From Protonemura montana (Eukaryota > Arthropoda > Insecta > Plecoptera > Nemouridae), in assembly GCA_947568835.1 (NCBI GenBank), contig OX387608.1:7354001-7418000 (forward strand): 64,000 nucleotides of DNA, in the 5' to 3' direction. The number at the start of each line of letters is the position of its first letter. Within the stretch, counting starts at the first letter, position 1. Shown in pieces: positions 1-64,000 of this stretch. The notes beneath the pieces are model-generated. The model was not told the origin of the DNA. It saw only the letters and a list, made by a program, of their open reading frames with translations, and ran no database searches. Made by a program: the position numbers and the translations under genes.

Positions 1-165
1 GCTAATGAAGTTGCTGTACTAACTTTCATCCCTCCAACCTCTCTCCCAAACAGAACTGGTCATGTATATGATAGTCACCCATTCAATACCTTACCCAGCG
101 CAGTGTTGCTTAACTGCGGTGATCTAACGAGAACCGGTGTTTCCAACACGCCAACCCGATCGGTC
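1..165 (-). mobile_element. 5S-rRNA-derived SINE, 5' part, cut by window edge
   Basis: Reading on the minus strand, the copy starts near 165 with a head that resembles the internal promoter half of 5S rRNA (ACCGGTTCTCGTTAGATCAC, then AAGTTAAGCAACACTG and GGTGACC), followed by the family's own body (AGTTCTGTTTGGGAGAGAGG). The remainder lies outside the window. The same family occurs at least sixteen more times in this window; intact copies are about 440 bp. Confidence 0.8.
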
Positions 166-182
166 ATTCCTTTACGTTAAGC

Positions 183-285
183 CTAGGTTCATCATCACTC
201 TATTATTGAGCAACACCATTAGGTCAATTAATTTTTCAATTCATTCAGTGCGTTGTTAATCACCTCACACCAATCAATCCAGCTT
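183..285 (+). mobile_element. degenerate 3' tail of the 5S-derived SINE
   Basis: Diverged copy of the family's 3' end: TTCATCATCACTC, an ACCATTAG block, CAGTGCGTTGTTAATCACC and a CAATCAATC tail. The head and body are missing. Confidence 0.45.
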
Positions 286-956
286 CCAACAAATAACCTG
301 ACAACGCACTCTTTATTGCACAGATGGTCTTTGATTACCTCGCATCTGTCTAGCAAAAAAGTGGCGCTCTTCGATCACTCAACAACGCAATCAAACCTGG
401 GTTTGACTAGATTCAATGCATCACGTCTACTGTTAGTAGAAGCTCACCGCGCAATAACCATCTTTCCGAAGCAGCACGCTGCGTTTCGATATCCTCTCAG
501 CGCCCCCCGTCGCCGTTTATGAGATTCTCGCTGGCTTTAATTTGTTTGTTCGCCTCCGGCCAACGGATCGAATGCATTGACAAGTCCTAGCAATGTTGGT
601 TCAACGCCTCGCCCCCGTTCGCCCCCGAGTTTGAGGAAAACAAACAGAACGCGTTTGTTACAAGTTTTTAGAAACGGTTCACTTGATCTTTTTTAGCTGC
701 CGTCCATTATTTTTATAACAACAAGCTTTTCTCACGGAGTTTCGCTTTTTATTTTTTTAATACCACTGCAATTAATGGCTGTTTGGTATTGGTTATAACA
801 CGGCCTTTATTATGGCTTGACGGCCTGTTCCCTGAATTAATTGGTCATTTAAACCCTTTTGTAGTTCATTAACGATGGTTTAAATATAGACCATTACAGA
901 CCGCGGTTACCTAACGCAATACAACCACCATTTCGAGGTATTTTTTTAGTATGCCG
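286..956. other. intergenic, nothing recognised
   Basis: AT-rich single-copy-looking sequence. The longest ORF here shows no domain, codon bias or splice context. No RNA gene or repeat was recognised. Confidence 0.4.
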
Positions 957-1446
957 TGAGAACCCTTGTTTCACCAACCTATTACTATTACATTGTGATG
1001 AACTGCCCGATGCCGGGTACGGGTTACTTGTTTAAGATTGCCCTTGTTTCACCCACCTATTACTATTACATTGTGATGAACTGCCCGATGCCGGGCACGG
1101 GTTACTTGTTTTAGATTGCCATGACAACCCTTTTTTTACCCACCCATTACTATTACATTGTGATGAACTGCTCGTTGCCGGGCACGGGTTACTTGTTTTA
1201 GATTGCCGTGACAACCCTTGTTTCACCCACCCATTACTATTACATTGTGATGAACTACCCGATGCCGGGCACGGGTTACTTGTTTTAGATTGCCATGACA
1301 ACCCTTGTTTCACCCACCCATTACTATTACATTGTGATGAACTGCCCGGTGCCGGGCACGGGTTACTTGTTTTAGATTGCCATGACATCCCTTGTTTCAC
1401 CCACCCATTACCATTACATTGTGATGAACTGCTCGATGCCGGGCAT
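957..1446. repeat. 87-bp minisatellite, about 5.5 copies
   Basis: Units repeat with exact 87-bp spacing (marker ACGGGTTACTTG at 1185, 1272 and 1359 and similar), with one copy shortened to 78 bp near 1021-1099. Each unit holds the self-complementary CCCGATGCCGGGCACGGG segment. Because 87 is a multiple of three, the minus strand is open over 122 codons with a 29-residue period rich in Ser, Cys and Asn; no splice sites, signal peptide or start context support translation. Confidence 0.85.
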
Positions 1447-4400
1447 CGAGCATTTTTTGTATTACGGTCGTATTTAAGCGGTCTGCAAATGTTTAGTGAT
1501 TAACTAGTTTACCTAGGTACGCAGAAATATGACGGTGTTGACACCCTCTAAGATGCTATCCAAGCTCTATGCAGGACACTACGAAATTCTGCAGCTTCGA
1601 TCTGCCATCAGGTTCTGACTGGTGGAAATGTTAACTTATGAGCAAAAATGTTTCACAATTGTGGGCAAAATGACTGACGGCTGTTTGGGATGACAAATGT
1701 TTTTTTTTGACATAATAATTCATCTCATTGCATAAATTGCAGACTTTGAAAGCCTAGATGCGTGTGACAGTACTCTTTGCATTTCATCTGCATTTTTGAT
1801 GACGCTCGTGCAGTTTTGATGACGCTGGAATTGGTACGCACAAAGGTCCGCCGCATTTTAATCAATCGCCAGATTTCACCTATTTCAATCACCTATTTTA
1901 CAAGCATACGCATGATGCGTGGAAAACACACGCGCCCGACTGACAGAACTCACTAAAAGCATTTTTTGTGCGACTTTAACGGAATCGTCCTGCTGAAAGA
2001 TTTCCCACTAATGATTACATGTTCAAACAGCGATTCCCGCAGAGAAATTAAATTCCTTTACATTAACAAAATAAAACTTTGTTGCAGGATTTTAATGAAT
2101 ATTTTTTTTTCTGTGAAGTAAAATGCCACGCAGAATGCTTGCTTTAAAAATGAAGCTTGATAGAGCCATCGATCATGGTTTTGAATTTCAATTCTCGAGA
2201 AATTGAAGAAAGAATTTTTTTCTTATTTAATGTTAATTGCAAGTAAATAACAATAAAACGCAACCGGATAATGAGCTAAATGTTTGCCAATTAAAAAGAA
2301 GGACTTATGTTTGTGTATTAAAACGCCAACACAATTATTTAATGTCGGCTGAATTTTTAGAAATATACAAAATATATTTAGTTTCAACAAACATTACTCA
2401 TACACGATTTCATTTTTGCTCTCTCTCTTTCTCTTCCTCTTCCTAAAACTTTTTTCATGTCAGAAGAAAGTAAAAGAAATGAGCCATGCGAACATCAAAC
2501 CCCCATATATTTCAGTAAATTATTATTTTTTCCAAATACCGTTGTTGGCTTAACTTTATCTGGAATCGCGAAACGAACTTAAGGACCCTTAGTACCAATG
2601 TTGTTGCTGAAAGAAGCCAGTAAAAATCTTGCTAGCAAAGGGCGCTGTGGCATTCCAATAAAAGAGAGCATCCTTGTTGAGTTTCGCTAGCTAGACGTCC
2701 AGGGAGCAAGATAATAACTCCCAGCGCTGAGAGAGAGTGTGGGACGAACCGTATTGGGAACTCGACCACGTGGCAATGTCAGGAGAAAATAAAGAAAGGC
2801 TGCACCGACTCGAAACAGCTCGAGGCATTTCCACATAAGATCTTACAAAGCCGGTCACCGAGCTCTAAGAAAATTTCTAATTATCTTTACGTACAAGTCT
2901 CTTTCTGTTTTCACCGAGAATACATTTTGAAAACCACATAGAAAATAGGATGTATTATCCAGGGAAAACCGTTACGCACAGAGTTCGAATAATGTTACGT
3001 ATTTGATATTCGCAAGTCAGCATGAGAAATGGATTCGTTGAAAATAAGCACTGCTTTGGTTTGCAAAGAAGACATACCCGTAGAGAGGAAGTTTCCCCGA
3101 CCAACTCTGCTCAGAAAACTAATGAAAACAGGATCCTGACGATAGATCTATATACAGTGCATTGCGCAAAAGTTGTCGGGTCATAGAGCATGTCCCAAAC
3201 ACATATTATGCACATACTAAAGTGACTTCTAAATCAACCACGGCACTGCAACCGTCACGTTATGTGGGTCAACCCTGGAGATCACTACGTTGTAACGGTA
3301 CGGGTACACGACCGCATAGAAGCGTGCTTACCAGAAGGTCTTGTTACAGGCTAAACCGCACGGTGACTTTGTGCCAAAGTTAATGATAGAGACAGGTTCG
3401 ACAGTAAAAACGACGAGGGTCTTGCGAATGTGAGTCGGAAAAAGAAAGAATCGACTGCAATACCGGTGTCGCAGTCATCGATTCAGACAGATGAAGAGGG
3501 TGCTGTTGTAAAGGGAATCCGTCTGGGTTTGTCTCTAATCACAGGAATGCGGCGGGAAATTACGGGGAGTTTTCTGGTGATCCTGTCTGAGGTTTCTTTG
3601 ATCACGGCCAGAAGAGCGACTAATAGTGATTCGAATGAAACTGCGAGCGTGAAAAATTAACGAGATAAACTCCGGTTTGCAAAATTTATTCGTCTGGACT
3701 GGAGTTTAGGAATGTTTCCTCGCCTCGTTCACATCCAAATGAGAAAGTTATATTGCAGAATTGTAAAAGTAGTTTCACTGCAGTATTAAGGGGAAATACT
3801 GATAGTGGTTTAAAACCAATTTTGCGGTGATTTCTTGGCTTTAAAGCTAGAATAAGAATGCTAATATTTATAATATTATTTTTTCAAAATAATTCCTCCC
3901 CTACTCAAAATGAACCTCCAAAAAATGCACATTTTATTCAAGTTTAGAACAAAGTACATGAAAAAATGGTGTGCCAGAACTAAATTATTCATCTAAAAAC
4001 ATACTCAATTTTAATAATTTTTCCTTAAAGTTAGGCTTATAACATATCTGAAATGTTTGGTATTTTTCACGACTTTTCCACTCTCATTTTCTGACTGTGG
4101 TCACACTGAGATTCTAAAATACCTGGATAGAGCAAAGGATACATTATTGGTAAACAATAAAATTAAACAATCTATTGTTCATGACAATGAACATTAAACA
4201 AAGTTCGAGTCAAATAAACATTAAATAAAAACCTGCGGGGATCCTTCCCCTTGATACCAGGATTCTAAGCAGAATTAATTTACCTGCAAAAGCGTAGTTT
4301 TCAGCAAATTCCAGCCACCTTCCGGCAATTAGTTACATTTCCATAACGCCAAAGGCTATCAGCAGACGCGACGCTAAATATTTTCAACGCCAACAAGCGC

Positions 4401-5424
4401 AAGTTTAACGAAACTTGGTTGTGTTTGACGAATGATAGCTTGCGGAAGTAGCAAGTTCGTTAGTGTCACGCATTGATTAGCATATAGTATGACTCTGTAC
4501 TGTGTTTACATGGGGCGATGAGCACGGGAATGTGTTGAAGGGTGGTGGTCGTTTCGCCGGCATGGGAATTTTGATTAGAATAACTCGTGGGTGAGGAGTT
4601 GTACAGTGTCAATAGACGGCGAGCAGCAGTACGGTCGTATCGTCAGTAATGTTCGACATTGAATGAACGGGGGTGGTGAAATGTAAATTCGCCACCGGGA
4701 AGTTTGTCGCTCTGCTTCTAATTGTCTCGTCGTGTAGCGAGCGAATTCTAATGGAATTTTCTCGGCGAATGAAAGAAAGTTTAAAGTTTCGGTTGAATGC
4801 ACATGCCGGACGGGGGAAAGAAAAGTGGTGAACTTTTCAGCGCGATAACTTTGTGTGTCGACGTTTGCCAGAGTTTTTTTTTTTTTTTTATGCAGATTTT
4901 GTGTTCGATAGTTGAGCTAGCGTACCATCAACGCAAATTAGAAAATATTTCCTATTCATTTTTGAGACACAATAATTCCACAGTTCGTTGAACATCATTG
5001 GCTAGAAAAGCAAAAAAAAAAAGTAAAATGCACAAATAAAACTTCCAAACACATCCCTCACAACTGCACCGACGCCATTTAGTTCACTAAAATATTCCAC
5101 ACTCGACTTTTGGCGCTCATTTGCACAAGCTTTTGTCCGAAATGCACGTGCTTGTTGTAATTTTTGTAGAGTGCTCAATGCGGGTTTAAAATCTCTCTAT
5201 GCAAATGTGAAATGCATTACTTGAGTTGCGTTAGTTGCAGTCGGTTGCATCTGTGTGCACTTCAAACATTAGCGCGGTGACCCAGTGACCTACGCGAATT
5301 GAAAATGTATAACGCTGCAAGCCTCAAGTCCAAAGGAAACAAAACGAATTGAATTGAATGACCAGTTGACTTGAAAACTATATTTGTCTTGTGCTTAGCT
5401 GTTTGAGGTGTATTTTAAATTGAT
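1447..5424. other. intergenic, no gene recognised
   Basis: About 4 kb without a supportable exon. 3880-4260 shares diverged blocks with 12140-12530 (for example CTAAAATAC followed by AGAGCA, and GGTGATCCTTCCC-like text), suggesting an old interspersed repeat. 4330-4770 is relatively rich in CpG but no promoter or exon could be defined. A poly-T run lies at 4874-4889. Confidence 0.35.
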
Positions 5425-5690
5425 TTGTGTTGTTTAACGACACACTAATTGACAACGGACCATGCGGCACTGATCTATAACGTCGGTGAATGAGTGGGTG
5501 GTTACGACGATGAATCTAGTCTAGAAGAGAGGAGGGGAAATCCGGTTCTGCACATAGTCCATTTCTGTAGAAGAGCACCAAGAGGACCACTTTCTGAAGG
5601 CGTATACAGTTGTTGTAGGTACTAACTTTTATCCCTCCAACCTCTCTACCGAATAGAGCTGGTAATTTATATAAAACTGGTACGGAAACT
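5425..5690 (-). mobile_element. 5S-derived SINE, body and tail, head lost
   Basis: Minus-strand copy with the tail (GTGTCGTTAAACAACACAAAT-like), the CCGACG motif, the CTACAGAAATGG variant of the central block and the GGTTGGAGGGATAAAAGTTA segment. It lacks the 5S-like head and abuts an oppositely oriented copy at 5695. Confidence 0.7.
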
Positions 5691-5694
5691 TGTA

Positions 5695-6048
5695 CGATGG
5701 TGGTGGTACTGAACGGTTTGGCATGTTTGGCATGATGAGAGAGGTTGGAGGGATGAAAGTTAGTACCTACAGCAACTTCACATGCCTTGCTCATCAACCT
5801 TTCGACATCATAAATTTGTGGAGGAATCCTGTTGTTCGTGTTGCACCGTCCTTCGGAAGGGACGTTAAGCCAGTGGTCCCCTTCGTGCTCTTCGACAGGA
5901 GAAGGCTACGTGCCGGCGCCGGGTTTCCCCTCCTCCCTTCTAAGCTAGACTAGGTTCGGTTCATCATCATCCACTCATTCACCGACGCCATTAGACCAGC
6001 GCCGCATGGCCAGATGTCAAAACAGTGCGTCAATAAACACCACAAATA
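5695..6048 (+). mobile_element. 5S-derived SINE, internally deleted
   Basis: Begins with ACTGAACGGTTTGGCATGTT, then jumps directly to the body (GAGAGGTTGGAGGGATGAAA), so most of the 5S-like promoter is deleted. Body and tail are complete to AAACACCACAAATAATTTAA. A head-to-head arrangement with the preceding copy makes a local inverted repeat. Confidence 0.75.
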
Positions 6049-6057
6049 ATTTAATTG

Positions 6058-6150
6058 TATGATGGTCGACCATCCTCTATCTGATCCAGTACAGTGTTGC
6101 TTAACTTCAGTGATCCAACACCAGTGTTTCAAACACGCCAAACACGCAAT
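6058..6150 (-). mobile_element. 5S-derived SINE, head fragment
   Basis: Minus-strand fragment with only the 5S-like head: TTGGATCACTGAAGTTAAGC and the upstream AACACTGGTGTT. It directly follows the tail of the plus-strand copy ending at 6048. Confidence 0.6.
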
Positions 6151-8937
6151 TAGACCTGCAGCGTGAGAAATATGTGACTAATATTTGTTGTAATGCGCGA
6201 AAAGAACCTCTGGCCCAACCCCTAACCACCAAGCACTTTTTACAACCTCTTGCGCTTGCCGTGGAGAAATACCAACGTAGAAATACCAATCAGCTCCCGA
6301 TTCCGATATCGGTATTTCGCCTACGGGTCGAGTGACCGTTGAAACGTTCAGAGAAAAACTTAATTATGCGCACTCGACGCGAAATGAAACCGTCAAGAGG
6401 GCAGAGTCAAGGCCTATGGCGTTGCTGGAATGGAAAAAAATCTCCAAAGCAAGCGGCGGAAATTGAAATAAATGTACGGTAATATCTGAAAAAGTATAAA
6501 GTATGATGCATACATTTCATTCGCGTGTCGGGCTATGCCGGTTCCATGTGGCATTTTTCACCAAAAATAAAAGTATAATTTTCAAAGGCGTCGAGGGAAA
6601 TACAAAATCCCATTCCAATAGCAGAATTGAAATATATTTCGCGTTTTCGGCTTAAGAAACGCGGCGTCTTCGAGAAGGAATGCTAGCAAAAAATATGAGA
6701 TGAAAAAATATAAGTTCTTAGCTTGAAAGGAAATCGACGAAAATCATTACACGCGAGAAAAAATTCCACCTCTTCACATGATATAGGAGCTCTATTGTCA
6801 CTCTATCTTGGTAGCAATGAACTAGTCTGTTTGACACGACCGAAATCGATTCCCGCCCGCCGGAGAGTGACAGCTCGAATTCGTTGTGCCCCCTCCCCCC
6901 GAGGAACGGAACCTGTGTGCCCGACGCGTTCATGTGTTCGTGCGGAACGGATGTCGGGAAGATGGCTGCACATGTGTTTTTTAGTTTTCTTTGAACACGG
7001 GTTAAAGACAGTAAGGAATTAGAGTAACAAGAAATGAGTACTTGGCGGTAAAATTAAAAAAATAAAAATATATATATGTTTAATTCTAAGCGAAGTGTAG
7101 GTATAACAACACTATAATGCAATGGGTTTTTGAACCCCCCTCCCTTTCAAATGTCACCCTTTTACGAACAAATCTTTTCTCAGTGAAGATAATGAAGTTC
7201 AATTTGGGACTATATCGATTCTTAATTGTTGGGTAAATTTGAAAGAAAAAAACACTATAAAGAGTAAGTTATGTATTTCTGATAAAACTTTTGTTTGGGG
7301 GGTTTGAAGCCATAATTTTTTTATTTTGAAAGATTGATTGATTGATATTGTGCAAGTTATGTGGTATTTTGATTTCTAATCGACATTGATTCTTAGCGGC
7401 TTGTTGCATAATGTATTTTTTCGTCGAATTCAGTCCGCTATTTTTATAGCATTACAAGACTTTAGCTGGAAGAGACGTTTCCGAAAGAAGTCGAGAATTG
7501 ACGAAGCACGAGGAACTAAAATGATCATAACATTCTGAAGTTAAGCAATACTTTGTTCGGTAATTTTTTGGATGAGTAACCTCTTTTTAAGCTGCACATT
7601 AAAAAGGAGTAATGATAAAGTGATACACCTTCAGTCGTGGCTGTTAAGCTATTTATACCATTACTTGCTTGTAGTGGAATTATTACGTTAATTACCTAAT
7701 TACCAATAGTGGTTAAACCTCCACCGACAATTGGTGCAGTTTACAGATAAGATCAAGCCAAGAGACCCAGGGTTCCCTGTGCCATTTAATGTCCACTTCT
7801 ATTTTCATCGCAATAATACAGACATTGACACCAATAACTCAAAACTTTAGCTCCAGTTTGGTTGAAACACTGAGTTTTCAAAAAACCACAAATCAACAAC
7901 GTTCCAAAACGACTCCCCTGAACCATTCCGTCCTTGCCTCCGTACAACAAACGAACAGCACCGACCCATGACCACGCGGTGCTCCACTGGAAGTCGTTTG
8001 TTACGCGAGAAATGTGATGCAGAACTTTAATTTCCTCTCGAGCACCACTAGTAAAATACCAGCGCTGCATATTACGATATTTGTACCGAGAGTCTTGCAA
8101 TTCGCCCGCCAACCCAGCGCAATAACGCTTAAACTATCTTGCATTATTAATATTTTATCAAATTCTATTGAAGTGATTTATTTAACAAAACGTCTACAGC
8201 GCTTTCGCCGCGCAGCCGGATTAAATTTCTTGCTCTAGAATTTACATCATAATATGATGCATTGCATTCGCCGTTGCATATTTCAATATATTATAGTTTA
8301 GGAAGCGACTTCTTAAACAAATTTAACTGACAATTTACGTACGACGATATCTAACAACGTTTCGCAATACATTTTTCAAAAGTTACTCAAATTCTTTAGA
8401 AGCGATTAAAATATGTTTGCACGGAAAGAAAAAGATACAGAATGAAAAAAATTGTTTGAACGAAATAACAAGCAGCTTTCCAGAAAATGAGTTTTGAATA
8501 TTGATATCCTCTCGGCGAGCACTTTTGCAAAAGTCCATTGACCAGCACAAAAGTCTGTTTGCCATTACTTCTCAAGCACGCGCAGGTGAATGGCGACCAT
8601 GAAATCCCAACGCGTAGAGATTTAAAGTATAGGGGAACCAACGAGCGGCATGAGTTAAATAATGCAGATTGGCAAACAAGCACCTGATATTCAAACTCCT
8701 CTTTGCTTAAGGGCCGGCAAGAGGTTTCTGGACGATAAATCTTCATCCAGAAAGGACTTAGGGACAGGCACCCTGCTTAGAGAGGCGACCATGAATTATT
8801 TGGCGTTCAATTGCTGTGGTTTTGTATTCACAGCTTTGTGGACGCCTAAAGAAAGTGGAGCTTTTGTTATTTTTTTCTAAGATTTCGTGCAAACAGGATC
8901 CGTAAGCGTTTTTGATTGGCACTATTTTTACCGAAAC
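6151..8937. other. intergenic, no gene recognised
   Basis: AT-rich sequence with scattered ORFs up to 116 codons that overlap each other on both strands and show no domain. No repeats of the families seen elsewhere were recognised. Confidence 0.35.
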
Positions 8938-9340
8938 AAAACTCTTTTATTATTATTTGTGGTGTTTAAAGACGCACTGTTTTTACATCTGGCCACGCGG
9001 CACTGGTCTAATGGCGTCGGTGAATGAGTGATGATGATGATGGTGAGTGACGGTAGATGATGATGAGGATGATGATGAACCTTACCTAGCCTAGAAGGGA
9101 GGAGGGGAAATCCGGTGCCGGCACGTAGCCTACTCCTGTCGAAGAGCACCAAGAGGACCACCGACTTAACGTCCCTTCCGAAGGACGGTGCAACTCAAAC
9201 AGCAGGATTCCTCCACAGATCCATGCTGTTGAGAGGTTGATAAGCAAGGCGAATGAAGTTTCTGTTCTAACTTTCATCCCTCCAACCTCTCTTCCAAACA
9301 GAACTGGTCATGTGTATGACGGTCACCAAAACTCTTTTAT
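8938..9340 (-). mobile_element. 5S-derived SINE, 5'-truncated, with 13-bp target-site duplication
   Basis: The copy (8951-9327) begins at GGTGACC, so the 5S-like head is missing, and runs to the tail AAACACCACAAATAATAATA on the minus strand. It is flanked by a perfect 13-bp direct repeat, AAAACTCTTTTAT, at 8938-8950 and 9328-9340. 5' truncation plus a target-site duplication is the signature of LINE-driven target-primed insertion. Confidence 0.9.
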
Positions 9341-9406
9341 AAGGTTGTGAGATTTTAGTGCTGCTTTAACATTGAGTTAACATGAGTAGGGTAATTGTTT
9401 GATTGA

Positions 9407-9540
9407 TTATTGTGTTTAACGACGCACTGTTTTGACAACGGGCCCTGTGACACTAGACTAATGGCATCGGTGAATGATTGGATGGTGATGAACCTAACCT
9501 AGCTAAGAAGGGAGGAGGGGAAACTCGGTGGCATCACGTC
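9407..9540 (-). mobile_element. 5S-derived SINE, 3' part
   Basis: Tail and distal body only (TGTTTAACGACGCACTGTTT through GGGAGGAGGGGAAACTCGGT). It lies 66 bp beyond the preceding copy in the same orientation. Confidence 0.7.
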
Positions 9541-10137
9541 TGACTGTCTGTTAATTGTCTGGCTGATGAATCCAGTGGAGACCAGGGCCACCAAGAGCAA
9601 GGGTCGAATCCTCGAAGCAAGGTCGATATCACCTGAAGAGCAGGATCCCTCTCTGCTATTCCAAACCGTTACCCGAGCATTGATAAGCAAAGTGACCAAC
9701 GTAGCCGCGCTAGTAGCAGACCCGCATCAACTAGAAACTATTTACAATGAAGTTACCGTCCGTTGAAAAGCTATCAAAAGTTCTAGCAGCAAACAACAGA
9801 ACGCGTTAGCGAAACTTCGCGAAACATCTGACAGTGCTACAACTCCTGTGCCGCGAGTTGGTTTTAACGGCGCCGTGAAAACAATGAAACTCGAATCAGA
9901 CAGCTTGCGTTTCGCGCATTGCACGCGCTAGAAAAAGTTTGTCTCGAACGGTTCAGCAAAGTTTGCCACGGTATAAAGTGCATCGAGGTGAATGCATTTT
10001 GGCGACGGTGAGACACGATGAGAATGAATGCAGTTTGGAAAGTTGGCAAGAACTAGAAGTGTCCCGATGAGTGAAGCAGCTGTGAAATGAGGTTGTTGTG
10101 CAGTTCAGGTAGCGGTGAAATCATTACGGCGTGAATC
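9541..10137. other. intergenic, nothing recognised
   Basis: No exon, RNA gene or known repeat was recognised. A GGGTCGAATCCTCGAAGCAA segment near 9601 resembles a Pol III B box but no A box is placed correctly. Confidence 0.3.
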
Positions 10138-10206
10138 GGTTAGGTTAGGTTAGGTTAGGTTAGATTAGGTTAGGTTAGGTTAGGTTAGGTTAGGTTAGGC
10201 TAGGCT
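10138..10206 (+). repeat. interstitial (TTAGG)n telomere-type tract
   Basis: About thirteen units of GGTTA/TTAGG in near-perfect tandem, with one GATTA variant and two GGCTA variants at the 3' edge. TTAGG is the ancestral arthropod telomere repeat, so this is either an interstitial telomeric site or a simple-sequence expansion. Confidence 0.9.
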
Positions 10207-11125
10207 AGAACCAGATTCGGTTTGATTTTTTTTAAGGTAAGGTGAATGTGAGGTCAATGCCATTTTATGAAAAAGGGTTTTTGTGTTTGTTCTGTTCCTG
10301 AATGTAATAAAAATATGTAAAAATAAATATTACACGGCTAGAACGCTTCGGTATTGCACATTCTTTAACATTGCTTCAATGAAGTTTAACTGCAATGCGA
10401 AAAAAAATCGACAATCTTCTTCCGACGTTACATTATTTATGCCTGTTACTTTATCAAGAGGTAAAATTTGACATAATACAATTGAAATATTGGTATGTAA
10501 AGGTAAAAAACTAAAAACCTAATCATTGCCAGCCGCTGATGTAACAGGGAACCTTTGGTCATTAACATTAAGGTAAAAAAGGATAGCTCAATGACTGGTC
10601 ATATACTACGTAATAACCCATTTAAATCGTTGGTCTAGAAGGTATGGTGTAGGTATCCTAATGAATCAGTTGCACTGAATTTTTTTAACCAAGTGGCAAT
10701 CGGGAGATTCTAATTGTTCGATTCGTTCATCTTGTCAGGTGTCAACATTTCAACCCGTCTCGACTCGACCACCTAAGCTATATTGCCAACTCACGACCTT
10801 ATCCCCATTCCGTCCCATCAGAAAAACTAGTGATCTTTGCAAAAAATAAATGCAATGAGGTTTTTGGGATACTTTATAGTCCTGCCAACGGGTGCTCGTT
10901 GACGAAAAGCTTTGTCTTCGAATTTGTCTTCGAATACAACCATTGAGTGACGACGATCTGCCAAGATCAGAGCCAGCAACATTCCAGGAACTGTTAACTT
11001 AGGCAAGCAAGACTAACTCACGAAACTCAACTCAAGTATTAAAGCTGTCAAGAGAGTTGAGCCTTGAGACAGATTTAAATTGTTTACGCTTTAGCTTGAC
11101 CAAAACTCGACTTATATCCACGTAC
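10207..11125 (-). other. probable first intron of the SLC22 gene
   Basis: Lies downstream of the SLC22 donor on the minus strand. No second exon was found in it. No repeat of the families seen elsewhere was recognised. Confidence 0.4.
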
Positions 11126-11331
11126 CTGAGCGCCTTGGCGGCTTCCTCGGAGATGTTGGCGTGCTCGAGCTCTGGCACGGCACACCAATGAGCGGGGGTC
11201 GCCGTCATGAACAGCTGGTTATACGCGTGAAACGCGCATGGAAGAACGCTTGGCAGTAGCACGAAGTAGAGCAAACACTGCTGGTACGTGCCGAACTGGC
11301 CGATCGACTCGAGGACCTCGTCAAGATCCAT
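11126..11331 (-). CDS. SLC22-type organic cation transporter, first coding exon
   Basis: Only the first coding exon is visible. On the minus strand the ATG at 11331 sits in a strong CCACCATGG context and the frame runs 68 codons to a donor, CTCAG|GTACGT, at 11126/11125. The product begins MDLDEVLESIGQFGTYQQ, followed by a hydrophobic first membrane segment (about residues 18-36), then an HWCAVPEL motif at the start of the large extracellular loop. These features are typical of the N-terminus of insect organic cation transporters of the SLC22/major facilitator family, which carry organic ions across the plasma membrane. The sequence upstream, ending CCTCCAACAG at about 11351, may be an acceptor for a 5' UTR exon. 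The remaining exons should lie at lower coordinates; none was recognised between 1 and 11,000, so the introns are long or the gene continues outside the window. Confidence 0.8.
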
Positions 11332-11507
11332 GGTGGAGTCGTTTAGCTGGCTTTGACGACTGTTGGAGGACGGGTGAGGTTGGTCAAGTTATTTTATGTA
11401 TGTACCTACAACAGAACTAAGATAATATATGCACTCACACATATATATGAATGAATTTTTTGCTATGAACTTTTCAAAATATGGAAAGGAAGCTAGACTG
11501 AGAAGAT

Positions 11508-11583
11508 GTGCAACCAAACCGGGATACGAACCCGGGACTTCCCATTTGCCGGTCGGGTGCTCTACCAACTGAGCTATCCGGGC
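11508..11583 (-). mobile_element. tRNA-like sequence, probably a tRNA-derived SINE head
   Basis: On the minus strand, GCCCGGATAGCTCAGTTGG gives a perfect A box (TAGCTCAGTTGG) and D arm, and CCGGGTTCGTATCCCGG gives a T arm and B box. An anticodon arm can be drawn with a loop reading GGC (Ala-like), but the acceptor stem pairs poorly and no CCA-proximal stem forms. This favours a tRNA-derived SINE or pseudogene over a working tRNA. Confidence 0.6.
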
Positions 11584-11589
11584 ACAGGA

Positions 11590-13064
11590 GTCTGATGCAA
11601 GTCAGTGACGAAGTTTGTGTTTATTACTATGTTTATTGCTATGTTTCGGATGTATTGATTGTAGATGGCGTTCAATCCTGGACCTCGCGTATATAAAAAA
11701 GGTTTTTAAACTCATGTTTGCTGAAATTGATTTTCGAAAAGGTAAAGTGATTTCCACGCGAGAGAAGCGCCGCTATTGAACTTGATGGTTTTAATCAAAT
11801 TGGTCGAAGCAAAATGCGTATAGTAAAATACCTTTGTTGTACGACATGCTCAAAGACATTCAACAATCGCTCGCCCTGGCACCACAAACCCCCTGAGATA
11901 ATATTCTTGGACATCGGCCAGAACGCAACAAGTAAGCGCTGTGATTTCTTAGCATTAACATCAAAAACAACATTTCTTTATCACATAAAAAAAAAGTAAT
12001 TTGCAAAATTTGAGAGGAAAAACTCCTAGGGATCTTAAATTTTTTTTTCAAAGATTTTTTTTCGCCTTAATGCAAGAGTTAGAAGGTTAGAATTTGAATA
12101 TGTTGTAGATAAAGCGTTACACTTTGGAACAATTTGTTTTCCTCTGTTACCGAAATGAATTACAAAAATGCACTTTTTACCCAATTTCAGGACAACCAAA
12201 ATGAAAAAGTGGATATATTTTCTAAAAATATACTTATTGTGCCTAAACGAAATTCTTTTTCTACAACATATACTTGTTTATTATAATTCTTACTTAAAAT
12301 TTAGAATCACAATATCTTTGGAAAGCTTGGTAAGTTTCCTGATATTTTTACTCTCAATTTGTGAATTTGGTCTCCATGAGTATCTAAAATACAGAGACAG
12401 AGCATAGAATCCAGCCTTCAGGTAAAAGTTGAAGTCAGACAATCCACTGTTGGCTTAGGGCTGTACAAAGTTAGAATGAAATAAGCAAACAGTAAACAAC
12501 TGCGGTGATCCTTCCCGCAAGGAAGGTCTTACGGATTGTAACTTCAGGCAATTTGTCTGGTATAATCAGGAAAAAAAATTTTTCGCTTAAATTCTCTCAA
12601 GAAACGGAAAACTTTGGCGATATTTTCCACAAAGAAGACGATGACTATCAGGAAAACGCTTTGCACTTTTCCATTATAAAGCGATTGGGGTTAATTGCAG
12701 ATTCAAAGAAGTTGCAGCAAACTTGAGGGTGCTGCTTGAAGAACGCAAGACCAAAGTTCGAATCCTCGGGCTCTAACGTTATAAGCGGCTTGTAGTTGTC
12801 ATAAGCGTGGCTAGAGTGCACTTTGACCTAGATCCCAGCTGCATTGCATTACATCTCAGAAGGTAGTTTTTATTTAGTAATTGCAACTCGCACGCTACCG
12901 CAATGGCTTATTTGCTGTCTTTCTAATGAGATAGGATGCAATCTTCAGTGTGGTGGTCGGAGACACTTTCATGGTCTTCATTTAAGGTGCAATTTATTTT
13001 AGAGTACCACACTGATCCCATAAGAAGAGGATATCTAATAAAATCAAGAGTTATTAAATTAATT
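11590..13064. other. intergenic, no gene recognised
   Basis: AT-rich. 12140-12530 resembles 3880-4260 in order and spacing of short blocks, so it is probably a diverged repeat. No exon was supported. Confidence 0.3.
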
Positions 13065-15300
13065 ATGCGCAAGTTAAAGTCTAGCCTGTGCGAGAAGATA
13101 CCAGTACAAGGACTGGCCCCAGCATTGCTACAGTCTAGCCCGTGAGAGAAGATACCAGCACAAAGACTGTCCCCAGCATTGCTACAGTCTAGCCCGTGAG
13201 AGAAGATACCAGCACAAGGACTGTCCCCAGCATTGCTACAGTCTAGCCCGTGAGAGAAGATTGCAGCACAAGGACTGTCTCCTGCATTGCTACAGTCTAG
13301 CCTGTGAGAGAAGATAACAGCACAAGGACTGTCCCCTGCATTGCTACAGTCTAGCCCGTGAGAGAAGATTGCAGCACAAGGACTGTCTCCTGCATTGCTA
13401 CAGTCTAGCCCGTGAGAGAAGATACCAGTACAAGGACTGTCCCCTGCATTGCTACAGTCCAGCCCGTGAGAGAAGATACCAGCACAAGGACTGTCCCCCA
13501 GCATTGCTACAGTCTAGCCCGTGAGAGAAGATACCAGCACAAAAACTGTCCCCCAGCATTGCTACAGTCTAGCCCGTGAGAGAAGATACCAGCACAAGAA
13601 CTGCCACCCAGCATTGCTACAGTCTAGCCCGTGAGAGAAGATACCAGCACAATGACTGTCCTCTGCATTGCTACAGTCTAGCCCGTGAGAGAAGATACCA
13701 GCACAAGGACTGTCCTCTGCATTGCTACAGTCTAGCCCGTGAGAGAAGATACCAGCACAAGGACTGTCCTCTGCATTGCTACAGTCTAGCCCGTGAGAGA
13801 AGATACCAGCACAAGGACTGTCCCCTGCATTGCTACAGTCTAGCCCGTGAGAGAAAGTACCAGCACAAGGACTGTCCCCAGCATTGCTACAGTCTAGCCC
13901 GTGAGAGAAGATACCAGCACAAGAACTGCCACCCAGCATTGCTATAGTCTAGCCCGTGAGAGACGATACTAACACAAGGACTGTCCCCTGCATTGCTACA
14001 GTCCAGCCCGTGAGAGAAGATACCAGCACAAGGACTGACCCCCAGCATTGCTACAGTCTAGCCCGTGAGAGAAGATACCAGCACAAGAACTGCCACCCAG
14101 CATTGCTACAGTCTAGCCCGTGAGAGACGATACTAACACAAGGACTGTCCCCTGCATTGCTACAGTCCAGCCCGCGAGAGAAGATACCAGCACAAGGACT
14201 GACCCCCAGCATTGCTACAGTCTAGCCCGTGAGAGAAAGTACCAGCACATGGACTACCCCCAGCATTGCTACAGTCTAGCCCGTGAGAGAAGATACCAGC
14301 ACAAGGACTGTCCCCTGCATTGCTACAGTCTATCCCGTGAGAGAAGATACCAGCACAAGGACTGCCCCCTGCATTGCTACAGTCTAGCCCGTGAGAGAAG
14401 ATACCAGCACAAGGAATGCCCCCTGCATTGCTACAGTCTATCCCGTGAGAGAAGATACCAGCACAAGGACTGTCCCCTGCATTGCTACAGTCTAGCCCGT
14501 GAGAGAAGATACCAGCACAAGGACTGCCCCCTGCATTGCTACAGTCCAGCCCGTGAGAGAAGATACCAGCACAAGGACTGCCCCCAGCATTGCTACAGTC
14601 TAGCCCGTGAGAGAAGATACCAGCACATGGACTGTCCCCTGCATTGCTACAGTCTAGCCCGTGGGAGAAGATACCAACACAAGGACTGCCCCCAGCATTG
14701 CTACAGTCTAGCCCGTGAGAGAAGATACCAGCACAAGGACTGCCCCCTGCATTGCTACAGTCTATCCCGTGAGAGAAGATACCAGCACAAGGACTGCCCC
14801 CAGCATTGCTACAGTCTAGCCCGTGAGAGAAGATACCAGCACAAGAACTGCCACCCAGCATTGCTACAGTCTAGCCCGTGAGAGACGATACTAACACAAG
14901 GACTGTTCCCTGCATTGCTACAGTCCAGCCCGTGAGAGAAGATACCAGCACAAGGACTGATTCCCAGCATTGCTACAGTCTAGCCTGTGAGAGAAAGTAC
15001 CAGCACATGGACTACCCCCAGCATTGCTACAGTCTAGCCCGTGAGAGAAGATAACAGCACAAGGACTGTCCCCTGCATTGCTACAGTCTAGCCCGTGAGC
15101 GAAGATACTAACACAAGGACTGCCCCCAGCATTGCTACAGTCTAGCCCGTGAGAAAAGATACCAGCACAGGGACTGTCCCCTGCATTGCTACAGTCTAGC
15201 CCGTGAGAGAAGATACCAGCACAAGGATTGTCCCCTACTTCGGTCTAGCCACTGAGAGAAGATACCAGGACATGAACTACCACCCAGCATTGCTACCATC
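13065..15300. repeat. 54-bp satellite array, about 41 copies
   Basis: Units of 54 bp (marker GTGAGAGAAGATACCAGCAC) repeat with almost no gaps; variants cluster in blocks (for example the shared run of variants at 13900-14140 and 14840-15010), indicating recent higher-order duplication inside the array. Since 54 is a multiple of three, both strands stay open for hundreds of codons with an 18-residue period: HCYSLARERRYQHKDCPL forward and SNAGDSPCAGIFSHGLDC reverse. Frames are broken by small indels (13490, 13950, 15230), no intron borders or start are seen, and both strands are equally open, so this is read as a satellite and not as a gene. Confidence 0.95.
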
Positions 15301-17940
15301 TCTTGAATTATATTTCAGTTATGATTTTAGTGAAAAAATTTCAAAATTCATGTTATATCTACAAAAAACTCCCAAAACTGATCAAATTTTTAGAAAATTT
15401 CGTGGAATAGCTCGAAAAACATGACATATCTTTAGTAAAAAAGGAAGGCAGCGGACATCAGCGGATTTTTTTGTTTTTAAACTAACAGTCGGCTCCCATG
15501 ACACTCCAAAACGACTGGTGGCGCCTCTGTCGGAAAAATATGTTCTTTCGCTGAACGGAGTATATAGCTGCCAAGACGCTGTAAGAGGACTTACGGGTTT
15601 ATTTTATGCAAACTCATGTCATCCGTGTTTATGAATGTGAATGCAAATTGTGGTTTTGTATACTTAAACCTAGTTCAACTAGAAAATGTTTCACAAAACT
15701 GTGCAGCGTACACTTGTTGCCACAGGTTTGAAGTGAGAAACCAGTCACTTTATGTGGTGAACACAAAATTGACTTCAAAGTAGATTACTTCCAGGAAAGC
15801 GAAGAAGAAAAGCGACACTAGAAAGTTGACTCTGAGTCTACGAGACCCGAGTTCTACAAATGCACCGAGACCGAGTTTAACTTTGGCCGCGATATTTCAC
15901 ACAAAACCGCGAGGAGGCGGAATAATATCCACATACATTTCCCGTGCTCGCTGCTTGCTTGGTCGATCGTGAATAATTTTTCTGGAGCTCAGCAAATTTG
16001 TACAATCGTGTACATGTTGGGTTTGATTTTAGAAGCATTTTAAAACGTGCAACTGTGTATTTTTGGATGAGCGAAGCGAAAACACAATTAGACGACACGG
16101 ACATTTATTATTGTGTTTTTTTGTGCGGCCAAATGGTAGTACAACCGATTTCGGCTTTTGTTTTACAGCTACGTGCACCCTTGATAAATAAATAGACATA
16201 AGCGAAACGTAAGGAAAATTTGTTGTTTTCCTTAGCCCAGTTTTAAATTTCAGTTTTGTGCCTTCAACAATTTTTTGTAAATAAACGCTTTTCAAAATGT
16301 GTTTCGTCCTATGGTTCCTAAGCCATTCGACTCATAAAGCGCCCACAAAACCCTGCGCCATCAAATTCCACACGATTTATCCGTCGAACACGAGCCGTGA
16401 AAGTTTCGCGGGTACTTTGAAACGAGCTGCGTTCGCGCACGAGTGCGTCGTCGTACGATAACCGCGCCCGATATTGGGCCGTCGAGCATTTAGCGACAAC
16501 TTGTGAAAAGGGTGCGTGCCGTGCCGGGATTTGGTACGCGTTGGGCTTACGAACAAACCGCCAGCTCGCTTTCAACAAGACTTAGTGGTTTCGCCAGAGA
16601 CAAATAGGAGGAAATTATGAACTACCAAAACTTTCCCAACCCCAAAATAAAGTATCATTTGGCTGGAGGCGCAATTATGCTTGACTGTGCTTACTCAATG
16701 CCTTACACGGCTAATAAGCTAAAAGCACCAAGTCTAATTCAGGTATATCACCTTTACCTGGCAAAATAATTATTCAAGGGCCAGTTTTACAATTTCCAAT
16801 TAATTAAGCAACCGGATATTAAGATGTTAATATAGCCTGTAACCATGGAGATTAGTCCTTAACAGATTGTAATCTTTTTAACTGAACATTTAAACTGGCG
16901 TTGCACTTAAAATACAATCTGCATTACTTTAAGAGCAACAATAAAGTGTGGCTTTTTCATATTTCTGCTGCTAACTAAACATCTAGGTTACAAATTCGGC
17001 AGTTTGCGGGTTCGATCCCAGCGTGGCGCTACAAAAATTTCCGGCTTTTTTCCGGATCTTATCTCGTCTTTCACAGCGATAAAAATGAAACCCACTTTTA
17101 ATCGACAATTCACATCCGATCGTCATGTTTCTATATTACTTTTGGACACCTCAGAAAATCTTCAGAATCTACTTTAATGAGTTCGCATACAAATCTAACT
17201 ATCCAGAAAAACTGTTGACAGTTAAGATTTTGTTTTATATTAGATTGATAATTCAATATTCAGGATAATTGTCTGACATATAAAAAAAAACATGGTCATA
17301 ATAATTACTCCTGGCAACTATGAACTGAAATTGAATGGTAAGGACCATGCCTAATGCATTATTGACCATAATTGTTTTCTCAATAAAAAAACTCAACCAA
17401 ATCACCTCGTCTAGCCAACAGTCAAGATCACTCAGACCAACCTCGTTCGCCGGCACACTATCACGTCTCAGCACGTTGCGCGACGCTAACCACGCGACGT
17501 CACGACGCCCGGCGTCGGATTGCTGCGCATCACGCTACGACCGTCCCGTCCGACGTTCGGTACACGACTGACTAGTTCCAGTCTACGTTGCCGCTGGGAG
17601 GTCAACATCGGAACGCCAGGAGGCGGTAGCGATTGTTTTAACGTCGCCGCCATGAGGAGACTGGATTTGTGTGTTTGGGTTTCGGGTTTTTGTTCGAACA
17701 AAGGTGATTCTCAATCGCTTTTAGGGTGCTACATTGTTGATCAGAAACGTGCAGAGGATCAAGCAGCTTAAAGTTGGTAAGCAATGAAAATTTACACTTA
17801 AATATGCTTAAACGTTGGATTTATATGATAAGCTGTGAATTTAAGTTCAAAACCTCATGTGATCTTCACAGAAAGTTCTAGATAAAAATAATAATTTACT
17901 AAACCTAGCCTAGAAGAGTCGGTTCGGGAGAGTTCCCTGT
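15301..17940. other. intergenic with two CpG-dense patches
   Basis: No exon is certain. CpG-dense patches lie at about 16360-16570 and 17440-17660. In the second, a GCCGCCATGAGG start (17652) opens 17 codons to a donor-like AAAG|GTGATT, which could be a first exon, and an ACGTCACG element lies near 17498; neither is supported by a recognised protein. A B-box-like GGGTTCGATCCC at about 17007 suggests a decayed tRNA-derived SINE. Confidence 0.3.
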
Positions 17941-17942
17941 TT

Positions 17943-18390
17943 ATTATTGTTGATTGATTTGTGGTGTTTAACGACGCACTGTTTTGACGACTGGCCCTGT
18001 GGCACTGGTCTAATGGCGTCGGTGAATGAGTGCATGATGATGAGGATGATGATGAATCTAACATAGCGTAGAAGAGAGGAGAGGAAACCCGGTGCCGGCA
18101 CGAAGCCTACTCCTGTCGAAGAGCACCAAGGGGACCACCGGCTTAACGTCCCTTCCGAAGGACGGTACAACTCGAACAGCAGGATTCATCCACAAACCCA
18201 TGCTGCCGAGAGGTTGATACGCAAGGCGAGTGAAGTTGATGTACTAACCTTCATATTTTCAGCAACTCTCCCGAACAGAACTTGACATGTGTATGATGAT
18301 CACCCATACAATTCCTGACCAAGCGCAGCGTTGCTTAACTTCAGTGATCACACGAGAACCAGCGTTTCCAACACGCAAACCCGATCGGTA
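17943..18390 (-). mobile_element. 5S-derived SINE, nearly full length
   Basis: Complete minus-strand copy: 5S-like head ending at about 18390 (ACGCTGGTTCTCGTGTGATC), body with GGCACCGGGTTTCC and GACAGGAGTAGGCT, and tail AACACCACAAATCAATCAAC. The head carries several substitutions. No target-site duplication was evident. Confidence 0.85.
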
Positions 18391-20210
18391 TTTTATATTT
18401 GCTGCGAAATTAAAAATATATTGCTTAACAACTGCCAATTGCAAACTGTATGATAATATTCTACAAATAACTGAAACCTAAACAATTTCGAGTAACGCCG
18501 ACTTAATATTTGAATTGTCAAGTTGTAAATCATTCATCGGTGATCACTTACGCGCACAAAACTTCATGTTGTTAACTTGAATCTCACTCTTTTTATGTCT
18601 TCGGTATTTATTATGATATTATGGTTTGCAATATCAACGCAATATGCAATCTACTTCGGAACTCGATGCCGAAATATGCGAATACATCTTCTGGTAGAGT
18701 TTTCTGGAGATTGCAAGCCAATCTATTTTTATTTCTAATAAAAAGACTGAATTCTTTATACCAAACCAGAGGCACACATCCAATACAGACTCATTCCAAC
18801 TGAACGGATAATTAAATACTAACAAATGAAACCCAATTTTAACCTGGATCAGCATTCCAAAGGTCAGTCATGCGACCACATACCTGTAGCAAAGCTATTA
18901 AACTCGCTATTATAAACTGAACATCAATTCCAATCTAATTACAAAATACCAGACCGAACTTGTTCTGTTATCAACATCAATACTCACTCATTAAAGTAAT
19001 GTTTTCTTTGTCTTTTTTAATGTCTCTGAGAGTCATATAAAAACAGGTATAAAGAGTTTTTAAATACAGGTTCAAAATGTGTTGTTACCAAATCGTTGAT
19101 CTTAGGTTAATTGATCTTATCTTAATATCTTGACCCCTGCAGGATAAAGTAGATCTAACGTTGAATAGTTGAAATTTACATAAATGTTAGTAAAACACAG
19201 TAAAAAATACACTTAATTTGTCTGGGATTCGTCGGTAGTTAGTTGTTTATTGTATTTTCTATACTATATTACAGAATTTAATATCATTACTGTACAATAT
19301 ATAATATTATACGGATATATATATAGATATTAAATCAGATATTACAATATAATTATTGTATTCTCTAGTGTAGTTGACAAAGGCAGCATGCCAATTTCTC
19401 GGTTACTTATACAGGTCTACTGATTTGTTTCCTGCAGTAATAGGAGGAGATATCAAAGAAAGATAACCATTTAAGGACGTTTTTTTTTTTGTAGAAATTC
19501 GCCAACAAATTCGATCGTTTTGGCTGTCGCTTAAAATTCTATGTTTGCTAGCCAAACGGCATCAACTTCTTTGTGGGAGAGATTATGACTTGAGCCACAA
19601 CCAGCTAATCATTCAATTGATTACGTTTTAAAATAACCGTGAGATCGTGAAATGATATAATTAAAAAAAAAGCCTTGGTTAAAAGAAGAATTAAGCAACT
19701 TTTGTTCTGACAGCCTCGGCTATAATTCTGATTGGCAAAACATTAATACAGGAATAATTGGATGCATATTATTGACTTGACTAGCTTCAAACAGTGAATT
19801 GTAAGATTAAAACAATGCACATGGCTTAAATATCTTTCGATTATTGATGCTAATAATTACCTCTCAAGAATTGGTGCCTAGCCAGGGCCTCGAACCCCTA
19901 TCTTTCACGGATGTTGCTCTAACCATTTCGGCTAATTGGACGAGACCTTTTTGAAGTTTATTAGTTTTCATTGTTTTATAATCTCTGCCCATTAAAATTA
20001 TTTGCAATTTAAATCAGATTAAACAATTCTGTTTTCATTCTGTTTTCAGTTTTCATGAAACTCAAGCTCAAATTTTGTTAAGAACTTAAGTCCAATTTGC
20101 TGCCACATTCATAGAAAATAACCTGGAACTTTTCTTTTAGAACTCCCAGCATCCATTCACATTCAACTAGGTTAACTAGGTCAAGCAGCCAAACCCAAAG
20201 CAATCGTAAA
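18391..20210. other. intergenic, AT-rich
   Basis: No exon seen. On the minus strand at 19870-19945 there is a tRNA-like segment (GGTTAGAGCAACATCC followed by GGGGTTCGAGGCCC), probably a tRNA-derived SINE head; a related, more decayed one is at 49505-49585. Confidence 0.35.
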
Positions 20211-20214
20211 AAAC

Positions 20215-21021
20215 CAACGGCATATTCGACTGACTGCCCCGGTTCGCCCCGGGTGTGCACAGGGGGCGATCTGTGTGTTCGACTGGGCATGTGACTCTGC
20301 CCCAGTGCAACTTTCACGTGTTCGTCTGGGCATGCGACTCTGCCCAAGTACAACTTTCACGTGTTCAACTGGGCATGTGACTCTGCCCCAGTGCAACTTT
20401 CACGTGTTCGACTGGGCATGTGACTCTGCCCCAGTGCAACTTTCACGTGTTCGACTGGGCATGTGACTCTGCCCCAGTGCAACTTTCACGTATTCGTCTG
20501 GGCATGCGACTCTGCCCAAGTACAACTTTCACGTGTTCAACTGGACATGTGACCCTGTCCCAGTGCAACTTTCACGTGTTCCACTGGGCATGTGACTCTG
20601 CCCCAGTGCAACTTTCACGTGTTCGACTGGTCATGTGACTCTGCCCCAGTGCAACTTTCACGTGTTCGACTGGGCATGTGACTCTGCCCCAGTGCAACTT
20701 TCACGTGTTCGACTGGGCATGTGACTCTGCCCCAGTGCAACTTTCACGTATTCGACTGGGCATGTGACTCTGTCCCAGCTCAACTTTCACGTGTTTGACT
20801 GTCAGAGATGCTCGCTCTCGGGTCACTCCCGGTTCACTTTCCTTGCTCCGAGAAGTTTGACGGTGCAATTGGAAAACAAATAAATGTATTGACAGCTAGT
20901 GATCACGTGTTCGGGTGGGAGCGCTCTCACTCGGAGCTGGTGCAAACCCGGTGGAGAGCTTGACGTCATCGAGCAAGTTTCAAGCCCGCCCTGGTGCAGG
21001 CCAGTCAAAAACTCCGTTAGT
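20215..21021 (+). mobile_element. TIR element carrying a 43-bp minisatellite, copy 1
   Basis: The copy starts AACGGCATATTCGACTG and ends in the imperfect inverse CAGTCAAAAACTCCGTTAG. Inside are a 5' unique segment, about 12.5 tandem 43-bp units (20270-20810, unit TTCGACTGGGCATGTGACTC + TGCCCCAGTGCAACTTTCAC + GTG), and a 3' unique segment (GCTCGCTCTCGGGTCACT ... GTGCAGGCCAGTC). The same order of parts recurs at 50571-51029, so the minisatellite travels inside a transposable element, probably a nonautonomous DNA transposon. No transposase is encoded. Confidence 0.8.
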
Positions 21022-22025
21022 CCAATACACATATATTCCTACGTTTTCAATAACCTTTTACCCCCCCCCCCCTTCCCTACCCCCCTACCCAAGCTGAAGA
21101 GCAAAATAAAACTGGCGCACACCAGCGCAGATGATTTGTTGAGTTTTTAAAAACGATGCCATCTCAAAACGGCTGGAAATTCCTGGCCTACAAGCCCGCT
21201 TTTCGTGAATTACTGGAGGCGTTATTTCATCTTAATTCGTTTATAACATGAACTATAGAATCCAAGTTTAATATAATTTTCCTTCTCATCACATTTTATG
21301 TATCTGGGACAATATTTATATTGTTCATAAATAACCATCGGAAAATAAAATAAGCTAAACTTAATTTACCTTAACTTAACTAATAGCTAAACTTTACTAA
21401 CAAATCTTTGGAAGAAGAAACAATTCACTTAACATTTATGTAGAACACAGGTACTACATGCTTAAATTGTTAAAGGTTTTTGTACTGTGTTGTAAATTTT
21501 GAAAATTACACCGTTCATCTGCACTGTGTTTGCCTGAACGCCTGACTAGACAGTGCTCTCATCATTTTTACAAAAGCGCATTCGGCGGCTGGCCGAATTA
21601 ACTCGAAAAGTTTCATTAAAAAAAAAAAGAAAAAAACGTAGTTCTTGCGCGTGTCGCAAGGCCGCGTTCGGGTTCCGTAATTAAATAGCGCGTTCGCTCG
21701 GGAAACTTTCGAGGTTCACCGGGAAAAACTCAAAGGCACTGCGAAAGGTTTTTTTTTTCAAAGGCATGCAACCGTAAGGAGGATGAAGACGTGCGAGGGT
21801 TCGGCAAAAAAAATGAAGCATAATTTCAAATATTTTTTTTTTACTAAAGCTCAGAAATGGCTTTGAGAAAAAGCTCTGCTTGCTCTGAAATTTTTTTCTT
21901 TGTCGTCATTGTTTGTGAGCCTTCGTGATCGCGATTTAAGCTGCGTTTGTTTCTTATGAAGGGCACTAACAACTCCTAACAACTCCCAACTCCTAGCAGA
22001 ACAAATCTGAGGTAACGAATCTAAA

Positions 22026-22156
22026 AGCGTTTTCAACTGTCCTGCACCAGGGCGGGTTTGATACTTGCTTCATACCAGCTCCGAGCAAAAGCGCTCACAC
22101 CCGAACACGTGATCATTAGCTGTCAGTGTATTCATTTGTTTTTCAATGGCACCGAG
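22026..22156 (-). mobile_element. 3' end of the 43-bp-minisatellite element, inverted fragment
   Basis: Reverse-complement match to the 3' unique segment of the element at 20215: terminal AGCGTTTTCAACTG, then CCTGCACCAGGGCGGGTTTG, CGAACACGTGATCATTAGCTGTCAG, and CATTTGTTTTTC. It faces the copy at 20215-21021 across about 1 kb, so the two right ends form a large inverted repeat. No minisatellite units are present here. Confidence 0.75.
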
Positions 22157-23268
22157 AAAATTTTCAGAATATGATTTTGATTGCCTTTGAATGCATTTAT
22201 TATTACACCGTATTATTGTACCTCAATTGTTTTACAAACAGACAACACTCAGAAGTGAAGCCGAATCCAATAATGATGTGGCTTAACATTTTACAACTCG
22301 TTTCCTGTGCAGAGAAAAATTATGTTGAGAGACTTTCTCTTCTCATCAACGGCGATTCTTTGTCACGTTCCTCACCTTTTCCAGACAAATCGCAGTCAAC
22401 TATAGAACTCCACTCCTACGCCTTCGTTCAGATGAGAAAAACGGCTAAGGCATACTTTATTAAAGTACAGTTGTCTATTCTAATTTTAAAACACCAACAC
22501 ACCAGGACCAGCAAATGGGACATGTCTGTAATATCACACAAAAATTAAATCATGGTTAGACATATTTCACAAACGTCGGATGAGAAATAATTGGAAAGGG
22601 CCAAAAAAGTAAATCCTACATTGCTAGAGGCTTTTGTTGTAGAGCTTTTGGCAATTTTTCTTCAACTTCAATTTGTTGCCTTTCGAACTCTTCATCAAAA
22701 TGTCTATGCAAGCCCATAAAGTTTGATAAACATCGTCACGTTCGTTTTATTAAAAGCGCTAGAGTTAAACGTTCTGTTGAGCAAACGAGGCCGGCAACAC
22801 GTGGTAACGATAGCTGACGCCCGATGGCGTTTGCGGCGATCCTTTTGTAACAAACCTCTAAAATTACACAATTACGCTTCGTAATATCGATCAACGTTTA
22901 TCAATCGTTGCAGTTGGCATAAATGAACATAGATTGAGTGTAAAGCAGTCATAAATGCGAATAATCTGCGAGAAATAACGAAATACAGTTTCTAAACTCT
23001 CAAAATGACAATAATGACAATGACAATAACGACAATAACTCTATTTGCTATTTGCTAATAGCAAATACTCTATATGACGACGACATTTAGGAAGATAAAC
23101 ACTCTACTCTGTTTTTTAGCCTGTAAAACTACCTGAACCTAACTTAGCTAAGGTACACCAATAGTTCACAACAAAACGCCCTCTCCCGCCAAAATTGTAT
23201 CAATATTAAATAATATAATAATAAATTAATATAATAATATAATGTAATATAATAAAATTAATAGTAAT
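22157..23268. other. intergenic; contains one copy of an unnamed repeat (family B)
   Basis: 22765-22870 matches 26026-26120 (GAGCAAACGAGGCCGGCAAC, ACACGTGGTAAC, AACAAACCTCTA). A 140-codon plus-strand ORF at 22126-22548 begins inside the mobile-element fragment and shows no domain. A short palindrome, ATTTGCTAATAGCAAAT, lies near 23050 and an AT-rich simple repeat at 23205-23270. Confidence 0.35.
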
Positions 23269-23490
23269 GCATTTAGGATGCCTGAACTAGGTAATTGTTA
23301 TAATTTTGTGTGGTTCTTTCGTTATCGGCAAATTGTCAGGACTGCTCTAACCATTGAAAATGTAACAGGTACAAGTTACGAAACGTTGAGAAATTTAGTT
23401 GTTTTTCACTTAGCATTCAAAATCCAGTTTAAATAGTTTTTCTAAAAACTAGTGCTAAGATTAGATAAAGTAGACATGAGTCTAAAAACC
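23269..23490 (+). mobile_element. repeat family A (Penelope-terminus-like)
   Basis: Shares with four other sites (32131, 43421, 44487, 44617) a start GCATTTAGGATGCCTGAACT, the stem-forming GTAACAGGTACAAGTTACGAAACGT, and a 3' part ending GACATGAGTCTAAAAACC. The middle motif resembles a hammerhead ribozyme core in the better copies but is decayed here. The family has no coding capacity in any copy. Confidence 0.6.
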
Positions 23491-23756
23491 AGTATAATCC
23501 TGCCAAACGTTCATCTGCAGCCCAATGTCGAACGTGCCGAAAGCACTTGTTAATTAAAATAAGTGCCAACAGCCACAGGCAAAAATAAACACACGTACAA
23601 AACTAACCAGTCAAAAAAAAAGTACTGTATACCAATTTGTTCCTGTTAATAATGCAGGAGACCTCCAGCCAATAGGTCCAGAATTAAAAACGCGGTTCCT
23701 GTGTCGTTCGGCGGATGTTTCAACACACAAAGTCGCTAATTATTCAGTTTTAAATC

Positions 23757-23780
23757 AGCCCCCCCCCCCCCCCCCCCCCT
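23757..23780. repeat. poly-C tract
   Basis: About 21 consecutive C residues. Comparable homopolymers occur at 21060-21073 (C) and 59495-59512 (G). Lengths may be unreliable in the assembly. Confidence 0.9.
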
Positions 23781-23951
23781 CCCTACTCACCCACTACTAA
23801 CCTAACCGTCGTCCATTGTTGGACGGGTAGCTAATGCGCAATCGCGTGGACAAAAGGCCAATCATGAACAGAGTCAGCTCGGGGTAGAGAGTCGTGGGAG
23901 GTGAAGAGTGGCCGTGAGCACACATAGTGGAAACACAAAGCGCTGGAAAAA

Positions 23952-24651
23952 CTAGTTCTTGATGAGATCGATTCACGTTAATCAACACTGCGCTGAGTCA
24001 GGTATTGGATGGGTGACCATCATACAAATGACCAGTTCTGTTCGGGAGAGAGATTGGAGGGACGAAAGTTAATCAACACTGCGCTGGGTCAAGTTTTGGA
24101 TTGGTGGCCATCATACACATGACCAGTTCTGTTCGGGAGAGAGGTTGGAGGGATGAAAGTTAATTAACACTGCGCTGGGTCAAGTTTTGGATTGGTGACC
24201 ATCATACACATGACCAGTTCTGTTCGGGAGAGAGGTTGGAGGGATGGAAGTTAAGCCTCACTGCGCTGAGTCAGGTATTGGATGGGTGACCATCATACAC
24301 ATGTCCAATTCTGTTCGGGAGAGAGCTTAAAGGGAGACAAGTTAGTACAGCAATGGCATTCGCCTTGATTATCAACCTCTCGACAACATGGATTTGTGGA
24401 GGAATTCCGTTGTTCGCGTTGTACCGTACTTCGGAAGGGTTGTTAAGCTGGTGGTCTCCTTGGTAGCTACTCTTCGGTAGGAGTTGGCTACGTGTTGTTA
24501 CCGGATTTTCCCGTATCCCTTCTATGCTTGATAAGGTTCGTCATCATTATCATCATCATCGTCCAATCATTCATCGACGCCATTATACCAGTGCCACAGG
24601 GGCTGTTGTTAAAACAGTGCGTCGTTAAACACAAATAATCAATCAATTGAC
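23952..24651 (+). mobile_element. 5S-derived SINE with a four-fold internal 91-bp amplification
   Basis: The segment running from the 5S-like head (CACTGCGCTGAGTCAGGTAT) through GAGAGAGGTTGGAGGGATGA is repeated four times with exact 91-bp spacing (CACTGCGCTG at 23986, 24077, 24168, 24259), after which a single body and tail follow to AACACAAATAATCAATCAAT. Units 2 and 3 share GGGTCAAGTTTTGGATTGG, so they derive from one another. The intragenic promoter has thus been multiplied inside one element. Confidence 0.85.
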
Positions 24652-25571
24652 AAATTATTAGCATGATGAGAGTCTACTGCAAGTGATGAGTGAAGAACAA
24701 GCTGGAATATCAATACTTATCTTCATGGATGTATATAGAAAGTTTGATAGTACACACAAAAGTAGGAGGTTCTGATTCAAAGGCTGGGAAATATTCTGAG
24801 CATAAACAGGGTGGTATAACATGTTTAATTTTCAAAGATTTCTTTCAAGGACATTTACAATATTGTCAATTTTAGGTGGAATGACTTTAATTTTTCCCCA
24901 CGAAATACTAGTAACCCAACACATGAACTGGTTTTGTCTTTTCCTCATTTTCTTGAAACGTTAGACCGCAAGGTTTTGAAAAAAAGGCTGAAGGACGGGT
25001 CATTTTGACTTTCTGTTAAATGCTATTTGCAAAAGGTTTTGATAGTTTTAAACCATATAAGTTTATATAGCCGATTTTTATTTACTACTTTCGCAAAAGT
25101 AAGTAAAGTGAAAAATCACACTTACAAACAATAAAAAAATAATATGATTTCAACAGCAAAAATCTACAGTTTCGCTCACCGAAGCATTTAAAATGGCGAC
25201 CGCTCACGAAATATCCCACTCTTCACCACATCACAGCCTTCAAAAATCTCTGCACATAAGTGACATCGCCGAGGCATGCACGCGAATCAAGCGGGCGGTG
25301 GACACAACGCTAACCAAATGAACGGCAGCAATCTCATGATTGGCCTCGTTACCATAGTTACGATCGTTAGCGCAGCGGGACAAAATGGTCGCGTATTGCC
25401 TGACAGCTGTCGATCATCATCTCATATCGTCGCATGGCAACCGGACGGCGCTTTGGTCAGATTCAAGTGAACTTAAGGCGGCTAAACCGGGGCACTTTCT
25501 GTGAAGAAATTGTCTCGTTCAAGGCAAATAGCCCTTTATTTATTTCATTTAGTCAGTTAGTGTAAACTTGC
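24652..25571. other. intergenic, nothing recognised
   Basis: No exon or RNA gene was recognised. ORFs of 61 and 64 codons show no domain. Confidence 0.3.
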
Positions 25572-26035
25572 CTGCTGAGCATTATTTATTTATTTGTGGT
25601 GCTTAACGACGCACTGTTTTGACATCTGGCCATGCGGCACTGGTCTAATGGCGTCGGTGAATAAGTGGATGATGATGAGGATGATGATGAACCGTACCTA
25701 GCCTAGAAGGGAGAAGGGGAAACCCGGTGCCGGCACGTAGCCTACTCCTGTCGAAGAGCACCAAGGGGAACACCGGCTTAACGTTCCTTCCGAAGGACGG
25801 TACAACTCGAACAGCAGGATTCCTCCACAAATCCATGCTGTCGAGAGGTTGATAAGCAAGGTGAATGAAGTTGCTCTACTAACTTTCATCCCTCCAACCT
25901 CTCTCCCGAACAGAACTGGTCATGTGTATGATGGTCACCCATCCATTACCTGACTCAGCGCAGTGTTGCTTAACTTCGGTGATCTAATGAGAACCGGTGT
26001 TTCCAACATGCCAAACCGTTCGGTTCTGCTGAGCA
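25572..26035 (-). mobile_element. full-length 5S-derived SINE with 10-bp target-site duplication
   Basis: Complete minus-strand element (25582-26025), head CGAACGGTTTGGCATGTTGG through tail AAGCACCACAAATAAATAAA. It is flanked by the direct repeat CTGCTGAGCA at 25572-25581 and 26026-26035. The flanks joined together (TAAAC...CTGCTGAGCAAACGAG) match the uninterrupted repeat family B at 22765, so an empty site exists within this same window. Confidence 0.9.
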
Positions 26036-26120
26036 AACGAGCCGGCAACACGTGGTAACTGTCGGTGACACCAGATGGCGCGTGCGGCCGTCCTTATAAC
26101 AAACCTCTACAATTAAATAA
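26036..26120 (+). repeat. repeat family B, interrupted copy
   Basis: AACGAGCCGGCAACACGTGG through AACAAACCTCTACAATTAAA matches 22788-22870. It is split from its left part (ending 25571) by the SINE and from its right part (from 26625) by the foldback element. Confidence 0.6.
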
Positions 26121-26624
26121 TAGGTTGAGTGGTGGTTTTCAGAGCCATGGTTTGATGCTATGATGTGTTTTTTGGATATGTTCTGCATTGAAGAGGTTTG
26201 CGGCCCCCGAAAGGGTCTCACGCTTTGACGTTTCGACAAGGCACGGCTCGTCATCTTCAGGAAAATGATTTTGTTTATGTTTTGTCATGAAAATTCCAGG
26301 GCCCCCTGGCCATCGTTTTTTAATACCCTCCAAGATACCCCAGCTCACTACACACGCTTGGCCACAGCCAGAATCTATAAAGCAGAGGCGAATAAGCTAT
26401 CAGCTATGAGTTACCATAAAGCAGAGTCGATGTATTACAAAACGATCGCCAGGGCGGACTGGGAGGGGGCCCTGGAATTTTTATGACAAAACATAAACAA
26501 CGTCATTCTCATGAAGATGACGAGCCGTGCCTCGTCGAAACGTCAAAACGTGAGACTCTTTCGAGGGTTACAAACCTCTTCAATGCAGAGCAAAACCGAA
26601 AAACACATCATAAAAATTAAATAA
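26111..26624. mobile_element. foldback element with ~150-bp inverted repeats and 10-bp target-site duplication
   Basis: Arms at about 26161-26305 and 26462-26611 are inverted copies: each contains CGTTTCGACAAGGCACGGCT or its complement, the CTTCAATGCAGA block and the GGGCCCCCTGG/GGGGGCCCTGG inner edge. The unit is bounded by the direct repeat AATTAAATAA at 26111-26120 and 26615-26624. Both arms hold a hammerhead-like motif: CTGAAGA, a TGACGAG...CTTGTC/CTCGTC stem, then GAAACGTC (26227-26260 minus; 26511-26544 plus, where the first C is A). This motif pattern is known from Penelope-like retroelements, and head-to-head termini are common there. No protein is encoded. Confidence 0.75.
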
Positions 26625-26914
26625 TTGCGTTTTAAAATTACAATACATTTATATCAAACAATGAGGTTAAATTTAATGAGAATGTTGTAACTCAAAAATT
26701 GTGCAAATGTTTTTCTATTAAACGATGGAGAAAATATGTCAAATCAATATTGGAGAATCAGTGAATGCTATTTGAAAATAAACAATGCTTTTTGTGCAAA
26801 TGTCCCTCATAAATAATTACTAATAGAGACGAGATTTGTGCCCGTAGCTCTGATTAATCACACTTTCGGATTCTGAACCCCGATTAAAAGTGACATTGCC
26901 AATAGCGCTATCAA

Positions 26915-26995
26915 TCGCCAGTTTCAATTTCGCCCGCGGGCACTTGTTTTCTAAACAGAAAACAAGTGCCCGCTCATTGAAACTTGGCCCCGTTG
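26915..26995. repeat. long palindrome with 17-bp perfect core
   Basis: GCGGGCACTTGTTTTCT (26936-26952), loop AAAC, then its exact complement (26957-26973). After mismatched spacers the symmetry resumes with GCCAGTTTCAAT on the left and ATTGAAACTTGGC on the right, giving an imperfect hairpin of about 80 nt. No mobile-element family was recognised around it. Confidence 0.75.
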
Positions 26996-28554
26996 AATTT
27001 GTCTGTTTATTTACACAGAGCAATTTCGCCGCTCGATTCCCCGGAACTGCAAATTCGATTACATCCCGAGTTACATTACGTGCTTTCAATTTACGTTACG
27101 ATTTCAATCACCATAAATTAGCGCGCGATGCCGTGATTCAGAAGTTTCCATTGGGCAGACAATCAACAGGTGTTTTTTTATACAAAGTATATCCATGTCT
27201 GGTAATTGGTTTCCGTTGCTCGATGCTAGATGGCGCGCGCGTCGCTACAATAATATTTGTTCATCATAGTGGAGTGTTTTCGTTGGGTATTGGATCATAT
27301 GTTAGTTTTGAAAACCAGGCTGTATTCGGTTAAATTTTTAAAAAGAACTGAAATTGAGGTTGATGATTCAGGTGGTAGGTAATGATTGCAACCAAGAGAA
27401 GAGATTTGAGAAACACAGCGACGTTTGATTGTTAATATATACCTACCAACTGTGGGCAAATATGGTTCATTGTTGAAGTTCAGACACCCATTGGAAATTT
27501 AATTCTGTTATTTTTTTTTTAATATTTTTCATGAATGGGAAAAAATATAAACTTTTTTGTTAAAAGTTAGGGCATGGAGACGCTACACCCCACGCTATAA
27601 CCTAAAAAAAAACTTTTTTTCGCCTTTGTATACCAACTCTGCTGTTGACGACTCAAATTTTGAAAATCTCTCAATAATACGGCTTGGCCTACCCCGTGAT
27701 ATGCATTGCTGTACATGGTGCTCAACCAGAAATCAGTGGAGATGATTTTTGGTGTTTTTATTTTTAATTGCAGATTGCCTACTAGTGACCCCAAAAGACC
27801 GGTAGCGCTTTTGCCAGAAACGGAGACACAGCGTGATGACGGGGCCGAAAAAATTAGCCAGCTCGCCCGTTCAATATAAAACAACTATAAAGCTACTATA
27901 GTAAGCTACTATAATTTGGTGCTCAATTACAAAAAAAAAAAAAATAATAAAACTCTCTTCGAATATGGTGTAGCAGCATCAAGGTAAAAAGAATTGTGTA
28001 TTTTTTTAACTTTTTATATGATCATTGCATTTGAAAAAAAAATCAAATCAAAATCAAATAAATAAAAATATCAGGTTCTCCAAAAGAAATCTCGATCAAA
28101 TCACAGCCCCGAGGCAATAACGAATTTCAAGACGAACGATGCCAAAGTCTGGTTCAAACCTAGCTACAAAATGTAACGTTTTTGACGGCGACCTGCGATC
28201 GGATGTCACGACCTCAGCGGAGATACCGAGTTCACCGACTTGTAATCTGGCTCAGCGTGATCTTGACCAGAGGCAGTCGAAGCTTGCAAGGTTCCGAGGC
28301 CAGCCGCTAGCAGCAGTCGTTCTCGCCGAGTTTTCAAGCACCTTCTTTCAGGTAGGGTGTGGTTTTCTGATAAGAAATTGATCGATTTTCTTTTATTCTC
28401 TATCCGTTGGTGCATTGAAAGTTAGCGCCGATATCGTGACAGAATGTTATCAAAAGCAGTCAATTAATTTCGTTGATTGCGCTACTTAAAGTTAAAAGAA
28501 CTGACTGAATCCATATTTAAAACAATATCAAAATTTAAATGAAACGGTTTATTG
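26996..28554. other. intergenic, nothing certain
   Basis: ORFs up to 147 codons, without domains. A donor-like CTTTCAG|GTAGGG at 28351 follows a 71-codon open frame, but joining it to the Gart exon at 30650 would throw that exon out of frame, so it could only be 5' UTR. A GATGCTAGATGGCGCGC segment at about 27222 resembles the insect CTCF motif. Confidence 0.3.
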
Positions 28555-28569
28555 TGTTGGAAAAACCGA

Positions 28570-28882
28570 TTTTTATGGGATTATCGAAGTTAAGCAACAC
28601 TGTGCTTAACACATTACCAGTTCTGTTCGGGGGAGAGTTTGAAAGGATGGCAGCAAGTACTTCAACTTCATTCGCCTTGCATATCAACCTCTCGACAGCA
28701 TGGATTTGTGGAGGAATCCTATTGTTTAAGTTGTGCCTTCCTTCGGTCCTTCGGTCCTCTTGGTGGCTTTCAATAGGAGTAGTTAACGTGCCAGCACCGG
28801 GTTCCTTTTACTCTTTTCTAGTCAATGTTAGGTTTATAATCATCTTCATCACCATCCACTTATTCACCGACGCCATTAGACC
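28570..28882 (+). mobile_element. 5S-derived SINE, diverged copy, fused to the next
   Basis: Partial head (ATCGAAGTTAAGCAACACTG), then body and tail to CACCGACGCCATTAGACCAG, where it passes straight into the GTTCTGTTCGGGAGAGAGTT of a second copy. A small duplication of TTCGGTCC is present. The 228-codon ORF across the pair is a by-product of the SINE sequence. Confidence 0.75.
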
Positions 28883-29210
28883 AGTTCTGTTCGGGAGAGA
28901 GTTTGGAAAGATGAAAATGTGTAATACTTCAATCGCCTTGCTTATCAAACTCTCGACAGCATGGATTTGTGGAGGAATCCTGCTGTTCGAGTTGTACCGT
29001 CCTTCGGAAGGGACGCTAAGCCGGTGGTCCCCTTGGTGCTCTTCGACAGGAGTAGGCTACGTGCCGGCACCGGGTTTACCCTCCTCCCTTCTATTCTGTG
29101 TTAGGTTCATCATCATCCTCATCATCATCCGCTCATTCACCGACGCTATTAGGCTAGTGCCGCAGAGCCCGTTGACAAAACAGTGCGTCGTTGAGCCCCA
29201 CAAATCAGCA
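28883..29210 (+). mobile_element. 5S-derived SINE, second of a tandem pair
   Basis: Body and tail are complete to GTCGTTGAGCCCCACAAATC; the 5S-like head is absent because the copy joins the previous one inside the CCAGTTCTG word that occurs twice in the SINE. Template switching or recombination at that repeated word explains the dimer. Confidence 0.8.
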
Positions 29211-30186
29211 TCAATCGCACTCTAACAAGCACCTGACTTCCAGTTGCACAGTCGGACTATTTTAGTGAATCTCTTAACATTTTGTAAGAAATTTGCAAAC
29301 ATTAATTCATGTCAAATTGACTCGGGGAATGCTTTTGCTCTCAGAGGAAATGTTTTCTTGGAACATTTACAAACGAAAGTGGGGATTATGCAAAGACTAT
29401 TCGGTCTTCTAAACTACTGCGCATGACGCTGATGTGTTGGCGGTGTAGGTTAATTAGTTCAACAAGTTTTAGTACTTGGCACACGACAGGTACTTACGCT
29501 CAGCGTAATTTGTCTGTAAGCCGCAAACTTTAGTCATGAAAGGCAAGATTCTCATTTCATTCCCCCGCATTGATATGGCTTGAATTAGCATTCCTTATCT
29601 GCCTTGAGCTCATCAAATGGGAGTCAATTTAAAATCTAAGTTTTGCCATATTCTTGTAAGCTGTACTTTTTAAATTAATTCTCCGGGCTTATAAGTTGAG
29701 CGGGATTTGGCTTAAAGATAACGATTGGTTTTTAGTTCTGAAAGGGTTTTAATCAGATTCCAGGCAGGTCAACATTTTGGTATGAGTTTTTAATTTAAAT
29801 ATGTTTAGTCCAATTCATGACTCATTTTTCCAACTCACTTCTATTCCAACGCTTAGTAATGAAACAAATAACAGTTAGAAACAAGTGCAACCGTGAACCA
29901 AACCTGGAAACCCGTTAACCCGGAGGTTTCAGATGCTCATTTTTCTAGCAGAGCTTCATTTCCAAGCTTCGCGTACTGCTTTCAGGTCCTGTGTAGTGAC
30001 CCCACAAAACCATCAATTCCTGCAGACACAATTAATTTTTATCAAGACTGAAAGTTTGTTAGGACGAAAGACTGGTCAGTGCCACAAAGACAATCAGCAT
30101 GTTTCAAAGAGCTATGCTAGTAGATAACAGCGCAACGGGCTAATCCTTGGGCACCTTTCAGACTAGTTAACTAATTAACTCACTTA
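29211..30186. other. intergenic or 5' intron of the Gart-type gene, nothing recognised
   Basis: AT-rich sequence without a recognised exon. If the Gart-type gene has further 5' exons, this would be intron. Confidence 0.3.
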
Positions 30187-30633
30187 CCAACCGTGCCGAA
30201 CGGTTTCGCGTGTAGGAAACACCAGTTCTCATGAGATCACCGAAGTTAAGCAACACTGCGATGAGTCAGATATTGGATGGGTGACCATCATACACATGGA
30301 CAGTTCTGTTTGTGAGAGAGGTTGAAGGGATGAAAGTTAGTACAACTTCATTCGCCTTGCTTATCAACCTCTCGACAGCATGGATTTATGGAGGAATCCT
30401 GCTACACCGTCCTTCGGAAGGGAAGTTAAGCCGGTGGTCCCCTTGATGCTATTCGACAGGAGTAGGCTTCATGCCTACACCGGGTTTCTCCTCCTCCCTA
30501 CTAGGATAGGTACGGTTCATCATCATCCTCATCATCATCACTCATTTACCGACGCTGTTAGGCCAGTGCAACAAAGCCTGTTATCAAAAGAGTGCGTCGT
30601 TAAACACAATAATCAATCAATCGACCAACTGTG
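30187..30633 (+). mobile_element. full-length 5S-derived SINE ending 25 bp before a Gart acceptor
   Basis: Element 30196-30624, head CCGAACGGTTTCGCGTGTAG through tail AACACAATAATCAATCAATC. Flanks CCAACCGTG (30187-30195) and CCAACTGTG (30625-30633) form a 9-bp target-site duplication with one mismatch. The Gart exon acceptor AG is at 30648-30649, so the insertion fell inside or next to the 3' splice region. Confidence 0.9.
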
Positions 30634-30660
30634 CATTTTTTGTCCACAGCAGACCCAAAA

Positions 30661-33600
30661 ATGGCGACGGCGACGACACAGCGCTCTGGCGGCGACTCCG
30701 TGGACTTAGGCTCGCTGGGGCTGCCCGACGCGCTCCTAGTAACCAGCGTCGGCGGCGTCCAGGAAAAGCTTGAGGTAGGTGAACGTGACCTTGACTTGAG
30801 TGTCCTTGACTTGGCTTGACTAGGCCGATGACCTCGGAATGTGATCGGTGGTCAGCAAGACAAAAGCTTTATTTTGTCAGTTTTATTGTTTATTGTTTGT
30901 TTGTTTATTGTTTATTTTCCGTTGTAAAAAATGATTACATGCCATGATCGTTGTCACATAAAACAGTAAAAACAGGCTTTGGAAATTGTCAATTGCTAAT
31001 TAAAATTTGTACATTGATCATTTTTGTTCTTTCACACAATATTTACAATCGCAACCATTCAGACTAGTATATTCTAAGATAGTGTAAAACGAATGTTGAA
31101 TTAAAAAATCTTTGACCATTCCTTTAAAGCTTTCCATGCTAATTGTTTTTTCCTTTATCTTGCGGGGTAATTTATTGTATAAAGTTATACAATAAATATA
31201 TATTTTATTGTAAGGTTATTAATCTCGATCATTGAAAGTGTACAAGGATTTCATCTTTGCGGCGGTAAAATATTGTAAAGTTAGCGGAGGCAGAACATTT
31301 TGGTAGATTATTTTTATTGTCTAGCGTGCCTCGTTTTTGGAAAGACAAAAAAGGTGTAAGATTGTTTCTTTGCCGGACACAATTCAGAATATGCTTGCTG
31401 AAGAATAATTACAATGAATTAGTTCTCCTCAGCTAGTTTACGTTCTTGAAAGGTCGCTCTTGATTCAAAGTTACTGCACACAATTAAATTAAAGTTAAAT
31501 TAATAATTAAATAAGTTCTGATTAAAATGTGAGACAACCCGAGCGACTCGCTCGGTCTGGGCCCTCGTCATTAAGGCGTGGTGGTGACTGGAATGACATC
31601 GGGGGCGCCTGTTGTGAAGTAGGAGCCGGTGATCAACGGGTAGGGGGTGTTGTCGTCTAGGGGCACTGTCGTCGTTGGCGCTTTCAGTGGCGCTGTGCAG
31701 AACAACAAGAGTGGAGTATGAGAATTTCACATGAGTAACGTAGTAAATGTGTCAGTCCAACAGAACGGAAATGCTTCCCTACAGTTTTTATGTGGGCATG
31801 ACGTGGCGTACAGTGAAAAGCGTGCAGAGCAACATGCGGGACATTTTTTAAGAATGTGCAATGAAATAAACATACACACAAACATTTTCTTTACATTTTT
31901 GTAAAGCACATCTTTTTCGCCATGGCAATAGTTTAAACTATTGCCATGGCGACTTAAAATCACATGCAGTCAAATTCAGATATTTCTGTGAGCTAGGGAT
32001 CCAACTTATCGTTGAACACTTCAGTGAAACCCGACCTAATTCTTTAAACTCTTTTTTTGGGGAAATTTTTTCGAAAATACAAATTGAATTTTTTTTATTT
32101 TTATTATTGACCTTTATTATTTAAGTTAGATACATTTATGATGCCTGAACTAGGTTATTGTCTTAGTTTGAAATGTCAGGACGGCTTTAATAAAAATAAC
32201 AGGTACAAGTTAAGAAACGTTGGGAAAAATAAACTGTTCTTCACTTAGCATTCAATACCCAGTTCAAATAGTTTTTTTCAAATCTCATATAATTTTTCCA
32301 GCAGATGCGCAATTGCTCTTTGCAGAGTAATCAGAGCTCTTTAGCACTGACTAATATCAATTTTGTAATAGTTGTCTACACAACCCTTTTAACTAAAATT
32401 AACTGTCAAATTATGGTATCAAACTATAAGGGAATAATGTCCATACCTAAATCATAAATAAGGGTGCAGATTTGGATGATAAGCTTACCTGTAGTGGTCG
32501 TGACAGTGTTGGAAGTGGATACCTCGATCAAGTGAGCAGATACCACAGCCTTAGCGTTGGTCACACCCTGTTTTTGTAGCCCGATGAAGTGACTATTGAT
32601 GTCTGAAGAAGCCACCGAGTTGTCCTTCTGGATCACAGTAATCTTCTCTGGATTGTTTTCAGTCACCGTGTCCAATTTTTCGTCGGTACTTGCACCTGCA
32701 ATTACCATTGCACTAAATGGCTTGGAATTGTAATTGACTTAAACTCTAGGTAAAACTAATTAACGTCGTGTTACTCACCAGCGTTGACGTTACTGTTGAC
32801 CGATGGTATTTCATTGAAGTGTTCGATGCTGCCATGCCTGATACCTGTGATGGGGTGCTTTTCGATAGGGATAATGTAGCTTGAGGCGAATGAGATCAGA
32901 GAGACCAACAGCAGGTCGCCTATAAAAGTTGAGGAGTGTCAAGAGGATTTGTTTGCTAAGCAGGCTAATTATTTTTGCGGATGACTAAGAATGTGGTAGT
33001 GTTCTGCGTTCTAATGTAATACATTATTTTAAGTTTTTAACCACGCAACTGGTCTAATGGCGTTGGTGAACGAGTGGGTAAAATAAAGGTGATGAACTTA
33101 TACTAGCTTAAACGAGAAGATGCAAACCTGATGGTGACAAATGGCCTACTTCTGCCGAAGACTTAATTAAGCCACCTGCTTAACTTCTCTTTCGAAAGAC
33201 GGTTCAACGTAAACAACAGGATTCCTACACAAATCCACGCTGTCAAACAAGTTAAACATAATTTAACACAAACAATTAAACAAGTTTTTGTAGTAACTCT
33301 AATCCCTTAGGTACACTTCATATCTAACAGAAGTGATTGTGTGTTATGGTCACCTACCCAAATTTGAACAAGCGCAGTGTTGGTTAACTTTGGTGATCTT
33401 ACAAGAACGGGTGCTTAAAACATACCAAACAATTCGGTTATTTTTTATGTTAAGAGTGGTTCTATAGTACTTAATGTTGTTCACAATAACTCTGCAAAAA
33501 AAAACATCCAATCATAAAAAATTAATACATTCCAAAGAATAAAAGTAAATTGTTTACCTGCTACCATGGTCACGGAAACCCTGTTCATTTTTCAGCAGAA

Positions 33601-36600
33601 ATAAATCCGTCCGTCTGCTACGAACAAATAATAAACAGCTACTTCACTTGATACAAGTATTCTTTTGTAGCATTTCGTTCTAGACAAATATCTCGTTGTT
33701 TGCACCTGCGGCCTGAAGTCGCTACTGTTTAAACTGAAACAACAGATAAGCTATCACAGGTTTTACAGCCATTTTCCACAGTGCCTATATACCGTGACGA
33801 ATATAGGTTATCAGGGCGAGAACATAAAATATTGAACACTTATAATAATAATACTGGATAATTATAGCAATCACACAGAGGAGATTATTTTTACTCGAAG
33901 TATTATTTTAGAATTGTATGTATGGCACCGAACGGTTTGGCGTGTTGGAAACACCGGTTCTCGTTAGATCACCGAAGTTAAGCAACACTGCGCTGAGTCA
34001 GGTATTGAATGGGTGACCATTATACACATGACCAGTTCTGTTCGGGAGAGAGGTTGGAGGGATGAAAGTTAGTACAGCAACTTCATTCGCCTCGCTTATC
34101 AACCTCTCGACAGCATGGATTTGTGGAGGAATCCTGCTGTTCGAGTTGTACCGTCCTTCGGAAGGGACGTGAAGCCGGTGGTCCCCTTGGTGCTTTTCGA
34201 CAGGAGTAGGCTACGTGCCGGCACCGGGTTTCCCCTCCTCCCTTCTAGGCTAGGTTAGGTTCATCATCATCCTCATCATCATCCACTCATTCACCGACGC
34301 CATTAGACCAGTGCCGCAGGGCCAGTTGTCAAAACAGTGCGTCGTTAAACACCACAAATAATAATAAGTATGTATGACCCTTATCGATCTAATAAAGTTA
34401 CTATACCCAATATACCCAAAGGTAAAGGTATAGGTAATGGGTAAAGGTATACCCAAATCATCAGCCTAGCTGAGCTTTGATATCTAGGTATAAAAATATA
34501 TATTAAAATATAATAACTGTGAAACTTTGACATTTTCTGAGTTGAGTACAGTATGGATTTAACGAAGAATATTTCACAACAAAATCAAAAGCAAGTTAAC
34601 CTCCATATGAAAAGACTTTATCAACCATAAATAACAGAATGGTGAAGGGATTGGATTTTTAATTAATATATTATATCAGAACAGGCAATCAAAAAAAAGT
34701 CATATCATTGTAATAAATTGCGTCGTTAATGTGCTCTGTTTTTTAAGTACAGCTGGGTTCAATAGCTAATTATCTTTACAGTAAACAAGTATTAGTTTCT
34801 TGCTGAACTAATAACACACCTACTGAACTAGTATTTTATCTGGCCTTTATATTGAACGGCACAAATAGCCTAGTAGCTGACGGGCCGCTTAACTCCACAA
34901 AATAATAATAAAAATTAACATTGAAATCGAACAAGAAAAAAATAATTACACTAATTAATGAACAAAAAAATATACATTTTCTTCCACATTGACCAGTTGT
35001 TAAAGAAACAGTAAAATTTAGCTAACTAACAAGCTACTTGCGTAACTTAGAAAGTAAAGTCTTAGAAATTGTAAGTCTTATGAAAGTTTGGTGAAAGGAA
35101 AGAGGATCCCTCATTTCAAACAAACTTCTGCACACCAACTATACAGACGTAGAATTAAAGTCGCTACACTTGAAATCAATAAATGATTCGATTGAAGAGA
35201 AACACAACTCTTACTTTTCGAATGTTTTTCTACTTGCCAATTCCCGCGCATTGCAAGCGTTTGCAATTAAAAAAAGATTTCATCCTAATGAACCTCTATT
35301 CTGATTACTCAATGAACGTACTATGAACATACACTATTGTTAGAGTTATTACAGGGATAAAGGTACAGACAAATTTTTGCTGCAACATTCAAACATTTAA
35401 TTTAATTTTTTCCCGAAAAGGTATATTCTTCGATTAGTAACATAAAAAATAGTACCTTTAAATCAACCATTCCCTACACTCACGAGAACTGCGTGCTAGA
35501 GAAAAGACAATATTTGAAGAATCTACTGACTCTTTAAATGAATAAAAGATTTTTTAAAAGATAATCTTAATAACCATTTTAGCGTTGTTTTCGATGAAAA
35601 TCGACATCGGCAAACCGACTCCTTGACCGATGTCTTCGAGGACTCGATCGCCCTTCCATAGAGGCTGTCGTCAACATTAACAGATCAGAAGACAATGTTG
35701 CTATTGTCGGATTTGTCATAACTGTAGTCGGTGGATTTGTAGTCGGTGGAATTAAGACAACCGATTTTGCGGTGGTTAATAACGTACTAGTAATAGGGAC
35801 TGTGTTCGGTGCTTTTGTTGTTGATGGTAAAGAGGTGCCAGGAATTGTGGTTGAAGCTTTAGGTGTTGTTGTTCTTATCGTTTGAGTAACAGAAGCTGTG
35901 GTTGGTCCTTTTGTTGTTGATGGTAAAGTGGTGCCAGAAATTGTGGTTAGATCTTTAGGTGTTGATGTTCTTATCGTTTGAGTAACAGAAGCTGTGGTTG
36001 GTCCTTTTGTTGTTGATGGTAAAGTGGTGTCAGGAATTGTGGTTAGATCTTTAGGTGTTGTTGTTCGTATCGTTTGAGTAACAGAAGCTGCGGTTGGTCC
36101 TTTTGTTGTTGATGGTAAAGTGGTGCCAGGAATTGTGGTTGAAGCTTTAGGTGTTGTTGTTCTTATCGTTTGAGTAACAGAAGCTGTGGTTGGTCCTTTT
36201 GTTGTTGATGGTAAAGTGGTGCCAGGAATTGTGGTTGAAGCTTTAGGTGTTGTTGTTCGTATCGTTTGAGTAACAAAAGCTGTGGTTGGTCCTTTTGTTG
36301 TTGATGGTAAAGTGGTGGCAGGAATTGTGGTTGGAGCTTTAGGTGTTGTTGTTCTTATCGTTTGAGTAACAGAAGCTGTGGTTGGTCCTTTTGTTGTTGA
36401 TGGTAAAGTGGTGCCAGGAATTGTGGTTGAAGCTTTAGGTGTTGTTGTTCTTATCGTTTGAGTAACAAAAGCTGTGGTTGGTCCTTTTGTTGTTGATGGT
36501 AAAGTGGTGTCAGGAATTGTGGTTGGAGCTTTAGGTGTTGTTGTTTGTATCGTTTGAGTAACAGAAGCTGTGGTTGGTCCTTTTACTGTTGATGGTAAAG

Positions 36601-39600
36601 TGGTGGCAGGAATTGTGGTTGGAGCTTTAGGTGTTGTTGTTCTTATCGTTTGAGTAACAGAAGCTGTGGTTGGTCCTTTTGTTGTTGATGGTAAAATGGT
36701 GCCAGGAATTGTGGTTGGAGCTTTAGGTGTTGTTGTTCTTATCGTTTGAGTAACAGAAGCTGTGGTTGGTCCTTTTGTTGTTGATGGTAAAGTGGTGCCA
36801 GGAATTGTGGTTGGAGCTTTAGGTGTTGTTGTTCTTATCGTTTGAGTAACAGAAGGTGCGGTTGGTCCTTGTGTAGCTGGTGGTAAAGTGTTCACTGGAA
36901 CTGTTGTTGGCTCTACTGTTGTTAATTGACGAATGGTTTTTTCTGTTTTCAAATTGGTACTTGTGGTGACAGATGACGTTGAATTTTCGATACTTTGATG
37001 TGACATTACTGTAGTTATTGGCTTTGCTGTTATCCGTGGTATTGATGCTGTGATTTTTGGCATTTCTGTGGTCTGCGGCATTGTTATTGAAGTCGCTGTT
37101 CCTTGTAACGGCCATATTACATCAGGACCCGTATCGGTAGTTGTCAACACGTTGCCAGCCTGTGCGGTCTTGTTAAGGACGCCGTGAATGAAAAAGTCGA
37201 GCACATTGCCGAACTCCGGTTGCCTTTTAAAATTCTTCTGCGCAGAGAAGATGACATCATTGATGGGCGCAGAAAGTGCAGCCTGCAAAGTTAATATTGT
37301 CGATATTACTTGCTTTAAAGGTAATTTGCGGTTTTAGTTTACAAATTTACTCACAGTAGAACTTAAATTTATGATCAAAAACAATCTTAGCACCATGTCA
37401 GCCTCACTCTGATTCATCACTGATATGAAATCTGTCTAAAACGTCCACACATATATTGTAAGGTACTCTAGTTCTTGTTACTCTTGCGTTGCACCTGAGT
37501 ATTGACAGTAGCCAACGTGTCTATCACAAAATCAACTGTCAGTCCGTCACATTCGAGACGTTTGTCATGTTATCATTGGCTGGGATGTTTATGACAAATT
37601 ATTCTAGGCTAAAAAAGTCGACAAGATCATTGTACCGTGCAAGCTTATTCTTTGTAATAATTTTTTTTTGTGGTATTGTTATGGAGTATCAAATGTGGTC
37701 AACGAAGTGAACCTGAAATGTTATCTGCATTTTGAATAGAGGCACGCAACCTATTGTTATTGCAGTGCTATATTATTAATTTAATTAGTTCATTTGCTGC
37801 AATTGACCTTTGTTTGAGTACGTGACCGCAGATTATTTGTGCAACCGCTCTAGGCGTCAATGGTAGTTATTTAATGCAGAGAAGCGAAACTAATTACTTC
37901 GGTGTATACAATGTATATGCCGTCGATATATTTACAATTTTAAAACCATTTATTCTGGTTTAATGAGAAAAAAAATCGGTGTACCAAAAACAACGTCAAC
38001 AGAATGTACCAAAATCTCCTCCACTTGACCAAGTGGTGGACGATCCTCGGTGCTGTTTGAATTACAAATTCTGGATGTCATCCTAGATTGCTTCCACCTG
38101 TCCGTCATCAATCAGCAGTCAATATACTAGTGAAGCATGAGGGCTAGTCTCATAGCTAGTGTCCAGTTAAATAAGAATCAGGAGGTTAAGATGCTAACGG
38201 AAGTTTCTGATTGGCTGAGACTTTCAACAATCAGTTATCTTTTTAATCTTTGAAAAAAAAATGCCCGTTAGACAGATTAAAAATGTGTCGTATTCCAGCC
38301 CGTGGTGTTGTCGGGCATGATCCGATACAGAGTTTATCATCTTTCTTCAAATTCAAACACTGGATTCACCTTTACCTCTCTTGTTGGCAGGTCGCTAGGT
38401 TGACTAACGACTTCTCGACCCTGGGTGAAGACCTAGTAGCAAACTGTTTGAACGGCGTGCTCGGATCTGGTGCAACGCCCCTGTTCTTCTCGTATCGGCT
38501 GGCGGGGGGCGCGCTAGACTCAGAGGCGGTAGAAGTTGTAAACAAGAGCATCCAGGAGGCGTGTGGCAAAGCGAAGTGCAAACTGCTTGGTAGGTATTTT
38601 GATTTTTAAGAGGTACGAAATAGATTATGACAAAAACTTGGATTAAAAAGTCCAGTCACTTTTTTAGTTTACAGCCAGCTGATATCGGCTCCATGGCAAA
38701 TGCTTTACAGCACGAAAGAATCTTTGTGTCCCGAAAATACCAAAAGAAGCATAAGGGGTACCCATTTTCTAAAGAAAAATTATGATATAAAATACAAGCG
38801 GGTATATGCCCATCTGCAACGCAAGAAAATCAGTATTTTAATTAGGAATCGCTGCCTTGTGTCATATTGAATTTGATAATTAATTTCTAGTGAGCCAGTC
38901 GACGGTGGCGCCTAGCAGCGGCGGCGAGGATAAATGCGAGCTTGCAGGGTTTGCCGTCGGGACTCAGCAGCGCTGTCCGTCGACCTCGGCACCTGTGCAG
39001 CATGGAGACGTCGTATTGGGTAACCATATAAAGGCTTTCATTTTGCTATAAGAGGCCGGAGAAAATATAAAAATCAATTTCATGATAAACCATCTCTAGT
39101 GGCCCTGGCGCTCGAAATAAATTTTTTGGCCCCTGAATTTAAATGGCCGGACAAATTCACGAGGAATTAATGAGTGAATGCAAGAAAGAGCAACCGAATT
39201 TGAAAGAAAATTTGATGACACCACAAATTCGTTTTTTTTATGTTTTTTTTTGGGGTATAGAAAAATAGACAAAAAAAGAGTTTTCACCAAGCCAATCAAA
39301 GACTGAGCTCACAGTTTTTCATGTTTGCAACGTGCTTATCCCGGAAAAACGGGCATGAAATTATAAATTTAAAAAATACCACAAGGACAGAGGTTCTAAG
39401 CCGCTCCTTGTCTCTGATACTCTCAGGGATGACGGGTGAAGGCGTCGACGGAATCGTGGTCACCCTGGCGAGGAAGGTGATGGAACAAAACGGTATCAGA
39501 CTGTCGGAGCCGGCACCATTCTCTGGCTCCAGCAAGACTATTGGTGAGTTGAACTTCGACTGAAGCTCCTATAAAATACTTCAAGGGGAATTCCGTGTTT

Positions 39601-42600
39601 TGCTTGAATAACGACTTTTATAAGAATTGTAAGGAACCAACTTTCCTGTAAAGAAAACACAAAACACAAACATAAACTATTTTGTATATCCACTCCACGA
39701 CGCAGGCGCTGAGCTTCTCGCACCGGCCGCTATCCTCCCTGAAGCGCTACGGAAGTGCGTGATATCAGCCACTGCAAAGTTACTGGTTCCTCTAACCGCC
39801 GCCAGTCTGCGAGACAACGTGGGTTTGGCGCTAGAGTCGCATCTGGCAGTTCGTCTGGACGCCGCTCAGTGGCCGATGCCAGCGCTGCTTGGATGGCTGA
39901 TGCAACAGGGTACTGTATTGATGATTTCACGAATCATCGCGAAAGGTCGTAGTTCTAGTCTTGAGGTGAATTATAGGTGAACGTCGTATAGTTACTCGAA
40001 AGATAAACATTTGTTGGAGTTATTAGATAAGTTACAAGAGTTATAAGTTACAAGAGTTGCGGCTGAAGGTTTTGTGAATTATCACCATTTTATAGCTAGG
40101 TGATTTGTGGGGGCAAAAAAATGCTCATTTTTGTTTTTCTTCAAAAGGTACCCTGCAAATTCCCTGCAAACGGTTCTCTATTCCTAGTTTCGTTTTGCAT
40201 TTTTTTCAACTATTTATCCCAAATGAAATTTAACTGACATAATTTTCGGTTTGCTGGTATTAATCATGTATCAATTTGAAAACTATACAACTCTCTTTGT
40301 TTTTGACTAGGCTGCAGTGAAGAAGATCTGCTGTCAGGATCAAATCTAGGATTAACAGCGCTCCTGGTGGTCAGCAAGGATAATGTGGCCAAAGTACGAG
40401 CGTCACTTACGTCACAGGGTGTGACTTCGCACGCCATCGGAAGTGTAGAGAAGGCCGTTTCAGGTTGGTAGAACGAATCATGATAATCGGCTTTACAATA
40501 ATTCACAACTGCAACTATTTAGTACCAGCTGTTGTGCAACGTCTGACAGCGCATACGATTTTTTCGTTTTTCGCTGTAAATTTGCATAATTGAAAAGTAC
40601 TTTACACGTGCTTAAAGTTGAAACGGATCCGACGTGTTTTACGAATCACAGGTTTAACAACCAACCCTCTTACATCAATCTACTATCTTTTAACATATAA
40701 AAAGTTGATTATGAAACTCTCTAGGCGAGAAGGAACCTGAGGAGATGTTTTAAGACTGTCAGAGAGTAACAGGTAATATTTTGTATATTTCACACACCGA
40801 TGCAATGAGAAACAGCAAGTGCCGTTTGCTGAAAAGTGCCATAATTTAAGTCACAACTTGAGACCGTGCGAAAAAACCACGTCGATTAGTAACTTCAATT
40901 ACAAGCCCATAAGTTGAACCTATTTGCTTAGGAAACCAGTGCGAACAGTAATTGACGATTACTTGGCAAATGCTGGAAAGGATTGATAAACTTGTATACT
41001 TGTAAAATTGGCATTATGTGATATATAAAAGGTGTGCTGTGTTGTATACTTCATGACTGTCTTATATCAACCTTGATCCCTGGACAATAAACCGAACGGT
41101 CTGGTGTGTTGGGAACACCGGTTCTCGTTAGATCACCGAAGTTAAACAACACTGCGCTTGGTTAGGTATTGGATGGGTGACCATCATACACATGACCAGT
41201 TCGGTTCGGGTTGGAGGGATGAAAGTTATTACGGCACTTTCACTCGCCTTGCTTATCAACCTCTTGACAGCATGGGTTTGTGGAGGAATCCTGTTGTTCG
41301 CGTTATACCGTCCTTCGAAAGGGACGTTAAGCCGGTGGTCCCCTTGGTGCTCTTCGACAGGAGTAGGCTACGTGCCGGCACCGGATTTCCCCTCCTCCTT
41401 TCTAGTGTAGGTTAGGTTCGTCATCATTCTCATCATCATCCACTCATTCACCGAATCCACTCAATCAAATAAATTTGCATCAAATTTACATCAAAAACTT
41501 CAAAGTAAACGCTCCTCTGGTTTGGATTCAGAAATATTTTTCCATAGTACTGTTAATTTTGCACAGGCTCACCGCGAGTTACCGTGTCCAACATGCGCGT
41601 GCCACTACCCGTCATGCAGACTCAGAAACGCCGCGTGGCCGTGCTAGTTTCGGAGTGCGGCAAGAACCTGCGCGCGTTGATCGAAGCGACGCGCGATCCA
41701 CGCAGGCGTACCAACGCTGAGGTCGTGCTGGTCGTGTCCAACGTACCTGGGGTGGAGGCGCTGGAGGTTGCGCAGAGTGCAGGCGTGCCGACAATGGTTG
41801 GTGGGGGGAGTGTAGTTAAGAAGGTTTTACCAAATTCTCAACTCTTAGTTGAAGTGTTGGTTGAAACTATTGCCATGACAACTTCCGATCATATCCAGTG
41901 AAATTCAGATGTTTCTGTGAGTTGGAGATTCAAATTTTAGTTGAAAATTTTGGTAAAACCTTACCTTAGTTGCTTTCAATCTATCTTCTAAGAGGTATGA
42001 TTTATTTTTGTCGAAAGAGCTAGTGGGAAAAAATTCATACAGAGGGCTTTGATATGGTACATTCGCTTGTGGGCTAGCCTTTGTTTCTAACTACTATTCA
42101 AATATTCTGAGGGGAAAAACGCATAAATCTCAATGCCACTTCACGCCAAGGTCACCATACCAAAAGGGGATGATTTTGTTAAATTATTGTTCACAAAAGT
42201 AGGAGCTAAATGTGTTTTTATATGAAGACTTTGTTTATTGCTTTCTTATACAAGAATATGGTTGATTTTTCACCGCTTAAAGCTAAAAAAAGATATACAT
42301 GTTTTTCTTTAAATATTTTAGCAACCATGGCACTTCTATTGGCAGATTTTGTGGAGGTGCCAGATTTGCTCTGCGGGCAGCGTCTAGGAGCTAAAAAAAA
42401 TATCTACCTGTTATTATGGCATGAACGGTGCCTCTAATAAAGTAGATATTTTGACTTTATCTTTCTCTTCAACTTGCAAATTTTAAGTTTAAAACTAGGT
42501 CGTTGGTGTTTGAACGACGATGTGACTTAGTAATTAGAGACGAAGAATAACATATCTGAGAATTGTTTCAGAATATTAGCAGCCTTGCTTGTTGATACAC

Positions 42601-44319
42601 CAAGATTTGACTTTAAATTTAGCTTGATTTTACTTACTTTCCCAATAGCAGAATTGAGTAAATGCAGCCCAAGAAAAATAAACGTTTATAACTGCAATCT
42701 GCAAAATAAAAATGCCTTTTTTGATTGCAGACAATTCCGCATCGCGGTTTCCCCAACCGCGTGGCGTTCGACATGGCCGTGCACGAAGTGCTGCTGTCTA
42801 GTGGCATCGAGCTTATATGTCTGGCGCGCTTTGTGCGCATTCTGTCGGGAGAGTTCACAAGGCTGTGGCGCGGACGCGTCATCAACCTGCATCCGGCCAT
42901 CTTGCCGCTTTTCAAGGGTATCCACGTGCAAAAACAAGCGCTGGACGCTGGAGTGCGGCTGACTGGATGTTCTGTCCATTTCGTCGAGGTATAGTTATGC
43001 TCTTAATGTCAATTAGAATATATATTTTTTTTTAATTTCGTCATTCAAACACATTACATTTTATTTAAATTGTAAATGCTGGTAATAAACAGAGTATGTT
43101 CCTGCCAACTTCTTGGCATGAACTTATAATTAATTACCTAGTCTATTAGCTGAATCGTTCTATAATCTGAAATAATTGCGGTGTCTTTCGAGGTCTTACC
43201 TTTTCGAACTTCATATTATTGACAAAAAGTCGTGATGATTAAAAAAAAGATGTGATGAGGGCTTCAAGTTTTTATCTAGAACTCACGAGGCTATCTCCAT
43301 GACTGGAAAAATCTTCCTTTGTAAGTTGATTTAGTATTGTTCTTTTCAAAGGTTTATTAAGTAACTTACAGCCAGTTAAATAATTATTTGCTTGGCAACA
43401 AACAATACGAAGTTTGTAATCTCAAACCTCTGAAGAAGTAACTAGTACATGTTACGAAACGTCGGGAAATTTAGTAGCCCTTTACTTAGCATTCAAAACC
43501 CATTTCAAATAGTTTTTCTAAAAACTTGTGCTAAGGATAAATCAAGTAGACATGAGTCTAAAAACCATCATACGAAGTTTTTTTTTCGTGAAAAACCGCC
43601 CACTAATTGAGTATCTAGTTTATTTATAGCCCACATTTCCTTGAATATTCAAACTACACTCACTTTTCTAGAAAATCAGGAATAAATATAAATCCGATTG
43701 GTTGCATCATATTTAAAAAAAAAAATACATATGTTTAGAAATCTATGTAAAAAAAATTACAACTGTGTTTTTTAATGCTTGGGCCCGGTATTTTTATTTT
43801 TGTAACTCGTTATTAAGCTTCTATCTCACAAAAACAGCTGACTTTCACTGCATGTGATTGGTTGTTGCCATGGCAATTCATTTAATTTCCACTTTATCTA
43901 GGCGTTAAGAAAATTGTAATACTAGTAATAGTAAAAGTAAAAAAAAAGTAAATGTGAAAGAAGGATGGTAAAAACAGCTTATTTTCCAAAAAATGTTTAC
44001 CAAATCTAGTTGGGTAAATAAAGTAGACATGTGTATAAAAATCAAAATAATGTTTATATATATTTTCAAAATTATCCTGATTTCAACGCATGTTTCATTT
44101 ACCTAACGCCAACGATTTGCCTTTGATCGACAGGAGGACGTCGATGCCGGGGCGATCATCATCCAAGAGCCGCTGCCGATCGAGCCATCGGACACCGTCG
44201 AGTCACTCTTGGACAGGATGAAACGCCTCGAGGTACGCATTTACCCGAGGGCGTTAGCCCTGGTTGCGACCGGAAGGGTGGCCGTCGGACTTGACGGCAG
44301 GATCGTGTGGAATTTCTAG
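30661..44319 (+). CDS. Gart: Gart-type protein: degenerate AIRS-like half plus GAR transformylase
   Basis: Nine coding exons join in frame: 30661-30774 (exon from 30650), 38391-38589, 38891-39019, 39427-39543, 39706-39909, 40311-40463, 41567-41796, 42731-42988, 44134-44319; 529 residues from an AAAAATGGCG start. Residues ~12-306 follow the PurM/AIRS fold in order (DALLVTSVGGVQEKLE, LGEDLVANCLNGVL, ELAGFAVG, GDVVLG, LGLTALLVVSK, AIGSVEKAVSG). But the family's GTKxK, GGETAEMP and SSGxHSNG motifs are replaced (GVQEKL, a Ser-rich stretch, TGEGVDG), so AIR synthase activity is unlikely. Residues ~323-529 match GAR transformylase, which formylates GAR with 10-formyl-THF in cytosolic purine synthesis; N434 and H436 (INLHP), the GCSVHF histidine and D472 (EDVDAG) are kept, while the phosphate loop reads SECGKNL. 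Insect Gart is known with GARS and duplicated AIRS domains; neither GARS nor a canonical AIRS was found upstream, so this may be the 3' part of a longer gene or a shortened paralogue. Confidence 0.88.
31571..33588 (-). CDS. small secreted protein, nested antisense in the Gart intron
   Basis: Four exons on the minus strand join in frame: 33588-33558, 32919-32779, 32695-32489 and 31692-31571, with GT/AG borders throughout and introns in phase 1. The product is 166 residues. It starts MNRVSVTMVAGDLLLVSLIS, a signal peptide likely cut after about residue 24 (FASS|Y). The mature part is hydrophilic, without cysteines, and contains IEKHPITGIRHGSIEHFNE, an Asp/Glu/Asn-rich middle and a Thr/Pro C-terminus (TTTTAPLKAPTTTVPLDDNT, ending IPVTTTP). 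The Thr runs are candidate O-glycosylation sites. I recognise no family. It lies wholly inside the first coding intron of the Gart-type gene and shares strand, secretion signal and Thr/Pro character with the mucin-like gene 2 kb upstream, so the two may be related or co-expressed. A decayed SINE sits in its first intron and a TATATA at 33786-33791 is a possible promoter element. Confidence 0.8.
31918..31951. repeat. 34-bp perfect palindrome
   Basis: CGCCATGGCAATAGTTT is followed without spacer by its exact complement. The right flank (31952-32030) matches the right half of the MITE at 41821-41962 (CAGTCAAATTCAGATATTTC against CAGTGAAATTCAGATGTTTC), so the palindrome probably arose from an inverted MITE. 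A third related stretch, TTGCCATGGCAA, is at 43865. Confidence 0.85.
32131..32281 (+). mobile_element. repeat family A, decayed copy
   Basis: GATGCCTGAACTAGGTTATT, GTCAGGAC, AACAGGTACAAGTTAAGAAA and CACTTAGCATTCAATACCCA match the other family A copies in order. The hammerhead-like stem is no longer fully paired. It lies in an exon-free part of the nested gene (its third intron). Confidence 0.55.
33030..33442 (-). mobile_element. 5S-derived SINE, old diverged copy
   Basis: Minus-strand copy with the CTGGTCTAATGGCGTTGGTG tail part, GGATTCCTACACAAATCCAC body and a decayed head (GTGATCTTACAAGAACGGGT). It lies inside intron 1 of the 166-residue secreted-protein gene. Confidence 0.7.
33916..34376 (+). 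mobile_element. full-length 5S-derived SINE, best reference copy, 9-bp target-site duplication
   Basis: Element 33925-34367 (443 bp). The head GGAAACACCGGTTCTCGTTA + GATCACCGAAGTTAAGCAAC through GGGTGACC follows eukaryotic 5S rRNA over its internal promoter region. The body then carries CTCGACAGCATGGATTTGTG and GCCGGCACCGGGTTTCCCCT, a CATCATCATCC-rich spacer and the tail GTGCGTCGTTAAACACCACA + AATAATAATAA. It is flanked by perfect GTATGTATG repeats at 33916-33924 and 34368-34376. The 5S promoter places it in the SINE3 class, transcribed by RNA polymerase III and mobilised by a LINE. Confidence 0.95.
34377..35578. other. Gart intron between the two nested genes, nothing recognised
   Basis: AT-rich. 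A short run of GGTAAAGGTAT/ATACCCAAT words at 34395-34455 is locally repetitive. No exon, and no clear minus-strand AATAAA signal for the mucin-like gene, was found. Confidence 0.35.
35579..37396 (-). CDS. secreted mucin-like protein, nested antisense in the Gart intron
   Basis: Two exons on the minus strand: 37396-37355 (ATG, 14 codons) and 37282-35579, joined in phase 0 across GTGAGT...TTTGCAG; about 581 residues. The join creates a signal peptide, MVLRLFLIINLSSTAALSAP, split by the intron. Next comes a short unique region (INDVIFSAQKNFKRQPEFGN and an HGVLNKTAQAG segment), then about eleven 32-residue repeats (TTTPKAPTTIPGTTLPSTTK + GPTTASVTQTIR) dense in Thr/Pro, as in O-glycosylated mucins. 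The C-terminus is different, with SPRRHRSRSRFADVDFHRKQR-like basic residues after the repeats. The repeats are 96 bp and highly alike in DNA, so copy number should vary. Mucins of this type coat gut, eggs, peritrophic matrix or saliva; which applies here cannot be told. The gene sits entirely in the first coding intron of the Gart-type gene, antisense to it. Confidence 0.85.
35780..36880 (-). repeat. 96-bp coding minisatellite of the mucin-like gene
   Basis: About eleven 96-bp units with constant spacing (GCTGTGGTTGGTCC at 35895, 35991 and so on). Variation is mainly at a few codons (KAP/KAS/KDL, PGT/PAT/PDT/SGT), consistent with unequal exchange. All units keep the reading frame, which contrasts with the noncoding 54-bp array. 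Confidence 0.9.
37419..37456 (-). promoter_or_regulatory. core promoter of the mucin-like gene
   Basis: On the minus strand an ATATAT box (37456-37451) lies about 30 bp before ATCAGTG (about 37424-37419), which matches the arthropod initiator TCAGTY. The spacing fits TATA-Inr geometry and leaves a 5' UTR of about 25 nt to the ATG at 37396. Confidence 0.5.
37457..38390 (+). other. remainder of the first coding Gart intron
   Basis: AT-rich sequence between the mucin-like gene and the second coding exon, with the acceptor TTGTTGGCAG at 38381-38390. No further gene was recognised. Confidence 0.5.
41088..41470 (+). mobile_element. 5S-derived SINE in a Gart intron, 3' end lost
   Basis: Head CCGAACGGTCTGGTGTGTTG and ACCGGTTCTCGTTAGATCAC are intact, the body is nearly complete (a short deletion removes GAGAGA before GGTTGGAGGGATGA), and the copy breaks off after CACTCATTCACCGA. 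It lies in the intron before the first GAR-transformylase exon, in the sense orientation. Confidence 0.85.
41821..41962. mobile_element. 142-bp MITE with ~23-bp terminal inverted repeats
   Basis: AAGGTTTTACCAAATTCTCA(ACT) at the left end is mirrored by AGTTGAAAATTTTGGTAAAACC(TT) at the right, allowing one or two mismatches. It starts 24 bp after the donor of a Gart exon (41796/41797). Inner parts (ACTATTGCCATGACAACTT, GAAATTCAGATGTTTCTGTG) recur at 31940-32030 and inverted near 43840-43890. No coding capacity. Confidence 0.75.
43421..43570 (+). mobile_element. repeat family A with intact hammerhead-like core
   Basis: CTGAAGAAGTAACTAGTACA + TGTTACGAAACGTC (43430-43463) has the conserved CTGANGA and GAAA boxes around a GTAAC/GTTAC stem, then continues CACTTAGCATTCAAAACCCA to GAGTCTAAAAACCATC. 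It lies in the last Gart intron. The 5' part of the family consensus is missing. Confidence 0.6.
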
Positions 44320-44486
44320 TGCGGAGGTCCTAGTCCTACAATGCAGTCAGTTGTTTTCGGGTTCCTTTGTTTTTGTTTACGGAATTACAGTATGGTTTGT
44401 GGACCACACTGACCAATTAGATTAGAAGAGATTTTTTTTGTACCTACGGCTTTCAAAAATATAAAACTGAATTAATTATTGTTTTT

Positions 44487-44800
44487 GATGGTTTTTAGAC
44501 TCATGTCTACTTGATTTATCCTTAGCACAAGTTTTTAGAAAAACTATTTGAACTGAGTTTTGAATGCTAAGTAAAGGGCTACTAAATGGTAGCATCCTAA
44601 ATGCATCTAAATTTTGTTTAGATGCATTTAGGAAGCTTGAACTAGGTAATTTTTATAATTTTATGTGGTTCTTTTGTTATCGGAAAATTGTCAGGACTGC
44701 TCAAACCTCTGAAGAAGTAACTAGTATATGTTACGAAACGTCGGGAAATTTAGTAGCCCTTTACTTAGCATTCAAAACCCACTTTAAATAGTTTTTCTAA
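44487..44800. mobile_element. two family A copies, head to head
   Basis: A minus-strand copy (44487-44611, internally deleted) and a plus-strand copy (44617-44800) meet at their 5' ends, giving the hairpin CCTAAATGCATCTAAA (44596-44611), loop TTTTG, and its exact complement (44617-44632). The plus copy has the CTGAAGA...GTAAC/GTTAC...GAAACGTC motif at 44709-44742. The pair lies 170 bp past the Gart stop codon, so it may fall in the 3' UTR. Confidence 0.7.
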
Positions 44801-46469
44801 ATAATGATTGTTTTCCTTGTGACTGTGTTTTTTTTTTTTTTTTTTGCTTAACGTTGAACAAATATGCTTGAAACCCTGAGATTAAAATATTGAAGGATTA
44901 TCTGAATTCCTATACAATGTTGATTCTTTTAACACATGTGGCTTTCGCTCGCTTAGCATTGCTAAAGCATATATATTTCATAAATTTCATTTGAAAGTTT
45001 GTCTTGAAATTTGAGAAAATTGCAAAAATGTCTTACTCAGCTATGCATACGATGAATTAATTAGTGCGGATTAGCGACGCACTGTTTTGATAACGGGGCA
45101 ATTTGGCACCGGTCTTATGGCGTCGGTGAATAAGTGGATAATGATGATGATGACAATGAACCTTACCAGGATTAGAAGGAATGAGGGGAAACCCGGTGTC
45201 GGCACGTAGCCTACTCTTGTCAAAGAGCACATAGAGGACCACCGAGAGTCAACCAACACAGTTCAACGCCATGAGGAATAGTGTCTTGATACCATTCCGT
45301 TACGTACAAGGTAATGACTTGAAATGTTAACAACGTTACTCCCAGCAGTGAAATTAAAGCAGAGGAAAATGTTTAGTTACTTTTATTATGTTTAGTTACA
45401 GTCTACATTCTAAACTTACATATGCATCTTAAAATTCAAGAGTTCGAGCGGAAGAACTCCTGGTTGACACTAAAATGTGTATATATTTTTAGTGTTCGAC
45501 GGCCTGGATGATTTTAAATGACTGAACTGTAGCTACTACAGAATTAGGTAGATCTGAAAGTCCTAGAATGGCACAATTAGGAATTAAGGCAAATGCCAGA
45601 AGATGCCAAAGTTTTCTTTCTTACTAAGATTCACAGAGCGCATATACTATTATTTTATTCATAAGATATCTCTTGTAATACCTTGCTTGTCATGGTGATT
45701 ACTGTGACTTTCTGTGGCGATTTCAAAAATAATATTTCAGAACCTTTTTTCCGTTTAATAATACCATTTTCTTCGAGTGATGTGACTCAAGAGTCATAAG
45801 AGTCGGCAAAAATGGAATGTGCTGTAATGTAAACATTGTAAGCATTACCGGTATCAGCGTTATTGCCGGTTTAATTAGGTCACTAGGTTTTATTAGTAGA
45901 CATTCTGTAGATGATTACCTGCCTAAGCACTTACCATGGAAGTATACATGTTCAGCCCTGGGCCTAGTCAGGTAATATGGAGAGCTCTTCAGTCGAGAAG
46001 AGAACTGTACTGAAACAGTCATGTTAGTGTCTGGGAATAAATCTACTTCAAATCTTAAACAAACATTTGATTAATTTGGCGTAGTTGTCTATAGAGTACG
46101 CTACTTGATGAGGCCAAAGTGACACAACACTAGTGCAGAACCATTTGATTTGAATTGCAGTGTAATTTAGGTTGTGTAGAGATTTGTTTTTCAAGTCTCA
46201 TCGCTAGCCATTTTAGTTCGAAGTTGTCAATTGGAACAATCGAAATGGCACTTCGATATTATATGGCGATTCAAGAGGCACGAAAATTTTGGACGAAATG
46301 TACAATACGTGAGAGAAGAAGTATCTGCTCCCACATTAATGTAAAATAATTATACTCAATTTCAAACACGATAAGATTACTACGAATGGATTCCGTGCTA
46401 TTTCGCGGCGAGCGAAACTAATTAGTGTCCAAGCATCTCAATCCTAGTCAGCGATAAGGCAATCTTATC
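44801..46469. other. intergenic between Gart and the next gene
   Basis: Contains the SINE fragment at 45055-45248 and otherwise AT-rich sequence without a recognised exon. Confidence 0.35.
45055..45248 (-). mobile_element. 5S-derived SINE, 3' part
   Basis: Tail (TCGCTAATCCGCACTAATTA variant) and distal body up to CACTCGGTGGTCC; the head and proximal body are missing. Diverged from the reference copy at 33925. Confidence 0.65.
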
Positions 46470-46603
46470 TTTCGCCACTCGTGGGTCCAGCAGAAATCAG
46501 TCTCGTGGACCGGAGACTTTCAGCGATTATTCCCGCCGGGTTGGACTCCTGTCAGCCACCTGCAACCCGACTTCAGCGGCGATATCACTTGTTGCAGTTT
46601 CAG
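46470..46603 (+). promoter_or_regulatory. candidate initiator and noncoding first exon of the downstream gene
   Basis: A TCAGTC initiator (46497-46502) is followed by a GC-richer stretch without a long frame that ends in a good donor, TTGCAGTTTCAG|GTATGT (46603/46604). The first coding exon at 48412 starts after an acceptor and carries its ATG a few bases in, so an upstream noncoding exon is expected about here. Not proven. Confidence 0.35.
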
Positions 46604-47383
46604 GTATGTTCATATTTTTATCATGCATTTAAACTGTAAAATTAAGCGTCTTGGGGCACAAAATAAGCAGCACAACTTTGCGGACCCCTTGAATAGGGTC
46701 GAAGAATAACAAAATGTGAATAGATTATTTTATATAGGATAAAATAGTTGTCGTTTTGCAATGGGAAAATAGAAACTGGTTTGCTTTCAAGTGTCCATGC
46801 ACAACTGCAAGCAGGTAACCACATTCACTGGGGGTTTGTGAATTTATCATAGAGGTGTTGACCTTGGAATTGGGAGGTCATAGGGTTGACCCTAGTGTCC
46901 TGCTATCCTGATCGTGGTTCCCCGTGATAGCTCACAACCACTCAATGCAAATTCTGAGGTAGTCCCTTTTTAATAGGGTAAGACCGTTTTCTAACCCTAA
47001 CTTAGTGATAACCAGACTTTTCAGGTACGCCTTTTGAGCTTTGTGATCTGAGTTGCCTGAAACAACAAAGACATAATATTTTAAAAAAAACTTGGCATTC
47101 ATATATTTTTAATGCTGCACAACGGCATGTGCATTTGGAACAGAATAGACAACTCTTATCTCGTTTGCACTTATAAAAGATATCACAGCCGATAGTCTAC
47201 GTGATTTAGATGAATCGCACAGCTGCTTGATTGATCGATAACGAATATTACATGTGTTTGCAGACACTTACGTTTAATACACTCAACGGTTTAATCGCTC
47301 ACGATTAGGGGAGACTGGGACTAGTTGTTACAGGGGCAAGTTGTTACAATCGACTTTAAAAATAGGGAATTTGAAATATCGCG

Positions 47384-47830
47384 GTGTCATCATGTAGCAT
47401 CATGTTCATCAAAGATATCCCAAAGCTGCTAACTACAAACGGGGCCTACCACTCACACGACACCAGAAGAAAAAACGAGCCCTGTCTTCACAAACACAAT
47501 AGAGAATTCTTCAAAGCTAACCCCATATACGCCGGCTCAAAATTGCTCAATGCCTTGCCCAAGGCTATTAAAGAAAAGGAAGGTAGCGCCTTTCAATCTC
47601 AGCTCAAGCTATATCTGATAGAGAAGTGTTTTTATATTAAAGAATTTTTTCTGCTAATTAAACAGGGTCCATATAATGTATTTAGGGAATCACTAAGGAA
47701 TGTTTTAGTTTAATACTTACCGCTACCCGGTGATTTCTTGCAGATTGTTATGATCAGCTTATTTGTTTTATATTTGTTTATTTTTTTTTATCTGGACGAC
47801 AGAGATTGTAAATCCATGAACCCTATCAAA
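47384..47830 (+). mobile_element. 3' end of a non-LTR retrotransposon (LINE)
   Basis: The 109-codon frame contains NGAYHSHDTRRKNEPCLHKHNR... and a SKLLNALPKAIKE motif. The pattern H-x-(Y/H)-x-T-R-x-K then 'xxxNxLPxxIK' is typical of the region just after the reverse transcriptase domain in jockey/RTE/CR1-like LINEs of animals. The copy is truncated at its 5' side, as usual for LINEs, and ends in the CCACATTGTGGATTATAAAG region. It is in the first intron of the gene that follows, sense strand. Such LINEs could supply the machinery that moved the SINEs, but no shared tail was seen. Confidence 0.6.
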
Positions 47831-47924
47831 AATCCACATTGTGGATTATAAAGACTTGAAGTTAGACGGACACAGATGTCCATCCGTATTTAAAAAATAT
47901 TCACTTTCATGACTAAATACAAAA

Positions 47925-48115
47925 ACATACGAGATACATCAAATAAGACGCAGACCCAGCACGCAATGTTCGTGTCCGCCAACCCCTCGAACACAAAATC
48001 ATACAAAATACATGAAATATAGGCCACACGCAAAATTCGTGTCCGTCTGCCCTTCGAACACATAATCATACAACATACATGAAATATACACCGAACCCGA
48101 AGTTCGTGGCCGCCT
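47925..48115. repeat. 68-bp tandem repeat, about 2.7 copies
   Basis: CTCGAACACAAAATCATACA (47987) and TTCGAACACATAATCATACA (48055) head successive units that each contain ACATGAAATATA and GTTCGTGTCCGCC-like words. No gene product is suggested. Confidence 0.6.
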
Positions 48116-48424
48116 CCAGAGTAAAATGTACCCAGCACTACACTTTCACAAAGGGTAAGTGCATCTATCGGAACACTTTCAATGAACACACCCTTAGACA
48201 CTTCACATCATCAACTTGACATCGACACCTAATATACGACCTAATATACCTTAGAAAACTTCTTAGCAAACTTAGCAAACTTTTTTACATTAAAACAAAT
48301 TCACAAAAGGTTGTATTTCTTGACCAAAAAAGTAAAAGTATGCCGAATACCCTGGACAACACCACCGCAAACAACCAACGGCTTTACTGTAAGCCAACGC
48401 CGTCTCGTTTCAGAGCCCATCGCC

Positions 48425-51400
48425 ATGGTGTTGGCCCTGTTAGTGCTGTTGTGGCGGTTCGTGACAAGCAAAGACCCTCCACCAGTGTTTGACGTCTACA
48501 GACGCCCGGGGAAATGGTTCCTGCTCAAGTACTACGTCTTCCAATTGATATTCAGATTCCGGCAGGTTGGTATTAATACGCGCAATTTGGCAATTCTGCG
48601 CAAGATCCGTGGTTTTCTTAGAGAATGGAGGTTAAGAGTGGAGGGCTCAAACTAACGAATACTGAAATTTCTTGCCGTGGTATTAAAAAAAAAACCGTGG
48701 ACGGTTCTTAGGGCTGTTGGACAGGAGAAATGGTGAATTTTACAAATGCTTTCTTCAGTTTTGAGTGCATACATTCTTAAATTGAGCAAAGAATTGCTTT
48801 GTTTTTACAAACAAGTCTGCTGGGTTGGTTACTTTTGAGACCTTGGGAGTCAAAACTAACAAAAATGTCATTTTCATGCAAAAATTAATCTTCATTATCA
48901 AAAACTCCAAGTCACAATAGACTGAAGGTAGGTTGTACACAGTGAAAAATAGAAACATTTCTAGAATATATTTTTAGTAATTGAAAGTGGTTAAATTGGT
49001 TAACAATAAAGTAAATCTAACTAGACAGCGGTGTTTTTCTGCAAAAAGGAATTTGCCTGCACTATTTCAACTACATTTTGAAAACTCCAAGACTGTAACC
49101 TCCTTTTCAGTGGCAGAACAAACGCGCAAAGACCGACAAGTCGGGAGCCAAGAAGACAGGTGCCGGCTACGGGGTCAACACGCACAGCCACGCCGATCTG
49201 ATGGACCAGGCTCAGCCACTGTCTAAGGATATCAACGTGAGCTTGCCAGTCTTTCGCTTCTAAAGTAGAATGCGCTAAGAAAACCGTGAGAGATTTTGCT
49301 GAAATTATAAATTTTTGGTTTGTTTCGTATTCAAAATTGGGAGCAGAAACCTGTATCTAGAAAACTGGAGATAGAAACATAAATTTTGAAAAGCAAGGAT
49401 AAAAAAACTGACGGAGGATCGTTGAGAAACTCAGTTTAAATAAAAATTTCTTGCAGTGGAGAGAGAGTGTGTGCATGTTACGAAACCCTAATAACCATTC
49501 AAATATTTACGCCCAAACGGGGACCCGAACCCTGATCTCCACCTGTCTTGGGTGTTGCTGTAACCAATAAAGCTAATTAAACAAGTAATTTTTGAGAGGA
49601 TTTGCGTGCATTTGATGGGACTGACATATCTCCAAGAAGTAGAACCATAAGGTTGTAAATACTCACAGTCACTGTGATTCCAGTGACGCTAAACCAAGTC
49701 ACAACCTGTCAAACCCGAGTAACTTCAAAATGACATTGGATGTGTTTAGTTCTGTGAAATCTGATTTAAATTGCAAATTCTTATGAACAGAGCCCTTTTT
49801 TAAATAGAAACATTTATGACATGCCAAAAAATTGGAGTAGGAGACTTGAGGTAAAAAGTTAGGGGTAAAAGGTGCACAAGAAAACCAATCTAAAAAATGT
49901 ACAAGAATATGCATTGCTTTAATCAGAAAAATACATGATTATTTTTGAAATGTCACTTATAGTAAGTGCATATTTTGTGATCAGTTCTGTTCTTATTGAT
50001 CGTTAGTTTTTTTTTGTGATATCCACAGACCAAACCTGTTCTGAAGCTTACATCTAGTTAGCTACCTGAGAGCTCTACCTCCAGTTCTGTCGGTCCATTC
50101 TCGCAACACCTATTACCTGCTTGATGCACGAAAATCAGCTTCCACTGCACGTGGCAAGACTTTTTATTAATGTGGTGTACTCGGTTCGATTCCCTCTGTA
50201 GGCGTTCGACGCAGTCTTCTTCATCGGCTCCAGCCAAGACGGACACGCTCTGATAGTCGGCACGGAGAGGCGTCAGCGCGGCATCATCAACGGCCTCGTC
50301 TACCTACTGGTAAATCACCCCATAGCGGGCAAAGTTTCCGTAAATAAAGGTCAGCTCATTTTCAATCATGGATAAACCAGCATTCTTGACCAACGGTTGT
50401 TAGTTTCAGTTTCGATACATGGGGAAAAACGTGATATTTTTAACGCGTCATGAAATTATATTGCCTATAGCGATGGGTGGAATAATATTTTCATGCGATC
50501 GACATAACTTGAATTTAAACAAACATATTTAGATCACGAAATATTTCTTTCTTGAAAATCTATGTGTTATTAACGGCGTATTCGACTGGCTGCCCCGTTG
50601 CGCCCCAGGTGTACTCTGGGAGCGATCTGTGTGTTCGACTGGGCATGTGACTCTGCCCCAGTGCAACTTTCACGTGTTGGACTGGGCATGTGACTCTGCC
50701 TCAGTGCAACTTTCACGTGTTCTACTGGGCATGTGAATCTGCCCCAGTGCAACTTTCACGTGTTCTACTGGGCATGTGAATCTGCACCAGTGCAACTTTT
50801 ACATGTTCAACTGGCAGATTTGCTCGCTCTCGGGTCACTTCTCTCTGGTACACTTTGCTTACTCCAAATATTTAGATTGTCTAAACAAATGAATGCACTG
50901 AAAGCTAGTGAGCACGTGTTCGGGTGGGCGCGCTCTCCCTCAGAGCTGGTGCAAACCCAGAGGAGAGCATGTCGTCATCGAGCAAGTTTGAAATCCCCTC
51001 TGGTGCAGGTCAGTCAAAAACGCCATTAGAGTTATTGAGGGAGTTATAATGATAGATTTTGAGGGGATAAGAGAACAAAAACTATCGAAGAATACGTCTA
51101 GCGCGTGTCTGTCGCTTTCCGAGCCTAACTCAAGTGTTCTCAATGTCGTTAGGTCCCCGGCAAAGGGCTACTGTGCAGCAAAAAGCTGCCTGACACCGTG
51201 CTTTTCGGCGCCAAGGAAGACGTGTTCGGCGCCGAAGGGATCCTTCTGGAACCGGTTGTACCCATGCGTCGTTGGCGACTCCAGTTCGACGGGGACATGT
51301 ATCTGCAATCAGACCCCACGGTCCAGGTAGAAAAAGGGAACATCTTTTAGCTAAAGCCATCTTAAGGGAGCTGGTTAATTTTTTTGGAGGAATTCACCTA

Positions 51401-54400
51401 GCTTTGCAGTATTGTGCTCTTTGTCCAGTAAACTTTAAACAAACAATATTGATGCTATTGTCCTGGACAGGATACGTGCCGAGACCGGGTTGCTTCTAGG
51501 CTCACATGTTGCGACAAGGTTAGAGCCTTTACAGGAAAAGCGCCCAGACAGTGTGACAAAGGGACAAGGCTAAACACTGGCCCTTAGTGCTACTGTGAAG
51601 GAGCATCCAACGAAGTGCGTCAAAGAGACAAGGCTAAGCGGTGGCCTGTCCTTGGTGCTGTTGGACAGGAGCAGCCAACAAAGTGTGTCACAGGGACAAG
51701 GCTAAGCAGTGGCCAGCCCTTAGTGCAGTTACACGCTAACATGATGCTTGCCAATACCAGATTTACCCTACACTCCCATCTTAGCTCGGTTAACCTTTTG
51801 ACCTCGTTTTCAATTGCAGGTGAGAGTAAAGATTGAAGCGGACTGGCGGTCTAAGATGCCAGTGTTCAACTACGACACCGATTTGCATCCCTCAACGGTG
51901 TCTACGTCGATCGCTAAGGAGCCCTGGACAAGGGAGTACTTTAAGAGTCTCGAAGAGTGCGTACATGCTAGCCCAAAGTATTTGTCGATCCCTAGCAAGA
52001 TTTTGTGTTTTTTTTTATATCCAGCAAAGAAAGACAGTAGTGTTTCTCATTTCATTGAGTGGATTAAGGATTGAGATCAATCTTGAGATAAAACCCGTCT
52101 GTGGTACTTAAAGCCATTAAGCCGTTGCATTGACCTATGAGTTCCCATTTTGATAGCTGATATCAAAAAACAGGATTGGAAAAATCGTACACACCCCCTA
52201 GTCAACAGTTTTTCTGAGGTAGTAATTGCCAAAATTGTATACATACGTCAACCTTGGCTATTGCTTCCATAAAAAATCACGTTGTGCTGATTTATTGCAT
52301 TATTGCAGAGCCCACCAAACGCACTACGAACAGATGGGTCATCTGACAGGCTTTGCCGAAATCTCGACCGCCGATAAAAGAGACATCCTCTCGCTCGACA
52401 TGCAATCGTTCCGCGACCACAGCTATGGTAAGACTGGGGTGGATTTTAAAGCCGTACACATTTCTTCAGTTCGTCTATATGTATCTCATGGCATTCGCAC
52501 CTGATTAAGCATGCCAGACATAATTTCTACCAATCATTTACGGACATTCAGCTAGAGGGTAAAGGCAGATTTTGGGCCATATGCGTCCGTGGGGCTATCT
52601 GTGTTGTTCTTAAGGAAGAAAACACTTGAAATTTCTCTATATCTGAGGAAGAAACTCAAAACAAGTGGTAAATTTGGCTGGCTCTACCGTGGCGCCCTAG
52701 GTCTGAACTAGGGGGATCTACGTGTTCTACTTGGCATTTGACTCTGCCCCAGTGCAACTTTCACGTGTTCGACTGGGTATGTGACTCTGCCCCAGTGCAA
52801 CTTTCACGTGTTCGACTGGGCACGTGACTCTGCCCCAGTGCAACTTTCACGTGTTCGAGTGGGCATGTGACTCTGCCCCAGTGCAACTTTCACGTGTTCG
52901 ACTGGGCAAGTGACTCTGCCCCAGTGCAACTTTCACGTGTTCGACTGGGCATGTGACTCTGCCCCAGTGCAACTTTCACGTGTTCGACTGGGCATGTGAC
53001 TCTGCCCCAGTGCAACTTTCACGTGTTCGACTGGGCATGTTGACTGCCCCAGTACAACTTTCACGTGTTCGACTGGGCATGTGACTCTGCCCCAGTACAA
53101 CTTTCACTTGTTCGACTGGGCAAGTGACTCTGCCCTAGTGCAACTTTCACGTGTTCGACTGGGCATGTGACTCTGCCCCAGTGCAACTTTCACGTGTTCG
53201 ACTGGGCCTGTGACTCTACCCCAGTGCAACTTTCACGTGTTCGACTGGGCATGTGACTCTGCTCTAGTGCAACTTTCACGTGTTCGACTGGTCATGTGAC
53301 TCTACCCCAATGCAACTTTCACGTGTACGACTGGGCATGTGACTCTGCCCCAGTGCAACTTTCACGTGTTCGACTGGGCATGTGACTCTGCCCCAGTGCA
53401 ACTTTCACGTGTTCGACTGGGCATGTTGACTGCCCCAGTACAACTTTCACGTGTTCGACTGGGCATGTGACTCTGCCCCAGTACAACTTTCACTTGTTCG
53501 ACTGGGCAAGCGACTCTGCCCTAGTGCAACTTTCATGTGTTCGACTGGGCATGTGACTCTGCCCCAGTGCAACTTTCACGTGTTCGACTGGTCATGTGAC
53601 TCTACCCCAGTGCAACTTTCACGTGTTCGACTGGGCATGTGACTCTGCCCCAGTGCAACTTTCACGTGTTCGACTGGGCCTGTGACTCTACCCCAGTGCA
53701 ACTTTCACGTGTTCGACTGGTCATGTGACTCTGTCCCAGTGCAACTTTCACGTGTTCGACTGGGCATGTGACTCTGCTCTAGTGCAACTTTCACGTGTTC
53801 GACTGGTCATGTGACTCTACCCCAGTGCAACTTTCACGTGTTCGACTGGGCATGTGACTCTGCCCCAGTGCAACTTTCACGTGTTCGACTGGGCATGTGA
53901 CTCTGCCCCAGTGCAACTTTCACGTGTTCGACTGGGCACGTGACTGCCCCAGTGCAACTTTCACGTGTTCGACTGGGCACGTGACTCTGCCCCAGAGCAA
54001 CTTTCACGTGTTCAACTGGGCATGTGACTCTGCCCCAGTGCAACTTTCACGTGTTCGACTGGGCATGTGACTCTGCCCCAGTGCAACTTTCACGTGTTCG
54101 ACTGGGCATGTGACTCTGTCCCAGTACAACTTTCACGTGTTTGACTGGGCATGTAACTCTGCCCCAGTGCAACTTTCACGTGTTCGACTAGGCATGTGAC
54201 TCTGTCCCAGTGCAACTTTCACGTGTTCGACTGGGCATGTAACTCTGTCCCAGTGCAACTTTCACGTGTTCGACTGGGCACGTGACTCTGCCCCAGTGCA
54301 ACTTTCACGTGTTCGACTGGGCATGTGACTCTGCCCCAGTGCAACTTTCACGTGTTCGACTGGCAGAGTTGCTCGCTCTCGGGTCACTCCCGTCTGGGGT

Positions 54401-57400
54401 AGAGTGTAGTTTCAGTTTTGCTCATTTATTGCTTGTTCTCAGGCAAGAAGCGAGACTGGGACTTGATGCACAGGTACGCCTTCCACATGTTCTTCCTGGA
54501 GGACGGCACGGCGGCGTCCATCGGGGTCATTTCGCAACCCTGCACCTGCTCAAGGTCAGTCACACATAGCACGCTGATAGCTTACAAGTCTTTATTTCTT
54601 AAAAAAAAAGGATGGTGAAAAAGATTGTTATTATAATTGCACGGCAATGCTCTGATTTGAAAGACGCTCGGTCTTTATGGCCGCATAACCAAAAAAAAAA
54701 TAGTTTCCCTTTTATGATTGAAATCCATTCGAATAGGAACAACGCGTAGAAATATTAGCAAGTACCTTTAGCAGTGTAGAGCATTGCGAATTGCGAGTGG
54801 AGAGTGATTTTACTCTATGGTTCAATTCATCTTCCGTGCTTAGCATTGATGAAGAGATTGGTTTTACTGGCTCATTGGGTTGATGGGTTGACTAATCATC
54901 TCCGAACAAATATCGAAATTTGATGTTTCGTCTCATTTTATGTTGGCTTTGTTGGAAATTTCCAACACCTCACCTCTGAATGTACAGTCCCCTAGAATGT
55001 ACAGTCCCATCCGACAAGCAAATTCGGTTAGCAGAGAATGGCAGAGAAAATGGACTGGTTTGCGCTAAATTTATCTTTAAACATGGTAACCTCAGCGACT
55101 GATAATCATAGATCGGTATTTGGAGTGGTAATTATTTAATTGTAGATGTTTGTTAATAAGACGGCTGCAATACGGCATCAAGTAAAATCCTCCGTTAAAG
55201 TGTGTTGCCGACTCGCTGACTCAGCAGAAAGCTTAACATTAGGCGCTGGCTTGCTGACTTTTCCTTTATACATCTCGCTTTTACTGTTTAAAAAATCCGC
55301 CACCTACAATTTAAAAATGTGAGCAAACCCACGTCCTTAGCCCACCTTGGTATGTTCTTTTGTAACTTAATTTTTTTTAATATTTGTCTTTAGAAAGCTT
55401 TATGCTTTTCTTAAAAACTCTTTCAGAAATTGAAAAATGTAAAATCTTGTTATACAATCTTTGCTATGGAAATATATATCTATACATTTCGACTTTACAA
55501 TTATTTGTTGTGATTTTTGATGAAAATGTGCTTTAGTCTTGATTGAAAGCAAAGCTGTTAAGCCAACCAGTTTAATAAACGTAACAAATCTAAGTCCTGC
55601 TTCATTCAAAATCGGGTTAACCGTTTGATCGGTAGAAAGCGAACAATTACACATAAAAAAAAAATAGAATTCATGTACTATTTATTTTCCGGATAGTCTT
55701 AACTGACTCTCGCTACACTTTCGTGTTTCTTTTTTACTATGAGACACACTTATAAGCAATAAACCCTCAAAAATTGGTGCCCAATCGGTGAGTCAAACTT
55801 CGATCTTCACCTTTGATATTGTCGCGAACTGCATGATTGCAGTTAGTGCTTTGGTGAGCTGTCGCGTGCAGGTAGGAATTAGCACGGTAAGCGTCAGCAA
55901 TATCCAAATGGCCCAGCTGTATTCATGTGGTCAGGAAATGTGTCAGAGAGAAACCAGCTCCCGGGTTGAACGGTCCTGATTCTAAACTATAGATTTGGTG
56001 AGCAAATTATTATGATTCATTCTTTCCAATTATATCCCGGCAAGTTACGACCTCTCACATTGCCAAGCGAGATCTTTCGGCCTAGCATAAGCAACAGTCT
56101 AAATTCTGGTCGTAACAACATCATTGATCCATTCCTTTAAAAGTCGTTTAATTATCACTCCGTAATGAGTAATCACTAGCTCTTCGCACATAATGCGTCG
56201 TATGACAAGTAATTTAACTGGCTAAAACTATGCTATATGCTTTTTCCACTACAAGTCCATTCACCTAGTAACTCAAAACAAATGTATAAATAAATTATTA
56301 TTATTATATTATTATATTATTATTATTACCTTGCTTATCAACGACAGCACTGTTCGGAGGAATCCTGCTATTCGCGTTGTACCATCCTTTGGAAGAGATT
56401 TTAAGCCGGTGATCTCCGTGGTGCTCTTCGACCGGAGTAGGCTACGTGCCGGCACTGGGTTCCCCTCCTCTCTACTATGCTAAGTTAGGTTCATCATCAT
56501 CCTCATCATCAATTACTCATTCACCGACGCCATGAGACCAGTCCCAAAGGGCCCGTTGTCAAAATAGCGCGTCTTTAATCGACCTGTTACTCGACGCCAT
56601 GTTGTTGTTGTCCGCGCAGTCTGACGGCGGGCTTCATCAACACGCCCGACGGCAAAGTACATCCTGTCGAGTGGTGCGATCTTGAACTGTTTCGCCACGG
56701 CGAGGGTGGGACTCCACCAACCGACCACATGTTCGTCTTCAAAGCAGGTAACCTCCTACTGCAAAGATGCAAAGATATCTCCTAATTTATAGGAACCTCC
56801 ATATGGAATATATTTCTTATTTTTTGCTATCGTAAGATTCAGAAGAATAGACAGACCTGTGAATTTTTGTAAAACACATTTCGTACTCTTTATAAAGTCT
56901 TTGTCTCTGGGTTACATTTTATTTGTACAATCTTTGGAGACTGCCCGAAATCTACAATCTCGTCAAAGTTATTTAATTCAAAATCTATTTTTACACTGCA
57001 TACATTTGTCTGCATGGTGTATAATGAAGTAGTTAGTAACTCAGTGAAAGTAATGAAAATTATTATCGGCTGATCGCCGTTTTTTTTTATTTTGCTTTTT
57101 AGCTAATTTGTTGTGCCAACATCCTTTGTTTTTCGTGCTATTTAAAGATTTTGTTTTAATCATTTAAGCAAAAGTGGGAATTATTTTGTAGATATATTAT
57201 AAGAATTCTGCAATCACAACTGAAATTGCAATCATGAGCTTTGTAGCAATGCTGTAGGGCAGTCCTTGGTATTCTCTCGCGGGCCCGACTGGAGTATCTA
57301 TGATATTCAGGTTCCAAAATGCATTTACAAGAATTTTTGTGACTATCATTCCAGTCAAGTATGTAACCCTTCGTTTTTCACCCACTCTCAGGCGGCAAAG

Positions 57401-57633
57401 AGTACACCGTGCAGGTGCTGGTCGACGCCCAGAACACTCACTACGTCGGCTGGCGTTGGGAGGCGCGAATGGTGGAGCGTTTCGCGGCGTACGTGGTCAA
57501 CGGGGTTCCCGGACGGGGGGTCACAGAGTTCCACTACCACAACGCCCAGGGTCGTAGCAAAGAAGCGGCCGCGGAGGATCCGGAATGGTTTGCCGAGATG
57601 GTTGAAACGACTAAAGTACAAAGGGGTGCATAG
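48425..57633 (+). CDS. membrane-anchored protein like the N-terminal part of arthropod PEP-synthase-like proteins
   Basis: Nine coding exons join in frame: 48425-48565, 49111-49236, 50202-50309, 51153-51326, 51820-51956, 52309-52427, 54443-54554, 56620-56747 and 57392-57633; 428 residues. The ATG (CGCCATGG) follows an acceptor, TTTCAG, at 48411. Residues 1-11 (MVLALLVLLWR) look like a short signal anchor. Then come FDVYRRPGKWFLLKYYVFQL, AFDAVFFIGSSQDGHALIVG, RRWRLQFDGDM, an FRDHSYGKKRDWDLMHRYAF block (~260-280), FLEDGTAASIGVISQP, VEWCDLELFRHGEGG and a final VERFAAYVVNG. This order matches what I know as the N-terminal region of insect proteins called 'putative phosphoenolpyruvate synthase'; the FRDHS-RDW block also recurs in bacterial and arthropod proteins of unknown function. 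No ATP-grasp or phosphohistidine domain follows: the frame stops at 57633, with AATAAA 54 bp later. Biochemical role unknown. Introns contain 43-bp minisatellites and SINEs. Confidence 0.85.
50566..51037 (+). mobile_element. TIR element carrying the 43-bp minisatellite, copy 2
   Basis: Starts TAACGGCGTATTCGACTGGC and ends GGTCAGTCAAAAACGCCATTA, imperfect inverted termini. It has the same 5' and 3' unique parts as copy 1 but only about four 43-bp units (50630-50805). Flanks GTTATTAA and GTTATTGA may be an 8-bp target-site duplication, which would point to the hAT superfamily. It sits in intron 3 of the PEP-synthase-like gene, ending 116 bp before exon 4. Confidence 0.75.
51455..51735. repeat. 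tandem repeat derived from the 5S-SINE body
   Basis: Three units spaced about 66 bp (GACAAGGCTAA near 51564, 51630, 51694) share words with the SINE body: CCTTGGTGCTGTTGGACAGG against CCTTGGTGCTCTTCGACAGG, and GACAGGATACGTGCCGAGAC at the left edge. It fills most of intron 4 of the PEP-synthase-like gene. Confidence 0.5.
52720..54366 (+). repeat. 43-bp minisatellite array, about 38 copies
   Basis: Same unit as in copies 1 and 2 (GTTCGACTGGGCATGTGACT + CTGCCCCAGTGCAACTTTCA + CGT). Variant blocks recur (GGGCATGTTGACTGCCCCAG at 53035 and 53420; TCATGTGACTCTACCCC at 53290, 53590 and 53805), so groups of about nine units were duplicated together. Left and right flanks keep traces of the parent element (GGCGCCCTAGGTCTGAACTA; TGCTCGCTCTCGGGTCACTC), but terminal repeats are lost. 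The array ends 77 bp before exon 7 of the PEP-synthase-like gene. Confidence 0.92.
54555..56326 (+). other. intron 7 of the PEP-synthase-like gene
   Basis: Mostly AT-rich. 55770-55880 has a tRNA-like look in a decayed form. Microsatellite (TTA)n at 56290-56330 precedes a SINE fragment. Confidence 0.4.
56327..56582 (+). mobile_element. 5S-derived SINE, 5'-truncated, just before exon 8
   Basis: Body from TTGCTTATCAAC onwards and tail to GCGCGTCTTTAATCGACC, with an AT-rich (TTA)n run at its left edge. The acceptor of exon 8 of the PEP-synthase-like gene is at 56619, only 37 bp further, so the polypyrimidine and branch region lie beside or within the insertion. Confidence 0.75.
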
Positions 57634-57686
57634 ATGATCATAGTGTGTTTGCACTCTACAGATTTACTCATTACAAAACCAGATAA

Positions 57687-57692
57687 AATAAA
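57687..57692 (+). terminator. polyadenylation signal of the PEP-synthase-like gene
   Basis: AATAAA 54 bp after the stop codon at 57633, in an AT-rich 3' UTR. This is the first canonical hexamer downstream. Confidence 0.55.
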
Positions 57693-57699
57693 TGGTAAA

Positions 57700-59419
57700 T
57701 ATAATTTAAGTATCGAATCATATTTAAAAATCTATTAATACATTATTAATACATTACATCTACAAACTTAATATGGTGCAACGTAAAGGTGCTCGGTATG
57801 TCGAAAACTCCTTCGGTATCTCCCCGAGCCCGACAAAGTTGATCAAGACGCTTAACTGGGAAAGCCTAGAACAGCGCAGGGTTACCTCGAGGGTAACTGC
57901 AATAAACCGATCGTTCATCCGAAAGGTATTCCGCTTTTTTTTCAGAACGAGACGATTGGCATTCACTTTTTATTAGCAAGGACCATGCAACATATACACA
58001 GTAAAGACTGAAAAGTTTACAGGAGAAAGCAGTTTGCAAGACCAGTAGAATGATACATAATTTAAGAAACTGATTACAAACGTAAAAACAGTTGGCAAGG
58101 AATACGTGACAGATACACATTAATGACAGTACACCACCTAAATATTTCCTACGGGCATACAGTGAAGGAAGGTTTCGCCTCTACACTATGTATAATTGCC
58201 GGACCTCACCCCAACACCAAGCAGTGCTGGGGCACTTGGCCACTCCAAAAAATAAAGGCGTTCACCCGTTGCCACGATCTGACGCGAAAATGCAACCTGC
58301 AGAGCCCGACTGGAGGAACGCCAGCCGAGCTCCGATAACCAAAGATGCACTCCAAGTCTCTTGTCCTTAACTAAGTATAGACGAATGCGCAGTCGAGCTA
58401 AGTCAGACCACGAACTCTGTTGGATATCAAATGAACTTGATCAATGAAAATGTCAAGAAATCACGACCATGGGTCGGTAACTCGCTTACCTGTTGCAGGT
58501 AGTACACCTGCAATTTATATAACATACAAAATTCGTAGAATGAGAAGGTGACTATTGTGTTCGAGTGCCTTTGTTGTCCGATTCGTGAGTAATAGGTGCC
58601 GGGTTCGAGGCTCCGGACATGAGGATTTTTTTTTTATATGCAAAAACATGAGGAGATCGTATAAAGATTTTAACACCATTACAGGATTAATATTTTCAAA
58701 AAAATACATGATCTCAAGGTAAATTTAGCAGGTAGTACACGCTGCTATAGCGGATTACAGGCCTACGATGATGGAAGCCTACTAGGACTTCGCGAACGCA
58801 ATTTGAGTTGTGTTGTAAGATTGATTGGCATGATAAAATGTGAGGCCAATCCAGTGTATAGATCAAAGCAAAACAGACAAAACTCTCAAAATGATGTCAG
58901 AAATTTTCGAATAAAAAGAAAGAAAACACAAACGGGCACAAAAACTCCATAACTGTTTCATTTTGATGCACATCATATCTAATGTACTCGATAAAAATAA
59001 CAATACACAACTAACCCAGATAAAAAGCTCTGAAAATTTCGTTCCAATCTGAGAATATGACCGTTAGAGCGAGAACAAAAATGCGAAAAATTTATTTTTA
59101 AACCAAAAACTTAACTACAAGTTAACTTACTCATAGTGAAGTGGGTAAGTGAAGTCGAAGTTTTCGCTCCGCTTGCAAAGCTCATCAAGTAACAGCACAG
59201 GGATGCAATTTTCATTTGTTGCATTTTGTGTCCTTGGCATTTTTTTTTCAATTCTGCCTCGTTAGTGCGTTTTTAACACGGCTAGTTAGGTTTCGTTCTA
59301 ATTAACTAGAGCAACGGGAAATTGTCGTGTTAAGTAACCCAAGAGTACTCTGTTGAGATATCAAGAACTAGAATAGTAATTAATAAAATGTCGATAAATC
59401 AGTGATCAGTCGGTGACTA
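57700..59419. other. intergenic, with one tRNA-like segment
   Basis: No exon recognised. At 58556-58620 TCGAGTGCCTTTGTTGTCC and GTGCCGGGTTCGAGGCTCC are placed like A and B boxes and are followed by a T run (58627-58635), a Pol III terminator; probably a tRNA-derived SINE. Confidence 0.35.
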
Positions 59420-61333
59420 CCAGTGTCGGACTGGCTCCAAAAGGCCCCGGTGGCAATGAGACTTTTGGGGCCCCGCAAAGCCCATGCCTTGGTGGGGGGG
59501 GGGGGGGGGGGGAGTCCGCCAAGCAGGAAAGGAATGTATAGGCAAGGTGGTGTATAGGTAAACTAAGGGTTGTATACACATAAACTGGTAGCAGCGCCCA
59601 AGTCCGGCGTTAGAGAATGGAGATTGTACAGATACAATGATCGATCAATGGCCAATTTGAAATTAATTAAACCAAAATTATACACCTGTGACGTATCGAC
59701 TTGAGATACGATTGTGTCGTGTACGCACAGTGTAGGGTTTGGACGCCCGAAGCAAAACCCAAATTTTGTGCTCCGAAAAAAACTCAGGCAGCACCTCACA
59801 CGCCAAAATTAAATGAAAACATTTGTCGACAAGAGTCAACACGTCGACGATTCATAAAATTGAATAGACGATTTACAACAAGGCTACAGGACTCTACGAA
59901 ATCGTAGAATCACGATACACGATATTAACACGACATTACAACACAATATTAATTGCCTTTGGAATTACTGAAAATAAAGCCTTTTTGAAATCGTCTATTT
60001 ACTTCTCAGAAAAATGCTTGTGCTAGGGCAAAAACATACTGGTGCATTTCTTTGTCTGGAATACGATACATTTTCTGCCCACTGCAGAGGTTATTTTTGG
60101 CGTAAGCTCACGTTAGCCCCGCATACCCACTTTTTCTTGCGATAGTGTAAATCGATCATTCATTTCCGGAAAGGTTTGCTCTTCTCTGCTCTTATATTCG
60201 AAAAGCACGTGTTATTTTTACGTGTTAGTGAAAAATTTATTTGCAAGTGGAAATCTACGATAACGTACCTACGTTTTTTCATAGGATCTTATCATTCTGA
60301 AAATAATATGCCAACACTCAAAACTCAAAGTGTTGTAGGAGTACAGCTAATATGATGACAACGCAAAGCGATCGAACTATCTAGGCTCGACGCAGCGCCA
60401 ACAAAGCACTGCGACACTCGAAAGTGTGGATATTGTTTCAATGTTAATTCAATGACAAATTCGCTGTAATTTTAGCCGTTTTTTTCTGGTACTGTTCTGT
60501 TTCAAGATACTGATACACACATACTGACACAACAGCTGTTCGAAACATCACTCTTAAACACATTCTGTAGCCAGCTCAGACTTCAAATTTGAATTTAGGC
60601 TTGCTCGGGGTCATCATTCAGGCAACAATCTGTAGACAGCAAAGCACGAGTCCGCCAGACCCGTGTAGCTGACAAATAAAAATCTTAATTTCCCCGTAGA
60701 AACGCCAATAATTATTGTTGCTAATGTGAAATAAGCGCGTGGTCGACGTCTAGCTCCACTGCAAATATGTGGTTAGCTCAATGCAAACCCTCATAATTTA
60801 ATAACCCATACGATGCAAATTTGGAAGTTATAATTTAGAAATTCATGTAATTATTATTCGATTATCAACACCATGCTTATCGTAACTTCTAAATGTTGTC
60901 CAACATCACTTACTACTTTACTTCGACTTCTTTACTTTACATTTAAAAGAAAACCCAATTCGGCGGCCACCCCATGCATTTTTGGGGCCCCCTAAGTGTG
61001 CAGTTTCTTTGTATGTGCTACAAGTGCTACACAAGTGCGTTGTATAAAATACTATTCACTTTGGTGTCGCGTTGAAAGAGCGCGAGGCGATTGAAACGGG
61101 TCGAACCGGCGCCCCGTTTGTGTCGGTGTCGCGAGGCCCGAATGACAGGCGTATAATGTTATTCCGTAAGTCTAGAAAAGTGATCTTAAAAATGTTCCCA
61201 AAATTATGTTTGGAACCATGATTTGTGGGTTTTAGCACGAAAATCAAATTTAAAAAATCCAGCCGGTCGGGGCCCCAGGCCGGCTGGAGGCCCCGGCGGC
61301 ATTTGCCGCCTGCCCTGGCCAGTCCGACACTGG
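59420..61333. mobile_element. 1.9-kb DNA-transposon-like element with 16-bp terminal inverted repeats
   Basis: CCAGTGTCGGACTGGC (59420-59435) is mirrored exactly by GCCAGTCCGACACTGG (61318-61333). Both ends are followed by GGCCCC-rich segments (59440-59480, 61265-61305), and a further one is at 60961-60995. A 3-bp repeat, CTA, flanks the ends (59417-59419 and 61334-61336). No transposase frame survives, so it is nonautonomous or decayed. The superfamily is unclear: the CAGTG ends suggest hAT, but the expected 8-bp duplication is absent. An 18-bp poly-G run lies at 59495-59512. Confidence 0.6.
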
Positions 61334-61539
61334 CTAGATGTGATTTCTTTATATCTTGTTTTATTTACTTCCTGCAAAAGGTACATGAAAGTGGAACGGA
61401 GGATAAACGGGGCCAGGTTCGTATCCCGCTTGGTGCACTATTTTTAACTAAGAATCAATCACCTACCAAGATTGTTAAAGTATTGTCATGCAACTCTCGC
61501 CGGTCTTCGTAGCGTCCATTCGGCGGCGAGTGAAGATCG

Positions 61540-61592
61540 CTCTCGTGCTCAGCGCCAGGGTGCAGAGGGTCGCTGGTTCGAAGCAGGTAAGT
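61540..61592 (+). mobile_element. tRNA-like segment
   Basis: CTCGTGCTCAGCGCCAGGGT followed by GTCGCTGGTTCGAAGCAGG. The B box is good, the A box is weak. First member of a cluster that continues to the end of the window; a lone B-box-like GGTTCGTATCCC at 61415 may be another remnant. Confidence 0.35.
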
Positions 61593-61682
61593 CACATGTG
61601 TGTAAAACTGCTGGATATGTATTAATCTTTACAGAGAAAACTAACATCTCTTCTCGATGGTGTACCGTGATCCCCGCCAGCT

Positions 61683-62160
61683 GCTATTCAAGTATATGTT
61701 ATTTCCTCTGGTATAGCAACACGTCTCAGTGGCCGTGAGGCACGGCCATTTCTTCATGGGGACATTGCTTAACTGTGTCGCGAGTTCGAATCCTGCCCGA
61801 TCCCCATTTTGTTCTTCATCAAGTGGCGACTGGCATTCATTGAATGCTGCAAATATTGCATCGCTCGTTCATCCATCGAAACTCTCAAAGTATTTTTGAC
61901 TCTTTTCATTATTACACTGTAGTCGTCTTCTGCTATTCATGTATCTCTTTGTTCCATCGATAACCATCTCGTCTCGATGGCCGGTTGGAAAAGTCGCTCC
62001 TCGAAAGAGCAATTCGGATGTGACCGTGTTCGAGTCCTGTCCGCTCCGCTTTTTGTTCTTCACGACATAGCTTGCACAATCTTTGATAGTGCATGACAGA
62101 GGCGATGTAGTGTGAAGCGATCTCCATGCTGCCGGGGTGGGATAAGAAGGCAAAAAAAAA
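61683..62160 (+). repeat. two tandem copies of a ~245-bp tRNA-like repeat
   Basis: Unit 1 (61683-61920) and unit 2 (61928-62160) share, in order, GCTATTCAAGTAT / GCTATTCATGTAT, CGTCTCAGTGGCCG / CGTCTCGATGGCCG, a B box (GAGTTCGAATCC / GTGTTCGAGTCC) and TTTTGTTCTTCA. Each therefore has a tRNA-like head at about 61733-61805 and 61978-62047. The head does not fold into a normal cloverleaf, so a SINE is more likely than a tRNA gene. Confidence 0.6.
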
Positions 62161-62520
62161 AACCCGACAAACCAGCAACTGGGTGTGGCTCGTGTCCCTG
62201 CAGAGGGCGCTATCAGCTGACACTTTCACGCTAGCTCGCGGCAACTGGTGGTAGCCCGTATCTTGGAGTGGACGATTGCCCCTGCATTACTTGGTGCGGG
62301 GGTCAGGTCCAGTTCTTGCTCGCTGCGTAAGTCGGTCATAGTCGGTCATAATATCTTGAATTTCTTAAATGATGGTTCACTGAAACGCAAAGAAGAATGC
62401 GACTTCGAACCGTAGTATACATTGAGTGCCGTCAGTGACATGTGCCTATAGTCAACCCGGTAAACAGGGACATCAGATATGAAATTAAAATTCATTCAGT
62501 TTACCATAGCAAGCGACCGT

Positions 62521-62600
62521 CTGCGTAGCACAATGGACATGTCGTTAATTCGGAATCATCAAGCTATATTGTGACCTGGTTCGATCCCGCTCACCGACAG
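62521..62600 (+). mobile_element. tRNA-like segment
   Basis: TGCGTAGCACAATGGACA (A-box-like) and CTGGTTCGATCCCGCTCACC (B box) with a 27-nt spacer between arms, followed by a T run at about 62606. Read as a tRNA-derived element. Confidence 0.45.
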
Positions 62601-62697
62601 GATATTTTTTCTATTGGAATACGACATTCAAATTAATCACATATGGTAGCTGCAGTCAGAAGAAATTATATACCATAAAAATGCATATAACACTAGA

Positions 62698-62790
62698 TGT
62701 CCGCGTGGTCGTGCGGTACGAGGCACTACCTCTTGTGAATAATCATGAGATTGCCGTGGTCCCGGGTTCGAATCCCGTCCGTACAACTAC
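62698..62790 (+). mobile_element. tRNA-like segment directly before the hairpin run
   Basis: GTCCGCGTGGTCGTGCGGTA and CCCGGGTTCGAATCCCGTCC give A and B boxes; the T arm CCGGGTTCGAATCCCG pairs well, and the 3' GTAC can pair loosely with the 5' side. The central arm is too long for a normal tRNA unless it has a long variable arm. A T run at 62811-62818 would end Pol III transcription before the hairpins. Confidence 0.5.
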
Positions 62791-62841
62791 TGCAGTTTCA
62801 CACCTCTTATTTTTTTTTGAACGCATACTATAGATACCAGG

Positions 62842-63111
62842 AAAATTGCGGAGCGCTCCTGGCGCTTCGCGCCAGTCGCGCTCCGCAATTTTGCAGCGCT
62901 CGAGCGCGCTTCGCGCGCTTGAGCGCAAGCCGGTGGGCGTCCAAGCGCGCTTCGCGCGCTTGGACGCCCACCGGCGCGCCCGTGCGCCTGAGCGCGCGAA
63001 GCGCGCTCAGGTGCACGGGTCGCGACGGCACGCTGCTGGGCCCTGGCGCGAAGCGCCAGGGCCCAGCAGCGCGCGTGAGCGACTGGCGCGGAGCGCCAGT
63101 CGCTCACGCGC
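62842..63111. repeat. run of six consecutive GC-rich hairpins
   Basis: Six inverted repeats follow each other almost without gaps. (1) 62842-62892, outer 14-bp arm and inner CTGGCGC/GCGCCAG, loop TTC. (2) 62896-62926, 14 bp, loop TTC. (3) 62929-62975, 22 bp perfect, loop TTC. (4) 62979-63019, 19 bp with one mismatch, loop GAA. (5) 63032-63070, 18 bp perfect, loop GAA. (6) 63071-63111, 19 bp perfect, loop GGA. The stem tips are alike (GGCGC or GCGCGC) but the outer arms differ, so this is not a simple tandem repeat. Loop sense flips from TTC to GAA half way. Overlapping ORFs of 60-132 codons on both strands are by-products. I know no named element with this structure. Confidence 0.95.
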
Positions 63112-63425
63112 TCGGGCTTCTACGTCTTGCATCAAGTATATAGGAACGATAATGAGTGTTCAGCATCATCAGCGCCACCTGTTGGCAGGATTTTGTACTA
63201 TACTCTGGACTTGTAAAAATTGAAGACATATGCCAAGTCTGATTTTTAATCTAATTCATTAACTAATCGGCAAACAACTATGAAAAACAGCAGGAAAATA
63301 TCAACATATTTGTCCAAAGTGTAGTACAAAATCCTTTCAACAGGTGGCGCTGATGATGCGTAACACTCATTATAATCGTTCCTGTACGCTTGATGCTAGA
63401 CCTAAGGGCCAGCGCCAGAGTATGG
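63108..63425. repeat. inverted repeat with ~75-bp arms
   Basis: Left arm 63128-63201 and right arm 63322-63397 are complementary with few mismatches (ATCAAG, AGGAACGAT, AATGAGTGTT, CATCATCAGCGCCACCTGTT, AGGATTTTGTACTA). Weaker symmetry extends outward, with GCGCTCGGGCTTCTACGT on the left against the complement of GACCTAAGGGCCAGCGC on the right, so the pair borders the hairpin run and may be part of the same element. The spacer is about 120 bp and AT-rich. Confidence 0.85.
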
Positions 63426-63702
63426 CACCGTTGTCCTGGGTGTCCAAGTGGTGTTAGGCGACAGTCTGTTCTTACATAGTGAAAGATCCAGGATGAGTAA
63501 ACTGAAAAGACTTCGAACGTATTTTTTTTTTTTTTACGATGATGGGCAATACTGAAGCTGATGTTTATAAAATTTCGTCGAAATATCTTTTATTGAAAAT
63601 CATGGAGGCAGTGTTTGAGATTTTTTTCGAAATTTTTAACGGAGTCGTCTCAGTTGAACAGTTTTTTGTATCCCAAAAAAAAACATGGCATTCAGAGTGT
63701 GA

Positions 63703-63772
63703 CGTGTGGTCGAGCGGTTAACGTGGCTGCATCAGGTATCATAGGTCCTGCGTTCGATCCTCGTTGCCTACA
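63703..63772 (+). mobile_element. tRNA-like segment near the window end
   Basis: GTGTGGTCGAGCGGTTAACG (good A box, Ser/Leu-like) and CTGCGTTCGATCCTCG (B box), followed by a T run at 63775-63782. The arms between do not make a clean cloverleaf. It is the last of the tRNA-like cluster. Confidence 0.5.
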
Positions 63773-64000
63773 TCTTTTTTTTAATCACACCAATCATCCT
63801 CCAGGGCAAGAAAACATTTTTCAAATTATGTTTTAGTTCCTAGCCTGGCTACCAGTTGGTGATAGCATCGACGAAACAATGTTGGCCATGGTGGGGGTCC
63901 ATTGGGAATGCTAAATGAAAAGATGGCTACAGTTATTAAAAGAAAATGTAACTGAAGGTGGAAAAATGAAGGATAAGATTGGTATATAAGTAAATAAATG

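Follow-up and report, generated by a model that had tools for sequence, protein, structure and literature searches.

How long stems stay well paired is a long-standing question. Template switching is a proposed answer for which there are few clean natural records, and loop inversions are rare in an rRNA survey, as far as its available text goes (PMC8794818). The question is raised for DNA by a run of six GC-rich hairpins in Protonemura montana, at 62842-63111 of the 64,000-nucleotide stretch analysed here (the window; C11:7354001-7418000 of a 258-Mb assembly in 34 contigs): what keeps the arms matched, and what turns the loops? We place a probability of roughly 60% on a reading in which these are DNA hairpins that are repaired and turned by replication template switching while riding in a mobile element.

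Structure of the hairpin chain

The six hairpins are real: inverted-repeat analysis confirmed a preliminary description of this DNA that listed six inverted repeats with 3-nt loops TTC, TTC, TTC, GAA, GAA and GGA. H1 (62842-62892) has 24-nt arms with two internal mismatches and H2 (62896-62926) has 14-nt arms with one, both closed by TTC. H3 (62929-62975) has perfect 22-nt arms and, in the window copy, the loop TTC; H4 (62979-63019) has 19-nt arms with one mismatch and, again in this copy, the loop GAA. H5 (63031-63071) and H6 (63071-63111) overlap by one base and each have perfect 19-nt arms, with the loops GAA (in the window copy) and GGA respectively. The tips, thought at first to share GGCGC/GCGCGC, fall into two classes, CTGGCGC in H1, H5 and H6 and AGCGCGC in H2, H3 and H4. 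GC content is 74% in the chain and 41% in the window, and the surroundings, which had been called AT-rich, are not strongly so (46% GC in the left 1 kb and 39% in the right 885 bases).

The fold comparison proposed in the preliminary description placed both strands far below dinucleotide shuffles (z from -17.4 to -19.3). Treated as single-stranded DNA, the + strand folds at -171.1, whereas its shuffles average -93.9 (z -19.3); for the - strand z is -17.4. Folded as RNA, the two strands give -19.2 and -18.4. None of 200 shuffles folded as well as the chain on either strand, as DNA or as RNA. Five 3-nt-loop hairpins with arms of at least 11 were counted in the chain, under a mismatch rule that misses H1, against a mean of 0.007 and a maximum of 1 when the 270 bp were shuffled base by base 300 times. 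Downstream, a large imperfect fold-back (63125-63400) directly abuts the chain; in one group of copies about 24 extra bases lie between the two. One of its two arm pairs measures 62 nt with 90% complementarity, the other 29 nt with 83%.

A module of a dispersed repeat

When the genome was searched for the chain, 40 of 623 candidates were scored; the 186 match rows include many in which a palindrome overlaps itself. Forty loci including the window copy were examined, on contigs C1, C2, C3, C4, C5, C11, C13, C15 and C16. Both chain anchors are present in 39 of these, three of the loci (L037, L038 and L039) being divergent or partial; L040 is without the right side and still has H1, and H2 is missing from one group of copies. 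What the copies have in common is a dispersed repeat of several kb, with the chain as one of its modules. The earlier idea of a mobile 'hairpin chain' holds in so far as the chain belongs to a dispersed repeat, where it is one module of a larger whole rather than a demonstrated mobile unit itself. Among the deflating outcomes named in advance, a simple satellite is not what we find. The copies are dispersed, with no tandem array listed at the chain, and bacterial contamination is unlikely given that the chains sit on nine large contigs and that an exact 25-mer of H6 is without a match in GTDB contigs, which also led us to reject a prokaryotic origin. An organelle GC cluster or double-hairpin element was rejected as well, the copies lying on contigs of 13-33 Mb and not in mitochondrial DNA. 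The 17-bp tip with a GNA loop does occur once in each of 49 viral-contig stretches, none of which holds more than one perfect triloop hairpin with 12-bp arms.

Homology with a copy on C1 covers 59496-60835 and then extends from 61310 to 1294 bases beyond the window end. The chain-carrying module occupies 61335-64000 on the + strand and runs past the window (to L041:1294), ending ...CTGCCCTGGCCAGTCCGACAC; on the left, some copies have its boundary near TAGATGTGATTTC (61335). The adjoining upstream repeat (59421-61330, + strand) has this same terminus CTGCCCTGGCCAGTCCGACAC and a candidate left inverted terminus, CAGTGTCGGACTGGC, at 59421. Among 20 left ends, 12 start near TAGATGTGATTTC (TAGATG) with differing upstream DNA, and 8 are directly preceded by a neighbour's right-end sequence, ...CCAGTCCGACACTGG. 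Another left sequence, joined near 61416, is common to L012, L018, L030, L031 and L032, and L019 and L020 have a third in common. At its right end the repeat reads ...CTGCCCTGGCCAGTCCGACAC(TG), and in three of 20 right ends a 34-bp terminal unit is repeated head to tail (24 units in L080, C13:1499700-1500700; 5 in L082; 2 in L076). The right ends of L011 and L014 were not recovered, nor was that of L002 with the search string used.

Several insertions are flanked by duplications, namely CAAAGAT (L050/L074), GTCCGAG (L062/L071), GGTCCA (L015) and, weakly, ACCCA (L058/L081). The composite in the window, CAGTGTCGG...CCGACACAG, is flanked by GTGACTAC/GTAACTAC, alike at 7 of 8 bases, and no flanking duplication was seen for four copies with one common flank pair (L051/L077, L055/L067, L033 and L034). 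The terminus CAGTGTCGGACTGGCC occurs at 188 genomic sites, 94 per strand. Judged by its ends, the repeat resembles a terminal-inverted-repeat element, as a candidate class only. The hAT transposons have CAG...CTG inverted termini and make 8-bp target duplications; a hAT-type terminus is absent just upstream of the 12 left ends near TAGATG, the place being taken by a neighbour's right end in the 8 others. Profile searches of the genome gave 77 hAT dimerisation-domain and 10 DNA_pol_B_2 matches, with none of either within 10 kb of the CAGTGTCGGACTGGCC sites (100 of the 188, compared by eye). No long open frame was seen in the repeat, stop-to-stop frames not exceeding 134 aa for the window element or 144 aa for copy B; a longest frame of 185 aa in copy C recurs with a 1000-bp tandem array. 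A coding element was also rejected for a larger candidate with the CAGTGTCGGACTGGCC terminus, in 9.5 kb of which the long frames (>124 aa) are short-unit repeats. The interior of the repeat varies between copies, and in the one at L084/L085 there is a 1000-bp tandem array that includes 28 CTGGCGC-class hairpins. At L101 (C1:12982200-12984700), four hairpins of the same tip class lie in mirror order (GGA, GGA, TCC, TCC) over 1.7 kb, at 371-2100.

Such a repeat might employ the chain as a cis-acting site for a single-strand-based step of its transposition or replication, with the loop flips as a by-product. GRA triloops would favour hairpins in single-stranded DNA, one tip class occurs 703 times, and the genome has at least 150 Helitron_like_N matches, those listed all having open frames of 797-2061 aa. 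Helitrons and other HUH rolling-circle elements make no target-site duplication and have canonical termini. Here, however, several insertions have target duplications of 6-8 bp, and the ends are not Helitron-like; the duplication-like CAAAGAT, GTCCGAG and GGTCCA, together with the right end GACACTG, led us to reject that class. Moreover, among 150 listed Helitron matches none is on C1, where many chains lie. REP/BIME sequences are associated with a Y1 (RAYT) transposase, and the rejection of this class rests on PF01797 being without a match in the genome, which also counts against the cis-acting site. We regard the cis-acting role as improbable.

Arms change in concert

Pair covariation was scored in 25 of the 39 aligned copies (without L024, L027-L036 and L037-L039; L040 is unaligned, its right anchor being missing). 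In this set 97.0% of 2900 stem cells are paired, and 19 of 116 pairs have changed on both sides, against a shuffle mean of 7.7 with 0 of 500 shuffles as high; when partners were slid, the number fell to 0-5. The count of further pair types (36, shuffle mean 32.9, 44 of 500 as high) is not exceptional. Parsimony on a tree built from the flanks alone gave 48 two-sided changes, comprising 43 Watson-Crick replacements on single branches and 5 others, alongside one-sided changes of which 69 were breaks, 16 fixes and 6 other. One-sided breaks are therefore commoner than two-sided replacements, and are most numerous in H3 (30 of 69). Controls with shifted pairing returned 4-7 two-sided and 177-179 one-sided changes. 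The arms change in concert beyond chance, and the stems thereby stay paired. The flank tree holds 36 copies (without L037-L039), with 16 of 33 inner branches well supported and a length of 1.83 substitutions per site that is inflated by poorly flanked rows.

A three-pair replacement in H3 is common to L012 and L018. At an internal site of H1, 30 of the 38 copies with letters are paired (29 read GA/TC, one AA/TT), and the rest read TC/TC (four) or AA/TC (four); the window copy has the 2-bp TC/TC mismatch, and we infer that the mismatch was repaired rather than gained.

Four stems (H1, H4, H5 and H6) are more conserved than the flanks, and two (H2 and H3) less so. Mean pairwise divergence is 7.9% in the flanks and 2.2, 12.3, 14.5, 2.3, 1.2 and 2.3% in the stems of H1 to H6, calculated for 22 copies (the 36 minus nine H2-less copies, L005, L008, L021, L024 and L028). 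The H2 stem evolves fast yet is mostly paired.

These figures bear on whether selection on a structured RNA, such as a Pol III transcript or a small-RNA precursor, keeps the stems while tolerating changes in the loops. The excellent RNA fold relative to shuffles and the slow divergence of four stems (1.2-2.3%, flanks 7.9%) are what such selection would produce, and upstream lies a B-box-like motif with a T-run. The motif, a B-box match (GGTTCGAATCC, 62765-62775), is in a tRNA-like stretch of putative function at 62698-62818 (+ strand). That stretch was called neither by ARAGORN, whose single tRNA in the window lies elsewhere, nor by Rfam at gathering score. The rapid divergence of the H2 and H3 stems (12.3 and 14.5%) goes against constraint of this kind, and the stem mismatches comprise 31 G-T and 33 A-C; this lack of a G-U bias speaks against selection on one RNA strand. 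Such selection would also leave the inversion of whole loops unexplained. Rfam gave no match at gathering threshold in 59400-64000, those over the chain being to miRNA families below their gathering scores. We accordingly rejected microRNA precursor families, and a known structured RNA more generally, since the window element matched only such families plus one short tmRNA match, all below threshold; miRNA-family matches in other copies were likewise below cut-off. The multi-hairpin RNA suggested at the outset is thus disfavoured, and we think it very unlikely that selection of this type maintains the chain.

Loops flip between closely related copies

Almost all loops (212 of 218, from 39 copies) are TTC, TCC, GAA or GGA, which is to say GRA on one strand. 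Canonical loops of H1 and H2 are always in the pyrimidine sense and those of H6 always in the purine sense, with no flip at these three hairpins among the copies examined. The other three vary. In 36 copies, H3 has 19 pyrimidine, 16 purine and 1 unscored loop; H4 has 9 pyrimidine and 27 purine; and H5 has 23 pyrimidine and 13 purine. The alternatives to the window's loops are GGA, GAA or TCC at H3, TTC (once TCC) at H4, and TTC (in the sister copy L002), TCC or GGA at H5. On the flank tree of these 36 copies, sense has changed at least 5 times at H3, at least 5 at H4 and at least 10 at H5, or 5, 5 and 8 times without three long-branch rows. With shuffled labels the means are 11.8, 8.2 and 10.9; those for H3 and H4 exceed the observed values, showing that these two follow the tree, and H5 is nearly scattered. 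H5, the most frequent flipper, is without a two-sided pair change in the 25-copy set.

Even copies whose flanks diverge by just 1.5-2.2% show flips. Between the window copy and its sister L002 there are 40 differences in 1814 flank sites and a single flip, at H5, from GAA to TTC. Similarly, L034 differs from L033 and L035 at 24 and 27 of 1632 flank sites and by an H4 flip.

Across the genome, CTGGCGC-NNN-GCGCCAG occurs at 703 sites, and at 680 of them (348 + 332) the loop reads GNA on one of the two strands, a share that is inflated by common descent. Hairpins with GNA loops are exceptionally stable in DNA according to the accessible part of one report, and this supports easy folding of single-stranded DNA (PMC4686876). 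The GRA loops of the chain are within this class of very stable DNA mini-hairpins, and folding of the single-stranded DNA in the cell may be inferred. All 25 CTGGCGC-class hairpins in 20 stretches elsewhere and all 28 in copy C are mismatched below the tip, and in each the GNA loop strand is constant relative to the mismatch; mismatch-bearing hairpins therefore show no flip relative to the mismatch. Good pairing is not sufficient for flipping, since H1 and H6 have long, good stems and no flip was seen.

Template switching or exchange of arms

Of the processes considered here, template switching alone yields matched arms as well as inverted loops. It is expected to leave multiple compensatory changes together with loop inversions, as described for RNA hairpins in the available text of the study that also reports 69 cases of loop inversion alone in rRNA histories (PMC8794818). 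In the chain, change on both arms exceeds chance (19 of 116 pairs; 48 two-sided changes against 4-7), and whole loops have inverted with the arms kept at H3, H4 and H5, though not at H1, H2 or H6. The suggestion that repeated hairpin-directed copying formed the chain fits these data, in which arms change together and loops invert. We envisage that hairpins would form in the DNA, during replication or as cruciforms, and that the very stable GRA turn would help them to do so. During copying, the growing strand might then jump to the other arm or to the complementary strand, read through the loop and come back, so that one switching event would even out both arms and could turn the loop around. 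It would be largely its own copying behaviour that leaves the chain near-perfect, perhaps helped by some use of the structure, given the low divergence of stems H1, H4, H5 and H6 relative to the flanks. Points against this reading are the excess of one-sided breaks over two-sided replacements, the unexceptional count of further pair types, the lack of two-sided changes at H5 and the fixed loop sense of the well-paired H1 and H6.

The main rival is that a cruciform or hairpin is processed by recombination, with exchange of the arms inverting the spacer and gene conversion evening the arms. Cruciform formation by the chain is plausible, and loop-only inversion with intact arms is what such exchange would give. 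At 14-24 nt, however, the arms offer homologous recombination little length, and a second process would be needed for multi-base changes on both arms. Small palindrome-associated inversions by arm exchange have been proposed for chloroplast DNA. Frequent inversions at palindromes are reported in chloroplast trnH-psbA (PMC2903610), and hairpin stability reportedly correlates with inversion (PMC3123225), in both cases going by the portions of text at hand. Sequence data separate arm exchange poorly from template switching, and we judge the former rather unlikely.

Short conversion between hairpins or copies could also move the loop state, because tips are common within H1/H5/H6 and within H2/H3/H4. 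In 12 of the 13 copies with GGA at H3, neither H2 nor H4 of the same copy offers a GGA/TCC donor; donors may lie in other copies. A bolder and doubtful extension makes the chain a self-correcting DNA device, in which GRA hairpins would extrude whenever the repeat is single-stranded and use strand switching to renew their arms, with loops that turn several-fold faster than a base mutates; the sense of the outer hairpins H1 and H6 would be fixed since a protein or a replication step of the repeat reads it.

Comparison with known systems

The process is already known; a nuclear repeat that records loop inversion this often is a new form of it. Judged on titles and the opening lines of abstracts, the literature yielded no nuclear hairpin chain with flipping loops, and the hairpin tip strings had no literature match. 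The closest parallels, each described from partial text, are as follows. Template-switch hairpins likewise gain several compensatory changes per event, with pairing restored from the other arm and loops inverted, but they were described in genes for microRNA and rRNA, and inverted loops were rare there (PMC8794818); the chain instead strings six DNA hairpins together within a dispersed repeat, and its loops have flipped recurrently. Organelle palindromic GC clusters and double-hairpin elements are also short, GC-rich and dispersed, with stems that change less than loops and units that merge into larger clusters; they are mitochondrial and short, whereas the chain is on large nuclear contigs in a multi-kb repeat, its loop variation is largely inversion and two of its six stems evolve faster than the flanks (PMC4478555). 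Bacterial REP/BIME mosaics share composite runs of palindromic units, alternating orientation and high copy number, in contrast to a genome without a Y1 transposase match and a chain with 14-24 nt arms and GRA triloops (PMC2817692). Small inversions in chloroplasts (PMC2903610) and nuclear microinversions in birds (PMC3123225) similarly turn sequence bounded by inverted repeats, with homoplasy; the former are single plastid loci and the bird hotspots are not stem-loop-associated.

With dozens of copies, up to six hairpins in each and a clear loop polarity, the repeat family could serve to measure, within a single genome and among its relatives, how fast loops flip, how arms are corrected and how both depend on stem and loop. 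Comparison of its copies is a record of how DNA hairpins evolve.

Other features of the window and genome

The Helitron_like_N matches (at least 150 scored of 207 candidates) have nearly equal scores and frames of 797-2061 aa. They are found on C7, C8, C33 and parts of C2, C4, C5, C11, C12 and C15, many clustered about 10-20 kb apart, which suggests recent Helitron activity. The window has six dispersed 5S rRNA matches (44-164, 18269-18389, 25904-26024, 30196-30309, 33927-34047 and 41091-41206) and a 91-bp tandem at 23977-24344 that is 5S-like by eye. Frames at 38247-38606 and 41557-41898 match AIR synthase and formyl transferase domains, as would suit a gene of the GART type for purine synthesis. 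Long minisatellites, their units measuring 43, 54 and 96 bp, lie at 13078-15296, 20275-20801, 35800-36890, 50631-50814 and 52720-54363, the 43-bp unit recurring at three places. C16 starts with CCTAA repeats (L176) and the window has a GGTTA array, a combination that hints at arthropod DNA, whereas the ends of C1 and C11 (L177, L178) are TTTGG-type repeats.
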